Source of the DNA: Mesostigma viride
Taxonomy: Eukaryota > Streptophyta > Mesostigmatophyceae > Mesostigmatales > Mesostigmataceae
Direction of reading: 5' to 3'
NCBI GenBank assembly: GCA_009746045.1
Contig: RPFO01000022.1
Location: forward strand, 2,664,041-2,728,040
DNA length: 64,000 nucleotides
Positions 1 through 64,000 of the stretch are shown here, piece by piece; position 1 is the stretch's first letter, and every line of letters begins with the position of its first letter. A program made the translations under genes and the position numbers. The notes below the pieces were generated by a model. That model was not told where the DNA came from. It saw only the letters and a list, made by a program, of their open reading frames with translations, and ran no database searches.

Positions 1-853
1 CACCACAGCCATGAGATACCAATCATCAAAGCTCGAGCCACGAGCTCATCACCACAGCCATGAGAAACCAATCATCAAAGCTCGAGCCACGAGCTCATCA
101 CCACAGCCACGAGATACCAATCATCAAAGCTCGAGCCACGAGCTCATCACCACAGCCATGACATACCAATCATCGAAGCCATGAGCCACGAGCTCATGAT
201 CACAGCCATGAGATACCAATCATCAAAGCTCGAGCCACGAGCTCATCACCACAGCCACGAGACACCAATCATCAACGCTCGAGCCACGAGCTCATCACCA
301 CAGCCATGAGATACCAATCATCAATGCTCGAGCCACGAGCTCATCACCACAGCCATGAGAAACCAATCATCAAAGCTCGAGCCACGAGCTCATCACCACA
401 GCCACGAGATACCAATCATCAAAGCTCGAGCCACGAGCTCATCACCACAGCCATGAGATACCAATCATCAAAGCTCGAGCCACGAGCTCATCACCACAGC
501 CACGAGACACCAATCATCAACGCTAGAGCCACGAGCTCATCACCACAGCCATGAGATACCAATCATCAACGCTCGAGCCACGAGCTCATCACCACAGCCA
601 TGAGAAACCAATCATCAAAGCTCGAGCCACGAGCTCATCACCACAGCCATGAGAAACCAATCATCAAAGCTCGAGCCACGAGTTCATCACCACAGCCATG
701 AGATACCAATCATCAAAGCTCGAGCCACGAGCTCATCACCACAGCCATGAGATACCAATCATCGACGCTCGAGCCACGAGCTCATCACCACAGCCATGAG
801 ATACCAATCATCAACGCTCGAGCCACGAGCTCATCACCACAGCCGTGAGATAC
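1..853. repeat. 49-bp minisatellite, about 17 copies
   Basis: The unit starts CACCACAGCC and contains GCTCGAGCCACGAGCTCAT. It repeats every 49 bp from the window edge to about 853 with scattered single-base changes. The length is not a multiple of three, so the short open frames in it are incidental. The array continues left of the window. Confidence 0.95.
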
Positions 854-1108
854 TTTCCCACGCACCCTATCAACCTAGCGCATCCCCTATGCAACCATCG
901 CAGCCCCCTATGCACTTGTCCCACAGCGCCAATGCCCTTGCACATGTCGCCCAAAAGAAACGAAGAATGCCCCCGCTGCACTGCTATGCGGAGAGTGTAC
1001 CAGTGTAAGCCAAGCGAGGCTGCCTGGCCGGTGGCGGGCATGCCACATCGCGCGCCGGTGTTGCAGAGGGGGCGGCGTTGAACCACCACTCGGGGTACAC
1101 GCCCAGCT
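854..1108. other. Unique spacer between two minisatellites
   Basis: About 250 bp of non-repetitive, moderately GC-rich sequence. No conserved domain, RNA gene or clear splice signal was seen. Confidence 0.5.
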
Positions 1109-4100
1109 GTGATAATGGAAATGGCATGGGCAAGGAGTAACAAGACATGGGCAAGGAGTAACAAGACATGGGGAAGGAGTAACAAGAGATGGGACGCACG
1201 CAGCGACAAGAGATGGGACGCGCGCAGCGACAAGAGATGGGACGCACGCAGCGACAAGAGATGGGACGCGCGCAGCGACAAGAGATGGGACGCACGCAGC
1301 GACAAGAGATGGGACGCGCGCAGCGACAAGAGATGGGACGCACGCAGCGACAAGAGATGGGACGCACGCAGCGACAAGAGATGGGACGCACGCAGCGACA
1401 AGAGATGGGACGCGCGCAGCGACAAGAGATGGGACACACGCAGCGACAAGAGATGGGACGCGCGCAGCGACAAGAGATGGGACGCGCGCAGCGACAAGAG
1501 ATGGGACGCACGCAGCGACAAGAGATGGGACGCGCGCAGCGACAAGAGATGGGACGCGCGCAGCGACAAGAGATGGGACGCACGCAGCGACAAGAGATGG
1601 GACGCGCGCAGCGACAAGAGATGGGACGCACGCAGCGACAAGAGATGGGACGCGCGCAGCGACAAGAGATGGGACGCACGCAGCGACAAGAGATGGGACG
1701 CACGCAGCGACAAGAGATGGGACGCACGCAGCGACAAGAGATGGGACGCGCGCAGCGACAAGAGATGGGACACACGCAGCGACAAGAGATGGGACGCACG
1801 CAGCGACAAGAGATGGGACGCACGCAGCGACAAGAGATGGGACACACGCAGCGACAAGAGATGGGACGCACGCAGCGACAAGAGATGGGACGCGCGCAGC
1901 GACAAGAGATGGGACGCGCGCAGCGACAAGAGATGGGACGCACGCAGCGACAAGAGATGGGACGCACGCAGCGACAAGAGATGGGACGCACGCAGCGACA
2001 AGAGATGGGACGCACGCAGCGACAAGAGATGGGACGCACGCAGCGACAAGAGATGGGACGCGCGCAGCGACAAGAGATGGGACGCGCGCAGCGACAAGAG
2101 ATGGGACGCGCGCAGCGACAAGAGATGGGACGCACGCAGCGACAAGAGATGGGACGCACGCAGCGACAAGAGATGGGACGCGCGCAGCGACAAGAGATGG
2201 GACACACGCAGCGACAAGAGATGGGACGCACGCAGCGACAAGAGATGGGACGCACGCAGCGACAAGAGATGGGACGCACGCAGCGACAAGAGATGGGACG
2301 CGCGCAGCGACAAGAGATGGGACGCACGCAGCGACAAGAGATGGGACGCGCGCAGCGACAAGAGATGGGACGCACGCAGCGACAAGAGATGGGACGCGCG
2401 CAGCGACAAGAGATGGGACGCACGCAGCGACAAGAGATGGGACGCGCGCAGCGACAAGAGATGGGACGCACGCAGCGACAAGAGATGGGACGCACGCAGC
2501 GACAAGAGATGGGACGCACGCAGCGACAAGAGATGGGACGCGCGCAGCGACAAGAGATGGGACACACGCAGCGACAAGAGATGGGACGCACGCAGCGACA
2601 AGAGATGGGACGCACGCAGCGACAAGAGATGGGACGCGCGCAGCGACAAGAGATGGGACGCACGCAGCGACAAGAGATGGGACGCGCGCAGCGACAAGAG
2701 ATGGGACGCACGCAGCGACAAGAGATGGGACGCACGCAGCGACAAGAGATGGGACGCACGCAGCGACAAGAGATGGGACGCGCGCAGCGACAAGAGATGG
2801 GACACACGCAGCGACAAGAGATGGGACGCACGCAGCGACAAGAGATGGGACGCACGCAGCGACAAGAGATGGGACGCACGCAGCGACAAGAGATGGGACG
2901 CGCGCAGCGACAAGAGATGGGACGCACGCAGCGACAAGAGATGGGACGCGCGCAGCGACAAGAGATGGGACGCACGCAGCGACAAGAGATGGGACGCGCG
3001 CAGCGACAAGAGATGGGACACACGCAGCGACAAGAGATGGGACGCGCGCAGCGACAAGAGATGGGACGCACGCAGCGACAAGAGATGGGACGCACGCAGC
3101 GACAAGAGATGGGACGCGCGCAGCGACAAGAGATGGGACGCACGCAGCGACAAGAGATGGGACGCACGCAGAGACAAGAGATGGGACGCGCGCAGCGACA
3201 AGAGATGGGACGCGCGCAGCGACAAGAGATGGGACGCACGCAGCGACAAGAGATGGGACGCGCGCAGCGACAAGAGATGGGACACACGCAGCGACAAGAG
3301 ATGGGACGCACGCAGCGACAAGAGATGGGGAAGGAGTAACAAGAGATGGGACGCACGCAGCGACAAGAGATGGGACGCGCGCAGCGACAAGAGATGGGAC
3401 ACACGCAGCGACAAGAGATGGGACGCACGCAGCGACAAGAGATGGGACGCACGCAGCGACAAGAGATGGGACGCGCGCAGCGACAAGAGATGGGACGCAC
3501 GCAGCGACAAGAGATGGGACGCGCGCAGCGACAAGAGATGGGACGCACGCAGCGACAAGAGATGGGACGCACGCAGCGACAAGAGATGGGACGCACGCAG
3601 CGACAAGAGATGGGACGCGCGCAGCGACAAGAGATGGGACGCACGCAGCGACAAGAGATGGGACGCGCGCAGCGACAAGAGATGGGACGCGCGCAGCGAC
3701 AAGAGATGGGACACACGCAGCGACAAGAGATGGGACGCACGCAGCGACAAGAGATGGGACGCGCGCAGCGACAAGAGATGGGACGCACGCAGCGACAAGA
3801 GATGGGACGCACGCAGCGACAAGAGATGGGACGCGCGCAGCGACAAGAGATGGGACGCACGCAGCGACAAGAGATGGGACACGCGCAGCGACAAGAGATG
3901 GGACGCGCGCAGCGACAAGAGATGGGACGCACGCAGCGACAAGAGATGGGACGCACGCAGCGACAAGAGATGGGACGCGCGCAGCGACAAGAGATGGGAC
4001 GCGCGCAGCGACAAGAGATGGGACGCACGCAGCGACAAGAGATGGGACGCGCGCAGCGACAAGAGATGGGACACACGCAGCGACAAGAGATGGGACGCGC

Positions 4101-4756
4101 GCAGCGACAAGAGATGGGACGCGCGCAGCGACAAGAGATGGGACGCGCGCAGCGACAAGAGATGGGACGCGCGCAGCGACAAGAGATGGGACGCACGCAG
4201 CGACAAGAGATGGGACGCGCGCAGCGACAAGAGATGGGACGCGCGCAGCGACAAGAGATGGGACACACGCAGCGACAAGAGATGGGACGCACGCAGCGAC
4301 AAGAGATGGGACGCGCGCAGCGACAAGAGATGGGACGCACGCAGCGACAAGAGATGGGACGCACGCAGCGACAAGAGATGGGACGCACGCAGCGACAAGA
4401 GATGGGACGCACGCAGCGACAAGAGATGGGACGCACGCAGCGACAAGAGATGGGGAAGGAGTAACAAGAGATGGGACGCACGCAGCGACAAGAGATGGGG
4501 AAGGAGTAACAAGAGATGGGACGCACGCAGCGACAAGAGATGGGATCTCATCATCGTAATCGAGGCACGTGTTAACCATCTGGAATGGGCGCCTGCTGAG
4601 GGGCATGCCAGAGAAACAAGCAGCGGGCTGGGTTCTGTTTGCCGAGGCTGCATTGCATGCATATGGGTACCGCCCAAGGCAACCACATGGACATGCCTCG
4701 TTCCGACAAGTTTTGCCACCACAAAACTGTGCGGGATGCCAGCAAGAAAACCGTAG
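1109..4756 (+). CDS. Long repeat-encoded open frame (RWDARSDK)n; coding status doubtful
   Basis: A 1215-codon frame runs through the 24-bp array and encodes about 140 charged octapeptides, RWDARSDK. It is the plus frame that passes the GGAGTAAC relic units without a stop, and the main A/G polymorphism is silent in it (GCA/GCG, Ala). However, a stop-free 24-bp unit automatically opens most frames, and long frames also exist on the minus strand. There is no domain, signal peptide or visible promoter. The tail at 4544-4756 resembles no family I know. Probably not a gene, but the silent-site pattern justifies listing it. Confidence 0.15.
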   Translation: MIMEMAWARSNKTWARSNKTWGRSNKRWDARSDKRWDARSDKRWDARSDKRWDARSDKRWDARSDKRWDARSDKRWDARSDKRWDARSDKRWDARSDKRWDARSDKRWDTRSDKRWDARSDKRWDARSDKRWDARSDKRWDARSDKRWDARSDKRWDARSDKRWDARSDKRWDARSDKRWDARSDKRWDARSDKRWDARSDKRWDARSDKRWDARSDKRWDTRSDKRWDARSDKRWDARSDKRWDTRSDKRWDARSDKRWDARSDKRWDARSDKRWDARSDKRWDARSDKRWDARSDKRWDARSDKRWDARSDKRWDARSDKRWDARSDKRWDARSDKRWDARSDKRWDARSDKRWDARSDKRWDTRSDKRWDARSDKRWDARSDKRWDARSDKRWDARSDKRWDARSDKRWDARSDKRWDARSDKRWDARSDKRWDARSDKRWDARSDKRWDARSDKRWDARSDKRWDARSDKRWDARSDKRWDTRSDKRWDARSDKRWDARSDKRWDARSDKRWDARSDKRWDARSDKRWDARSDKRWDARSDKRWDARSDKRWDARSDKRWDTRSDKRWDARSDKRWDARSDKRWDARSDKRWDARSDKRWDARSDKRWDARSDKRWDARSDKRWDARSDKRWDTRSDKRWDARSDKRWDARSDKRWDARSDKRWDARSDKRWDARSDKRWDARRDKRWDARSDKRWDARSDKRWDARSDKRWDARSDKRWDTRSDKRWDARSDKRWGRSNKRWDARSDKRWDARSDKRWDTRSDKRWDARSDKRWDARSDKRWDARSDKRWDARSDKRWDARSDKRWDARSDKRWDARSDKRWDARSDKRWDARSDKRWDARSDKRWDARSDKRWDARSDKRWDTRSDKRWDARSDKRWDARSDKRWDARSDKRWDARSDKRWDARSDKRWDARSDKRWDTRSDKRWDARSDKRWDARSDKRWDARSDKRWDARSDKRWDARSDKRWDARSDKRWDARSDKRWDTRSDKRWDARSDKRWDARSDKRWDARSDKRWDARSDKRWDARSDKRWDARSDKRWDARSDKRWDTRSDKRWDARSDKRWDARSDKRWDARSDKRWDARSDKRWDARSDKRWDARSDKRWDARSDKRWGRSNKRWDARSDKRWGRSNKRWDARSDKRWDLIIVIEARVNHLEWAPAEGHARETSSGLGSVCRGCIACIWVPPKATTWTCLVPTSFATTKLCGMPARKP
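1128..4543. repeat. 24-bp minisatellite, about 140 copies
   Basis: The unit is AGATGGGACGCACGCAGCGACAAG (24 bp, split here as AGATGGGACGCA then CGCAGCGACAAG). Almost all variation lies at one purine (GCACGC versus GCGCGC), with occasional GACACACG and one AGAGAC near 3170. The left edge has three shorter 21-bp units containing GGGAAGGAGTAACAAG, and that older form reappears near 3328, 4452 and 4497. The homogeneity suggests recent expansion or concerted evolution. Confidence 0.95.
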
Positions 4757-5211
4757 TAGAGAAACCCTCCTTGAAGGTGGCAACCCCAGGCGTGTAGGTT
4801 TACAGGGCCGGTTAACGTGAAACCATGGCATGGCTGGCACCTGCTGGTGCAAGTAAAATACTTGACTTGATATATCACTTGATGAATAAAATACAGGACT
4901 TTGGCATGCTGGTTCTGTTTTCTGGAGTGGAAACAATCGACAAGCAGGCATACGGGTTGTTTATTTCCTGCGGGGAAGATCCAAAAACAGTATCCCGAAA
5001 CACCCAGCAGTTGCCATGGCAATACACAGATTGTGACAGTATTTCTTTCGCCACAATGTAAGCATCTATCTCATGGAATCCTTAATGTGGACGCGCAGGA
5101 TAGCATCATCAACGGGGCACTAAATTGTCTGCACCGACTGCCCCTTTGGCAAGGGTATCCTGGACTCTGACACAGCTAACGTTTTTCCTTGAACTCGTTT
5201 TTGCTTAGACT
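4544..5211. other. Unique sequence, no gene recognised
   Basis: Non-repetitive sequence after the minisatellite. Several short overlapping open frames exist on both strands, none with a recognisable motif. Confidence 0.5.
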
Positions 5212-5583
5212 CTAGCAGCACGCCACAAGACTAGAGAAACCACCCACCTCCGCTCCCAGGGCAGGCCCCTGCGCCGCAACCGTGGCTGCGTCTGATGTTG
5301 GAAAAACGTGCGGCTCCGCGTGCCCCTCGCGAGAAGGCCCCTTCCCTCCTCCCTGCAAGGGCCGTTGTTCGCCCGCCGGGCTGATGGCTGCAGCTATGCC
5401 GCCAGCGTCCGGGCTTGCTTGCATGCCATCTCCCGCATACAACGCGGGCGCATCCACGGGCGGCACGGGCCCTGGCACCCGCTTCGTGTTCAGCACCGCG
5501 GCTGTACATGTTGGTTGTGGTGGCACAGGGTTTGGTGCAGCCGATGGTTCGGGGTAGCCGATGAGGTGAGTGGTAGGAATTAA
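5212..5583 (-). CDS. GC-rich open segment, possible exon, unrecognised
   Basis: Strongly GC-rich compared with its flanks and open on both strands. The minus frame gives a Pro/Ala/Gly-rich, low-complexity peptide ending at 5212. The plus strand has a donor-like GAG|GTGAGT near 5554, so the coding strand is undecided. No domain is recognised. Confidence 0.2.
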   Translation of the reverse strand, partial: LIPTTHLIGYPEPSAAPNPVPPQPTCTAAVLNTKRVPGPVPPVDAPALYAGDGMQASPDAGGIAAAISPAGEQRPLQGGGKGPSREGHAEPHVFPTSDAATVAAQGPALGAEVGGFSSLVACC

Positions 5584-6379
5584 GCAACAAAAGGGGAAGA
5601 GTCGATTTCCAACAGTCCACGTGCTGTTGGAGCGTGCACTGGGTATCGTGCGATGGGAATGCGGAGGGGGCGGGGGGGGGGCAGGGGAAAGCATAGATGG
5701 GGAGGGATGGAGAGGTGGGGCATGGAAAGGGATGGCATGGGATGGGGGGGGATGACGAGGGACACACAACAGTCGTGAGTGATTGCGAAAGTGGAAGCGT
5801 TTCACACAACAACAAGTGAAGTGCAAAGCAAGAAGATCCCTAGCTACTAGAAACAGCTAGCCAACACGGTACCTCCAACAATTACATGCAGGCGCCACCA
5901 CTGCAGACCCGCCTGGGAAACCTGGAAACTATACTATAAGTCGACCCAGATGCGGAGGGATATATACACTATAAGAAGACACTATAGGGATACACTATAA
6001 ACATGCACTATTAAGGATACACTATAGGAGTATCCTATATATTAATTTCGCGATGTAGTAGTCATCCCGCACTATCCAGGGCATCGCAACTTCCCCGCCA
6101 ATCCGGAAAGGCTGGGTGTTACTGAAAGCCAATAATACGAAAGAAGAGGACCGACTGACCACCAACGGCGAGCGGATCGAGCACCGTACTGTTCAGCGGG
6201 CCGCGAGCGAAGCGAGCACCGTACTATCCAGCTAGCGGGCTGCGAGCGAAGCGAGCACCGTACTGTTCCCCTCTCCGGAGCGCAGTGAAGGACCACGTAC
6301 TACGCAGTGAGCGGGCAGCGGGCAGGCCCTGAACCGCCCCAAAGTGCTATTTTTGGCTGGGCGAAGCCAGCGGGTCACA
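5584..6379. repeat. Purine-rich tract and scattered CACTATA and GCGAGCGAAGCGAGC repeats
   Basis: A G-rich stretch lies at about 5655-5760. From about 5931 to 6035 the heptamer CACTATA recurs six or more times, and it returns near 6388. Between them, at 6175-6265, GCGAGCGAAGCGAGCACCGTACT occurs in two near copies (shown as GCGAGCGAAGCGAGC plus ACCGTACT). This may be a decayed mobile element, but no target duplication was found. Confidence 0.5.
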
Positions 6380-7102
6380 CTAGTATACACTATAAGCATG
6401 GTTGGTGGAATTGGGGCATTGTTCTGGGGAATAAGAGTAGCAAGGGTATGTGTGGGGTACAGTGTGCCGTGACTGCCCAGTGAGAGGCCGTGGTATGTGA
6501 GGGGTACAGTGTGCCGTGACTAACTGCCCAGCGAGAGACCATACCAGCGTACCTCGGCGGCGCCACTGGTGCCGATTATCGCCATGCCTCCAGGACGAGG
6601 ACGGTCGCTGGGCTACCAGGTCGCCCAGGATATAGATCTTGTCCCTGACCTTCGCCTTCCCCTTCCGTGCCGGTTTTCTGTCCCCAGATAACGGTTTATG
6701 TGCTGCAACAGGTTGATGCTGTCCAGCCTGGGCACCCACCTGCCTGCCTACTCGCTGGCCGTGTATCAGGTCGTCATGGACTTCGGCAATCTCCTCACGG
6801 AGCTTTCCCAGTTGGGCGTTTAGTGAGGGCATAGCGGACTTGATGCACGCGGCATCGACCTCCCCGGTTATGGTTTCCTTGAGCGTGTCCAGGGGCAAGG
6901 GAGATGCTCCATGCGCTTTCTGAAGAGAAAGAATGCCTCTGATAACCAGCAACTTTACAAGAAGCGGCCACTCCGAGGTCGGATATGGCAGGAGGAAACT
7001 CCTGATAATGCGGTTGGTGAGGAGGCCGGGGTTCAGCAAAAAATTCCACGTGCCATATGGCGCTTCAGCTCCGTTTCCCGGCGGGCGCTTAACTGACGCC
7101 AT
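6380..7102 (-). CDS. Hypothetical protein, 240 aa
   Basis: Unrecognised. From ATG at 7102 the N-terminal ~85 residues are hydrophobic-rich and contain FLLNPGLLTNRIIRSFLLPY. Residues ~95-125 look like a short amphipathic or coiled-coil helix (LNAQLGKLREEIAEVHDDL). A Lys/Arg-rich stretch follows (GDRKPARKGKAKVRDK). The last ~60 residues lie over a locally duplicated ~60-bp sequence (6430-6540), so the true end may be near residue 180 or there may be an intron. The layout (helix, then basic region) would suit a nucleic-acid-binding or mobile-element protein, but this is only an impression. Confidence 0.35.
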   Translation of the reverse strand: MASVKRPPGNGAEAPYGTWNFLLNPGLLTNRIIRSFLLPYPTSEWPLLVKLLVIRGILSLQKAHGASPLPLDTLKETITGEVDAACIKSAMPSLNAQLGKLREEIAEVHDDLIHGQRVGRQVGAQAGQHQPVAAHKPLSGDRKPARKGKAKVRDKIYILGDLVAQRPSSSWRHGDNRHQWRRRGTLVWSLAGQLVTAHCTPHIPRPLTGQSRHTVPHTYPCYSYSPEQCPNSTNHAYSVY

Positions 7103-7305
7103 AGCAAGCTAATCTGGAAAGCGTCTGTATATTCAGGGCACCCAGCAGTGGTACCGCACAAGCAGCATTCCACCCGCGGCAACTTACATTGCAAGCTCTA
7201 CGAGTATGGCCACCCCATTGCTAGACTGCACCTTGCAACTGCAAAAGCAAAAAAAAAATCCCCCAGTAAATTATATAACCGCGAAATATTGTTGCTATTC
7301 TAAAA

Positions 7306-7351
7306 CCAGCAGTCCGACTTTTCACAGAAATTTCAAAGTTGGGACTGCTGG
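7306..7351. repeat. Short imperfect hairpin
   Basis: CCAGCAGTCC near 7306 pairs with GGACTGCTGG ending at 7351, and ACTTT/AAAGT extends the stem. Loop about 12 nt. Possibly a tiny fold-back element. Confidence 0.55.
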
Positions 7352-8520
7352 ATAGACCCCCATCCATCAATGCACTTGTTGTTCTGTCACTTACTAGTTA
7401 CTACCGTTCCGTGAAGCTACACACGAACGCATCCAAAATTCCATATCTGAAAAAGCAGCCAGGCGACAGGAATATTTTGCGAACCACCTGTCGCCGTTTC
7501 CGAGTTATCGTGTTTAAATTATGCATGAAACGTTGGAAATAACGAGGTTGTCCCACCAGCTACTAAAGAACAATGCACTGACAGGAGCTATTAATTGGCT
7601 CATGGTTGCCACTTGCCCGAGCCTGGGCTGGCCTGGGTCAATTGCGCGGGAGATTATTTGCCTGTCCAGTGTCAAGGCCCCGCGAAAGGCCCCTCAAGTC
7701 GCACGTGTATCTTACAACGCCCAAGCGCATCTACTACTATTTTGTACAGTTATGAAACATACTGTTTCGCTATCGATATTTGCGAAAATTTTTGGGGAGA
7801 TTCTTGTTAATCGTGTGGCCCAGGGCCGGGGCCCCACCGCCCCAGGTGGCCAGGTCCACTCTTGCGAACCCACACTACAGTAGCACAGTCTAATAAATCA
7901 TCGATTCCTGCAGTGTGCTCGGCTACAGTAATACTGTAGCGGCCAGGCCGGATGAGGCTTGAACATGTATGTAAATCTTTTGAATTTCTCCGCTGAAGTG
8001 CTTGCAGCGTATTCTGTGGCTTTTAGTGATCCCTGTGGCTTCTAGAGAACCTATGGGTGATGGAATGCGGCATGGGTGATAGAATGCCAACGGCCTTGGC
8101 GTCATGATGCAAATAATATCTAGCTCGTGCTCGTTGCCAATAATTTCTCTAGTCGAAAATCGCGATTAATTCCTTAGTCGACGATTTCTTTTGACGATTC
8201 GAGGAATTGGCTTTTTACTTCTTGCATTTGCAAGCACTGAAATCTGTCGAAAACCGTCGTCGCCTGTTGCCGCTAACAAACCTGCCACTTCAGGCACGTA
8301 CTCTTATGGAGGAGGACTCCCTTGGTAACCGCGGTTCAAATTAGTATACCTTTTTTCAAGGTCAGGGTATGATCTCTCGACTGAATAAATATTTGGATAG
8401 TAGTCGTGCGAAAGCTAGGAATCACTCAGCATATGGTATGTAATTTGCTTAATAACGGGGTGGGGGAGTTTATGCGATATCCGATATGGCCGGCGTTGCT
8501 TATTATGTGAGAACGTTGTT
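7352..8520. other. AT-leaning unique sequence, no gene recognised
   Basis: No supported coding region. Contains a small palindrome (CTACAGT AAT ACTGTAG, about 7923-7939) and several CGACGATT/GTCGAAAA motifs at 8150-8260 like subterminal repeats of DNA transposons. No ends or TSD were identified. Confidence 0.4.
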
Positions 8521-8523
8521 TAG

Positions 8524-8841
8524 TTAAAAAAATTTCCTTCCTGGTATGCGACGTGGGGCTCCTTTCGTTCTTACCCGTCGCACAATCTTCGCAGCAATTA
8601 GGCATTTTGGGCTTGTGTCCATAAAAATGCCTGTCGCTGCATCTTTGTGGAAGAAGGGCTTATTGCTGTTGACCATCGCAGAAGTGCTAGTAGATCTTAT
8701 GTGCAGCAGCGTTTCCAGGTTGATTTCCCCTCTACCGCAGGAGAAGAAATGGGCTACTTCGCAGAACGTGCAAAATCTTGTGTCTGCATAAAATGCTGAC
8801 GCGTGGGTACTTGCAAACGCATGGGGCATGTTGGATTGCAA
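8524..8841 (-). pseudogene. Possible degraded BED-type zinc-finger fragment
   Basis: The 105-aa frame includes RFCTFCEVAHFFSCGRGEIN followed by LETLLHI and a Ser/Thr-rich stretch. The C-x2-C pair, aromatic residues and G-x-x-x-N spacing recall the first half of BED zinc fingers in hAT transposases. The later zinc ligands are not convincing and no catalytic region follows. Alternative: a chance open frame. Confidence 0.25.
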
Positions 8842-9408
8842 TCAGCCATTGTTTTCCCTGATGGACGTCGTGTGCCCAATTCATCTCAGGGTGTCTTTCT
8901 TTCCCATCTGGCTGGTTGCACCATTCCTGATCAACACCTGTGACGCATCTGTGTAGCATCGCTTTATGTGTAGCATTGTATTATGTGAGTGGTCGGTCGT
9001 TGCATTGCTCTCTTGCAAATCCGTGGGGCCCTCAGAATGCCCTTTTGAATCCATGGTGTCCCCGCTATGATCACATGCGCCATATCAGCATACCAGAGCG
9101 CTGGTGGTGTAACCCACTTCATCATTGCGACACCAATCAGATGACTGACAGTAATGGCGATAGATTCTTTCTTTACTTGTAGCGCTGCCAGCCTGCCACA
9201 AATGCTGATTCTAGTAGCCCTGACCCGCTGACCCCAGGCAAAAAGTGTGGCTGTAAATCCAACTCATCAGCTCTACCCAACCCCTCTACCCAGACCCTAT
9301 GACAACTTTTACTCACCCTTCCCCCACCCCCACCCCCTCTCCCCACCCCCTCTCCCCACCCCCTCTCCCCACTTCCCCTGCCCACCCCTTCTCCCCACCA
9401 CCACCCAG
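8842..9408. other. Region upstream of the MYND gene
   Basis: No gene seen. The last ~110 bp (9297-9408) is a C/T-rich CCCCACC-type tract ending CACCCAG directly before the ATG. This looks like a polypyrimidine tract plus splice acceptor, so an upstream non-coding exon is possible. Confidence 0.4.
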
Positions 9409-10164
9409 ATGCCCAAAGCGTGCGCCTTCTGCGGCTCCGACGCCAACCTCAAGGCATGCGGAGGTTGCGGCACGGTCTGGTACTGCTCCACGGCCCACCA
9501 AAAAGCCTGCTGGAAGGACCACAAGGCCGCGTGCAAGGAGGTGCAGGCGCGGCGCAACTGGGCGGTTGGTCTATCGCCAGCCAGTCAGCACGAGTGGCTC
9601 GTGGACTGCTACCGCATGCGCGTGGATGACATGTGCGCGTATCAGGGAGACCTCAAGGGGCTGTACAACCCAGAGCACACCTCCCATTCTGTCGCCCGGG
9701 ACTTCCTAGTATTCTGCAAGCTGGCGCTTCGGCAGGGTGTGGTTCCTCTCCGCGGGTGGGACTGGGTGGCATTTCTGTCGACCGCCGCGCCTTTGCTCCG
9801 GTACGCGTTTGAGAAGAGTGACGCCAAGGAGAAGTATGGCTCCGAGAACGTTTTCAGCGGTGCCTTGGGTGGCCGCAGCCTCCGGTTCACGGCCATGTCC
9901 GTGTATGGGTCAGGTGTCGATGCGTGTGGGGAGAGGAGCGAGGAGGAGTGTGAGGTCGAGAAGTTGGTGTATGGCCTGACCAGAAAGCAGCTGTGGGGCC
10001 GCTCGAAGCATTTGCGCGAGGTCGGGGGAAAGAAGGCCTGGCAGGACCTGGTGGCCGCGCTGCGTGTCATTTTGAAAGATGAGGAAAGGGGGTTTGTCGA
10101 GGATGACGATGAGGACGAGGAGGACGATGATGATGACTTGGTTGATGAAGATTATGAAGGATAG
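9409..10164 (+). CDS. MYND zinc-finger protein, 251 aa
   Basis: Intact single-exon reading. The MYND finger spans residues 5-42: Cys5, Cys8, Cys17, Cys20, Cys26, His38 and Cys42 fit the family pattern, but the Cys expected near position 30 is His (YCSTAHQKAC). MYND fingers bind proline-rich partner peptides, so a protein-interaction role is likely. Residues ~55-215 are a mixed helical domain I do not recognise. The C-terminus is a run of Asp/Glu. I chose ATG 9409 because it directly precedes the finger. An in-frame start at 9247 would add 54 Pro-rich residues encoded by the polypyrimidine tract, which looks like intron or leader. The gene stands alone, with a retroposed ORF1 fragment 86 bp downstream. 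Confidence 0.8.
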   Translation: MPKACAFCGSDANLKACGGCGTVWYCSTAHQKACWKDHKAACKEVQARRNWAVGLSPASQHEWLVDCYRMRVDDMCAYQGDLKGLYNPEHTSHSVARDFLVFCKLALRQGVVPLRGWDWVAFLSTAAPLLRYAFEKSDAKEKYGSENVFSGALGGRSLRFTAMSVYGSGVDACGERSEEECEVEKLVYGLTRKQLWGRSKHLREVGGKKAWQDLVAALRVILKDEERGFVEDDDEDEEDDDDDLVDEDYEG

Positions 10165-10250
10165 AAAGGTCAGGCATTGAATTGCCAAGAGTGTGTGGCA
10201 AGGTGTGGTTGCCATTGAGATAATTTGCTGCGTGCATGGTCAGATTTCAG

Positions 10251-10601
10251 CCTGTGGCCCGACTTCATCCACCGCAAGTCCAGCCCCGAGAAGCCCCAAG
10301 CGTACTGGTGGGGCGGGGACCTTTATGTCAACAACAAACCGTGGAATGTGTCAGCCTAGTCAGTATGGTACAGCATGGTTGTATTGCACCCACGATGTTT
10401 CGCACCGGCACCATGCTGTGGAGAGAGCGCTCTGTGCCCTGCCCACTCAATGGTGGCAGTGAGAGAAGCTCGGGCGCCCCCCCTCCTTCTCATTGTGTAT
10501 AGGGGTTGAAGGTTCCTTTACTCTGTATTGGCAACCACGTGATGCAGTCAAGTGCTAATTAATTAATTAATGTGCTAACTAATTAATTAATTAGTTAGTT
10601 A
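10251..10601 (+). mobile_element. 5'-truncated ORF1-type retroposon with 15-bp TSD
   Basis: Flanked by a perfect 15-bp direct repeat, ATGGTCAGATTTCAG (10236-10250 and 10602-10616). The insert starts inside the ORF1 C-terminal motif (WPDFIHRK, then YWWGGDLYVNNKPW, stop near 10360) and runs through a ~240-bp 3' tail. The tail ends in a stem-loop-like CACGTG..CAAGTG segment and (TTAA)n. 5' truncation plus a long TSD is what target-primed reverse transcription produces. This copy places the element's 3' end directly after ORF1. Confidence 0.85.
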
Positions 10602-10616
10602 ATGGTCAGATTTCAG

Positions 10617-10837
10617 GGTGGCGTTACCGAGGGATTTTTTGGCTGCCGGGCTGGTGGGGCCAATGTACAGGCCGGCCTATCTGTACGGTTAGGTACGCTA
10701 GTGCAACTACGTTATACCGGTGTCGAGTTTGAAGGTCAGTATGAGCTAGATGCATGGCGATGGAGTGAATATCACAATCGCTTCGTCTTTCTAAGACGCA
10801 CACACTGATATAATTTTCCGAAGCTATCACGCAATAT
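10617..10837. other. Spacer, no gene recognised
   Basis: Between the retroposon and the next ORF1 copy. A 68-codon open frame at 10602-10808 has no recognisable feature. Confidence 0.4.
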
Positions 10838-12112
10838 ATGGCGAGCAAACGCTCCTCCGCGCAACGCAGCCTGGCGGCTGCGCTCAGCCCTGAAAATACA
10901 TCAGCTCCGGCTGCAGCTTTGCCACACGGCCCAGAAGGCAGCGGCGCCACTAGCCAAGCCCTAGTGGTCGCCCAGCCCCCTCCCGAGCTCGCCTCGCCAG
11001 CAGCGTCGCCTGAACCCAAGCGCAGTCGCCCTGCCGAGCCGAATTTGGACGAGTACGACTTTGACGCCAGCCAGCCCGGCTTTTTTGACAAGCTCACCCA
11101 CGATCGCATCCTGGCCTACGTGTTTTTTGGATCGCACGCCTCTCTTTATAAGGAAATGCATGCAAGCAGCTTTTCCACCAAGGTCGCCTCGTCAATGCCT
11201 TCCTTCAGAGGCGCCATTTCGACCAGGACGTCCTCAACGCCCGCCGCCCCCACCTTCAGCAATTCGCACTTTTCTCCCTCCTTGGACGCTCCCTCGAGGA
11301 GCTCTGGCCCCCCAAGCCCCTCACCACCACCTTAACCGAATCCTCCATCCGCTCCCTCCTTAAGGAGGCCCTCGAGCAGCACGCGGCCCCCATCGCTGCA
11401 GATGTGGCGGCCATGGGCAGCAGGGACTGCCGAGCTCCGGCCTCTCCTCTCGATCCACCATCTCCACCGTCACCTCCACCCTCCTCGCCTCCTCCACTGC
11501 CACCACCCCCTTCTCCGACGCCATCACCGCCCAGCTCCGCGACATCGACCAGCGCCTCCAGGACAACGCCATCGCCATATCGAGGTCCTGCAAAACACCG
11601 CAGGCCTCACCGCCCAGGCGGTGGAGGACATTGCCGCCAAGCCAGCCCCCGCTGGCCCGGCTGGCGATGCTCCTCCCGCCCAGACCTGGGCGAACATGCT
11701 TAAGCAACACACCACCGCCACCACCTCCGCCGTTGCAGCACAGCTCCAGCAGCAGAAGCCACGACCTCCGCGAGGAGGCCGAGCTCGCCAAGCGCAGCCT
11801 TAACGCCATACTCAAGAACTTCGACATGGAGGAAGGTGAGAATTCCGAGCAGCTTGCACGTGCGTTTGAGAGCAAAATCCTTGATCGCATGGGCCTTCTT
11901 GGTGAGATTAAGCTGGTCGCCCACCGCCTTCCCCGCGCGGCGGGGTAAGGCAGGGGCGCCCCCGCTTCTTCTCAATTCTCATCTTTAAGAGCCCATCGGA
12001 CAAGGTTTCGTTTCTCCGACGCCGCAAGCGGCTCGAGAACACTCCCTTCACCGTGGACGACGACTTGACCCTGGCGCAGCAACAACGGCGACGGGAGCTA
12101 TAGATCTCGTCT
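10838..12112 (+). pseudogene. LINE-type ORF1 pseudogene, several frameshifts
   Basis: Starts MASKRSSAQRS with a Pro/Ala-rich N-terminus containing PEPKRSRP, comparable to PEPKKPC in the copy at 63.9 kb. The frame is then broken. A middle piece (11190-11420) reads as FDQDVLNARR and ESSIRSLLKEALEQH. A later piece (11760-11945) reads as LAKRSLNAILKNFDMEEGEN and ILDRMGLLGEIKLVAHRLP. After another shift, FLRRRKRLENTPFTVDDDL and AQQQRRREL are readable near 12010-12105. It stops just before the conserved WPDF/WPEY motif and has no tail. The family is ORF1p-like (helical segment plus RNA-binding domain). Confidence 0.7.
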
Positions 12113-12890
12113 TTGTTCTTATCGTGTCGATTTCATCACGACTCTTGTTGAACTCTTGCATCGTTTGTTGGTCAAAGACTATGACCGAGACATTATGCTC
12201 CGTCAAGTCCGGTGTTTTTTGCAACGTCACCCACATTTGTTCGGTGCTGCCCCTTGGCACAAGCTCTACAAACAGGTCGTGGACCGGCTGGACCGCATAG
12301 TATCTCCGCACATCTGAACCCTGTGATGCCAGATCTCCTTTGTGGCCGTTCCGAGCTTGGCACTGGATTCGTTGTTCACATCGTCGCGTCGCTGCAGCAA
12401 CACGATGTTTTCTGGCATACGTGGGCTTTTGGTTCCCGCCGCACATTTGAAAGTGCTGTCCTCCGGATCTTTGCCTTTGCACCGTGTGCAGTTCTTGGGC
12501 GTTTGGAATCATGGCATGGCTAACGTGATGACTGACTAGCTAGACCTTTTCAGTGGTTTTCCATTTGCGGGTATTTCCTCGTAAATGGTGGGAGAGCGAT
12601 CGCAGCAATGGTGCTCACCACTAGACACTCCCGGCCAGTTAGGCTCGAAACATATACGCCCTGATCAAGCATGCTGTTTCCGGCCCCACCGTCTAGGTCA
12701 TCTAGTCGCTCTACATGTAAGTCAGCCATAATTTCAATGCACACGGATACACATTTCCATCACCATTCATCTTCATCATCCTGAACGACTCGAACACGCG
12801 GACAAGGTAACGGCAGGCTCGAGCTACCATGGTCCGGATTCTCCCGATTTCTGGCCTGCGCTGGTTTTCTCCTTGATACAGGGGCAGCTC
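12113..12890. other. Unresolved coding-like fragments
   Basis: On the minus strand at 12115-12512 two overlapping frames look coding-like. One contains NCTRCKGKDPEDSTFKCAAG (a Cys-x2-Cys cluster), the other VELVPRGSTEQMWVTLQKTP and SVIVFDQQTMQEFNKSRDE. They probably form one frame-shifted gene remnant. No family recognised. The 44-bp segment at 12834-12877 recurs at 18785-18828. Confidence 0.3.
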
Positions 12891-13140
12891 ACGTAGGTGG
12901 GACGCAAGTGGGACACTTTTCACCTAGGAGAGACACCAGGTTCAGGTACGTGGATCAGCCATGTTTCAGGTATTCATGTAAGTGGGACAGGGTAGCTTTC
13001 AAAATTCAGTGCGGTGGGACGTACAGTTACATGTTCAAAATTCAGGTCGGTGGGACAGGCAAATTTTCAATTACATGTAGGTGCGGACACATGTTCATAC
13101 ACATACAAAACACAGGTTGGTGGGACATGTCCCACCGAGT
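12888..13140. repeat. Diverged GGTGGGACA array (copy 1 of 3)
   Basis: AGGTGGGACA-like motifs recur at irregular 30-40 bp spacing with TTCAAAATTCAGG or ACATGT between them. The same motif makes arrays at 16930-17330 and 21390-21620. Confidence 0.65.
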
Positions 13141-13545
13141 TGTGTGGCATGGATGTGTAACATCTATAATGCGCTAGTTTCAGCTATACTGCACTCGTTT
13201 CAGTGCTATATAAACTGTGCCGGAAAGGTCACGGCAAGCCCTACCTAGCCTATTCAAGGGGTGCCAGAAATACGGCAGGCGGGTGCGATTATTAATGACG
13301 CAACCCTAATACCTCCGTTTACAACATGATGGCCAGATATTAAAATCATGAAGGGCAGTTGGGCCCACAGGGAAAAGTCTACATCGCAACAAGGCACCAT
13401 GCGACTCCGTAGTCAGCGATCACAAACGTTTGCTTCACCCTTTCCGTGCGCTTCTGCTCATCCTGTTTAGGGTACCTGCACATAAGAAACGTGCCAAGAC
13501 ACACAACCACACACCATAATAATGCATTACAAATGCGAAGTACAA

Positions 13546-13800
13546 TGGTGGTGGTGGTGGTGGTGGTGGTGGTGGTGGTGGTGGTGGTGGTGGTGGTGGT
13601 GGTGGTGGTGGTGGTGGTGGTGGTGGTGGTGGTGGTGGTGGTGGTGGTGGCGGCGGCGGCGGCGGTACGTGGGGGGGGGGGGGGGGGGGGGGGGGTGCGT
13701 CCCTGTGTTGTGGTGCGTGTGCGTGTGACAGTGCATATGTACGTGTGATGTGTGTGTGTGTGTGATGTGTGATGTGTGATGTGTGATGTGTGATGTGTGT
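13546..13800. repeat. (TGG)n, poly-G and GT-rich compound microsatellite
   Basis: About 35 TGG units, a short GGC run, a poly-G run of about 26 (interrupted once by T upstream), then GTGATGTGT repeats. The homopolymeric Val, Trp or His open frames here are artefacts of the repeat. Confidence 0.95.
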
Positions 13801-14885
13801 GTGCTCATACGCCTACTAATATGTTGGCCCATTTGATCATGCCGACGTGACCTGTCGCATGTGTGCGGTAGACATATGTACTGCATGCTACCTAGTCACA
13901 CATGGCATGCATGGGTTTGCAGAGTTACATACAGAGTGTACATTCTTGTCACATAAATGGTCCAGTATATCTTGGAGCCAACCCATGCAACGATACTAAC
14001 TTGACCACCATGCGCCAGTGGTTGTCATATTTCTTTGCATACGGGTCCCGTGTGGGTCAGGGTTTCCGTAGTACGTCAGGCCGTCACCATACAAGGTGAA
14101 AACCTGGTACTTGGCCCAGTCCGCCGTTGTCAGCACCTCGGCATGCTTTGCCACAGTGCGCTGTGGCGGAAGCTCGAGAGGAGGGAGAGAAGGCTTGGAC
14201 TTTTTCTTGGCTGGGCGGGTGGCGCCTGATCCGTTGGAGTGGTGGTGCTCCCGCGGCTGGGTTGCCGACCCCTGCTGCCCCCACCTGGTCGGCTGCCCCC
14301 CCCCTTCCCACCACGTCAGCTGCCCCACATCCGGCCTTGTCCCCGGTTGCCTTCACTGCTCCAACCTTCTTGCTTGCCCCCGCCTTGTTGGGTGCCTTCA
14401 CTGACCCCACCTCGCCAATCCCCCCCTTCCGCGACGCTTTCTTTTCGCGTGCCTCATCTTTACCCTTCTTGCGCCTCTCGTCCGCCAGCCTCATCTCAAT
14501 CACTGCACCAGCGTTTGTCCGATGCTGAACCCGCCTGGCCTGCATGCCACCCACACCTCCTTATTCCCCTTCTCGTCCCACGTCTCTCTCGCAAGGTTGT
14601 TGAAAGTTGCGGGAGTTTCATCGAAGCACCATCTGAGCCACGATGGGAAGTTGCCCCACACCTCGTCGAATTCGTTGACCGGATGGTCCGCGCTGCCCTT
14701 GTGAGGCATGGACACGATGTAGCCTTGCACCCTCTCGACGAACCCTTCCATGATCGCCATCTTCTCCTCAGCTGACCGTGCCTGAGCCGAAACTTGGTCA
14801 AGAAGCCGTCGCTGCGGCACGAAAACTTTCGCGTTCGCGGGGTTAAGCTTGCGCATGGACTTGAACATCATGTTCTGCACAACAT

Positions 14886-15692
14886 TAATTAATTAATTAA
14901 TAAGCACGTGACTGCGTCACGTGGGTGCCAATACAGAGTAAAGGAACCTTCAACCCTATATACACAGTGAGAAGGAGGGAGGGCGCCCTAGCTTCTCTCA
15001 CTGCCGCAGGTGGGCAGGCCACAGAGCGCTCTCTCCACGGCATGGTGCCGGGGCGCAACACTGTGGGTGCAATACAACCAGTGCAATACCATAGGTAGGC
15101 TGACGCATAGCTTATGCTACAAATGTGAGGTGGGCTCAAGACGTCGGCTAATTAAGGCGCAAGCTGATGGCCACAAGGTGCCAGAGCTAATTGAAGGTAC
15201 TATAACGCTGTGCGCTAATATCGTTTCAAGTGCTGTATTATGCCTAAGCTATCCCATCATCGATTGCCCCCATCTAGACAACTAGCTGGAGTGCTCTATC
15301 CCGGGGAAGCCCGGGGGGGCTTCCACAGTTTCTTGTTGACATAATAGAGGTCCCCGCCCCGCCAGTACACTTGGGGCTTCTCGGGGTTGGTCTTGTGGCG
15401 GATGTAGTCGGGCCACTGATCGCGGCGTTGCTGCTGCTGGGCTGGCGTCAGGTCGTCGTCAAGCGACCAGGAGGTGTCCACCAGCTTCTTGCGGCGAGAG
15501 AGGAACCGAACTCGGGCGGTGATGTCGCTGAAGGTGAGGACCACTGGAGGGGGCCCAGCCTTGGCCCGTGGATGGGGCAGGCGGTAGGCGCCCTGCAGTA
15601 TCGCACCTGGCAGCTGCATGCGCGCCAAGAGCTGTTTCTTCAGCTCGTCGAGAAGAGAGTCTGGGGTCTCCTCCGGCAGCATGTCGAAGCGC
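14886..15692 (-). mobile_element. 5'-truncated ORF1-type retroposon with 11-bp TSD
   Basis: Flanked by ATGTTGTGCAG on the minus strand (plus-strand positions 15693-15703 and 14875-14885). It carries the ORF1 C-terminal half to a stop at 15296 and a ~410-bp tail ending in the stem-loop CACGTGA CGCAG TCACGTG and (TTAA)n. It resembles the insertion at 10251-10601 in tail sequence. The TSD includes the CAG of a splice acceptor, so the host intron still has a usable acceptor. Confidence 0.85.
15296..15692 (-). pseudogene. ORF1 C-terminal fragment (RNA-binding region)
   Basis: An in-frame ~130-residue fragment: ETPDSLLDELKKQLLARM, GAYRLPHPRAKAGPPPVVLT, RVRFLSRRKKLVDTSW, DDDLTPAQQQQRRDQWPDY, then VYWRGGDLYYVNKKLW. 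It aligns by eye to residues ~300-430 of the ORF1 at 62.6-64 kb. The arrangement (RNA-recognition-like fold followed by a basic C-terminal domain) is that of L1-type ORF1 proteins, which bind element RNA. It is truncated at the 5' end by the insertion event, so it is not expected to be expressed. Confidence 0.8.
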
Positions 15693-15703
15693 CTGCACAA
15701 CAT

Positions 15704-16123
15704 GCATTGCACAAACAAATATTAAAACAGGACAAGAAGAACATTTTAGGCAGCAAAAAGGGTTTCTTTGGTGCAGGTAGCTGCTTAAGCCCAACTGATG
15801 ATCTCGTGACATTGCCCTGCATCATGAGCAATATATCTTTCAAATAAAGGGGGGGCAGCTGGGATATCGCCAAGGAATGAGCAAGACTGCTAGTTTCCAA
15901 CCCTTCATTCATGATCACCCGTTGCTGGGTGGTTACGCTGCATCATTTGGCTGCATACAAGGAAGAAGACCATTACATACTTTCGGCTCTTCCACGTCAA
16001 ATTCTCACGGGGCCGGGCTGCATACTCATGAAACAATCGAAACTCAGCAAACTAGTGCGACATGTACAAAATGTGCGCAGCAGGAAAAATACCGACAATT
16101 ATGATGGAAATAAACTTGCGCGC
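15704..16123. other. Intron-like spacer within the transposase remnant
   Basis: No coding signal. Lies between the GC-type donor at about 16123 and the retroposon insertion. Confidence 0.4.
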
Positions 16124-16681
16124 ACAAGCGCGCGGTTGACCATGTACCCCTTGCTCCGATACTCACGAATCTCAGTGGCCACGTCCTCTTTCTCCACCAA
16201 GGGAAACTTGGCCGTAGTCGGGTTTCTGACACGACTTGGGCACTTCTTCCCCGCTAGCTTGGGGTTGTCTGCTGCAGCCTTGATGGCCGCCTCCTCTGTG
16301 AGCATGCGGTTGAAGGTTGAAATCGGGATGGGGGGGTCGCTAGTTTTGCAGATTAATTGGCGCTGCGACAATCCGCTATCGTGAAAGGCGTCCAGAATCT
16401 TCCGCTTGCAGGTGCGCACATCCCTGAACGTAATTTCATCTCGCGGCGCACGGCTTACTTTTTCGCCCTTGTCAGCTGGTTTGTCGGAGTTTACCAGCCC
16501 CGCATCTGATGCCGTGGTCAGCCCTGCCTGTCGTAGTTGCTTTTCCCTCGTCCAGCTCGGTGACATGCGGCCCAAGAACGCTTGCAGGTCCAGACCTGCG
16601 GGCCGGGGCATCACCCGAGCCGCCGACAGCTGGCCCTGCGGATGATGGACTGCACTCCGGCTCGCCTGAGCCGCTCGCCAT

Positions 16682-16894
16682 GGAGGCTCACCGTATGTAG
16701 TTAGAGACCTCAGACCACGGATGCAGTCACGTGTTCAATAATTAGTTAATTGATCATTAACTGATGCAGCTGACTAGCACTCTCTAACAAAAGTCACGTG
16801 CCAACGCACGTAGCCAGCGTGTACCTCTCTCACCTCCTTACACCATTTACGCCGACATGAGGGGAATTCATAAGGTGGGGCGCCTACAGTGCCA
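16682..16894. repeat. Retroposon tail fragment
   Basis: Contains GCAGTCACGTG (16723-16734) followed by AATAATTAGTTAATTGAT and a second AGTCACGTGCC. This is the stem-loop/TTAA tail motif seen at 10.5, 14.9 and 45.4 kb, without recognisable ORF1. Confidence 0.5.
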
Positions 16895-16914
16895 CGTATA
16901 CTGATGTACGTTTA

Positions 16915-17335
16915 TTGTGGATGCGACAGCCCACCGACCAACGCAGCAAGGTGGGCCACCTGTTCCACGTACTCAGATTTTGGAAGAGCCAGTCCCACCA
17001 ACGCAGCAACCCAACGCAGCAAGGTTGGGCACCTGTTCCACGTACTCAGATTTTGGATGGGACTGTTCCACCTACGCAGCAAGGTGGGGCACATGTTCCA
17101 CGTACTCAGATTTTGGATGGGACTGTCCCACCTACGCGGCAAGGTGGGGCACCTGTTCCACGTACTCAGATTGTGGTTGAGACCGTCCCACAGGCGCATA
17201 CAGCCCACTTCCACGGCTACGTGGTACGCGAACCGTCCCACTTTCACGGCTAAGTGGTTACTACGCGAACCGTCCCACTTTCACGGCTACGTAGTACGCA
17301 AACGTCCCACTTCCACGTGGTGCGGGAACAGCCCA
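16915..17335. repeat. GTGGGGCACC/GGGACTGTCCCACC minisatellite (copy 2 of 3)
   Basis: About four ~58-60 bp units containing CCACGTACTCAGATTTTGG and AAGGTGGGGCACCTGTT, then shorter CCGTCCCACTTTCACGGCTA units. The core is the reverse complement of the AGGTGGGACA motif. Confidence 0.8.
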
Positions 17336-17532
17336 CGTACCCGTGAGGCGGTGTACTGTACTGTGTACACACACAAGTGGTCACATATCACTACCAAGAC
17401 CAATATTTCACTACACCGCACATACATATTGTAAATAATTCGACGTGGCTTTATTATCAAGTATGGTTAACTGCATAAATACTTACACTACGTGAGCAGC
17501 GGTACATATAGCTTGTTTTTCTTCTTGAAACG

Positions 17533-18052
17533 ATGGATAAAGCGCTTCATCATGGTTCAGAGGCAGATTCGGAGGCTGCTTATGAGGCAGCTTCCGGGGC
17601 CTCTACACCGGTGAAGGTCCAGCCCAGCGTTGATGTTGATGATGACTTTGAACTCCACCCCAGACCTAGCGTCCTCTACAAATGATGAGGACATGAGTAC
17701 CAAGGCATCGCCTTCAGGTCTTACAGTGATCCAGGAAGAACAACCAGCTTCTGCATCCTTGGCTTCTGAGACTCACAACCGGCAAGGGAATGAAGCGGAG
17801 GCCGTTTTGGCAAGAACAGATTCCGGGGGGTCTTCAGATTCCGGGGATTCGGAGAAGTTTTGGAAGCTGGTGCGCAACCAGAAATGCATTTTCTTACCGA
17901 CCAAGCAGCCGGGGCAGTTTCTACACGTCGCAGCTGGTTCAAGCTCTGAGCCCAATTCAAGTTCTGAGGATAATGAAGGGAATTCCAGTGACGAAGAGTG
18001 GTCCGTGGACGTCAGCTCTGGTCAACCCGATGTCGGTTCTTTGCAAATATGA
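17533..18052 (+). CDS. Small acidic Ser-rich protein, probably frame-broken
   Basis: Unrecognised. From ATG 17533 the frame gives MDKALHHGSEADSEAAYEAA and VDVDDDFELHPRPSVLYK, then stops near 17682. A frame shifted by one from about 17640 continues to 18052 with acidic, Ser-rich sequence, one more ordered patch (SEKFWKLVRNQKCIFLPTK) and a terminal SSDEEWSVDVSSG. Either a frameshift has occurred or a short intron joins the two. TACATATAG about 30 bp upstream of the ATG may be a TATA-like element. The acidic N-terminus resembles leaders of some transposases, but no catalytic domain is present. Product unknown. Confidence 0.35.
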
Positions 18053-18895
18053 CTGAACATAGGTGCGTGATTCAGAATCCTTCCAATCACGAATCCCGTT
18101 GCTGGGTTCCCCATGATGGCCATTGTGCTGATGCTCAAAGGGTTTTCGCATGAGTAAATGTGAAGCCATGTGCATTATAACCGCGTTGTTCAGTTTGGGG
18201 CAAGTGTGGGCACAAAGTTTGCGCATTCATTCATTGTGTTCATTTAGTTCTGTTTTGTGCAACCATGCACTACATGCAGGCTGCAGGCTAGGCGCATTGT
18301 GTTGATGGACAGTTTTTTGCAAGCACGATCGAATGCGAGGCCTTGTGAATTTTGATGCCTGCGTGGACGTCATAGGCAATCATGCATACGTCAATGGGCG
18401 TGTGCATAATAAAAATGCTGTCAATTTTCACAACCATACACGTGCAGGCACACACATGGCCGTGTGGATGATGTGAAATTTTTTGCCACCATGTATATGC
18501 ATGGCCATGAGGTGCGGCATGGTTATTCATGATTCCTTACTTGAAAATCTGGCACCCTTTTTACACCATTACAACAACCATGGATGCATTCTCTTGCCCA
18601 CATCTTGCTAGCACGGTAATTGTTTGAGTCAATCTTTTATGATCCTAATCCAAAGCTTCCGAGTTATGACGTGGTTGTACATCATGTGCATCACTTGGAT
18701 TATGGCGATTGCAGACCCAGTCATCAAGTTTCGCACGTACGAGCGCTTGACTGACCTGGAGCCTGTTGTCTTGTACATGATTGCCCGGATTCTCCCGATT
18801 TCTGGCCTGCGCAGGTTGTCTCCTTGATGATGGCGGTGGCGACTGCACCACGATGTCATTTCTTATCGTGGTGTTGTTATATATGTTGTTGTTAT
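18053..18895. other. Unique AT-leaning region, no gene recognised
   Basis: Downstream of the acidic ORF. Contains the 44-bp duplicate of 12834-12877 at 18785-18828. No supported gene. Confidence 0.4.
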
Positions 18896-18898
18896 ATG

Positions 18899-19200
18899 GT
18901 GGGGGTGGGGATGGGGGTGGGGTGGGGGTGGGGGTGGGGGTGGGGGTGGGGGTGGGGGTGGGGTGGGGGTGGGGGTGGGGGTGGGGTGGGGTGGGGGTGG
19001 GTGGGGGTGGGGGTGGGGTGGGGGTGGGGGTGGGGTGGGGGTGGGGTGGGGGTGGGGGTGGGGTGGGGGTGGGGTGGGGGTGGGGTGGGGGTGGGGGTGG
19101 GGGTGGGGGTGGGGGGTGGGAAGTGGGGTGAAGTGGTGTGAAGTGGGGTGAAGTGGGGTGAAGTGGGGTGAAGTGCGGTGAAGTGGGGTGGGGGTGGGGG
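18899..19200. repeat. GGGGGT/GGGGT array with GTGAAGTGGG units
   Basis: About 220 bp of GGGGGTGGGGTG-type repeats followed by about six GTGAAGTGGG units. Many runs of four or five G on one strand make stable G-quadruplexes likely. Gly/Val open frames here are artefacts. Confidence 0.95.
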
Positions 19201-19307
19201 GTTCTAACCCCACCCCCATCACCTTACACCCCCATGCACCATATAACAATAACAATGTTGTCATACAAATCTGCAAGAACTACCATATTTGCACTTGATT
19301 GATTTAA

Positions 19308-21233
19308 GGGGACTCGGCGCGGCGAATATTTTCCGCGCCAAAAAAATTCCGCGGTACCCTCCGTACCGTGAAAAGTTGGTGCACGGTGCGCGCACCCCTT
19401 GCGGAAGTGGCCATGGCGACTGCTTTTAGACGAAACGTGACAAATCTGGCTCGCGGAAAGCAGAAAAAATGCTCGATTCTTGGAGAAAATTAGTTACTGA
19501 TTCTAATTTATGGTGGGATAGTTGCGATCTATAATGTCGCGGGCTCTTTTTCTTTACCATCGGCAGGGGGGGTCCGGCCTGAATTTCTGTCGGGATGAAT
19601 AAAGTATAATGGATGCCTGCAGGTGTGATTGTCGATTGTTGCCAGTCTTGATGGTCCTAATGGAAGCTAGTTTAATGATGTTTCTAAAGCCGTAAAAATT
19701 CCCGCTGCTATCTTTACCTTTCCCGTCATTTTGCGATAAGATAACATTAGGCCTGCGCGATGCGCGCCCGACCTCTCCATGAAAGGGTGGCCTTTCTTGT
19801 GCGCCTGGGCACGAATAAATGCCCGTTATGGTACGTTCTTGTATTAAATGTCCTAAGATAGCGCTTTCCTGCTTTCTTAGCTCGTTGATCGTAAGCTTTT
19901 TGCCTTCTTTCCGGCTAGATGCAGCAATGAAGTTGCGGGTCCTGGCGCTGCATCGCTGGATTCCTGGATGTTTTTTAGCAAGTTCGTCTGTGACGTGGCT
20001 GGCTTGCTGCAGCGCGTGGCCCACAGCCTGTTGGGAAGGTGTAATGCTTTTATTTCCATGCTTCTCTGAAATTTCTTTTGCTTTATAGACAGTTGTGTTC
20101 GAGGAAATTCACGCGGTCTTCCTAAGCAGCGGCATCATTTTCCCCAGACACTGACGAGCTGGCCATGGCACCTGTCTCCTAAAGAAAGTGGCTCGTGCTT
20201 GTTAGAAAGGAGGCAGTGTGCATTTTGCGGGACACAATGCTTTGGTGGCACATGCGTCAGGTAGGTTGTTTGTTCCAATGGTCTCTTCACCTTTCCCACT
20301 GAGTAAATGATAGCCTTTGTCATGCTAACCAGAGCAGCTAGCCACAGGTTGGCTGGATAAAAAGTCAGCTTATTTTCTCTTTATATACTGCGTGTGTGGT
20401 CCTCCACATGTCCGGCTTGTTGGGCATTTTGGAAGAGGGTTTTTAATGTGTTGTTGGGTGGAACAACTTGGTTGTTGGCACCAAAATAACACATTATTAG
20501 CCTGACATAGGCATGACATATGCTGCTCAGGCGTGTCGTCCTACCAGCCTTGTTATTAACTGGGTTAAGGGTAGACTCACAAGGCTGGCTGTGCCGATGG
20601 AGGGGTGGGGCGTATGACGCTCCGGACATCCTCCTCACACTCCGTGATCAAAGTGGGCATGTTTTTGGGTGTCTAGGGTAGCAAAAAAGATGTCATTTTG
20701 GCTCAGCACTAGCTCAATTCTCTTTTAGCGTCTACCCAGGTGGCATCACAGGAAAATCAATAACTTGAGCTACGCTTGTCAGAATGAGCTCAAACTTTGG
20801 GGTTGTGTTTCCCCCCACTCAGCAAAATTTAAAATGTATGGATGACCCAATCTGATGTGTTAATGATTTGATTTATTTTTTTGGCTCAAAAAAGTACCCA
20901 TTTTGCGGGAAAATTAATAAATCAAACAAATGTGACCATTTTGGCCATGTAAATAGCCCAGCTTTTAAAAAAGTGGGGGAACTTTGCAGAAATGTATGGG
21001 CAGGTCATTTGGATAAGTGGTTTGTCTTGGGCAAAATATCTCATAAATAGCGTCTTTTTCTATTTTTAGCTCGCCACCGGTGCGTGGTTGGGGGTAGTAC
21101 CCCCAACAAGTGGTGGCATGAATGTCCAAACATCATATTTATGGTACTCAATCATCACTAGATGGTTCCCGAGTGCATTGGAACTGATATTCATTAAAGT
21201 CAGTTTTTCAGGCTTTTGGACGTGCGAGTCCCC
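19308..21233. mobile_element. TTAA-flanked DNA transposon, non-autonomous (piggyBac-type by TSD)
   Basis: Bounded by TTAA at 19304-19307 and 21234-21237, with inverted ends GGGGACTCG...CGAGTCCCC. A TTAA target duplication is the hallmark of piggyBac-type insertion. The termini differ after the first nine bases. No DDD transposase is recognisable. The interior is AT-rich (20650-21230) with one possible ORF on the minus strand. Length 1926 bp. Confidence 0.65.
19554..20113 (-). CDS. Unrecognised ORF inside the TTAA element
   Basis: The minus-strand frame is open from about 20113 to 19554. It is Lys/Ser-rich and helical, with VYKAKEISEKHGNKSITPSQ, ALQQASHVTDELAKKHPG, RCSARTRNFIAASSRKEGKK and LRKQESAILGHLIQERT. 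An ATG lies at 20024 and the frame stays open upstream to a stop at about 20114, so an intron acceptor or an upstream start is possible. No domain recognised. As the only substantial open frame in the element it may derive from its transposase or an accessory protein. Confidence 0.3.
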
Positions 21234-21389
21234 TTAATTTCCAGCGTATTATCGGTTGCACACAGATCAAGTGTCCCTACACCATGAGCGAACGTGCAGA
21301 ATAGGTAGCATGCCCCATAGGAGTAATAGGGACATGTATGTATAACATATGTAGGAGTATGACACATAGAGCCCATATGTGCGTAGCCA

Positions 21390-21622
21390 CTACATTCAGA
21401 AAGGTGGGACACATAGAAACATACAGTTAGGTGGGACACAGCTTCAAGTTCGGGTAGGTGAGACAGACCTGTATCACCAATGCCAGTAGGTGGGACACCA
21501 TGTTTTTCCAAATTCGACAAGGTGGGACATAATTTCAGTTAGGTGGGACACCTGAACATGTCCCAGTTTGCTGAATTTGTCCCACCTACCGGAGTTGGGA
21601 CACTGTCCCACCTACGTGAGCT
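21390..21622. repeat. AGGTGGGACA array (copy 3 of 3)
   Basis: At least six AGGTGGGACA or AGGTGAGACA motifs at ~30 bp spacing, ending in the inverse form TGTCCCACCTACG. Confidence 0.7.
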
Positions 21623-21629
21623 GCCCCTG

Positions 21630-22255
21630 TAGATGGCCGACCTACCTCCAGCTCCGGCAGACCAATGCGGGACAGCCGGTGTACTGGAAGGGGGCGGCCA
21701 TATCTACGTCGGGCACAAGCCCTAGCACGCGACCCCCGCAACCACCGCGCGGCCCCAGGGACTCAAGACGCCCCAGCTTAGGCCTTAGGGGAATACAGTG
21801 CTCAGTAGTAGTGTAGAATAGTTAGACAGTGGCCTAGCTTGTACATGCACGCCTACTACAGGCACTATACCAGCTGACGGCATGAACATTTATTAGTCAT
21901 GTACATGTGTGCCCATGATGCGCGCCACACACCAGATGATGCCTAGCTTTATTTATTTAGTTATGCTGTGCCCACGCAGAGAGCTACTCTCTGCTGAGAC
22001 GCCATGCCCTAGCTTCTGTATAGCCATGCTGATCTTCCCCCCTTTGTCGGTGCCCCTATACTAGGCTAGGTGCCTGAATATTAAGGGGTGCATGGCAGGT
22101 GTACTTTGTGCACCCAGAGTAGGTGGCAGTTTACATTCCCCCACCGCTGCAGAAAGTAGCCACTGAGAGTGTATTAAAAGCCATATGCCTTTTCTCAGGG
22201 CTATGTGCTATGTAATTATTATACTCCCAACGGAGTTATGCTCCTAATTAATGGC
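21630..22255 (+). mobile_element. ORF1 3' fragment with tail A
   Basis: 21638-21728 encodes the ORF1 terminal motif in two frames (WPTYLQLRQTNAGQPVYWKG, then HIYVGHKP stop). The tail follows: AGAGCTACTCTCTGCTGAGA, TAGCCATGCTGATCTTCC, a CAGGG-TATGTGCTA segment and ACTCCCAACGGAGTTATG (stem ACTCC/GGAGT) near 22231, then TAATTAATGG. It matches the tails at 32.4-32.64 and, inverted, 62.1-62.6 kb. Confidence 0.7.
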
Positions 22256-22439
22256 GATGGATCGAGATGGCCTCATCAGTGAGACGGATCGATGGAAGGT
22301 GGTGTGCATGTATATGAGTCCAGGCATGCATAGTTGTCTCGTGTATATCGTGGCTGTCCGTATGGCATGTGTTAGCTCTTACGTGCTGCGCGTTTCCCAG
22401 CCGGCCCATGCATGCATCTGAAAACAGTACCCACATCAA
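22256..22439. other. Spacer between tail copies
   Basis: No gene seen. Confidence 0.4.
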
Positions 22440-22615
22440 CCTATATCACGCTGAGCTCATGACCCGAGAAGCCATGCCCTAGCCATTACTTAGCCATGCT
22501 GATCTTCCACGTACCCATGCCAGGCCTTTGAGCTCTGATACATCAAGCATGGTGGTGCAGGTGCACGTACTTGGTGCACCCAGAGCTTGTGTAGTTCCCC
22601 CCCCGCTGACCGGCC
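22440..22615 (+). repeat. Partial tail A copy
   Basis: GAGAAGCCATGCCCTAGCC, TAGCCATGCTGATCTTCCA and GGTGGTGCAGGTGCAC repeat the first half of tail A, then the sequence changes abruptly to LINE ORF2. Confidence 0.6.
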
Positions 22616-23160
22616 CGCTCGGCTACCCGTCAGACATGCCTCCTTTCACCTCCCGCGAGGTCACGGAGGCGGTCCAGCGCCTGCGTTACGATGCAGCCAA
22701 AAGGCTCAGACGAGATTCCGGCCGCAGTCGTGAAACTAGCCGCCGAGTTTGAGGACACTGGTGTCTGACATGCTGCTCTTCCGGGATATCTATCTGCAAC
22801 CGCATTCTGCTGTTGTCGCAGCCGCCCCCAGCGGCCTGGCAACACAGTTTTCGCACGATGAGCACTGTACAAGAACAAGGGGTTGCCCGCCGACCCCAGC
22901 AACTATTATAGAGGGGTCACTGTGCATCCAAAGTGCCCCCCCGATCAAGCTTCTCATGCGGCTCATCCTGAACCGTCTGCGCACAGCCCTGGACGGCCAC
23001 CTCAGCGAGACTCAGCACGGCTTCCATCCACTGATGAGGCCGCAACACCGTACAGGCGCTTTTCGCTACTCGCCCCGGGCGCCTTGTGGATCGAAGAACT
23101 GCACCGCCTTCAGCCTGGTGAGTCCCCTCTGCACATTGTGCTGGTGGACTAGCTTCATCA
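22616..23160 (+). pseudogene. LINE ORF2 reverse transcriptase, first part
   Basis: Several frames together give non-LTR RT motifs: PPFTSREVTEAVQRLRYDAA, KGSDEIPAAVVKLAA, then KNKGLPADPSNYYRGVTV, IKLLMRLILNRLRTALDGHL and ETQHGFHPLMR. It ends at HIVLVD immediately before the Copia insertion. The continuation KAFDSV (the first catalytic-Asp region of RT) lies on the other side of Copia at 30841. Stops and frameshifts show it was already a pseudogene. Confidence 0.75.
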
Positions 23161-23507
23161 GTTGAGTAACTCTAGAGCCCTAGGATCTGGCTCTAAGTTG
23201 CCCATGTCCGTCCGCACGCCTTCCGCTAGCGTCCGCTAAGCCGCCGGCTATAATCCGGCGGTCCGATGCGGTCGACCGGTCTAAGGGCGGCGCCTAGGGC
23301 CGGCGCCACCTAGGCCCCAGTCCGGGGCCTTATCCGGGTCGGTACGGACAGCTAGCCTGTCCCTTGGTTACGGCTAACCGGATAGGCTATGCTGGCTAAG
23401 ACATAAACCAGTGGTTGGCCAGCTCCGACAGCAGTTCTCTGTGTTCACCTTCTCCCAAGCTCAACGTGACCGACCGCCATAGCTTAGCCGGTCGAGGGCT
23501 GTAACTT
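23161..23507 (+). repeat. 5' LTR (347 bp)
   Basis: Starts GTTGAGTAACTCTAGAG and ends GGGCTGTAACTT. About five differences from the 3' LTR. Termini are GTT...ACTT rather than TG...CA. Palindromic GCCGGCTATAATCCGGC lies in the middle. Confidence 0.92.
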
Positions 23508-23525
23508 GTATTCATAAAAATCCCG

Positions 23526-26374
23526 ATGGCTTCCGGCACACGCCCGCACGGGCGAACACACAGATAGTAACGCCAAGTGGCGAGGCCGCAGGGTCCGTCC
23601 TGCCACGCTTTAGTGCGGACGAGGCCACGAGGTTGATGCAAACCCTCGTGGCACAACCTGAACTGGCCAAGCAGTTTAAGCATTTGATGCTTGCTGCTGA
23701 CGATGCGCTGAATCGCGGGCCTCTGAAGCAAACGGAGGTGCCCGCTGATCTACCTGCCGACTATACGGCGGACGACGCAGCAGATTTTCTGGCTGCTCTC
23801 AAGCGTCTGCGCGATGGACCGCCGGACAAAGATTCGGAGCTGATTGGCAAGTTCCGTGCAGTATTCTGCAGTACAACCAAGCACCCAAACATTGCCAATC
23901 TAGTTGGCATTGCGGACGACAACAAACAAACCTGGGAAGTTTTTTACAACGGTCTAGACGCCCTGACTTGTCGCGGTCTAAGGAAGAGGCCGACGAGCAA
24001 GCCTTCAACGACTTCGAGGGCTATGCAGTTAATAAGGCAAATTTGCCCGGGGCTGCACGTGATTTCCAGGTCTTCGTGCACAAGCACAAGCTGCTAGATA
24101 CTCTCAAGCCCATTTTCCTGTGCAATCGATTTCTAAAGAAATGCGACCTGTCGTCGGATGTGCATCTGACCATAGCGACGGAACTCAAAAAGAAGAGTGC
24201 TGTCAGTTTCGACGAGGGCATGCTGTATTTGATCTCATGCTTCAAGAGTGCGCAGTCCAAGCCGACTGCCTCGGCCGCTCTGCCATCCCTGCGCAAGGTG
24301 GATCCCGGCGCGTCTTCTTCTTCAGGCGCAGAGGCTCCAATTACGCGGTCGGAGCTTACTGCCATCCTGAAAAAGGTCGTCGGCCACGGAAACAACGGGG
24401 GCCAGCGAGGGCGCAAGCGCGGGCCTGGTGGCGACGACAAGAGGGGCGATAATCCCCCGGCCTAGCGGCAGCAGGGGGCGTCTACTGACCGCAAGCAACG
24501 CTGTGAGCGCTGCTTCGGACGTCGCCATGTCCGGGATGACTGCCGGGTTCGCCCGGACCTGGAGCTCGAGGACAGCCTTTGCCGCAAGTGCCACGACGTT
24601 CTGCGTGGTCACAGCGTGGAGCAGTGTACAGGCATACGGCGTATAATACGCCGTACGATGCGTATTATACGTCATACGTAAGATTTGCGTATTAAAATGG
24701 GCAAAAAAATACGCACGGCGTATTTTTTGCGTATTGCGTATTTTTTGCGTATTTTTTGCGTATTTTTTTGCGTATGAACCGTGTTCGAAGTAGCTTCTGG
24801 CATCATTAATTTGGACGGCACGTGGAGCCGGAACTAGACTGAGGCGACCTGTAAGTCCGCGACAAATAAACGGGCGTGCAGGTGCCAAGCTGGCCGCGTA
24901 GGACTGTACTTTTACGCGCATTGCTGCGTGTCGGACTAGGGTCTAGGAGACGAAGGACGAGGAAATTAGGTGACGAAGTTATGTTGTCTGCCAACAAGGG
25001 CGCGCATCTGGCACCTAACATTTAATCGTAGCACAATTGACATCCAGGCACCATGGCTAGCGACGGTGATGGTGCGGGTCTATGGAACACGATGATGATG
25101 GGGCCGACGAGATGCAGGCCGTATTCGAGACTGTCTGGACACACATCGTGAAAGAACAGACTCTCAACAAGAAAGGGCAGCCGACAGGTAACTAAAAGCT
25201 CAGTGGCGTGCACACTTTTGGATGCAAAATTCTCGGGTTCTACCACCCGAGCAAGGCTAGCACCCGCCATATCATGGGCGCCACGTATGCGAAGGAGGCA
25301 AGAGTGGGCGAGTGCAAGAGGCCGTCGGAGGCATTGCGTCGCAGGCTGCGGGGTATATTTGGTGTGACTCGCGATGCACATAAATGCCTTATTTAGCCAT
25401 GCCGGCTGCTGCTAGCCAGCCACCGTACCATATGTGTTCATGGTTTTAGGGAAGCTGGGTCAGGTTGCTGGCATGCATGGTATCCTGCACGCTAGCCACA
25501 TTGTTGGCTGCCCGCATGGATTCTTGCTTCATGTAGATCAATATTGCATGGTGGCCTACCACGAGTAGGCAAGATGTCCGTTTCTGGCATGATGTCTTAT
25601 TACTTTTGGCAAGTTGGCCACTGACCGTGTGCTGTATTTCAATCTTAGTATATAGCAATTCCATGCTGCCAGAGATGACGTGCCAGAGATGACGTCAACC
25701 TACAGTAATGGTGGCAGCAATCTCTATACCTCTGCAAGTGTCATTGCGCATGCATATCTACTTGTGTTATTATCCTTTTCAGGTGTGCACTGATTGTGCC
25801 GATACAACTTTGTTATGGTGTGCTTTTAACAGACTTAATAATTAAACAGGACGATGCTTGTATACTTGTAAGCAGCAACGGTATAATGCCAATGTCATGA
25901 GATGATGTGTCACATATAGGCATGTGGTGCATTGCAAGAACACAAAGAAAACATGCCTGATTGGTCAGAATGTTGAGGAACCCCCTGAACCATAAAAAAA
26001 ACAGCATTTTCAAGAGTCACCGTACGATTTGCGTATAATACCCCGTACGCGAGCGTCAGATTATACCCAATACCCATGGGCCCCGTACGATTGCGTATTG
26101 CGTATGCCTGTTCACTGGCGTGGAGGCGTGCAAGGCCAAGCGCATCGTCGTCCACGGCACACGCGAGGAGTGGGCAGAGCGACGGTCAGGTGACAGCACG
26201 CTCGATACCCCTTCTCTTGCTCAATGTGTCACGCTGAACCGGGCCGTCGTAGAGCCTGACGTCGTTCCTAAAAGCCAAGTGACTGCATCCTCTGTCTCAT
26301 TCCGTGATGTGCTCACGCAATCCGTTGATGCTGCTCTGCATGGCACTGTCGCGCCAGGATCACGTGCTTACTGA
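23526..26374 (+). pseudogene. Copia gag with two zinc knuckles, broken
   Basis: ATG 23526 begins MASGTRPHG but shifts frame within 40 bp. The capsid-like part (23600-23960) reads EATRLMQTLVAQPELAKQFK and AADFLAALKRLRDGPPDKD. After a frameshift near 23970, KEEADEQAFNDFEGYAVNKA and DEGMLYLISCFKSAQ follow to an in-frame TAG at 24463-24465. The same frame continues past the TAG into a CX2CX4HX4C knuckle (CERCFGRRHVRDDC, about 24515) and a second Cys/His cluster (CRKCHDVLRGHSVE). That cluster is split by the hAT insertion, and its last Cys (EACKAKR) resumes at 26125. The frame ends at 26374. The knuckles would bind element RNA. Confidence 0.7.
24622..26117. mobile_element. Non-autonomous hAT-type element inside gag
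   Basis: Flanked by the perfect 8-bp TSD GCGTGGAG (24614-24621 and 26118-26125). Terminal inverted repeats CAGTG(T/A)ACAGGCATACG, 16 of 17 matching. Subterminal clusters of GCGTATT and ATACGC (24640-24775, 26025-26108) are typical transposase-binding repeats. No transposase recognised inside. Excision with one TSD would restore the second gag zinc knuckle. Confidence 0.88.
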
Positions 26375-26403
26375 GCACGGATCTACAATGCGTGACCTAA
26401 GCA

Positions 26404-26760
26404 ATGTGGTGCCTTCTAGGTCGGCCGGGTGTGTACAACGCCGAGCGACCAAGCACTACTGCAGCACCCCAGCTAGATACTGGGGCGGTTGGGCCTATGA
26501 GGAACGTTGAGACAGTGCAAGAGAATGCTGGGCGGGCAGATGTTCTCGGTACACACCACCCTAGTGTGGATCTTCACATTGGCAAGGTGCTCACACGGGC
26601 GGCCTTTCGTGCAGCCTCTGAAGCTGCCCAGTTAGCCAATGTCACTACCCCAGTAGTCACCCCACCTGTTGAGAATCCTGACAATGCCACTGCACCTCAG
26701 GCTGTCACCCTGAAACTGTTAGTTAGCATACCAGATGCACCGTGCATACGGGCATGAGGC
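26404..26760 (+). pseudogene. Copia linker region between gag and integrase
   Basis: An open frame of ~118 codons with no clear domain. It contains QLDTGAVG, which has the DTGA motif of retroviral proteases, but the expected flap and LLG-type second half do not follow at the right spacing. A fuller protease-like domain lies at 28075-28320. The frame ends where a different frame gives the integrase HHCC start MHRAYGHE. Confidence 0.4.
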
Positions 26761-27818
26761 CCAAGCCGAGGTAGAGGGGGCACACATGTTGGGGGCACCT
26801 TTATATACAACGAGCTGAAGAATGTGCGTGCTCAGTGTCCTGCCTGCATCAAGATCAGGAAGAAGTCGCGTAGGCGGCATGCCAAGACTCCACCCTTGGA
26901 GCGAGGGTACCTTGTGGGGGATGTCATGCACATGGAAGGGGGGACACCTATTTCATAGTCAAGGATAGGTTCAGCAAGGTCACCTACATTGAGCCGCTGC
27001 CCCACATGTTTGAGGCTGACCTGCACAGGGCTATCAAGATCAGCCTGGCTTTCTTTCATCCCGTAGTGGAGCTCATGCTAGACCAGCAGTTCCGCTGTGT
27101 GCAAGGTTTGCCGGGGATGGAGGCCGTGGTCATCGTGGGGCGTGAGGATCACGGCAATATGGGCATGATAGATCGCACTGTAAGCTATGTCAAGACTGTG
27201 GCAGCCAAGCGACAGGATAACCCACATGGCAAATCCTACGCGGTCAAGACGGCGTGGTGCAAGGAGCTCATGCATGTGTGCAACCATAGGCACGTGCTTG
27301 ATGTCAAGGGCTTTGGGCTAGTCACGCCTCGGGGGCTGTCAGCGGGCACCTACTCACCCGAGGTAGTAGAGGCATACCAACAGCATCTACAGGATACCGC
27401 CGCCAAGCTGCGGCTCAAGGATGCCACGCTGCCTGATTTGTCTAGCGCTTTTGAGGTCGGGCAGTTGGTCATGTTCCACAAGGAGAGCTCGCCCAGCGGC
27501 AAACGGGGCACCATGCAGGGGCCTGGGGCCATCACAAAGTTAGACTGGCCGCTGCGGGTCATAGACATAGAGTGGAATGATCGGGTGTATAGGGTACCAT
27601 GGGCATCGGTGGCAGGCTATAAGCAAGGGGATAGCATGGAGAGTGAGCTGGCAGCCAACAGGGCACTGGGGTGGGTAGTGAAGGATAATGCGCCTGTCGT
27701 AGCATCTGAGGTGGTACCCCACGGGTCGCTCCCAGGGGCAGACACAGCTACACCCCCCCCTCCCCTGGGCCCCAATATGACCCCGTGGATGGGTGGGATG
27801 AGGATGGGGTGGGTTTGA
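26731..27818 (+). pseudogene. Copia integrase, frameshifted
   Basis: Integrase inserts element cDNA into the genome. The zinc-binding HHCC motif is readable across a frameshift: HRAYGHE (26733-26753) and QCPACIKIRKKS (26837-26871). A second shift near 26935 leads to YFIVKDRFSKVTYIEPL. From 27006 the frame is open for 270 codons and includes MLDQQFRCVQGLPGMEAV, KTAWCKELMHVCNHRHVLDV and a C-terminal region with GQLVMFHKESS and MQGPGAITKLDWPLRVID. The canonical D,D,E residues cannot all be assigned by eye. The ORF ends at 27818 and overlaps the next ORF by 34 nt in the -1 frame. Confidence 0.65.
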
Positions 27819-30103
27819 CGGGACCTAGTGCACGTAGTGACTCACCTCCTGTGCTAGCCACGGATAATGTGGGAGGCCCGCCTAGCGTGGCCTCGCCGGA
27901 GGGTCAGGGTCCTGCCCATGCGCCTCGCCCACCTAGGGACCTGGCTTCAACGGTCACGGCCTTGTGGCGTGCTCAGGCGCTTAAAGCGAAAGCTGCATCA
28001 GGGGTGGCTCAGGTCAAAACTCTCTCACAGGGGGTCAGGCCGGTTAAGTCAGCCTTGTTTCCTACGTGTAGACCGTGGCAGCTGGTGGCTGTGGACACGC
28101 AAGCATCCGTGTCTATTATCTCTCGTCGGGCAGCCACCCTGTATCCAGTGCTAGAGTCGCCGTACAAATCGGTGACCGACTTTGCAGGCACTTCGGCATA
28201 TCAAGTTACCGGGATGGTGGTGCTGCCGGTGTTGGGCATTGACACGCCGTTTCACGTCGTGGATGGCTACGAGGATGTGGCCTTGCTGGGCGAACCTTTC
28301 GTATCATACCCGGGGTTCTCAGTGTCCGCTGACTTGCTGTCAGTCGCGGGGGTGGGCAGCATCCCGCTTCGCGAGTACCACGCTCCATTGGGGGTGGTGG
28401 TCGGGCAGCCCGGCGTCGTGCGGCGCTTACCGATGGCGGCGTTTTCCACACCGCCGCTCGTCCAGTCCATCATTCAGCCTCAGGATTGGCACCCGCGCAG
28501 CTTCGGCCTCCACTCACACTCACTGGCGGCGGATAGCCCTGTGACGTGGGAGCAACTTGTCCTGGACTGTCAAGATCCTCTCAAGTTTGCTTTGTGGCGC
28601 GACGCGTTCATTCGAGCCAAGGAGCAGTGGCGAGAGCGCGAGGTCTACCGAGGATTGGAGAGTGTGCCAGCCGGGGCCACGCGGTTGCGGTTGAAGTTCG
28701 TGCTCACCTACAAGCCGGACGAGACCAACTCTTCGGTGGTGTTCCGGGTTAGGCCCGTGGTCACGGAGACGAAGGGGTCCTCCCCGCTGGATGCCAAGGA
28801 TCTTTATACCCCTGGGCTCAACCATGTTTCGCATCGGCTACTGACGGTCATCTACTTGGGCAAGCGGAACGCGGGCAAGGACTACGGGATGTGGTGCGGT
28901 GACTTTCAGCGGGCATTCCTCCACAGCGACGCTGGGGTCGCGCAGCAAACATGGCAAGGCACCCGCTACGTGGTGAAGGTCCCGGTGGTCTGGCAGGATG
29001 GCACCATTGGCAGCGAGTATATCGAGCTGTTGACAGGGGTGGAGGGGCTGCAGAGCTCTCCCATCATCTTCCGCATTTCCGCGGAGGAGGTCTTGCAGAG
29101 CTTAGGGGCCACGTACCATCGCGCTGATCCTAACTTCTTTGTGGTCCCCACCGGCGTCCCTGGCGAGCCAGCCCTCTTCGTGTGGCATGGCGATGACTTC
29201 AAGCTGGTGGCACCTCGCACATTTGCTACCCAGTTTCTTGCTGCAGTGGCGGCTAAGTTTCCCCTGGGCAGGGCGGTGGATCATGAGGAGGGTAAACCCG
29301 TGGTGTTTTGCGGCGTGCAGTCTACGTTGCAGCGGGATTCGCGTTCTGGCGAATGGGTCATGCACATGCAGGATAGCCGCAACTATGTGGTTGACCTGCT
29401 GGCCGACCTCCCGTCCCCGCTGTTGGCAACCCATGGGCCCTCGGTTAAGGGCAAGCTCGGGTGGTTGGCGGACACGGTGGCACCTGATTTGGCAGTGCTC
29501 GCTCGCCTGCCCGATGATGTGCTGGAAGGACTAGGGTCCATTCATGTTCGGCGGCAGCTGGCCATGACGCCCGGCATTGTGCTTCGTGGGCTCGATTGCT
29601 CACAGCCGGTGCACCTCGAGATAGTGACGGATGCTAATCTAGAGACGCGCACAGTCAGCCAAGTGCGGGCCCGCATGGGGGCACTGTTCTTTATCAGCAA
29701 TGAGGGCCAGCCTGGCATGTTGTTAGATTGGTACTCGCGCTTGCACAGCCGCATTGCCACTAGCCCCAACACGGCTGAATGCCGGGGCATTGTTTCAGCT
29801 ATCTCACATGGCATGTGGCTGCGGTACTTGCTGGGTTGGGTATTTGGCTCGTGTGGGTTCACTCTTCACTGGACTAGCACGGTGCACACTGACTCACAAA
29901 GTTGTTTGGCCTTCCTTGACAATCCCTATGCGCGGTCACAGGACGTTGATTACCTCGTACTCGCTGAGGCGGCCTCCTGCGTCACGCGTCTCCAGCACAT
30001 CGCGGATGAACTCAATCCCGCGGATGCACTCACCAAGGAGGCGCGGGAGGCTGCCCCGCAGTACGCAGTGTTGCGCAAGCGCATGACGATGCAACACCCG
30101 TGA
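27785..30103 (+). CDS. Copia protease-like / reverse transcriptase / RNase H polyprotein, 772 aa
   Basis: The only intact long ORF of the element. Residues ~95-200 resemble a retropepsin: AVDTQASVSII (the usual DTGA with Gly replaced by Gln), a flap-like GTSAYQVTGMVVLPV, then DVALLGEPF. Residues ~285-560 are Copia-type reverse transcriptase, with KFVLTYKPDE, VFRVRPVVTE, MWCGDFQRAFLHSD (first catalytic Asp) and FVWHGDDFKLV in place of YVDD. Residues ~610-760 are RNase H, with IVTDAN, NTAECRG, VHTDSQSC and ELNPADALTK carrying the acidic residues. The start ATG overlaps the integrase stop. A protease domain between integrase and RT is unusual for Copia elements. Confidence 0.85.
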   Translation: MDGWDEDGVGLTGPSARSDSPPVLATDNVGGPPSVASPEGQGPAHAPRPPRDLASTVTALWRAQALKAKAASGVAQVKTLSQGVRPVKSALFPTCRPWQLVAVDTQASVSIISRRAATLYPVLESPYKSVTDFAGTSAYQVTGMVVLPVLGIDTPFHVVDGYEDVALLGEPFVSYPGFSVSADLLSVAGVGSIPLREYHAPLGVVVGQPGVVRRLPMAAFSTPPLVQSIIQPQDWHPRSFGLHSHSLAADSPVTWEQLVLDCQDPLKFALWRDAFIRAKEQWREREVYRGLESVPAGATRLRLKFVLTYKPDETNSSVVFRVRPVVTETKGSSPLDAKDLYTPGLNHVSHRLLTVIYLGKRNAGKDYGMWCGDFQRAFLHSDAGVAQQTWQGTRYVVKVPVVWQDGTIGSEYIELLTGVEGLQSSPIIFRISAEEVLQSLGATYHRADPNFFVVPTGVPGEPALFVWHGDDFKLVAPRTFATQFLAAVAAKFPLGRAVDHEEGKPVVFCGVQSTLQRDSRSGEWVMHMQDSRNYVVDLLADLPSPLLATHGPSVKGKLGWLADTVAPDLAVLARLPDDVLEGLGSIHVRRQLAMTPGIVLRGLDCSQPVHLEIVTDANLETRTVSQVRARMGALFFISNEGQPGMLLDWYSRLHSRIATSPNTAECRGIVSAISHGMWLRYLLGWVFGSCGFTLHWTSTVHTDSQSCLAFLDNPYARSQDVDYLVLAEAASCVTRLQHIADELNPADALTKEAREAAPQYAVLRKRMTMQHP

Positions 30104-30488
30104 GCCACACAGGGTTACGGCTCGGGCGCTTTATGAATACAGCCATAACTCACCCTGTGTTGCTAGCATTCACGAATATCATGGTGGTAGTTTTTTTGCT
30201 TGTCCTGACCATACCCTAGCCACGTTGGACGGTGCCTTGGGCCCGTCGGCGGGTCACTGGTCCTAATAAAATGGGTCACCTTTTGTCTGGTGGCATAGTT
30301 GTTTTTTTTTCTCGATCCTTATTACATCACTATTCATGTGTGATCACAAGGGCGCGGGTCGATACCGTGGTGATTTTGACGGCCTTGAGGCCCCCTTGAG
30401 TTCCCTACCTTAGAGGGTTTTGTATGGTCTGCATTTGATGTATAATTATTTTGATATAATTAATCTAAGAACAAAAGAGTATGTCGGA
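30104..30488. other. Copia 3' untranslated segment
   Basis: 385 bp between the RT-RNase H stop and the 3' LTR. AT-rich near the end (AGAACAAAAGAGTATGTCGGA region), where a polypurine tract is expected, but no clean tract is visible. Confidence 0.6.
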
Positions 30489-30835
30489 GTTGAGTAACTC
30501 TAGAGCCCTAGGATCTGGCTCTAAGTTGCCCATGTCCGTCCGCACGCCTTCCGCTAGCGTCCGCTAAGCCGCCGGCTATAATCCGGCGGTCCGATGCGGT
30601 CGACCGGTCTAAGGGCGGCGCCTAGAGCCGGCGCCACCTAGGCCCCAGTCCGGGGCCTTATCCGGGTCGGTACGGACAGCTAGCCTGTCCCACGGTTACG
30701 GCTAACCGGATAGGCTTTGCTGGCTAAGACATAAACCAGTGGTTGGCCAGCTCCGACAGCAGTTCTCTGTGTTCACCTTCTCCCAAGCTCAACGTGACCG
30801 ACCGCCATAGCTTAGCCGGTCGAGGGCTTTAACTT
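30489..30835 (+). repeat. 3' LTR (347 bp)
   Basis: Same length as the 5' LTR, with differences at CCTAGAGCC, TCCCACGG, GGCTTTGC and GGCTTTAACTT. Followed by TSD CATCA. Confidence 0.92.
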
Positions 30836-30840
30836 CATCA

Positions 30841-32097
30841 AAGCCTTCGATTCGGTTTTCTGGCCTGCACGCTGTCGGGACATCCTCGCTCTGTTCCGGA
30901 TCCCCCTCCCCCTTATTGCTGTCATCCGCAACCTGTATGAAGGGTCCACCATGCTTCAGTGCGCACTTCCTACGGGACCACGCAACCATGCCCTTTACAG
31001 AAGGGCGTGTGGCAGGGCCATGTGTGCTCTCGCCCTACCTGTTCATTGTTGTGGTCGAATATACGTCATGATTCAGGCGTGCAAGCGATTTGCTCGCATT
31101 GTGGACCGTAGGGAACCAGGGGTGCAGGTCGACAACCGTTTCTGGCATGGCGGGGCGGAAACGGAGATCCGGCTGGCAGACATCATCTATATACAGACGA
31201 CACCAGTCCCTCTTCGAAGGCACTGAGCACGTGCAGACGTGGCTTGACTGACAGCCTTGCAATCAAGGCCCGTGTGGTGGGGCTTGAGGTCAGCAAGAAG
31301 ACTGATGAGGCTCTGGCGATCGGGCTCACTCAGCCACCCGGCGCCCGACCGCTTTCTCCTTGATGCATGGCTCTCGAGTCCTGCTGTATCGGGACAGCGT
31401 CAAGTTGTTGGGAAGCTTACTCCCCAGCTGCGAGGCCGATGTGGATCACCGTATGTATCTCCCTCGCCTGGCACGCTTTACGCCAATTTACCGGGTGCGG
31501 CTGTGGCGCAAGCCCCAGTTGGGCAAGCTAGCTCTAGAAACAGGACTGACCTGTTCAAGGTCCTGGTCCTCCTAGCTGTTCTTACGTACGGGGCCGAGAC
31601 CGGTGGACTCTCACCGCCGACCTTGCCAACAAGCTGGATGGCGCGGGCACCAACATGCTGCGTTCAATTTTTCGTGTAGCATACGCTGCTCATGTCCGCA
31701 AGGAGGACTTGTATCTCGGCATGCCACTTATCATCATGCACCAGCACCTGATCAAGCAGCAGCGCCTGATCAGTGTAGTAGGGCAATTAGCTCGCACCAA
31801 CCCTGAGCCTGTAGACACCTCACGCCGGCACCTGGCCCCTCTGCAGGGCTGCGCCCCGCACAGCCCGCGGGCCGGCACCGGCCTCCTCTGACATGGGCCG
31901 GGCCCAGCCAGGCCGTAGATGCCGCAAGGCCCGCACCTTCAAAGAACAGATCGTAGAGGACATGGGGGGTCTAGGCCTCTCGGTGATTTGGAAAAAGATG
32001 ATGGACAAGGCCAAAAGGGCCCAGGTCATAGAGGACAACAACCGGCCCCTGCAGTGGGGAAGCTGCGCGTTTGCACACGTGGACGGCATGCTATAAT
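30841..32097 (+). pseudogene. LINE ORF2 reverse transcriptase, second part
   Basis: Continues the ORF2 interrupted by Copia: KAFDSVFWPACRDIL, LIAVIRNLYEGSTML, then after shifts VDNRFWHGGAETEIRLADII followed by YTDDTSLFEGTEHVQTWLDS, where TDD stands at the RT catalytic site. It goes on with GLEVSKKTDEALAIG, RVLLYRDSVKLLGSLLPS, LTYGAET and LDGAGTNMLRSIFRVAYAAH. It ends with FKEQIVEDMGGLGLSVIWKK and a stop near 32094. The motif order is that of non-LTR RT thumb and connection regions. Many frameshifts. Confidence 0.75.
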
Positions 32098-32640
32098 CTG
32101 ACAAGACCCCTAGGGTCGCGGGCACCATTAGAGTAGGGCTGTTTTGTAGATATAGCTTGTAGATAATATAGCTTAGATCGGTAGGATTGCGTGTGCCCAC
32201 CCATCCATCGATCCATCGGGGTTAACTAATGCTCCGTAACTCCCCAACAACGCGAGCCATTAATTGTGTAGTTTACACCCTACCCTTGCAGGAAGTAGCC
32301 CAGAATGTATTGAAAGGGCTCCATACATGCCTCTTCTCAGGGATATGTGCTACATATACTACCAACGGAGTTATGGCAGCCGGAGTTATGGCAGCTCTAG
32401 CCATTGTATAGCCATGATGATCTTCCACCCCATGCCAGGCCAATCTTGAGCTCTGCAATACATCATGGTGGTGCAGATGCACTTGGTGCATGCACCTAGA
32501 GCAGGTGTAGTTTACTCCCTACCCGCCTTTGCAGGAAGTGGCCCAGAATAGAGCGGAAGCCATATGCCCCTTCTCAGGGATATGTGCTACATGTACTCCC
32601 AACGGAGTTTTGTTCTGAATTAATGTGCTATGGCTAAATA
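32098..32640 (+). repeat. LINE 3' tails (tail A), tandem partial copies
   Basis: Two tail A segments follow the ORF2. CTTCTCAGGGATATGTGCTA with CCAACGGAGTTATGG lies near 32331-32390. A fuller copy runs from TAGCCATGATGATCTTCCAC to ACTCCCAACGGAGTTTTG near 32590-32612, then AATTAATGTGC. Confidence 0.7.
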
Positions 32641-32999
32641 CGCTGGGCGGGACGAGGCAGGAGCTGGGGGCACGTAAAAGTGACAGGTGGGAAAAGTGAT
32701 TGACAAAATCGGTCGCGGGATTAAGCCCTAGGCATTTGCTCGCGTCCGATCAAGCGACAAGCAAGTTGATGTAATGATGGTTGGGAACTCGGGATTCGAC
32801 ACCCCATTATTAGCAGTCAAAGTACTAGCCGCCCCGAGCGCGAAGCTGCCATGCGTGCCGCGCGAGGACAGCACCCTGGCCCGCTTCACAAACCTCCACA
32901 GCAGCGTCAATGCGTAGGCCGGGGTACGGATGGTGCCCTTGTGTTCCTTCATATCTTGGTTGTCTCTTGATCAATACCGTGGGCATTCAGACCCACCGA
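32641..32999. other. Spacer, no gene recognised
   Basis: No coding or RNA gene supported. Confidence 0.4.
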
Positions 33000-35085
33000 T
33001 GAATATTTATCTCCCCATGCATGTGTGGGAGCTCGCAACCAGGGCAAGGAGATGTGGTACCACCTCGACCGGCTTGGCGGTCGGCGGCAGCACACCCCGG
33101 TGGAGCACACGGGGGACGGCGCGGCGCCGGTCAGCCTTGACCGCTGGTTGGCCCACAACATTTTCTTGACAGGAGGGGCATGTGTCCCCTCCCACCACTA
33201 CCACCACCGCTTCACGGGCTGAGGCGGCCGCCCGTCTTGCATGGTGTAACTTGCTGCCCCCCCCCTCCCGCCACCTGCGGCGCCCTCCTTGGCCGCGGAT
33301 CGACTATACCAAGTCCCCGCCTTGAAGTAGGCTTGCCTTGCCACCAACGACGTCGTCCACCCCTTCACTTTGGAGGAACTGGACGGTGCCCTTGCTGGTA
33401 CGACGCGGCGGTCGGTGCCGACCACCTTTCGGCCGAGCTGCTGAAGACAGCTGACCTGGCGCCGGTTCGGGAGCTTCCACTGCATGGCGTTCTGCAACCG
33501 TGTCATCTCAGTCTCCGTGATGAGCCTCCGCCTGCTGAGTGGCAGGCAGCCATCCGAGTCATGCTGTACAAGAAGGGCTCTGCTGCTGACCCCGGTAACT
33601 ATCGGGTGTCTGGCAGCCTTCAGAGCGCCGCGCTGAAGGTCTTCATGCGCATGATGCAACACCGGCTCTGCGCTGCACTGGACCCACTACCTGGGTGAGT
33701 CTCAGATGGGTTTCCGTCGTGGCCGTATCACTGTCATGGCTGTGTTTGTCGCGCACCGGCTGGTGGAGGAGGTGCGTCCTATCTGCCTTGATGTTTTTCC
33801 GCTGGTCTTCATTTTTGTTTACTACATCAAGCTAGGCTTTTGACATGCACGGTCCTCTGGCATGCAGGCTCCTTCAATGGGCCATACTAGCTCTGGATCG
33901 CGTGCCACCAGCGTTTATTGCTGCCATTCGCCGGCCGGCCGTATGAGGGTTCACAGGCAGTAGTGCGGACTGCGGAAGGCACCACCCCACCATTTCCCCT
34001 TCACCACGGGGTGTGGCCGGCAAGGTTGTGTCCTGACCCCATATCTGTTAATTATTGTCGTGGATCACATCATGCATGCGCCAGCTACACGTGCGCGCTT
34101 TACTGCTCTTAAGGGGTTCGAGCCTGGCTTGGACATCCTTAACGAGCGCCAAGAGGGCGGCGGTGGCCCTAGCAACCCCCTGTCCAACCTGATTTATGCC
34201 GATGATACCATGCACCCTCATCGAGCGCGGCCCCGAGCACATTCAGACCTGGCCGGCTGGACTGTCTGGGCTTGGAGGGGCGGGCAGTGGGGTTGGAGAT
34301 TAGTGTCAAAATCGAGGCGATGGTGATTGGGGCTACCAGTTGCCCGCCACGGCCACCAGTTGCTGCTAGACGGGACGGAGGTCCCGTTCCGTGATCGCTT
34401 CAATTAGCTGCTGGGGAGCATGCTCCCCGGCCGACACCGCCGACGATATGGACACCCGCATTGGCCTAGCTTGGGCCAGGCTCCGCTCGCTCAACACCTA
34501 CTGGCACTCGAAGGACCTGGGTAAGAACCGCAAGCGGAGTGCTCTTCAAGGTCCTGGTGCTCACGGTGCTCACCTATGGAACGTACCGAGGCATAGACGC
34601 TCACGGACAAGCTGGTCACCCGGCTGGACGGCACAGTTTACAGGATGCTCCGACAGGTCCTGAATGTAGGGTTTTCCGCACATAGGTCGTTAGAGTTTTT
34701 GTGTAAGGGTATGCCTCGCATTGCGGGCAAGATTAGGCAGCGTAGGATAGCATTCGCAGGACACCGTGCTCGCACCAGTCAGGTATAGACACCGACCTTG
34801 GTCTGGCCGGCCCCCAGCAGCTTGGCCAGCCGGGGCGGCATATCCTGACCTGGCCCCAAGGACATTCCCGGAAGGGTTGGTAGACCTGCCATGAACTATA
34901 CAGATCAGTTGCTGGCCGACCTAGTGGTCCCAGCCTAGTTTGAACACCGCATTTCCTCTCTCTCTTGCTTGGACTGCTATGCAGAACAAGAAGAGGTGGC
35001 AGGCCATTGTCCAGGCCCACACGCCAGCCCCTGTGGGCAAGGCCCCCCCCCCCCCCAGGAGGAAGGGGCGCTTTGCTGAGTAGAG
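33000..35085 (+). pseudogene. Second LINE ORF2 remnant with intact YADD motif
   Basis: Same family as the Copia-split copy. Readable blocks: MWYHLDRLGGRRQHTP and DGAAPVSLDRWLAHNIFLTG (33050-33170), GADHLSAELLKTADLAPV and EWQAAIRVMLYKKGSAADPG then NYR (33410-33605), LKVFMRMMQHRLCAALD and ESQMGFRRGR (33630-33725). Further on come NPLSNLIYADDTMH (34176-34215), which keeps the catalytic YADD, then IQTWLAGL and TRIGLAWARLRSLNTYWHSK (34460-34520). Several stops, shifts and a ~170-bp disruption after 33760 make it a pseudogene. Confidence 0.72.
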
Positions 35086-35250
35086 TAGAACTTAATAGGA
35101 TTTTATAGATTAGTTTAGCGTTAGCCTAGTTAGGTTTCACGGCTTCGCTCAACCTCATCCATCAAGCATGGGAATACGTGCAACATGATATCCCCACGGA
35201 GTCATGTTATAATTTAATTTTTAATTTTTTTAATATTTGGGAACAAGTGT
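35086..35250 (+). repeat. Decayed LINE tail
   Basis: ATCCCCACGGAGTCATGTTATAATTT near 35190 (shown as ATCCCCACGGAGTCATG plus TTATAATTT) followed by TAATTTTTAATTTTTTT resembles the tail A stem-loop and AT-rich end. Confidence 0.4.
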
Positions 35251-35891
35251 ACTGTCCGATTATTGGGTGCCTTTAATCAGACTCCTCGTCCCTGATTCGG
35301 CAAGGGTGGCAGGTGGCGGACTGAAGTGTGAAGTGAGGGACCAAGGGAAAGGGGCCCCAGACAGCCCTGGGCCAGCTTGTACTGAGTTTGGAAGCACCCC
35401 TTGAGTACCTGAATCCGGACGTGCTTGGGACAGAGCCCCTGTTCTCCTGCTAATGCCTGGGCTGCTGATCCTCTGCTGGCATTTCCACCTCGCCGGCAGC
35501 AACAAAGTGTTGGATGACCAGCTGTTCTCTGCCCGGGTGACATGGCCCTCTACTATTGGCTCAGAAAGGCCCTGCCTTGCTGTTCCCTGGCACTTCCAAG
35601 CTGTCTTGCCTTTAACTGGCACCGCAGTAGCAGAGGGTGCAGTCCCAACCCCGTCTTATAATGGCGAGTTCGGGGCTTTTATGGCCAATGCCGCCTTATC
35701 ATACGACCACCGCCTTTTCATGGCAGGTTTGGGGTGATCCTCTGTTACTGGCATGCTCGCTTTCCCATGGCCTCGCCCCACTGCCTCCCTATTCACTGGC
35801 ATCACGCGGCTGCCTCGCTGTGCACGTGTTGCAGCATCCAGTGAGCGAGGTGGAGCTCCCCGCCACGCCTGTCTTTTACGAGCCATGTCTT
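35251..35891. other. 3' flank of the ankyrin-TIR gene
   Basis: Open frames on both strands but none recognised. Near 35724-35770 a short stretch resembles the last codons of the TIR exon (GGGGTGATCCTCTGTTACTGG versus GGGTGTGATCCCCATACTGG), another small duplicate of an exon end. Confidence 0.4.
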
Positions 35892-36431
35892 TTATGGCGG
35901 GTTGGGTGTGATCCCCATACTGGCCAGAATGCCCACCAGCTTGGGCATGGACGAAACCAGGTTGGTGTCGTCCACCATGGACACGTACATCTTGGAGCCC
36001 AGGTTCATCTTGAGCACGCCACGCCAGTTGCGCGTGTCCAGCAGGTCCTCCTCCATGACGACGGGGATCATGGCCCGCGTCGACTTCTGGGCGACCGCGT
36101 AGCTGAACTCGGCCTCGCAGTTGTCGTCCGCGTCGCTGTTCACCTTGTCCATGTACCGCGCGGTGACGAACACGAGCACAGCCTTGGCACCGTCGATGCC
36201 TGCGCACATCTGCTGCCGGATGTGGCCCACCATGCGGTCCTCGTCGAACCAGGTTGTGAACCCGAGCGCCTTGAGCGCCGCGTTGACCCGTGCGACGCGC
36301 TCGTGGTTGTTGCGACCGGCCTTGTCCACACCCCAGTCGTGCGTGAGGAAGAGGTCCGACGCGTGGCTCTTGGGGGGGATGTACGCGGACCCGGACTCCA
36401 TTCGGCTAGGTGGCGCCGCCGCCTGCGTCGC
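35892..36431 (-). CDS. Exon 15: TIR domain, C-terminal
   Basis: 179 codons after acceptor CTGCGGCAG, stop at 35892-35894. TIR landmarks: the first strand HASDLFLTHDWG, the BB-loop region GFTTWFDEDRMVGHI, GIDGAKAVLVFVTARYM, then DDNCEAEFSYAVAQ. The last fits the CxxE pattern of the catalytic glutamate in NAD-cleaving TIR domains. MIPVVMEEDLL and NWRGVLKMNLGSKMYV follow. The domain looks complete and undamaged, so NADase activity is possible but inferred. An in-frame ATG (MESGSAYIPP) lies 12 codons in. Confidence 0.88.
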   Translation of the reverse strand, partial: ATQAAAPPSRMESGSAYIPPKSHASDLFLTHDWGVDKAGRNNHERVARVNAALKALGFTTWFDEDRMVGHIRQQMCAGIDGAKAVLVFVTARYMDKVNSDADDNCEAEFSYAVAQKSTRAMIPVVMEEDLLDTRNWRGVLKMNLGSKMYVSMVDDTNLVSSMPKLVGILASMGITPNPP

Positions 36432-39400
36432 CTGCCGCAGGATATGGAGCAGCACATTTTGACAATGTGGGCAAAGCCACGTTTGTACAGTTTTGTGGTT
36501 GTTAGATGTTCTAATCAAGGAATGCCAAGAAGACGTTACTCGTGGATGGGGCACCATGACAAACGGACAAACGGACAAACGGACAAACGGACAAACGGAC
36601 AAACGGACAAACGGACAAACGGACAAACGGACAAACGGACAAACGGACAAACGGACAAACGGACAAACGGACAAACGGACAAACGGACAAACGGACAAAC
36701 GGACAAACGGACAAACGGACAAACGGACAAACGGACCAATGACCACTGGACGAATAGACGAATAGACGAATAGACGAATAGACGAATAGACGAATAGACG
36801 AATAGACGAATAGACGAATCCACCACCAGGCCACCAGGCCACCAGGCCACCAGGCCACCAGGCCACCAGGCCACCAGGCCACCAGGCCACCAGGCCACCA
36901 GGCCACCAGGCCACCAGGCCACCAGGCGACGAGGCGACGAGGCCATGAGGCCACGAGGCCACGAGGCCACGGGACCACGGGACCCCTGGACCCCTGGACC
37001 CCTGGACCCCTGGACCCCTGGACCCCTGGACCCCTGGACCCCTGGACCCTGGGACCCTGGGCCCCTGGACCACTGGACCACTGGACCCCTGGACCCCTGG
37101 ACCACTGGACCACTGGACCACTGGACCACTGGACCACTGGACGACTGGACGACTGGACCCCTAGACCCCTGGACCCCTGGACCCCTGGACCCCTGGACCC
37201 CTGGACCCCTGGACCCCTAGACCCCTGGACCCCTGGACCATTAGACCATTAGACCAATAGACCAATAGACCAATAGACCAATAGACCAATAGACCAATAG
37301 ACCAATAGACCAATAGACCAATAGACCAATAGACCAATAGACCAATAGACCAATAGACCAATAGACCAATAGACCAATAGACCAATAGACCAATAGACCA
37401 ATAGACCAATAGACCAATAGACCAATAGACCAATAGACCAATAGACCAATAGACAAAAGGACAAGTGGATCAGCGAAGCATGGGACAATGCAAGAAGTCC
37501 TTGGTTCTTAGTCATTGTACGTGGACAGGGCAAGTAATGAGTGGCCAGTGCCCACCAACACCAGACGACCAACGCCTCGTCACAGCGCTGCCTAAGTTAT
37601 TTCGTAACATGACCATGCGCATGACATGCATACAAGCATTCCATGCAGAAAGCGCGACACATGTCCCTCGTCTTGTCCTGCTCAACGGGAGCCCATGCAC
37701 ATCCACTGGTGCAGCAACTCATTCAACTGCCAGGCTTTGCAGCGGCAGCCTCTTATTGTCGGTAGCGCACCACCGCTTTGCCTCGTGCAATCTGTGAAGC
37801 TGTGCAATTCGAGAGGCTGATCGATATGGGCCCTTGACCACTACTAGGGACCACTCCCAACCACTCCCAACCACTCCCAACCACTCCCAACCACTCCCAA
37901 CCACTCCCAACCACTCCCAACCACTCCCAACCACTCCCAACCACTCCCAACCACTCCCAACCACTCCCAGCCACCGCAAAGCACTGGCAAGGGAAGACTG
38001 GCTGCTCCATAAACCAACAGGGGCATGGGCTCCCAAACGATAGCAAGGGCATGGTAGTAACGACATCGCATGCTTCTCACAGAAAACTCTACACAACTGG
38101 TTAGGCCAAGCAGTGCATGTTATTTCTCACCCCCTCGGAGATGACGCTACTCTATGTCAGCAAATGCATGTCCCCCTCCCAGGAGGCCCCCCCCAAGTCC
38201 GGCACTCACCAGGGGTGCGCTCTGGTTGAAGGATGTGCGCGCCTCCACCGCCCTGCGCGAGGCGTGCAGCGCCAGCACCTCGATGATCTCCACGTGGCGG
38301 CCCGCCTTGGCCAGGCTCAGCGGCGTGTTCCCGTCCTGCAAGCACATATGCAGATGTCCAAACAACCAGTGGCCAAAGAGCGGTGTCTGAAGAACAGCTG
38401 CGCACACATCCGTTGTCCAAACCGAGCAAGTGCTACCATTATTCGGACATCCCTGTCAGCCCGTTGCACCAGCATCACCAATTCCAGTCCACGTTCCTTC
38501 CGCACACCCTTACTGCCCGCCCACAGCTCTCACCCAATCATTACTTGTCACCTAGAAGACTGCACCCCCGCTAAGCGGCTTCTCCCAAGCCACATGTCCT
38601 ACGCCACCGGTCTTGGCCCCGAGATGCACACCGACAGAGGGAGGTACCAGCGTGCGCATTACATATGGGGACAGGAGGTAGATAGGAGATACTGCTACTA
38701 CGGAGATACTGCTACTAACCAGATACTGCTAATAAGGAGATACTGCTACTGCGGGAGATACTGCAACTGTAGAATTTGCATAAGCAGTAATTGCAAAAAC
38801 AGGTGGATAGACAGCATCCCAGATGAATATCGTTGCGCGGTGGGTTCTAACGTCCCTGCATTGCTGGGTTCTTTCTTGTCCTAACGCTTGGTCCTAACAC
38901 CTCGTTGCTGGGTCTCCTTGAAACGAGTGTTCCATGTTGGGCGCTCATCGAAAGGGAAAACGTCAGAGTGTACAACAGACGCTAAGACAAAGCCGCGTGT
39001 CATGGGCCCAGCCATGCTGACTTGCTAGCATAGTGCATACCGCAGTGGCCATAAAAATATTTTGTACATTTCTTTTCGACGGACCCCGCGGTAAGTGCTG
39101 AAGAAAGATTTTGGTCCGAGATCTATGCATTAGTGGGTGCGCTGAGGGCGCGCTACATACTGCATCTAACATGTGCCGGAGGCGCAGCGTACAGTACGTC
39201 GAAATACTTGCAAGCCCTGGCCGACTTTCCCTCGTAAAATGCAAAATCCAGGTTTAATGTGGGTCGAGAAAACGACGGAAAGTACTGCTAGAGAAGCCTG
39301 GTAATGAAAAAGATGTGACAAGCAACTGACAAATGGTAAAAACAAGTTTTATAAAAGCATTAGAAGGCAGATCTGACATGCTTTGTGTTGCAGGCGTAAT

Positions 39401-42400
39401 ACCGACGGCTGACACATGGGCAAGTAGACCGAGCCAGTCTGGCTCAAGTAGGTCGAGCCAGTTGGCATGCATGAGGCTCCCCTTACATGCATGCATTGTA
39501 TTGCGCAACACCCTACTGACAAGAACATGACTGCATAACAGCAACACATGGGCACATGAGCCACTACCAGTTAGTAACTAATTATAACCAGTCTGACGCC
39601 CACCAACGTCATCCTTTGCGCCGCACAAGATGACATCTGAATTCAACACATAGGCAAACAAGGCCACCTCGTCTGGCGCCCACCCACCCACCTCGTCCTT
39701 TGCGTTGGCATCTACGTTGAGGGTCAGCAGGTAGTTGACCGTGTCCAAGTGGCCTTCCTTGGCAGCCACGGCGAGGGGGGTCCTCCCAAACTGGGCGCGC
39801 CAAAGACAAAGTGCAGGTTTTGCAAGGCAGGGCTAGATAAGTACCCAGGTGGTGCAGCCCAGGTTTCATGGCACACAGGTGAGGTAAAGCGCCCGAGTGA
39901 AATGCACTGGTGCAATCAGCGCAAGCGGAATTACTTTTGTGGTAAAGCCCAAGTTTGATAAGCATCCAGGTGTGGGAAGCATGATGTACTCACGGGGGGC
40001 GACCTGCACAGCAGTTGGGGACCCACCTATCTGACGATATCCTGGTAATGGCACACATGGTGCAGCAACACGAGCAAATAGTGTGACATGACATCGCTTT
40101 GTGTAACCAACCCTTGTCAGATATGGCTGCTGCTACACAATATCCCTGGGCCCCTGTGCGCATGGGCACCACCAAGCGGCACCGTAGGTGCCCACGACGC
40201 GGCAGCAGCAACACAACCAGCAACTCATGCACAACACAACCCATTCAGGCATTGCAGTTCCTTCCTCCCCGCATAGTGCACCTACCCATCCATACATCCG
40301 TTTCAAGATGCTCCGGGCCCTCACGGCAGCCTATCGCGAGTGGCAGCAGCAACCCAGGAACAACCAACGTGGCAAACACAACACAACAAATGGCGTGGCA
40401 AACAGCAACGCAAAAAAACTCTCACTATGTTCCTGGCCACTGTGTCACCCTAGTAGGCGTGGCAGCACCGAAACCGGCACCGGCAACACCATGGCAGCAA
40501 CTCACAATGTTCCTGGACCCCGTGTCAGCCTCGTGGGCCACGAGGAACTGCGCGGTGTCCAGGTGGCCCAGGGACACCGCCAGGTGGAGCGCCGAGTTGC
40601 CGTCCTGCGGCAGCATTACGGCATGGACAGCATACATAGAACAACATACATTCTAGTTAGTATACCCGTAGGCAAGGTGTGGGGACATGGTGGCCCGAGC
40701 TGCCATCCTGCGCCGGCATTACGTACCGTGGACAGCAGGACACATACATGCTAGTTAGTGTCGAGGCAAAGTTGGGGGAATAGTAGGGGGTGGAGCGCCG
40801 CATTGCCCTTCTGGGCCGCCACGGCCACTGAGGGAAGTTCCAAGCACAGGCAGGGCACGAAAGCACTGACATGATGCGTAGACACAAAGTCGTGGCTACG
40901 TAGCCCTGCAATCACAGCATGGGTTCAAGACTTCGTGCAAGCGACACGTGCCATGTTACAGTACGCCGCAGGAAGCCAGGGCATAAGCCAATTCGGTAGC
41001 AGGTGGGTGTAACGCTGGTTGGTTCAGACCCTGTTCACCGAATGACAAAGAATATTGTATTAGTTCTAGCAGCCTCGAAACAGTGCCCAAGAAGCTGCCA
41101 TCGCTACGAGTAGAGGGAGGCTACGCGGCTAACCCACCCGTTTCTTGAGCTGGTCCCACCTTGAAGTGTGCTTGCACAAGAGCCATGGTCACCTGCAGGC
41201 ACTCTAAGCTCAGGTCATCACTGCAGCTCACCATGTATTTTCAATAAATAAATGTCTACAAGTACGGATTACATTTTTAACATTTTATTATAAATGGCGG
41301 GGGCTGAGCCCAGGCCCCCTGTCCGTGCCACGACAACTGCGACCACCGGATTCCAGTACCTACTGCCACGACAGCCGCGACCACTGGATGCCAGCACCTA
41401 CCGAGTTCTTGGCATCCACAGCCGCCCCCGACGCCACCAGATGCTCCACCATGCTCAGCGGCGCGTGCGACGCCGCCAGGTGGAGCGGCGTGTTGTTCCT
41501 CTGGGGAGGGGAGAGGGGGGCGGGGGGGGGGGGATGGGATGGGATGGGACCAACCATCGATGAGACAAGCATGAATTACGACATGATGTGAACAGCCACG
41601 GCCAGCTCATGACCAAGGGTGGCAGAATCTGGTGGGATCCAGAACACATTGTACCAATTGGACCAAACTGCGCATACAATTGGGTTGGTAGAATGCTGGC
41701 TGAAGCAGATGGAAGCAGGCTTGTCAGTAAATCGTGAGAGTAGAGGCCCCCTCCCAGCCAACAGCTCTGACGCTAATGTGTTGCTGGCCCTTTTATTTTT
41801 CTGGCTGCCTCTGGCTTGCTAGCTTTGCTTGCCCGACACCGACTACGGCATACCCAGCTGCGTGCCATAAGCAGTGCTTGGTGACCCAAGTTTGCGCGAG
41901 AAGCAGACAAACTACGATAAGCCACGAAGACTGCTCGGGATGGGTCCCACCCAGCCCTCTTCTCCCTATGTAGATACCCCCTGGTCGTCCTGAAGAACGT
42001 TGGGGCTGCTAATGACCAGGGGACAGCCGGGCAGGCATGCAGAAAGCCTTGGCTGGACGCCCCCTACCCACTCACCCACTCATGCAGCAGCAGCACTTTT
42101 TCAGCACATGTTATCTCACAGCAGCACGGGCAAAACGGACCCACCAGGTTGCGGACGCCAGTGTCCGCCTTGTGCGCCACCAGGTACTTGACCACGTCCA
42201 GGTACCCCTGACCGGCTGCCAGGTGCAGTGGCGAGTTACCTTCCTGCAGTGGGGACGCATACCAAGGTTTCACGGGAACGCATACACACAAATGGGGTCA
42301 TGGCACCGCGGCACAGGGATCGATTGGGGCAACACAGAGGCAGCACATAGGGCTTGTTATTCGCGTACTTGGCGCACTTGGTCGCCCGGAAGAGATCAGG

Positions 42401-45400
42401 AACAATCCCTGAAATATAATGCTGACGACTCTCAACGATTTCAAGTGCCCCAGTCTATGGCCTTGAAAGGCAACCTCTTTGGTACCACTGACAAAAATGT
42501 TGGTATCACTGACATAAATGTTGGTATCACTGACATAACCAGAGCATAAAGCAGTACCAGTATATGATTTTGAGCCCCAGTATGCCCCTAGTAGTATACA
42601 ATACGATGTGATACAGGCATCATGGTCTGTCAGGATGGCATGTCACTGCTGAGTGACGTGTGGACCAAGGAGACCTGATTGTGACCTTGACAGGACATGC
42701 GTACATAACTGCAAGGCGCGGTGGGTTTTATCCTGCGGTCCGTCACGTCGGAGCCCACCGGCCCGCATATAAAAGTGGATAGTCACGTACTTGAGGATTA
42801 GCACTCAAATGACTACAGTGATGGAAATTCCTGAGACATCTCCGAGCATCTGCCAAACGGGGCTACGAGAGGGGACCGTGGCAGTGTGCAACTTTCTCGA
42901 CAAGAGAGCCAGGCTCTTCGCGCTGCCCTCGACAGTGCAGTAGCGGTTCGTGCCCCATGCTGTGAATAAGCATGCTGCCTCCCACCACGCAGAAGAGGCC
43001 ACCGCATCAGCCATGCACGACGAGGGAGGGAACAGGGCCAAAATAGCAGTAGCCAGAGCAGCGCGCGAAATACTTTAAGTGGCGCATGAGGATCGTCTGC
43101 ACTGCCATTTATATGATGAGACGCGGCGTGGATGGCCATGCCAGCAAATGGCAGTACCCCACCCAGACCGCAAGAATGAAGGTTGCCGTAGTACCATCGC
43201 CGCGGAGCTGCCTGAGCATGTCAGGATGTAGACAAGTTTGGTATGGAGACTCTTATGCTATAAATGATGGTTTGGTACGGATCTCACAAGTCATCCTGGC
43301 TGCCACCATGCTACAGATACTCACTCACTTCTCTTCTTCCTTTCTATGCATGTTTTCTACTGCGCTTTTTTATGTTATACTTCAAATTTAATAAAGTCAC
43401 TTGGACGGCCACCTATGAGCCATGCATGCGAGATCTGGATTCCTTTCCCCTACTGCCAGATGCCAGCATTTACCGCGTTCTTGGCGTCAACCATGGCGCC
43501 CGCCGTCACCAGGAGCTCGACCAGGGCGCCATACCCGCGGGACGACGCCAGGTGTAAGGGAATGCTGTTCCTCTGGGGGAGGGGGCGCCATGATTGGGAG
43601 GGGGCCATGATTGGAGTATAGTAGACAGCGCAAGGTCGCACATCGTGGCTAGTGTTAGACACTTCCCTAGACGACCTGACGTGTGACTAGAACAGACACG
43701 GGATGCAGTTGGATGCATACGACATGAGACGAGAACAGACACGAGGTCCCATGGATGTATAAAATTGAACCAGGCCATCAGTACAAACCAATCAGCAGGG
43801 GGGACCTTGAATTGGCTTCTATGCAAAATACAAAGGTGCTACTAGTAGGTCTGGGGGTCCATTGGATGACAAAGAGGGGTTCTTGGCTGACAAGGGTGCA
43901 AGAGGAAGGGGGGTAATTGGTTGACATAGGGCGCAAGAAGAAGGGGGGTAATTGGGTGGCTTAGGGCGCAAGAAGAAGGGGGGTAATTGGGTGAAAAAGG
44001 GCGCAAGAAGAAGGGGGGTAATTGGGTGGCTTAGGGCGCAAGAAGAAGGGGGGTAATTGGTTGAAAAAGGGTGCAAGAAGAAGGGGGGTAATTGGGTGAC
44101 GAAGGGCGCAAGAAGAAGGGGGGTAATTGGTTGAAAAAGGGTGCAAGAAGAAGGGGGGTAATTGGTTGAAAAAGGGTGCAAGAAGAAGGGGGGTAATTGG
44201 TTGACACAGGGCGCAAGAAGAAGGGGGGTAATTGGTTGAAAAAGGGTGCAAGAAGAAGGGGGGTAATTGGTTGACACAGGGCGCAAGAAGAAGGGGGGTA
44301 ATTGGTTGAAAAAGGGCGCAAGAAGAAGGGGGGTAATTGGTTGACATAGGGCGCAAGAAGACGGCACCTAGTGAGCTTGCTGGGGTGGAAACGTTGGTTC
44401 AAACAGCTTTCCATGGGTAGTGTGAGCAGGATGCCGTCGTAAGGGCAGCACACCATGACCATGTCATACAATGCCATAACCTTGTCATATAATACCATAA
44501 CCATGTCATGTATAATACATAAATACTACACACACATGTATATAACACCATAACCATGTCATATAACATAATAACCATGTCCGATAGCACCATAACCATG
44601 TCATATAATGCCATAACCACATCATATAATACCATGCCAATGTCGAATACCCCACACCCTCTTGTTTTGTTCTGACATGACCCTCAAACCACTGCATGGA
44701 GAGAGCGTCTATATCCATATCCAACACCTCAGAACTTGGTTTCTCTGTAGCTTCCCCCCATCTGCCAGTCTGGCGATAAGGTCCTGACCACGAGGTGTCG
44801 ATAAAATATAGTAAGGAGTGGTACTATAAGATGTAAGGAGTGGTACTATACGAAAGTAAGAAGTGGTGCTACAAGATAGTAAGGAGTGGTAATATAAGAT
44901 GCAAGGAGTGGTACTATAAGCTACCAAGAAGTGGTACCGTAATATAGCAAGGAGTGGTACTACAAGCAACTAAGAAGTCATTGCCTTGTGGAGACATAGA
45001 GCAACAAGACAAGACGGTCAGGGGCCGGCCCTGAGGGATGCATGCAGCTCCAAGCATTCAGCCAGCATGTGGCACTCAGTCACGTGCTAGTCATTAACTA
45101 TGACATGGCACTCTGTCACGTGCTCTGTCACGTGCTGTTTAATGAATCGACACGTGGCACTCGCCTTGTCACGGGCGTTCACGTTGGCCTTGCGGTCAAT
45201 GAGGAACTTGGCCAGCTTCAGGTGGCCCCTGGACACCGCCAGGTGCAGCCAGGTGTCGCCCTCCTGGAGCGCCAGCGGGCCGCGGACCTGCCAGTACCGG
45301 GGACACAAGAGGGGACCCGCGTGGGGAAGAACAGGAAATGCAGAGTCTCTTCAATGGGACGGATGTTCATTAACTGAATAATTCATAAGCACGTGACTGC

Positions 45401-48400
45401 ATCACGTGGGTGCCAATAATTAGTTAATTAATTATACTCGTGCTCCCGTTGGGGAGTCACGGAGCACCGGAGTGCTTTTGATCCTTGCATGTGCACAACA
45501 GGAAGAAAGGGCAGAGACCCCCTTTCTCCTTCATGCCAGAGGCATGCCACAGCAGCAATTGGACACGATAGACGATCCGGCAAGTTCTCTGGGTGCAATA
45601 AGACCCGTGTGAGCATATCATAACAAGGAGCGTGGGCAAGTAAGCTGATCATAGCCAGGACATAGCATGGCTGTACAAGGGCTAAGCTAAGGCTATGGCT
45701 GGTTGTGTACCGTGCGTTAGCGGTGCACGTGGCTAGCTAGGTATGGCGGCACGGCTAGGCAAACATTCTAGGCATGGCTGCCATGGCAGGTGCCAATAAA
45801 GGAACTTCCAACCCCCATGATTCATACATTGATGCATGATCGAAGATAATTACTATTTAAAGATTATTCACCTGCCACTGTAAAAACTACAGGAGGCATG
45901 ATTCCTGCATCAGAGATGTTTCAGCAAGGCCCTTGGGTCGGGCACCAGTTGGCGCCCCCAGGTGCCCATGAGACCGTGAGTCATGACTAGAGCTGGGCAA
46001 AGCGGCCCCTTGATGGAGGGGTCGCCCTCGCTAAGCCTAGTATGATGGCTATGGTCCTTGTAGCGGTCACTCTAAGGGTTTGCCTCATGAAATGTAGGAC
46101 ACCGTCATGCGTCACTAGCGTTCGTAATGCCGGAACCTTGCAGGCTCACTGGGGACCTGCGACCGAGTAGCATTCTTGCACGAACGTCACGACGACGACG
46201 CGGGATCGAGCTTGTAGCCTACGCGGCTGTGTGGAGGCCGGTGAGACGGGATGCTCACGGCACGGATCGTCGCGATGCCAAGCCTGTGCTGGTTGTCTGG
46301 TTGATGACATGGTCACTATACTGTAGTAATGTGTTGTGGCACGGGTCCTCGCGATGCCCAGCCTGCGCTGGTTGTCCGGTTGATGACATGGTCACTATAC
46401 TGTAGTGATGTGTTGTGGCACGGGTCCTCGCGATGCCCAGCCTGCGCTGGTTTTCCGGTTGATGAAATGGTCACTATACTGTAGTGATGTGTTGTGGCAA
46501 GGGTCCTCGCGATGCCAAGCTTGTGCTGGTTGTCTCATGGATTAGGGCTGTACCGAATACTGAACCGAATACCGAATATCACTCGAGAACCCAATCAAAT
46601 ACCGAATTCATTCGGATACGGCGGACACATCGCCAAACCGAATCTATTCGAATTCGAATACGGCAATAGCGGTCACGAACCGAATATATTCGATTCAAAT
46701 ACGGAAGGACCAACTATTCAACGAATATATTCGGATCATCTGAATCCAATACTACCTAGCCTGGCTGGTGTCAGTCAGTAAGTACCCTAGTATGCAAGTA
46801 CTTATGTAAGGCCGGACCCGCCCATGGCTCCACTAAATATAACTCTGTCGGATAAGCGGTTTGGGAATGAACTGACTGACTGATTGACGGACGAACGGAC
46901 TGACTGACTGGTGTCAGTCAGTCAGTCTGTGTATTCCCACGCTGCGCCAGCACCCAGGAGTGCCAGACTTCCAAGCTGTTCCAAGCCAGTGGCTGGCTGC
47001 CGGCGTGGCGCGACAGCGCCTGGGTCGCTCCGCAGTCCAGATGGGCTACTACGGCTACTAGTTTCTACTAGACATGTTCCCTTCGGTATTCGGTAAGTGC
47101 AGGATTTATTTGGTATTCGATACGGGCATCAGAGTACCGGATATATTCGGAACCGAGTACGGGAACCACTCGTAGCAATCGAATACATTCGGATTCGATG
47201 CGGTGGACCCAGAGGACCGAATATTCGATACGGGAGCCAAAAATGGTATTCGGTACAACTCTATCATGGATACCATGGTCACTATACTATAGTGATGTCA
47301 AGCCTGTGCTGGTTGTCTCATTGTTGCGGTGAAACCATCAGTAACTGTGAAGGACGTAGCTGTGAAGGCAGCATTGTGACACACCTGTGTGGATGAATGG
47401 CTCCCTTCATTGCCTTGATGCCGTTGGGGTCCCCAACTTTATAAGACGCGGCCTGCCTGCAAGGCCTTGGTGCCATTGCTGTCTTAAACTATAAAAAGGC
47501 TGCCTACCTTCATGGCTTTGGTGCCGTTGGAGTCCCAAACCGCCAGCATCTCCTCCACCAGCGCAATATACTCATCTTCGTATGTGCTCAAGGGGTTGGC
47601 CTGCGCCACCAGCATCAGCATTAGCAGCGACAGCAAAAGCAGAAAAAAGAAGCAACAAGAGAAGCAGCAATGAGCAGCAGGCAGAAGAAGAAAAAGAAGA
47701 AAAAGGAGGAGAAAAGTCAGCACCGCCATTACCACCGCCAGAAAGCGGAGCCCGTTGTGTGTCGTCAAGGGCCACTTCGCGCAAGCAGAGCACCGAAGAC
47801 CACAGGTGGCAGCAGTACTTCTAGTAACGGGACGTATACGTCAGCCGCTGACGCGTCCGACTTTTTCGTCCGCACGTCAGACAGCTGACGCGTAAATTTT
47901 GGCTCTGCGTCAGTCGACTGACGCATAAATTTTGTCTGCACGTCAGTCGTCTGACGCGTAAATTCAAGCAGCAGGTCACTGACGTCAGTACTTATGGGCA
48001 CCGAGTCTATGCGTCAGGCAGGGTCAATATATAGTGGGTACCTACTAATGTACTGAAGTCCACTGACGTTCTAACTTCGTACTGGATATCTACGAATTCA
48101 AGTTCACCAGTTCAGGTCTGTTCGTTGATACGCTTCAAGATTCTAGGCCGTTATCATGCCCATGCCAGACCCGCCGGCCCTTAGCCTGCTTGGCGGCGAG
48201 AGTGACGAGAGTTCTAGACGAATGTAAAATTGTAACCCAGGACGACTGGCACTGGTCGATGTCTCGATGATGGCAAAGGTTTTAGGAATATGATTGATGA
48301 GCTGATTGATGAAGCGTTGCGAGGTTGCCTGATTTACATATTGCTTTGAATCAAATTCCAGGTGTGTTTATTAACGCTGTAGATTTGTTTGCATAAGAAA

Positions 48401-51400
48401 GAATTCTTCCATTACTAGATGCGTAGGGAAATTTCGGGCCGGGTCAGTAATATTGTATAAACATTTAACAACGTGAATGGTTTAGTCCGATAGTCAACTA
48501 GCAAAGTTAGCGACCTGGGGGTTGGAAGTTTTTGGGTGAAGGGATGGCGCCGGATGGAATACTGGGAAAAATTAAATCTGGGGGGATCGCAGCTTTTTTC
48601 ATGCCGAAACAGGCCGCCGACACGGCCAAAGCGCCTGCGCCTGGTCCGCGTGCCATTGTTGGCGTAGGCCAGGCAGCCGACGCGCTGAACCGCAGCAAGA
48701 GGAAAAGGGGGAATGATAGCAACGCAGCCAGCTGTGCAGCAGCAGCATCGGCTCAGTCCGGCAATGCTGGTGAGCCCCCAGGCTGACGCGCCGCCAACGG
48801 CGGCAAGTCAGCCGTTTGACGCGCCGCCAACGGCGGCAAGTCAGCCAGGCTGACGCGGACAAAAACCCTTACTAGAAGCACTGGGTGGCAGCAACAGGGG
48901 GGGAACTACACAGAACTTCAGAGCAGCATCCTCTCCCTTGTGTAATGGCTAGCTCATCTCCCTCTCAGTGATGTGGTGTTCCACTAATGATGTTCCGTGG
49001 CATGGCGGGGTGAGGGGCCATAGGCAAGCCAAGTTCCTCACGCAAAGTGTGGACAATCGCGTGAATGCTTTCCCTGTTGCATATGGATGAGAAGTATTAC
49101 GAGGCCGAACTAAGAAGGTCGTGACAGGGGGCATGACAAGGGCATGACAAGGGCGTGACAAGGGCGCGATAAGGGCGTGATATGGGCGTGGCAATGGCGT
49201 GATAAGGGCGTGTCACGCCATTGCCACGCCCATATCGCGATAAGGGCGTGATATGGGCGTGGCAATGGCGTGATAAGGGCGTGACAACGGCGCGGCAAGG
49301 GAGTGACAAAGGCATGACGACAGTGTGACAAGGGCGTGACAAGGGCGTGACAGAGAGGGCAGCGGGCAAGAAGGACCATGGAGGCATATCGTACCAGCGC
49401 TTGAGGATCCCCCATGTGCCTCTTTGCGTGGTCGGTGAGGACTTGGACGACTTCACGGTGGCCCTTGCCCTCGGCCACGGTCAGCGGCGTCATGCCATCC
49501 TGGTAGACCAATGGGAGGAATGCAGCCGTGATGCGCATTCCAAGAAATGAGTTTGGTATCGAAACACCTGCGCCCTCACCATCATGCCCGGATGAGGCAA
49601 CCAATAGGCTTTCCAACAGCATAAAATTGGTTTACGACAAAGAAATTTGGCGTACAAAAGAACGTAACAGCTGACTCCGTGACAGCTGGAAATGTTCAAC
49701 AATGCACGCAATAAACGGATACATTCGTTAAACCAGACGAGCTCGTCAGCGTATGCACGCATTAGCAAATGTGTAGACACTGCTTAAGCATTGAACTTCT
49801 CAGACAGATGGACTTTGCAACCCCTCCCACCCGGTGAGCGACATGGTCCCACCCCCAGCAGGCATCCCTGGGAGCCCTCACCGCGTCAGTTGTGTTGGGA
49901 TCCGCCTTCTGCGAGAGCAGGTACTTGACCACCTCCGCGTGGCCCTCGCTAGCCGCGACGGCCAACGGCGTCCGCCCTGACTGCATGGTGGGTGGGCGAA
50001 AAGGGAGCGCCGAAATGGAGGGGGGGAGAAGGGATGGGCCAGCATCTCAAACTGATGCTGATCAGCATCTCAAAATGAGTCGCGGGCCATGGTTTTGCGG
50101 CGCAAATGCATGAGATCTGCGGGTGTGCTGTGCGTGTCGCGTGCCTATGAGAAGTTGTGTTGGCAAAGTGACAGACGCAAGCCCACCGAGAAGCCAACCA
50201 AACTAGCGGAAACGTTGGGCCAGAGGACTAGACGTTTCAGTCTCCAAGTAGACATACGTTGCGTCAACATACTAAAACTGTCCCGGCAAATGCTCGATAG
50301 ACATCCGAGGAGACACTATTTCTACTGGCCTCCCTGCCATTTCCCCGGCCTTTGCTGTCATTCCCCGATTTGCAGCCATGCTACCCATCAAGTAGCAACC
50401 GCCATGCAGCCCTTATGATGACGCGCCACACACCTCCCCCCACCTGTACTTGCGCATGCCCCCTGACCCCCCAACCCCCAACCCCTACCCCCCATCCCCC
50501 ACACCATCCTCCTCCCCCTTCCCTATACTCGCGCATGCCATGAACCTTCCAACTTTTTAGCAGGCACCAGGTACCTTCCCACACCCTCGCACTTACGCAC
50601 GCACGCACCTTGTCGTTCTTTCCTGGGTTGGCTCGGTTCGCTCCCAGCAGCATGACCACCTTGATGTGCCCCTTCCCGGCGGCGATGTGCATCGGCGTCT
50701 CCTGGTTCTGCGGGGGACAGAATCGTAAATGAGATTGAAATAGACATGATTAAATGAGACTTGAAAAATTAGATTAGATTAAATGAGACTTGAAAAATTA
50801 GATAGATTAAATGAGACTTGAAATAGACATGATTAAATGAGACTTGAAAAAAAAAACAGATTTGATACATTCATTTGATGAATGATAGCCATGGTGAGGC
50901 CTTGTTTATGCAGCCATCAGGCAGAAACGAGGGGTGGGGCCGTCACAGAGGCTTTGGATTCCTCATTCCCAGCGCAGGGTGTCTATCCCAGGGATTCGTA
51001 CTCTGCTGTGACGTTGGCAGGATGTGAGGTTGGCTGTAACGTAGGCAGCATTCATCGCAGCAAGGATGCACCTCGTGCTTGACTAAGCAGACATGTTCCA
51101 AGTTGTCAGCGATCCTTCGGCCCATTGTGGGCTGATGCCGCGAGCCAAGTCACTGCACCCCAAAGCACCTCCCTTTGTGGCCCTGGAAGAGGATTTACCT
51201 CGACCATTCCGTCAAATAATCTACTGTAATATAATAATGATGCAAAAGTATGCCTTATCATCACAAAGTCATGCTTTCGAAGTCACTCAGGCTACAGGGT
51301 CATGCTTGCACGTCAAATCGCATTCAGCTAATAATGTGACAATTGCCCCGATGCAACACGCACATGTTGATCCTGCCCCATGACTCTCCACATGACAACC

Positions 51401-54400
51401 CCGACTACAAATGACGTGAGTACAACGTACGTGTTGCTTCGAGCAGCCGCTGTGATGGGGACAGACTGCGCTGCAGAGAAGAAGGACCTGCGGCATCATG
51501 CTATCGTCTTCAGGAAAAAGGCAGGCCCAGGGCTGGACATACCCTTAAGCACACACACACGCACACACACACAATCTCCAGCAGACTGCGTTCAAAGCTA
51601 AAGGAATAGTTGCATTCCTCTGGCACCTTTTCATTGAGGATCAGCATAGAAAGCAACCAAGCTACAGATTTCCTTCATCCCCGCTCCACATCAATATGCT
51701 GGCCGGCGTAGCGTGGTGGACTAAACACAACACCCTTGCTGAACAAAATGCCGATGATTGATTCTTTTCATAAAGCTTCGTTCAGGGTGAAGCTGAAGCC
51801 ATGGCACAGACACGTACTTTCCATGCGCTGTGGCTATCTCAATGACTATCTCGACGCATTATGGCGGCAGTGCAGATGCCAGCACCCACCCCATTCCTGG
51901 CCTCCATGTTCGCACCGCTCACGATGAGCTGGTGGGCGGCGGCCAGAGACCCTCCGGCAGCTGCCTGGTGGAGCGCCGTGTTGCCCGTGACCTGCGCCAG
52001 CAATCATCGCGGCATGAATAACAGGGCCATCATATCGTAGTACACTAGTTGGCAGAGACAAGGTACGAGGGCATCATGCGTGGTGGAGCGCCGTGCTGCC
52101 CGTGACCTGCGCCAGCGATCATCACGGCATGAATAACAGGGCCATCATATCGTAGTACACTAGTTGGCAGAGACAAGGTACGAGGGCATCATTGCAGGTG
52201 GAGCGCTGGGCTGCCCGTGACCTGCGCGAGCATCAATAATAGCACGGTGGATGTGGCCATGGCATACAGACAAGACACCGCGATACCATATAGGCACTTC
52301 ATAGTGGCCATGGCATATAGACAAGACACCGCGATACCATATAGGTACTTCATAGTGGCCATGGCATATAGACAAGACACCGCGATACCATATAGGCACT
52401 TCATAGTGGCCATGGCATACAGACAAGACACCGTGATACCATATAGGCACTTCATAGTGGCCATGGCATACAGACAAGACACCGCGATACCATATAGGCA
52501 CTTCATAGTGGCCAAGGCATACAGACAAGACACCGTGACACCATATAGGCACTTCATATACAGTCATTCCCGCGTTAAGTTGCGATCGCCGCCAAATTCT
52601 GGGTGCCGTAACTTAACGCGGGAACGTAACTTAACGGTAGAATTAGGCGAGCAGCCCACCCCCTCCTACTCCGACGGACTTCTATACGGCATTCGACAGC
52701 TCTCGTCAAGCCCGATTCAGCTGCAGCATCAAGGCCTCTCAAAGTACGGGATTTCGTACCATTTCTGGATGCGGCGAGGCTGGGCGCTGCGGGATGCTTG
52801 GGTGATAGGCTGATAGCGAGGCTGCGCAGCTGCGACTTTGCTAGTTCAGCTCAGTTCAGATCCGGCTGAGCAGGTCATCCTGCTGTAGCCTGGCACTAGC
52901 TATGTTCTGCGACTCTTCTTCTTCTGTGTTCTGTGTTCCGGCCTCCCGGAATCCGGGTTCCCTGTTCCCTGCGACCCTGCCGAGCTCGGCCTAATGAGCT
53001 CGCCCTATTGCCACTAATTAAGTGGAGCATTCAGCATGGCCTATTTTGCTTCCTATACAAACTGTATCGTCACAACTGCAACGTCGTCTCACTTATTAGC
53101 TATTATCATAGCGGGCCCCCTATTCTGGAGTCCGGACGTCCGGACTTGGCCATTTTCGGCATCCTCCGCAGCCAAAAGTAGCCCGACGACTACACTTTGG
53201 CTCAATGCCACGTTAAGTTATGATGGCACCCAGGCTTAAGTTACCGTCGCCGCCCACACTTCGGCGTCGTAACTTAACGCGGGAACGTAACCTTAAGAAT
53301 CATAAACCTAACGCGGGAATGACTGTAGACTCTTCATATAGGCACCGCATATAGGACACTGCGATACCATCAGTGGTGTTGCCCCCGTGATTGGCATCAA
53401 ATCGCCGCACACAGTGTACACGGTTATATGTGAGCGGGAACAGCAGTTGTGTATGGGGCCGAACTTGCCTGTGCAATAGCACGGTGAGATTTTTGTCACT
53501 GCTCGTCGCAAGTGCCATCCTCTGGTCATAGTCTTACAACGACGCGTCGACAGAAGGTAGACAGGTCAAGGCATGATGTGGTAAACGGTGCGATGGGACC
53601 AAGGAGCGGGTGCATGGCTTTGCTTCATCCCAATTGCCAAGGGCCTTGCTACTCCCGCAGCCGCAATAGCCCACACCGCTGCAACACATGCATGCACACA
53701 CATGCACCCCCTCCCTCCTCCCTTCTCTCTCCCCCCCCCCCCCCTCCCCCAAACACACACACGCAGTCAAGCAAATGTGCACACACATACATACACAAAA
53801 AGAAAAGTACTCATAGTTGCATACAGCTTTGGACACAAGGTCGGGGCACCCACCCCAGACTTTGCCTCCAAGCGGCTGTCCTTTGTTACGTTACGAATGA
53901 CATAGACGCACACATGCATACACACCAATGTGATGCACACACACACAAACACACACTTTGCCTCCAAGTTGGCTGTCCTACGATGAAGGACAGTCCTCTA
54001 AACTCGAATGTGAGGAAGGGCACATGTATAAAACGCAGCGCACGCCAGGCTGTGTGCACCCACCCCGCCCTTTGCCTCCAGGTTGGCGTTGTTCTCCAGC
54101 AGCAGCTGCACGAGCTTGGTGTGGCCCCGCGCTGCCGCCAGGTGCAGCCAGGTGTCGCCATCCTGTGGTGCCAGCGACGCGGCCGACAAGCAACCATAGT
54201 GGGTTGATGCCCATTGATCCAGGTCAGTGCCAACACACCGGGGCGAAATGGGACAAAGCACTGCTCATTTGGGGGCCCGATCCCGATCGTTTGGGAAGCT
54301 TAACAGCGCGGCACCAAATATTTTTGTAGCTTGAAGGCAGGATGAGCCGGACGAGCGGCCAAAAGCTGTGACAGCCACAGCAGACACAGTTATGAATGGT

Positions 54401-54601
54401 GTGTTCACATCGCCTTTGAAATAATTTAGTACCTGAATGGGCTTGTTGATAGCAAAGTCCTTGCTCAAGCAGAATTACAGATTGAACTTCCCATGCCCTC
54501 TCTGATGGTACCTGGATGGGTTTGTTGACGTCAACGTCCTTGCTCGAGAGAAGCTTGCGTACTTGCTTCAGATTCTCTTCCTCCTCACGATGGTACTGCC
54601 G
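35892..54601 (-). CDS. Ankyrin-repeat/TIR-domain protein, 15 exons recognised (5' end not found)
   Basis: Spliced minus-strand gene. Exons: 54512-54601, 54064-54162, 51890-51991, 50609-50707, 49882-49980, 49395-49499, 47508-47600, 45165-45263, 43474-43572, 42145-42243, 41402-41500, 40506-40604, 39692-39790, 38210-38335, 35892-36431. Every junction has an AG acceptor and a GT donor (one GC), and every exon begins and ends in phase 0, giving about 648 aa. Twelve exons each encode one ankyrin repeat, usually exactly 33 residues with TPLHLA and GH..VV..L motifs. The terminal exon encodes a TIR domain. Ankyrin arrays bind protein partners. TIR domains act as signalling adaptors or NAD-cleaving enzymes. 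A sensor with TIR output is plausible, but the function is inference. No NB-ARC is seen. The start codon lies upstream of 54601. Exon-by-exon support comes from conserved motifs and splice sites, not transcripts. Confidence 0.75.
36552..37453. repeat. 8-bp satellite with stepwise-changing unit
   Basis: Successive blocks keep an 8-bp period while the unit changes: GACAAACG (~22 copies), GACGAATA (~9), CCACCAGG (~12), AGGCGACG to AGGCCACG to GGACCACG transitions, GACCCCTG, GACCACTG, GACCCCTG again, then GACCAATA (~25). It lies in the intron before the TIR exon. The long Gly/Val/Ser open frames on the minus strand here are artefacts. Confidence 0.95.
37454..38209. repeat. Intron remainder with CCACTCCCAA array
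   Basis: About twelve copies of the 10-bp unit CCACTCCCAA at 37852-37972. No coding signal otherwise. Confidence 0.85.
38210..38335 (-). CDS. Exon 14: last ankyrin repeat and linker to TIR
   Basis: Forty-two codons, DGNTPLSLAKAGRHVEIIEV then LALHASRRAVEARTSFNQSA and PL. Acceptor CTTGCAG, donor GTGAGT. Followed by a 1.8-kb satellite-filled intron. Confidence 0.82.
38336..39691. other. Intron 13, no other feature recognised
   Basis: 1.36 kb. GATACTGCTACTA repeats at 38685-38765, and the small exon-end copy near 39600. Confidence 0.5.
39692..39790 (-). CDS. Exon 13: ankyrin repeat B6
   Basis: Thirty-three codons, FGRTPLAVAAKEGHLDTVNY then LLTLNVDANAKDE. Acceptor GCGCCCAG, donor GTGGGT. A copy of the exon end plus donor lies at about 39598-39625. 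Confidence 0.85.
40506..40604 (-). CDS. Exon 12: ankyrin repeat B5
   Basis: Thirty-three codons, DGNSALHLAVSLGHLDTAQF then LVAHEADTGSRNI. Acceptor TGCCGCAG, donor GTGAGT. Near-duplicate of exon 10. Its acceptor plus first codons recur at about 40709 and 40818. Confidence 0.85.
40605..41401. other. Intron 11 with partial exon copies
   Basis: Two partial copies of the exon 12 acceptor plus 5' end at about 40690-40720 and 40785-40830. No other feature. Confidence 0.55.
41402..41500 (-). CDS. Exon 11: ankyrin repeat B4
   Basis: Thirty-three codons, RNNTPLHLAASHAPLSMVEH then LVASGAAVDAKNS. Acceptor CTCCCCAG, donor GTAGGT. Near-duplicate of exon 9. Confidence 0.85.
42145..42243 (-). CDS. Exon 10: ankyrin repeat B3
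   Basis: Thirty-three codons, EGNSPLHLAAGQGYLDVVKY then LVAHKADTGVRNL. Acceptor CACTGCAG, donor GTGGGT. Confidence 0.85.
42244..43473. other. Intron 9, no other feature recognised
   Basis: 1.23 kb without repeats or domains I recognise. A minus frame at 42805-43139 has no family resemblance. Confidence 0.5.
43474..43572 (-). CDS. Exon 9: ankyrin repeat B2
   Basis: Thirty-three codons, RNSIPLHLASSRGYGALVEL then LVTAGAMVDAKNA. Acceptor CCCCCAG, donor GTAAAT. Confidence 0.82.
43886..44362. repeat. 35-bp minisatellite, about 13 copies
   Basis: The unit GGGCGCAAGAAGAAGGGGGG plus TAATTGGTTGACATA has three alternating endings (TTGAAAAA, TTGACAYA, GTGGCTTA). It lies in intron 8. Poly-(Pro/Leu) minus frames are artefacts. 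Confidence 0.93.
44440..44985. repeat. Two short minisatellites in intron 8
   Basis: ACCATAACCATGTCATATAAT-type units (~21 bp) at 44449-44640, and AGGAGTGGTACTATAAGATG-type units (~22 bp) at 44810-44975. Confidence 0.8.
45165..45263 (-). CDS. Exon 8: ankyrin repeat B1, GC donor
   Basis: Thirty-three codons, EGDTWLHLAVSRGHLKLAKF then LIDRKANVNARDK. Acceptor GCTCCAG. The phase-preserving donor is GCGAGT, a GC-AG intron. Confidence 0.82.
45380..45830 (-). repeat. Retroposon tail copy without ORF
   Basis: On the minus strand it contains the palindrome CACGTGATGCAGTCACGTG (45388-45407), TAATTAATTAACTAATTA, the tail A-like ACTCCCCAACGGGAGC (45442-45457) and, at 45700-45790, sequence like 62470-62590. 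Intron 7. Confidence 0.6.
46274..47330. repeat. 79-bp minisatellite, about 4 units, split by a hAT element
   Basis: Units contain CCAGCCTGCGCTGGTTGTCC, GGTCACTATACTGTAGTGATG and TGTGTTGTGGCACGGGTC. The last unit is interrupted after TGTCTCATGGAT and resumes ACCATGGTCACTATACTATA after the insertion. Confidence 0.85.
46543..47263. mobile_element. Non-autonomous hAT-type element, 721 bp
   Basis: Perfect 8-bp TSD TCATGGAT (46535-46542 and 47264-47271). Inverted ends TAGGGCTGTACCGAATAC / TAGAGTTGTACCGAATAC. Subterminal GAATACCGAATA and ATTCGGAT repeats at both ends. The middle has TGAC-rich repeats (46865-46930). No transposase. Confidence 0.88.
47508..47600 (-). CDS. Exon 7: helical linker before ankyrin block B
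   Basis: Thirty-one codons, ANPLSTYEDEYIALVEEMLA then VWDSNGTKAMK. Acceptor GGCGCAG, donor GTAGGC. Not an ankyrin repeat. By position it parallels exon 1. Two near copies of its 3' end occur downstream in the intron (about 47399-47430 and 47450-47482). Confidence 0.6.
47813..48883. mobile_element. hAT-type element, 1.07 kb, with one ORF fragment
   Basis: Perfect 8-bp TSD GGTGGCAG (47805-47812 and 48884-48891). Inverted ends CAGTACTTCTAGTAACGGG / CAGTGCTTCTAGTAAGGG. TGACGC and GTCAG subterminal repeats on both sides (47830-48020 and 48780-48860). Carries the start of an ORF at 48544. Inserted in intron 6 of the ankyrin-TIR gene. Confidence 0.88.
48544..48786 (+). pseudogene. N-terminal ORF fragment in hAT element, PCNA-box-like motif
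   Basis: Starts MAPDGILGKIKSGGIAAFFM and continues with an Ala/Pro-rich stretch, a basic RSKRKRG segment and a Ser/Ala-rich end. A donor-like GCTG|GTGAGC near 48768 could end a first exon. GIAAFF recalls the I..FF core of PCNA-interacting boxes found near the N-terminus of several transposases, though the leading Gln is missing. No zinc finger or catalytic core follows, so this is probably a leftover first exon. Confidence 0.35.
49125..49350. repeat. AAGGGCGTGAC array with perfect 24-bp hairpin
   Basis: 11-13 bp GGGCGTGACAA-like units. Within it, GATATGGGCGTGGCAATGGC-GTGA (49179-49202) pairs perfectly with 49213-49236 around a 10-nt loop. Intron 5. Confidence 0.85.
49395..49499 (-). CDS. Exon 6: ankyrin repeat A5 (end type)
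   Basis: Thirty-five codons, DGMTPLTVAEGKGHREVVQV then LTDHAKRHMGDPQAL. Acceptor CTACCAG, donor GTACGA. The altered C-terminal half looks like the end of an ankyrin stack. Confidence 0.8.
49882..49980 (-). CDS. Exon 5: ankyrin repeat A4
   Basis: Thirty-three codons, SGRTPLAVAASEGHAEVVKY then LLSQKADPNTTDA. Acceptor ATGCAG, donor GTGAGG. Parallel to exon 13 (FGRTPLAVAA). Confidence 0.85.
50609..50707 (-). CDS. Exon 4: ankyrin repeat A3
   Basis: Thirty-three codons, NQETPMHIAAGKGHIKVVML then LGANRANPGKNDK. Acceptor CCCGCAG, donor GTGCGT. Confidence 0.82.
50708..51889. other. Intron 3, no other feature recognised
   Basis: Contains ATTAAATGAGACTTGAAA repeats at 50740-50860 and a short CA run near 51553. 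No gene. Confidence 0.5.
51890..51991 (-). CDS. Exon 3: ankyrin repeat A2
   Basis: Thirty-four codons, VTGNTALHQAAAGGSLAAAH then QLIVSGANMEARNG. Acceptor GGCGCAG, donor GTGGGT. The acceptor and first ~20 exon bases are repeated twice more upstream (near 52106 and 52221). Confidence 0.8.
51968..52235. repeat. 115-bp tandem duplication across the exon 3 acceptor
   Basis: GTGGAGCGCCGTG...GACCTGCGCCAG plus the flanking intron (AATAACAGGGCCATCATATC) occurs at about 51968, 52083 and partly 52198. Confidence 0.88.
52253..52560. repeat. 51-bp minisatellite, 6 copies
   Basis: The unit begins TGGCCATGGCATACAGACAA and contains GATACCATATAGGCACTTCA. The array is cut by a pogo-type element, with fragments of the unit after it (53330-53375). 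Met/Tyr-rich open frames are artefacts. Confidence 0.93.
52561..53325. mobile_element. Pogo/Tc1-type MITE, 765 bp
   Basis: TA on both sides (52559-52560 and 53326-53327), inverted ends CAGTCATTCCCGCGTTA (17 bp perfect), and inner repeats AACTTAACGCGGGAACG at 52610-52630 and 53270-53290. No transposase. Intron 2 of the ankyrin-TIR gene. Confidence 0.85.
53376..54063. other. Intron 2 remainder
   Basis: Pyrimidine tract and CA-rich runs at 53695-53765 and 53900-53955. No gene. Confidence 0.5.
54064..54162 (-). CDS. Exon 2: ankyrin repeat A1
   Basis: Exactly 33 codons, DGDTWLHLAAARGHTKLVQL then LLENNANLEAKGG. Acceptor CACCACAG, donor GTGGGT. Closest in sequence to exon 8 (EGDTWLHLA). Confidence 0.85.
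54512..54601 (-). CDS. Exon 1 (recognised): helical lead-in to ankyrin block A
   Basis: Thirty codons, RQYHREEEENLKQVRKLLSS followed by KDVDVNKPIQ, between acceptor GGCTGCAG and donor GTACCA. Resembles the second helix and loop that cap an ankyrin array. A partial copy of its 3' end (SKDFAINKPIQ then GTAC) lies at about 54433-54470. Confidence 0.6.
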
Positions 54602-54654
54602 CTGCAGCCAATGACAGGCAGCGACACGAATCGTGAGACGCGCACAAAGTGTTA

Positions 54655-54895
54655 GGCTTAACAAGACTGAAGGTAGGTCAGGATCAACAAAGCAGTTGTT
54701 AGGATTAACAAGCCACGTGCTAGGATTGACAAGCCAGGTGTCAGGATTACCAAAGCAGGTGTTAGGATTAACAAGGGAGGTGATAGGATTGACAAGCCAG
54801 TTGTTAGGATTAACCCAATTGTTAGGATTAACAAAGCAGGTGTTAGCATTAACAAGCCAGGTGTTAGGGGTAACAAGCCACTAACACATCGGGCA
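54655..54895. repeat. GTTAGGATTAACAAGCCAGG repeat, about 9 units
   Basis: Irregular 20-27 bp units containing TAGGATTAACAA(G/A)(C/G). Lies upstream of the first recognised exon. Confidence 0.85.
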
Positions 54896-57151
54896 TGCTC
54901 ATGACGAGGGTGCCACTGAGCACAGTCATGACGAGGGTGGCACCGGAGCCGACATGCCACGTCACTCGTCTGACAGAGCCGATGAGGGCTTCCTACATGT
55001 GATGAGTAAAATAATTGTGAAAATAATACTGCATATTAAAATGAATGGGGAACCCATGGTCAGAGGCACCGGTTTGTCCCTGAGCACGCACCGATTAGCT
55101 GAGCTGTGCGCATAAGACTCTGCCAATCATCGCTGGCTGATGTACGCGCAAAAGAGTCTGCCAATAATGGCTGGCTGATGTGTGCGCATAAGACTCTGCC
55201 CATCCTTGCGGGGAGGCATTCATGCTTAGTTTTTTGCAGCACTCACCGATTTGCTGATGCCTCCCCCCATGGCCGGCTGACTATGGATAGTGTCCCATCA
55301 TGCCAACAGCCGTACAGGAGGCCGCGTCGTGCCTGTGTGCACCAACAAGGCACCGTTGGAGACCGAATGATGAAGCCACAAGAGAGGTTCAGCCTCACGG
55401 GCTGAAGCGACAGGAGAGGATCAGCCTCAAGAGATAACGCCACAAGCGAGGATCACCTGAGGCATGACCTGGTGGGGAATGGCAAGAGGCACGGATCGGT
55501 TGCTGTGGTGGCACTAAGACAACGCGATGCTTGATCATGTCTTGCTGGTGAGGTGCCTGGCTATTCCTTGGTGATGCGGTGGCTGGCTTGTTCATGCTGG
55601 TGAGGTGCCTGGCTAATCGTATTCATACTTTGGGAGTTGACACGCCGTGTCTATACAAATGTGAGGTCCATCCCAAGCTGCAACGTCTTTGGATGATCTC
55701 AGAAGAATTGCGCTGCGACCGAAATGTGACGAAAAGACTGTTACTACGCTTTGCAAACGTAGGACCAGGGAATTACAATTTTGTTGATGGGTTGGCTAAA
55801 ACCTTGTCTGATAACAAAGGTGAGTTAGAAACAATTGAACTGATGAGCTGTTAGAGAATGGCATTGCCTAAGCAAATGCACAACATGCAGGGCTCCACAC
55901 AATTAGGAAACCCAACATAGATGTAGTCGGTGACCCTGGGTAGAGTGGCCCTTGACAGTTCCAAAACCAGGAAGTGTAACCAACATGAAATAAAGGCAAT
56001 CAGATGTAACGGGTACATTAAGGATGGTTATAAAAGGCTGCTGTGCATTGCCATGCCTTGGTAGGTGATGTGTGTAGACATGACATTCGTTTCATACAGT
56101 GCACCCCATTCAAATTCTGGTCAGTCGCCCGTCATACTCAAATTGCCCGAGGGAACGGGGCACTGATGTGTATGGCGTTGTACACACGCCTGCATGTGGG
56201 AAACGAAAGCAAGGGTGGGACTAGGCTTCACGAAGGCGACCCCTGTTCATAAGGGGTTGCTTTCCCAAGTTCTAGGAGGAGACTAGGACAGAGGAGGCTG
56301 CCGTAACTCCAAGAATGCCAATTATGGGTAGGAAGTTTGCTGCATTGCTGTCTGTGGAAAGTGTGTTTTCTAGTTCGATACACGAGCTTTAAGAGCAACG
56401 TCTTACAAGAATGGATAGCCACGATGGTCGCTGTCCTTGCTCCAAAACAGAATGAATGAATGAAGCCATGAAGCGATTATTGCCATGCAAATGGGAGTAA
56501 CATGAGAACAATTATGATCACGAACCACGCAAACTACAACGTCACATATTACGAAGCCCCGCCATGGTGATATCCGAGTTAGTGCGGCAATCTACCTGCG
56601 GCAGGAAGGTTTCCGGACAACCCGACTCCAGCAGATACGCGGCGTACACTTATGTTCGCCTGTTTTACTTCATGTAACGATGCTTGCATTAATTTGCAGC
56701 ATTATGTCTCACCGTCAAAGTCCGTCGATAGTTTTAAAACAGGAATTCCATTAGCACCCACGGCAACCACTCATGCAAAAAGCGGTTTTCAAACCACAAA
56801 CTCAGCTACGTATACCCTCGCTGTTAGGATGGCGAGGCATGCGCAGCGAGCAAATCAACTGCAGGGGAGGTATCTTGCCGGTTACAAAAGCAGCATTTTA
56901 TAGGTGCTTCTACGTATTCACCTCAGATGCTCGACGCGAACCCGCACGAGATTGTGTTTTGGAAATTCAATCGGCATATTGTTACGCCACAGCCTTCGGA
57001 ATGGCAAGTTTTATTGTCGACAGCTGTAATTAGCCTGTTTATTACTGTTGCGGACAGCACTCACCACAGTCAACAGTCGAGAAAGCTATCCCTACATGTA
57101 AAGACCCTACATGAAAATACCTCACCAAAGATACGCGCCCCAAAATACATG
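54896..57151. other. Upstream of the ankyrin-TIR gene, 5' exon not identified
   Basis: Contains CGCATAAGACTCTGCCAATC repeats (55105-55205). The plus frame at 55645-55854 has an LRR-like end (GLAKTLSDNKGELETIEL) but too little to call. No convincing first exon for the ankyrin-TIR gene could be chosen. Confidence 0.4.
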
Positions 57152-57272
57152 TACAGGCATTCACGCCTTAAGTTGGGTTGGCTTAAGTTGGGTTCACGCC
57201 TTAAGTTGGGTCGCAGTTGGCTGCATGGCGAACACAACTTAAGGCTGATGGCTGTACTGGTAAAAACCCAAC

Positions 57273-57500
57273 TTAAGGCGTGAAGGGGCTTCTAGCGCGG
57301 TGTGGCACTGATTTTTGATTGCCGCGACTTTTGAGGGTTTTGAGTTTTTTCCCGCGCGGCCGGTGGTCCGACAGGGTTTCCGCGCCATCCCACACTAAGC
57401 ATCTATAAAATTCACTGCAGATCTTGGTCAGTTGGGCGCTGAAATCAGTCATCATTGTATTATATACATGGGCAAACGGCTTGCTGTTCAAACGCGGCAT
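57273..57500 (-). CDS. Hypothetical small ORF in the pogo-type element
   Basis: 75 codons from ATG 57500, ending in the subterminal repeat. Contains MMTDFSAQLTKICSEFYRCL and a basic tail, RPRGKKLKTLKSRGNQKSV. Not recognised. It could be a C-terminal exon of the HIRAN gene or of a lost transposase. The stop lies within the repeat-derived sequence, so chance is also possible. Confidence 0.25.
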   Translation of the reverse strand: MPRLNSKPFAHVYNTMMTDFSAQLTKICSEFYRCLVWDGAETLSDHRPRGKKLKTLKSRGNQKSVPHRARSPFTP

Positions 57501-58428
57501 TAATATACGTCAATAAGGCAACCCCGCTTGCATGTATATGAGTGAGCCGTGAGCTGACAACTATATATCAAGGACAACTATGCATTGTGAGAAAAACATT
57601 ATATCAATGATCCAGTTATAGTAATATAACGTGAGACATCTAAGTTGTCACTTAGCATGTTGTGGCCTGAACTCAATCATGGTTGTTGGTCACAAGCACT
57701 TGTTGCAGCGGATGACATTAAGACCATGGCAATTGCCATGTATGTCCCCTTGGGGTTAAACCAAAATAGACATATATAAGCCAGTGAAGTGCACTAAAGT
57801 ATATACATAAATTGTCTCCTTGATAAATATTAGTGTATGCATGCGTCATATGCCCAACACACAGTCACGTGTATATATTAATTAATTAATCAATATGCCC
57901 AATACCATTAGTTTTTTAAATAATCAACGAGAACTTGTACATATGAGGTGCAAAGCCTCTCCAAATGAATAACATGCATGGGTATAAGAATCGCGGTCTC
58001 TTAGATGATGACTCTTGTCCTTACACCACATGGAACCCCCTGCGTCCAGGGATACTTGTCTCACTTATTATAACATATAGAGACGCAGTCACGTGCTTAT
58101 TAATAGAGGCATTTATAATAATGGTAAGCCAGATCAGCTTCAATTCTCACATGTCTATAATGCTTGACATATGGCACAATTTAAATCTCAATGTCAGACT
58201 TGAGTTAGACCACTCTTGATACAAAACAGCAATTAAGTAGTGGTGAAACGCTTGGGCATGAAAGCACTTCACCCCCCATTGTATACGTCATGCTCGCCAG
58301 GTGACCAGTTCTAACAAGCAAGCATTACGAACTATAGGGGCAACGAATGAGCATACCCTACGGATTACATGTTTTGGTTGAGCACAACCGAAGGGGTACG
58401 TAGACCGCCATGCCTGTCGGCTCTACCA
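57501..58428. other. Interior of the pogo-type element, AT-rich
   Basis: No gene seen. Contains AGTCACGTGTATATATTAATTA at 57863 (AGTCACGTG plus TATATATTAATTA) and GCAGTCACGTGCTTATTAAT at 58085, both resembling the retroposon tail motif. Confidence 0.4.
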
Positions 58429-58795
58429 CTACAGCAGTTCAATTTGTGCCCGACTTAAACCGGCAAGGCACACATGCGCCTCCTTTTCTTCTTTTATGAT
58501 GAAAGTAAATCTGAACATTTGGTACCGATAGCCCTCATGGTCCTGTGTAGCGACAACCTCTGCAACTTTCATGATCGCCATTGTCTATGAACGGGCTAAA
58601 GGCAGCGGCCTGCCGTTTGGCCACCCAGCCAATATGGCTGTGGTCAGCCTTTTGAACGGCTATGGCCTTCTTGTCGTAAGGGTTGCTGCGCTCTCTGACA
58701 AGGCGACATATTTCGCCGGGATCAGCAACGTTGTTGTTGGCATTCACGTGCAAACCGTTCACCGTTATTAGACCAGTCCTGGTGACAGTGGCCAC
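58429..58795 (-). CDS. HIRAN-domain protein, one frameshift
   Basis: From ATG 58795: ITVNGLHVNANNNVADPGEI, then CRLVRERSNPYDKKAIAV and HSHIGWVAKRQAAAFSPFID. This matches the HIRAN fold (RE..NPYD..AI.V, then IG.v....A..l.p.id), which binds single-stranded DNA 3' ends in Rad5/HLTF-type helicases. After NG near 58580 the matching continuation is in another frame (MKVAEVVATQDHEGYRYQMF, ending at 58429). A small indel there breaks the gene or is a sequencing error. Joined length about 120 aa, a stand-alone HIRAN domain without helicase. It lies inside the pogo-type element on the minus strand. Confidence 0.65.
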
Positions 58796-59492
58796 GGGCG
58801 GGATTCAGTTACTGTTTGCGTCGATGCTAGGGAAGACGAGGCTAGAGGGTAAATAGCCACGATTACCGCGCATAGAACACGCATGCCCTTTGCAGCACAC
58901 GAAGTTTTGGCTAGCACGGTGGGGTGCTTCACCTGCCCACAGCCGGTTTGAGGACTTGCATCCAAGTTACAACCCGAAATACGACCATGATGGTGAATTC
59001 TTTACAGTGCAGCTCGATCGGCCTTGACGAGTCTGAGCTATCAAAAGACACCCTGAAGTCCTTCAGCAGGGCTAGGGCCGTCGCAAGTTATGGTAACTTA
59101 ACGGCTTAAGTTGGGTTCACGCCTTAAGTTGGGTTGACCCCAAGAAACCCTCGAACCCAACTTAAGGTGTGAATGCCTGTACCCGCGCGTCCTCGAAGCC
59201 TGGGTGGCACCGTGGCAGCCTGGCAGCCTGCCGCCTTCGCTATCTTGCACCCCTGCGAAACCTCGTGGCTGCGATCCTCGATCGTTTACTGTACAGTAGG
59301 TTCTGTTTTATTTGGCTGTGCAGTGTTGAGTTGAGTTGAGTTTTTTTTTTTCGGGGAAATGGGTATATGTATTATTAGCCAATTATGGACCAAAGAGGTG
59401 AGAGCTAGGGGAAATGAGTATCAGCGAATCCTAATTGAAGGTGGGCACACACACACGTGTGGAGGTGACAGGTGAAAGGCTAGTAGGGCGCG

Positions 59493-60040
59493 TTATTTGA
59501 CAAGGGAAGCCAGTGGACCTGAGTAATGTCGCCGTAGGGTGCATAACGGTGAATACCTGGTTACGGCCCAGTAGATCATGAAAAAGCTGGAGCGGGCTGG
59601 GCTTGTCGTTATTGGGCCCTGGGTCCCACACCCTGTGTTGTTCCTGAGCCAACAGCCAGCGCATCGGCGCATAGCCGCATTCCATAGGTATATAAAGCGC
59701 CGGACTACGCCGCCGCGGGTATACTCCTCGCGGACCTTAAAGACTGTCTCGTTGCGTATGGTCCAGATCGCGTATAGCATAGTAGTGCGCAACCATATCC
59801 ATTCTGCTTGGGAATCTGAAAGCTCGGCCCCTGGTGTGCCAGCAATACCGAAAATGATGGTACGCACGCTAATTGGGAGATTGGGTGGTGATGCCGTCCA
59901 TGCGGCCCAGATGTTAATGAGCCACTTCCAAACCCCTGGGAGATTACAGAAAAGGAACCGGTGCTCAATGGTTTCGCTAGGGTGCGTGCAGAGTTGAGTT
60001 GAGTTTATTCCCGCGCCGGCGTACCGACAGGGGCTGCGCA
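59493..60040 (-). pseudogene. LINE ORF2 C-terminal zinc-binding region fragment
   Basis: Minus frame: TQLCTHPSETIEHRFLFCNL, PGVWKWLINIWAAW, then AEWIWLRTTMLYAIWTIRNE and VVRRFIYLWNAAMRRC. This is the C-x-H/C zinc-binding segment (C..ET.EH..F.C....W..L) at the C-terminus of many plant- and alga-type LINE ORF2 proteins. A different lineage from the ORF2 copies at 22-35 kb. Upstream the frame runs into a poly-Asn (TTG)n stretch. No RT core is present. Confidence 0.65.
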
Positions 60041-60268
60041 GTGTGCACTTGTCCCACGCTGGCGACAAGGTAGTATGTAGTATGTAGTAGTAACTGGTAG
60101 CGTTGCTTGCTCGCCTCCAATTGAACCGACGCTGGCAAAATTTAAGGCGTGAATGTCTGCTGGCAACCGAGCTGATCCTTGGACGATGCCGGCGCCCGAG
60201 AACTACCGATCGGCGGCCGACCGGCTCAGATGAACTCACGTGGCCGGCGGGTGTTAGTGTACCAGGCG

Positions 60269-60612
<344 letters not shown>

Positions 60613-61161
60613 TTAACATCCCGGCTAGCTAGGCAAGCGTGTACTACCCCGCCCATGCGTGTGAGCCGGTTGCGGCATGCTGTGAGTGGTGGATGTGGTA
60701 GGGTCCCAATTTCCAATTTTGCGACGCAAGCCTATACACTGTCTTACTTTTCTCTGCTCCCTGTATACACGACCTGCGGTCCCGCCTTGCGTCCCACCAT
60801 GCACCGATGACCACTCCCAACCAGCACCCACACCCCTTCCCAACCTGCATGTGCCCCTACTACCCGTATGTCCGTGACCACCAGTTGCACTCGAGTAGCC
60901 CACATCCCTACTAATTGGCATCATCCGCCCCGACCACCACCCGCCACCCCATACATAACGAACCCATCCCCCCCCCATGCACTCACCAAGTGTGCATTGC
61001 CCACCAGTACCCTACCCCGGCCACCAAGCTGGCACTGACCAACCCCATCCCCCAGAAACCACCCCCTTGTTACTGACCCTTCCGCACCCCGGCACATGCG
61101 CGACCAACCCCACACCACCCCGCTGGCACACCCAAGCAGCACCAACGCCCCCCCCCCCCCC

Positions 61162-61200
<39 letters not shown>

Positions 61201-61600
61201 CACACACACACGTACACACACACACACACTACACCCGCACCCGCACAAACATTACCTTACGCCATTCACGCCCACCCCTACTCCCCTCCCCTCAGTTTCC
61301 CTGAAAACCCCCCGGCCCACACCTCAGCCACACTGAACCCCTGTGAGACTGCACCTCGACAACGGCTTCCCCCACTGGTCAACGGCATGCACCCGGTCCA
61401 CCACGTGATCCCCCTTCACCCGCCTACCTGTGACATACTCCGCCATGCGACAGCAACACGCCCAGCCCTCCCGGACCTTGCCCCCCACCCCCCCCCCCCC
61501 CCGCAGGCGCCTACTTGCGATCGGCCACGAGTTTCCGGGCGGCCGCATCGCCGCCCAGTCGGACCTCCGTCTCAGCGCCAGCTATGCATCCGACCCAACG
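60613..61600. repeat. C-rich region with poly-C and (CA)n runs
   Basis: A strongly C-rich strand. Poly-C near 61144-61162 and 61486-61502, (CA)n at 61163-61240. Pro/His/Thr-rich open frames are not convincing genes. Confidence 0.8.
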
Positions 61601-62108
61601 CGTCTCCCACAATTTGCTGCTAGAGACTTGGCGGCACCTCCTCTGCTCGGACACACCAAGCGGTTGTACCAACGCGGGTGTCCCTTATGCGGCAACCTTC
61701 CATGATGCTCAGCTGCGTACCTTGTTGTCGTCTCCCACAATGTGGCTCTCGACTACTCGGCGGAACATCGTTTGCTAGGACACACAAGCTGTTGTACCAA
61801 CGTGGGTGTATCCAATGATGCCGGTATACTGTAGGGGGGCGGTCATCCACGTTGACCATAAGCCCTGGCTGAGGCACCTCCTGCCACCCCAGCAACCTCA
61901 GTCTAGGGAATATATACCAGTACGTAGTGTAGATCAGTCAGGCTTAGCCTGGCATGTGGCCTACGCGCATGTGCGCCCATAACGGCCCCCATGGATGATG
62001 CCTTCAGAATTTAGCCAAGCCATGCCTATAATGGGACCCCCCATGGATGTTCCAATGATTAAGAATTTAGCCCTGCTATGCCCATGCTGAGAGTCGCTCT
62101 CTGTTGAG
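61601..62108. repeat. Local duplication and ORF1-end-like fragment
   Basis: CACACCAAGCGGTTGTACCA (61659) recurs as CACACAAGCTGTTGTACCAA (61781) about 120 bp on. 61820-61880 reads VYCRGAVIHVDHKPW, like the ORF1 terminal motif. Tail-like sequence follows (AGAGTCGCTCTCTGTTGAGA near 62088). Confidence 0.5.
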
Positions 62109-63986
62109 ATGCCATTAATTAATTAATTAATTATCAACATCGCTCCGTTGGGAGTCAATGTAGCGCATATCCCTGAGAAGGGGCATATGGCTTTTAATAC
62201 ATCCTAGGCTACTTCATGCAAGGGTGGGAATGTAAGCTACCCTTGCTCTAGGTGCACCAGGGCACCTGCACCCTCATGGTCTATCACGCTATGCCCGGGT
62301 AAGGGGGGGAGCATGCCTGTGAGGGAGGAAGATCAGCATGGCTATACAAGAGCTAGGACATGGCTGCTCGACAGAGAGCATCTCTCTGCATGGCATAGCA
62401 TGGCTAAATTCTTAATGCAACATCCATGGGGGGGTCCCATTATAGGCATGGCTTGGCTAAACATAGCCAGGGCGTAGCATGGCTGTACTAGGCTATGGCT
62501 GGTGGTGGACCGTGCGTTGGCGGCACGTGACTAGGTGTGTTGGCACAGCTAGGCAAATAGTCTAGGCATGGCTGCCTTAGCGGCAGTGACGCCAAGGGTT
62601 ACAATCTAGGGCTATTGCTATTCTAGCCCGCTGGGGGCGTCCACATCTTGTGGTTGATCATCAGGTCCCCGCCCCTCCAGTACACCTTGGGCTTCTGGGG
62701 ATCCTGCTTATGGCGGAGGTATTCCGGCCACAGGTCGCGTCGCTGCTGTTGCTGAGCGGGGGTGAGGTCGTCATCCAGCGTCCAGGTGAGGTCGTGCAAC
62801 CGCTTGCGACGAGAGAGGAACCGCTGCTTATCCTCAGGGGAGGGGAAGGTGAGGAGGACTGGTGGGGGAGCCGCCTTGTCCCGTGAGTGGGGAAGGCGGT
62901 GGCACCCGCTCAGTGCTACCTCACCTACCAGGCCCATGAGGGTAAGAAGCTGGTTCTTGAGCTCGTCAGCAAGAGAGGTTGACGTCTCACCTGGCTTCTG
63001 GGGGAAGCGACGTAGCACCACTCGGCACTCGCGGCGAGCGCGGTCGGTGACCTCCCGTTGCTGGGCCTGGCGGTGGTTCTCCAGCTCCTGGAGCTTTGTG
63101 GCGATGGCGTCGGTGGTGGAGGCGGTCGCTGACCGCAGCAGGTCCGCGTAGGAGAGCGGCGGGAGGTCGCCAGCATCCTGCCGGGGTGGCTGGGATGCAA
63201 TGGTGGCCGTCTGCTCCGCTATCTTGGGGACCTGTGTGGCCAGGGCCTCGGTGTGGGCGGTGATGGCCTCAAGCTTCTTCAGGAGCACGCCACACTTTCC
63301 CTCCACCTGGTTAAGGCGAGAGACAAGTGTAGCATGCTTTTCCGAAGCCTGCTCCGCGGTGTGTAGAGCCGTGAACTGGGGTTGGAGCTTGTGGACGACC
63401 TTGGTTTCCACGTTGGAGACCCGGGCCTCGACCTTGTTGAGCGTGGTGTTCAGCGATGTCAGCTGCTCGGCCAGCGGCCAGGTCACGTGCTCCTCCAGCA
63501 CTGCGCGGAGGTCATCCTTGCAGAGGGAGGAAGCCGATGGGGCTGCCGGCTGTGCGGGGGCTGGGGTGCGGAGCGTGCAGGTGAGGTCGGAGAGGTGGCT
63601 CTGGAATTGGCTGGTCAAGATAATCAGGCGTTGTTGTACTTCGTCCAAAGCATAGAGCCAGGACATGTCTCCATTGTAGTCGATAGCCGCCCCCCCTTGG
63701 GCACGAAGAGCTTCCGCTCCTGTTCGAGGAACTGGAGAACCTCAATGCATTCCTGCGGCGACAATTCTTGCCACACGGTCCAGCCGAAGCGTCGGTCGCC
63801 GGGGAGGAACTTGCTCCAGTTGCGAGCGTGGCAGGGTTTCTTGGGCTCAGGCGAGGCGCTGGGCGATGGGGCTGCTGGCGGTGGGTTGGCGAGCCCAGGC
63901 GGCTGGGCAAGAACGATGGCGAGCGGGTTGGGCTGGGAGCCGGTAAGCTCCTTTTCCAAACCCCGTTTTGCTTTAGAGGTCGTCAT
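62109..63986 (-). mobile_element. ORF1-only retroposon with tail A
   Basis: ORF1 runs from 63986 to 62623, then a ~510-bp tail with CTTCTCAGGGATATGCGCTA, the stem-loop ACTCCCAACGGAGCG (62143-62157) and (TTAA)n at 62109-62133. No ORF2 lies between ORF1 and the tail. The same tail follows an ORF2 remnant at 32.1-32.6 kb. The 5' end is beyond the window. Confidence 0.75.
62623..63986 (-). CDS. LINE-type ORF1 protein, nearly intact (one frameshift)
   Basis: About 455 aa if a one-base loss in the seven-C run at 63690-63696 is allowed for. Residues 1-100: a low-complexity Pro/Ala region, then GDRRFGWTVWQELSPQECIE and VLQFLEQERKLFVPKGG. Residues ~110-290: a long helical, coiled-coil-like region (LTSLNTTLNKVEARVSNVET, LNQVEGKCGVLLKKLEAITA). 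Residues ~300-390: an RNA-recognition-like domain (ECRVVLRRFPQKPGETS, LSGCHRLPHSRDKAAPPPVL, FLSRRKRLHDLTWTLDDDLT). The C-terminal domain ends YWRGGDLMINHKMW. This coiled-coil/RRM/CTD layout is that of L1-type ORF1p, which trimerises and coats element RNA. The stop is followed directly by the tail, without ORF2. Confidence 0.8.
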
Positions 63987-64000
63987 AGCTGCCTGTCACG

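Follow-up and report, generated by a model that had tools for sequence, protein, structure and literature searches.

A Mesostigma viride gene joining two arrays of single-repeat, phase-0 ankyrin exons to a C-terminal TIR domain

The window analyzed here is a stretch of 64,000 nucleotides from the genome of Mesostigma viride, a unicellular, early-diverging streptophyte alga that branches close to the root of the line leading to land plants. Splicing of exons on its minus strand gave a gene of 16 coding exons running from 55270 to 35892 (Table 1), the translation of which is identical, letter for letter, to the public model Mv06039-RA.1 (664 aa). As in the public models, these exons make up one real gene that codes for ankyrin arrays and a TIR domain. 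All 15 introns are in phase 0 and, apart from a single GC donor (exon 9), the borders are AG/GT, and the splice pattern given in a preliminary description of this DNA is borne out by the agreement of the spliced exons with the public protein. That description had counted 15 exons, all of which are real, but the ATG exon (55270-55247) lies upstream of the range it covered and brings the count to 16; likewise, eight of its nine ankyrin exons of exactly 99 nt hold, whereas the one placed from 45263 starts at 45287 in the public model and measures 123 nt. The twelve exons with one ankyrin repeat each are all present, but what had been described as a single array is split into array A, with five repeats, and array B, with seven, each headed by a non-ankyrin exon of its own. 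The correspondence of one exon to one repeat is shared with those animal ankyrin genes that have 99-nt single-repeat exons, which carry no TIR.

Table 1. Coding exons of the ankyrin-TIR gene and an associated tandem array, in window coordinates.
Feature	Position	Strand	Description
Exon 1	55247..55270	-	24 nt, MGGGISKS, ATG start and N-myristoylation-type motif (G2, S6, K7); donor TCG/GTGAGT (slash, exon border)
Exon 2	54512..54601	-	90 nt, array A N-terminal cap, RQYHREEEENLKQVRKLLSSKDVDVNKPIQ
Exon 3	54064..54162	-	Ankyrin repeat A1, 99 nt
Exon 4	51890..51991	-	Ankyrin repeat A2, 102 nt; missing in RA.3
Exon 5	50609..50707	-	Ankyrin repeat A3, 99 nt
Exon 6	49882..49980	-	Ankyrin repeat A4, 99 nt
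Exon 7	49395..49499	-	Ankyrin repeat A5, 105 nt; closes array A
Exon 8	47508..47600	-	93 nt, linker and array B N-cap, ANPLSTYEDEYIALVEEMLAVWDSNGTKAMK
Exon 9	45165..45287	-	Ankyrin repeat B1, 123 nt in public model; only GC donor, AAG/GCGAGT
Exon 10	43474..43572	-	Ankyrin repeat B2, 99 nt
Exon 11	42145..42243	-	Ankyrin repeat B3, 99 nt
Exon 12	41402..41500	-	Ankyrin repeat B4, 99 nt; 57% identity to B2
Exon 13	40506..40604	-	Ankyrin repeat B5, 99 nt; 60% identity to B3
Exon 14	39692..39790	-	Ankyrin repeat B6, 99 nt; missing in RA.3; 57% identity to A4
Exon 15	38210..38335	-	Ankyrin repeat B7, 126 nt; closes array B
Exon 16	35892..36431	-	TIR domain (PF13676), C105-E-A-E108; stop codon at end
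115-nt tandem array	51965..52235	-	2.4 copies; upstream copies of exon 4 acceptor and first bases

With the Pfam profile Ank_2, the joined exons scored 130.7 bits for array A and 208.5 bits for array B, far above the cut-off of 27.3, and a Pfam scan of P0002 placed it among ankyrin proteins (Ank_2, 383.8 bits; Ank, 246.1 bits). The TIR_2 profile (PF13676; cut-off 28) matched exon 16 with 51.1 bits and P0002 with 48.3 bits, and the exon is the complete TIR exon with CxxE that had been reported from the sequence. The proposed search with Ank, TIR and TIR_2 thus succeeded for the first and the last, but the classical TIR profile (PF01582) had no match in exon 16 at E up to 0.1, and it had none in the genome at E 0.001 (three candidates scored). 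No NB-ARC or NACHT domain was found in P0002 by the Pfam scan at E 0.01, which bears out the expected absence of NB-ARC and places the protein outside the NLRs, and the scan found no ARM repeats or SAM domains that would mark a SARM1 orthologue. The earlier term "NLR-like" is a loose label: the protein has no switch domain of the kind by which NLRs are defined, and its TIR sits at the C-terminus, an arrangement shared with SARM1. Beyond the ankyrin families and TIR_2, the scan at E 0.01 returned one weak, unrelated match under its cut-off.

Two public models of the locus, RA.1 and RA.3, differ in their ankyrin exons. RA.3 (597 aa) lacks exactly exons A2 and B6 without loss of frame. The annotation thus lends support to exon skipping, and the predicted skipping without a frame break agrees both with the phase of all introns and with the loss of two single-repeat exons from this model. 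The gene may give rise to a diversity of isoforms. The 115-nt tandem array offers candidate decoy acceptors before 52221 and 52106, in both cases with a TGA ten codons on in that frame, and may play a role in the skipping of exon 4. Alternatively, the modularity of the exons may be a passive relic of exon duplication without regulatory use, RA.3 reflecting either occasional mis-splicing or an artefact of the annotation; to this explanation, which is compatible with other readings, we give slightly less than an even chance. Exon duplication by itself yields phase-0 single-repeat exons, and possible decoy acceptors lie at exon A2. In addition, models RA.5 to RA.7 of Mv08812, a different TIR gene in this annotation, vary in the number of 26-aa repeats; as these repeats are in tandem inside one open frame, some of the annotated isoforms may stem from faulty assembly, and the Mv08812 isoforms were dropped as support for exon skipping and count against reliance on the isoform models. 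However, RA.3 drops two separate exons at exact borders, and neither is nearly identical to any other repeat (A2, at most 42% identity; B6, at most 57%), which makes a collapse of repeats unlikely in RA.3. Exon-modular LRRs have been described in NLRP3 and other human genes, where 171-nt exons hold two LRRs each and can be removed in frame, and the NLRP3 variant without exon 5 loses activity (Hoss et al., 2019, PMC6642158). Both genes have repeat exons of equal length with fixed borders, removable in frame, whereas NLRP3 is an animal NLR with LRRs, the splicing of which was shown by experiment, and the Mesostigma gene carries ankyrin repeats and its splicing is annotated only.

In the predicted model of the TIR domain, the C105-x-x-E108 motif opens a helix (104-116), and neither residue varies among the 11 rows of the TIR family alignment, from which P0001, P0002, P0004 and P0005, being the same genes as rows kept, were left out. 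A glutamate at the position of SARM1 E642 or RUN1 E100 is the criterion for a catalytic TIR NADase, and E108 is a candidate for it. A structural search with the TIR model gave SPARTA and SARM1 TIRs as best matches, SPARTA TIRs filling the top 16 entries. The domain may have NADase activity, and the gene an immune role. A non-enzymatic membrane adaptor, with the TIR as a scaffold bringing in further TIR proteins and the ankyrin arrays as ordinary protein-binding domains in signaling, would have a counterpart in TRAM, a myristoylated animal adaptor that recruits TIR proteins at the membrane; we consider it rather unlikely, because an idle TIR pocket is hard to reconcile with the invariant C105 and E108, and the predominance of SPARTA TIRs also speaks against it. 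N-myristoylation follows the rule MGxxxS/T, and the first eight residues of P0001 and P0002, MGGGISKS, fit it as judged by eye; from this motif, the N-terminal glycine is predicted to be myristoylated and to tether the protein to the membrane. The full-length predicted model (pLDDT 81.2, pTM 0.49) loses confidence over exons A2 and B6, which was taken as an alignment effect, since P0001 is gapped there.

We propose that the locus encodes a single membrane-anchored ankyrin-TIR protein, in which the ankyrin arrays act as sensor and the C-terminal TIR as an effector that cleaves NAD+ on binding, a reading that we regard as evenly poised between right and wrong. The protein would be held at the membrane by its myristoylated glycine; binding of a partner or foreign protein by the two arrays would lift the inhibition of the TIR, or cluster it, and the activated TIR would cleave NAD+, leading to a stress or cell-death response. 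By retaining or skipping individual single-repeat exons, the gene could adjust how long the binding arrays are and what surface they present, and leave the TIR unchanged. By analogy, the layout and logic are best read as closer to SARM1, an ARM-SAM-TIR NADase that likewise has the repeat array first and the TIR last, than to an NLR. Nevertheless, SARM1 has ARM repeats and SAM, and the Mesostigma protein has ankyrin repeats, no SAM in the Pfam scan and a single-repeat exon plan; furthermore, the N-terminus is mitochondrial in SARM1 and of the myristoyl type here. Oomycetes also have ankyrin-TIR proteins, described as uncharacterized (Lapin et al., 2022, PMC9153377), which combine the same two kinds of domain in a different lineage and are likened here by domain content alone.

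The two arrays resemble each other (A1-B1, 51% identity; A4-B6, 57%), and the repeat tree pairs A5 with B7 (98/97) and A4 with B6 (93/94). They share the same two last repeats, and the GDTWLH first repeat is present in B too. Two duplications, one of a cassette and one of an exon pair, account best for the 5 + 7 layout. These resemblances, and the leading exon of array B, would also suit two tandem paralogues, array A (55270-49395) and array B with the TIR (47600-35892), wrongly fused into one gene, and array A could end where the A5 frame, still open beyond its donor (open frame 49110..49631), meets a stop at 49110; such a fusion is improbable, because both public models span the A-B junction (QALANPLSTYEDEY), an argument that lapses if the models are prediction alone, and, moreover, phase and splice sites fit across the junction and tblastn with the TIR from 49395 to 47600 gave no TIR match, just a chance-like tail on A5 (49502-49302).

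By our own count, TIR matches occur at 19 places in the M. viride genome, the window included. Paralogues, which the preliminary description had suggested looking for, were found with the same exon plan: single-ankyrin exons lie within about 9 kb upstream at 6 of the 18 other places, 17 of these 18 exons fitting exactly 99 nt in phase 0, so that at least 7 of the 19 places carry them. The TIR paralogue tree was built without P0014 (long branch), L018 and L023 (stops), the split TIRs L019-L022 and L024-L028, and L005 and L012, apparent copies of L006 and L011. A broader proposal is a whole family of ankyrin-TIR sensors in Mesostigma, anchored at the membrane and free of NB-ARC, the arrays of which vary by combinatorial skipping of one-repeat exons, as a splice-diversified intracellular receptor system separate from TNLs; we regard this as improbable at present. 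If these proteins are sensors, the lineage used an ankyrin rather than an NB-LRR architecture, and exon-modular repeats would offer a testable means for a single gene to yield variants, comparable to the modular LRR exons of NLRP3. The usual account of plant TIR immunity concerns land-plant TIR-NLRs, and here a unicellular streptophyte has 19 TIR places. Compared with the plant TIR-NLRs and TIR-only proteins surveyed by Johanndrees et al. (2022, PMC9806590), the Mesostigma protein lacks NB-ARC and LRR and has its TIR at the C-terminus. "Mesostigma" goes unmentioned in the main text of the survey, which covers 39 plant species and reports that its four shared plant TIR groups held no sequences from the examined unicellular chlorophytes, red alga or charophyte Klebsormidium (PMC9806590). 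Among the matches listed in the open-licence literature, we found no paper describing an ankyrin-TIR family or gene in Mesostigma. A viral origin of the TIR family was considered and rejected: a scan of viral_contigs with the TIR alignment gave 50 pattern stretches, of which tblastn confirmed none (0/50). Finally, a defence-system library gave one weak match to the TIR exon, PDC-S66 (E 0.0014).

Splicing 16 minus-strand exons of the window (G000:C777:2664041-2728040 in the assembly searched, 440 Mb in 2243 contigs) exactly reproduced the public protein model Mv06039-RA.1 (664 aa), which terminates at a stop codon. All 15 introns are in phase 0, all exon lengths are divisible by three, and splice borders are AG and GT, with a sole GC donor 3' of exon B1. 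The preliminary description had the exon coordinates right, except that it missed the first coding exon (MGGGISKS), and the public model extends B1 by 24 nt. Two EukProt entries, jgi/Mesvir1/13052 Mv06039-RA.3 and jgi/Mesvir1/13051 Mv06039-RA.1, each contain a stretch identical to the TIR exon; their label denotes Mesostigma viride, a unicellular streptophyte alga, which is thus the source of the window, and the "-RA" suffix is MAKER style. The models may come from strain CCAC 1140, the other published genome, whose annotation, according to its paper, used MAKER with PASA on assembled transcripts (PMC7027972). In the paper on NIES-296, the assembly comprises 442 Mb in 2363 scaffolds and the mean intron is 1142 nt, near the mean of 1159 nt in Mv06039 (range 349 to 2220 nt; PMC6947507).

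The second model, RA.3 (597 aa), matches exactly RA.1 minus exons A2 (102 nt) and B6 (99 nt), so that the in-frame exon skipping predicted in the preliminary description has the annotation support of two gene models. Some isoform models in the same annotation may be artefacts, because in Mv08812, another TIR gene (G000:C1391, L004/L031), a 26-aa repeat occurs 3, 2 and 7 times in the models RA.7, RA.6 and RA.5, respectively, and in the genome this repeat is a 78-nt minisatellite 3' of the TIR, running in tandem inside one open frame. Collapse of near-identical repeats is an unlikely source of RA.3, since A2 and B6 reach at most 42% and 57% pairwise identity to any other Mv06039 repeat. Competition between acceptors is possible at A2, as this exon is one of the two absent from RA.3 and its acceptor and first bases are copied twice upstream; the exact 15-mer CGCAGGTCACGGGCA occurs three times in the window and in none of 100 shuffles, and the frame from the upstream copies meets a TGA after ten codons.

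A tree of the 12 repeats of the two ankyrin arrays (33 columns; full support at one of nine inner branches), read together with pairwise identities, pairs A1 with B1 (51% identity), A4 with B6 (57%, support 93/94) and A5 with B7 (37%, 98/97), while B2 pairs with B4 (57%), joined by A2 (85/91), and B3 with B5 (60%). The simplest history for these sequences would start from an ancestral cassette, in which one leading exon preceded five repeat exons, and which was duplicated in tandem; in copy B, repeat exons two and three were then duplicated again, giving 5 + 7 = 12 repeats. Its weakest link is A3, which is unplaced in the tree and 36% and 24% identical to B3 and B5. That array A and array B with the TIR are instead two genes became slightly less improbable because the A5 frame stays open up to a stop at 49110, and we still regard it as improbable.

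The single-repeat exon plan of Mv06039 recurs elsewhere in the genome. The TIR exon has at least 28 matches at E 0.001, which by our count reduce to 19 places, the window included, once we pool apparent copies on other contigs (C740 with C1790; C734, C1109 and C1503), the two parts of split matches, and the neighbouring pair on C1746. Scanning 10 kb at each of the 18 other places (~9 kb upstream) on both strands with a 12-repeat profile gave 18 ankyrin matches across six places (C1435, 1; C1413, 2; C335, 4 and 4; C734, 3; C1215, 4), every one of them in sense orientation; the opposite strand gave no match. In 17 of them the repeat is flanked in phase 0 by acceptor AG and donor GT exactly 99 nt apart, many paralogue exons admitting alternative borders; the remaining match, on C1435, fits 102 nt. 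The two ankyrin exons at C1413 are joined at the predicted borders in P0006 (Mv09536), a public protein. No ankyrin exon was found within ~9 kb upstream at 12 of the 18 places, a distance that longer genes would escape. In a tree of 22 TIRs, the 15 from Mesostigma cluster separately (98/98) from seven others, and those with ankyrin exons form no single clade. On C734 and C1109, TIR matches (L020, L021, L024, L025) come as two halves ~300 nt apart within one 332-aa open frame, the break lying near residue 98, which may reflect either an insertion or an unspliced intron inside the TIR.

Exon-modular repeats are already known and the Mv06039 models already public, and one paper mentions ANK-TIR proteins in oomycetes (PMC9153377). 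Among the matches listed from the open-licence literature, we found neither the combination of ANK-TIR with exon modularity, nor an ANK-TIR family in an early streptophyte, nor a single-ankyrin exon plan common to paralogues.

The order of parts in Mv06039, namely a lipid-anchor motif, two repeat arrays, a linker (residues 482-505, low model confidence) and a C-terminal TIR, suggests a membrane-held sensor in which the arrays would govern the TIR effector, SARM1 having the closest layout. A Pfam scan of RA.1 found no NB-ARC, so the TIR would have to be switched on by ligand- or membrane-driven clustering or by release from array inhibition. Skipping would remove whole repeats, altering array length and leaving the TIR untouched; in NLRP3, modular LRR exons likewise change the array by whole units (PMC6642158).

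The start MGGGISKS matches the N-myristoylation rule, an N-terminal sequence of the type MGxxx[ST]. Such starts occur in four of 11 distinct genes among 14 TIR matches (Mv06039, P0008, P0010 and P0011) and in two of 118 other ankyrin proteins, a difference that is a lead and not an enrichment test, because the latter are the best 118 of 2886 matches to the ankyrin part and are mutually related. P0012 carries MGSGIS at an internal Met, residue 13, and holds three TIR_2 stretches within one protein.

Coordinates of features in the window and of the adjacent TIR pair on C1746
Feature	Position	Strand	Observation
First coding exon	55270-55247	-
Exon A2	51991-51890	-
Exon B6	39790-39692	-
TIR exon	36431-35892	-
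115-nt tandem array	51965-52235	-	holds the copied A2 acceptors
8-nt repeat runs in the intron 5' of the TIR exon	36558-37454		five different units; occupy much of this intron
Long tandem array	811-5070		short near-identical units; several frames open on both strands
Putative Ty1/copia-type element	26874-30103	+	open frames resembling integrase and reverse-transcriptase polyprotein, judged by eye
MYND zinc finger-like frame	9232-10164	+	310 aa; cysteine pattern judged by eye
Adjacent TIR matches L010 and L018	G000:C1746:1109960-1110973		21-nt gap, both in a 383-aa open frame; L018, the second, has one internal TGA and lacks CxxE
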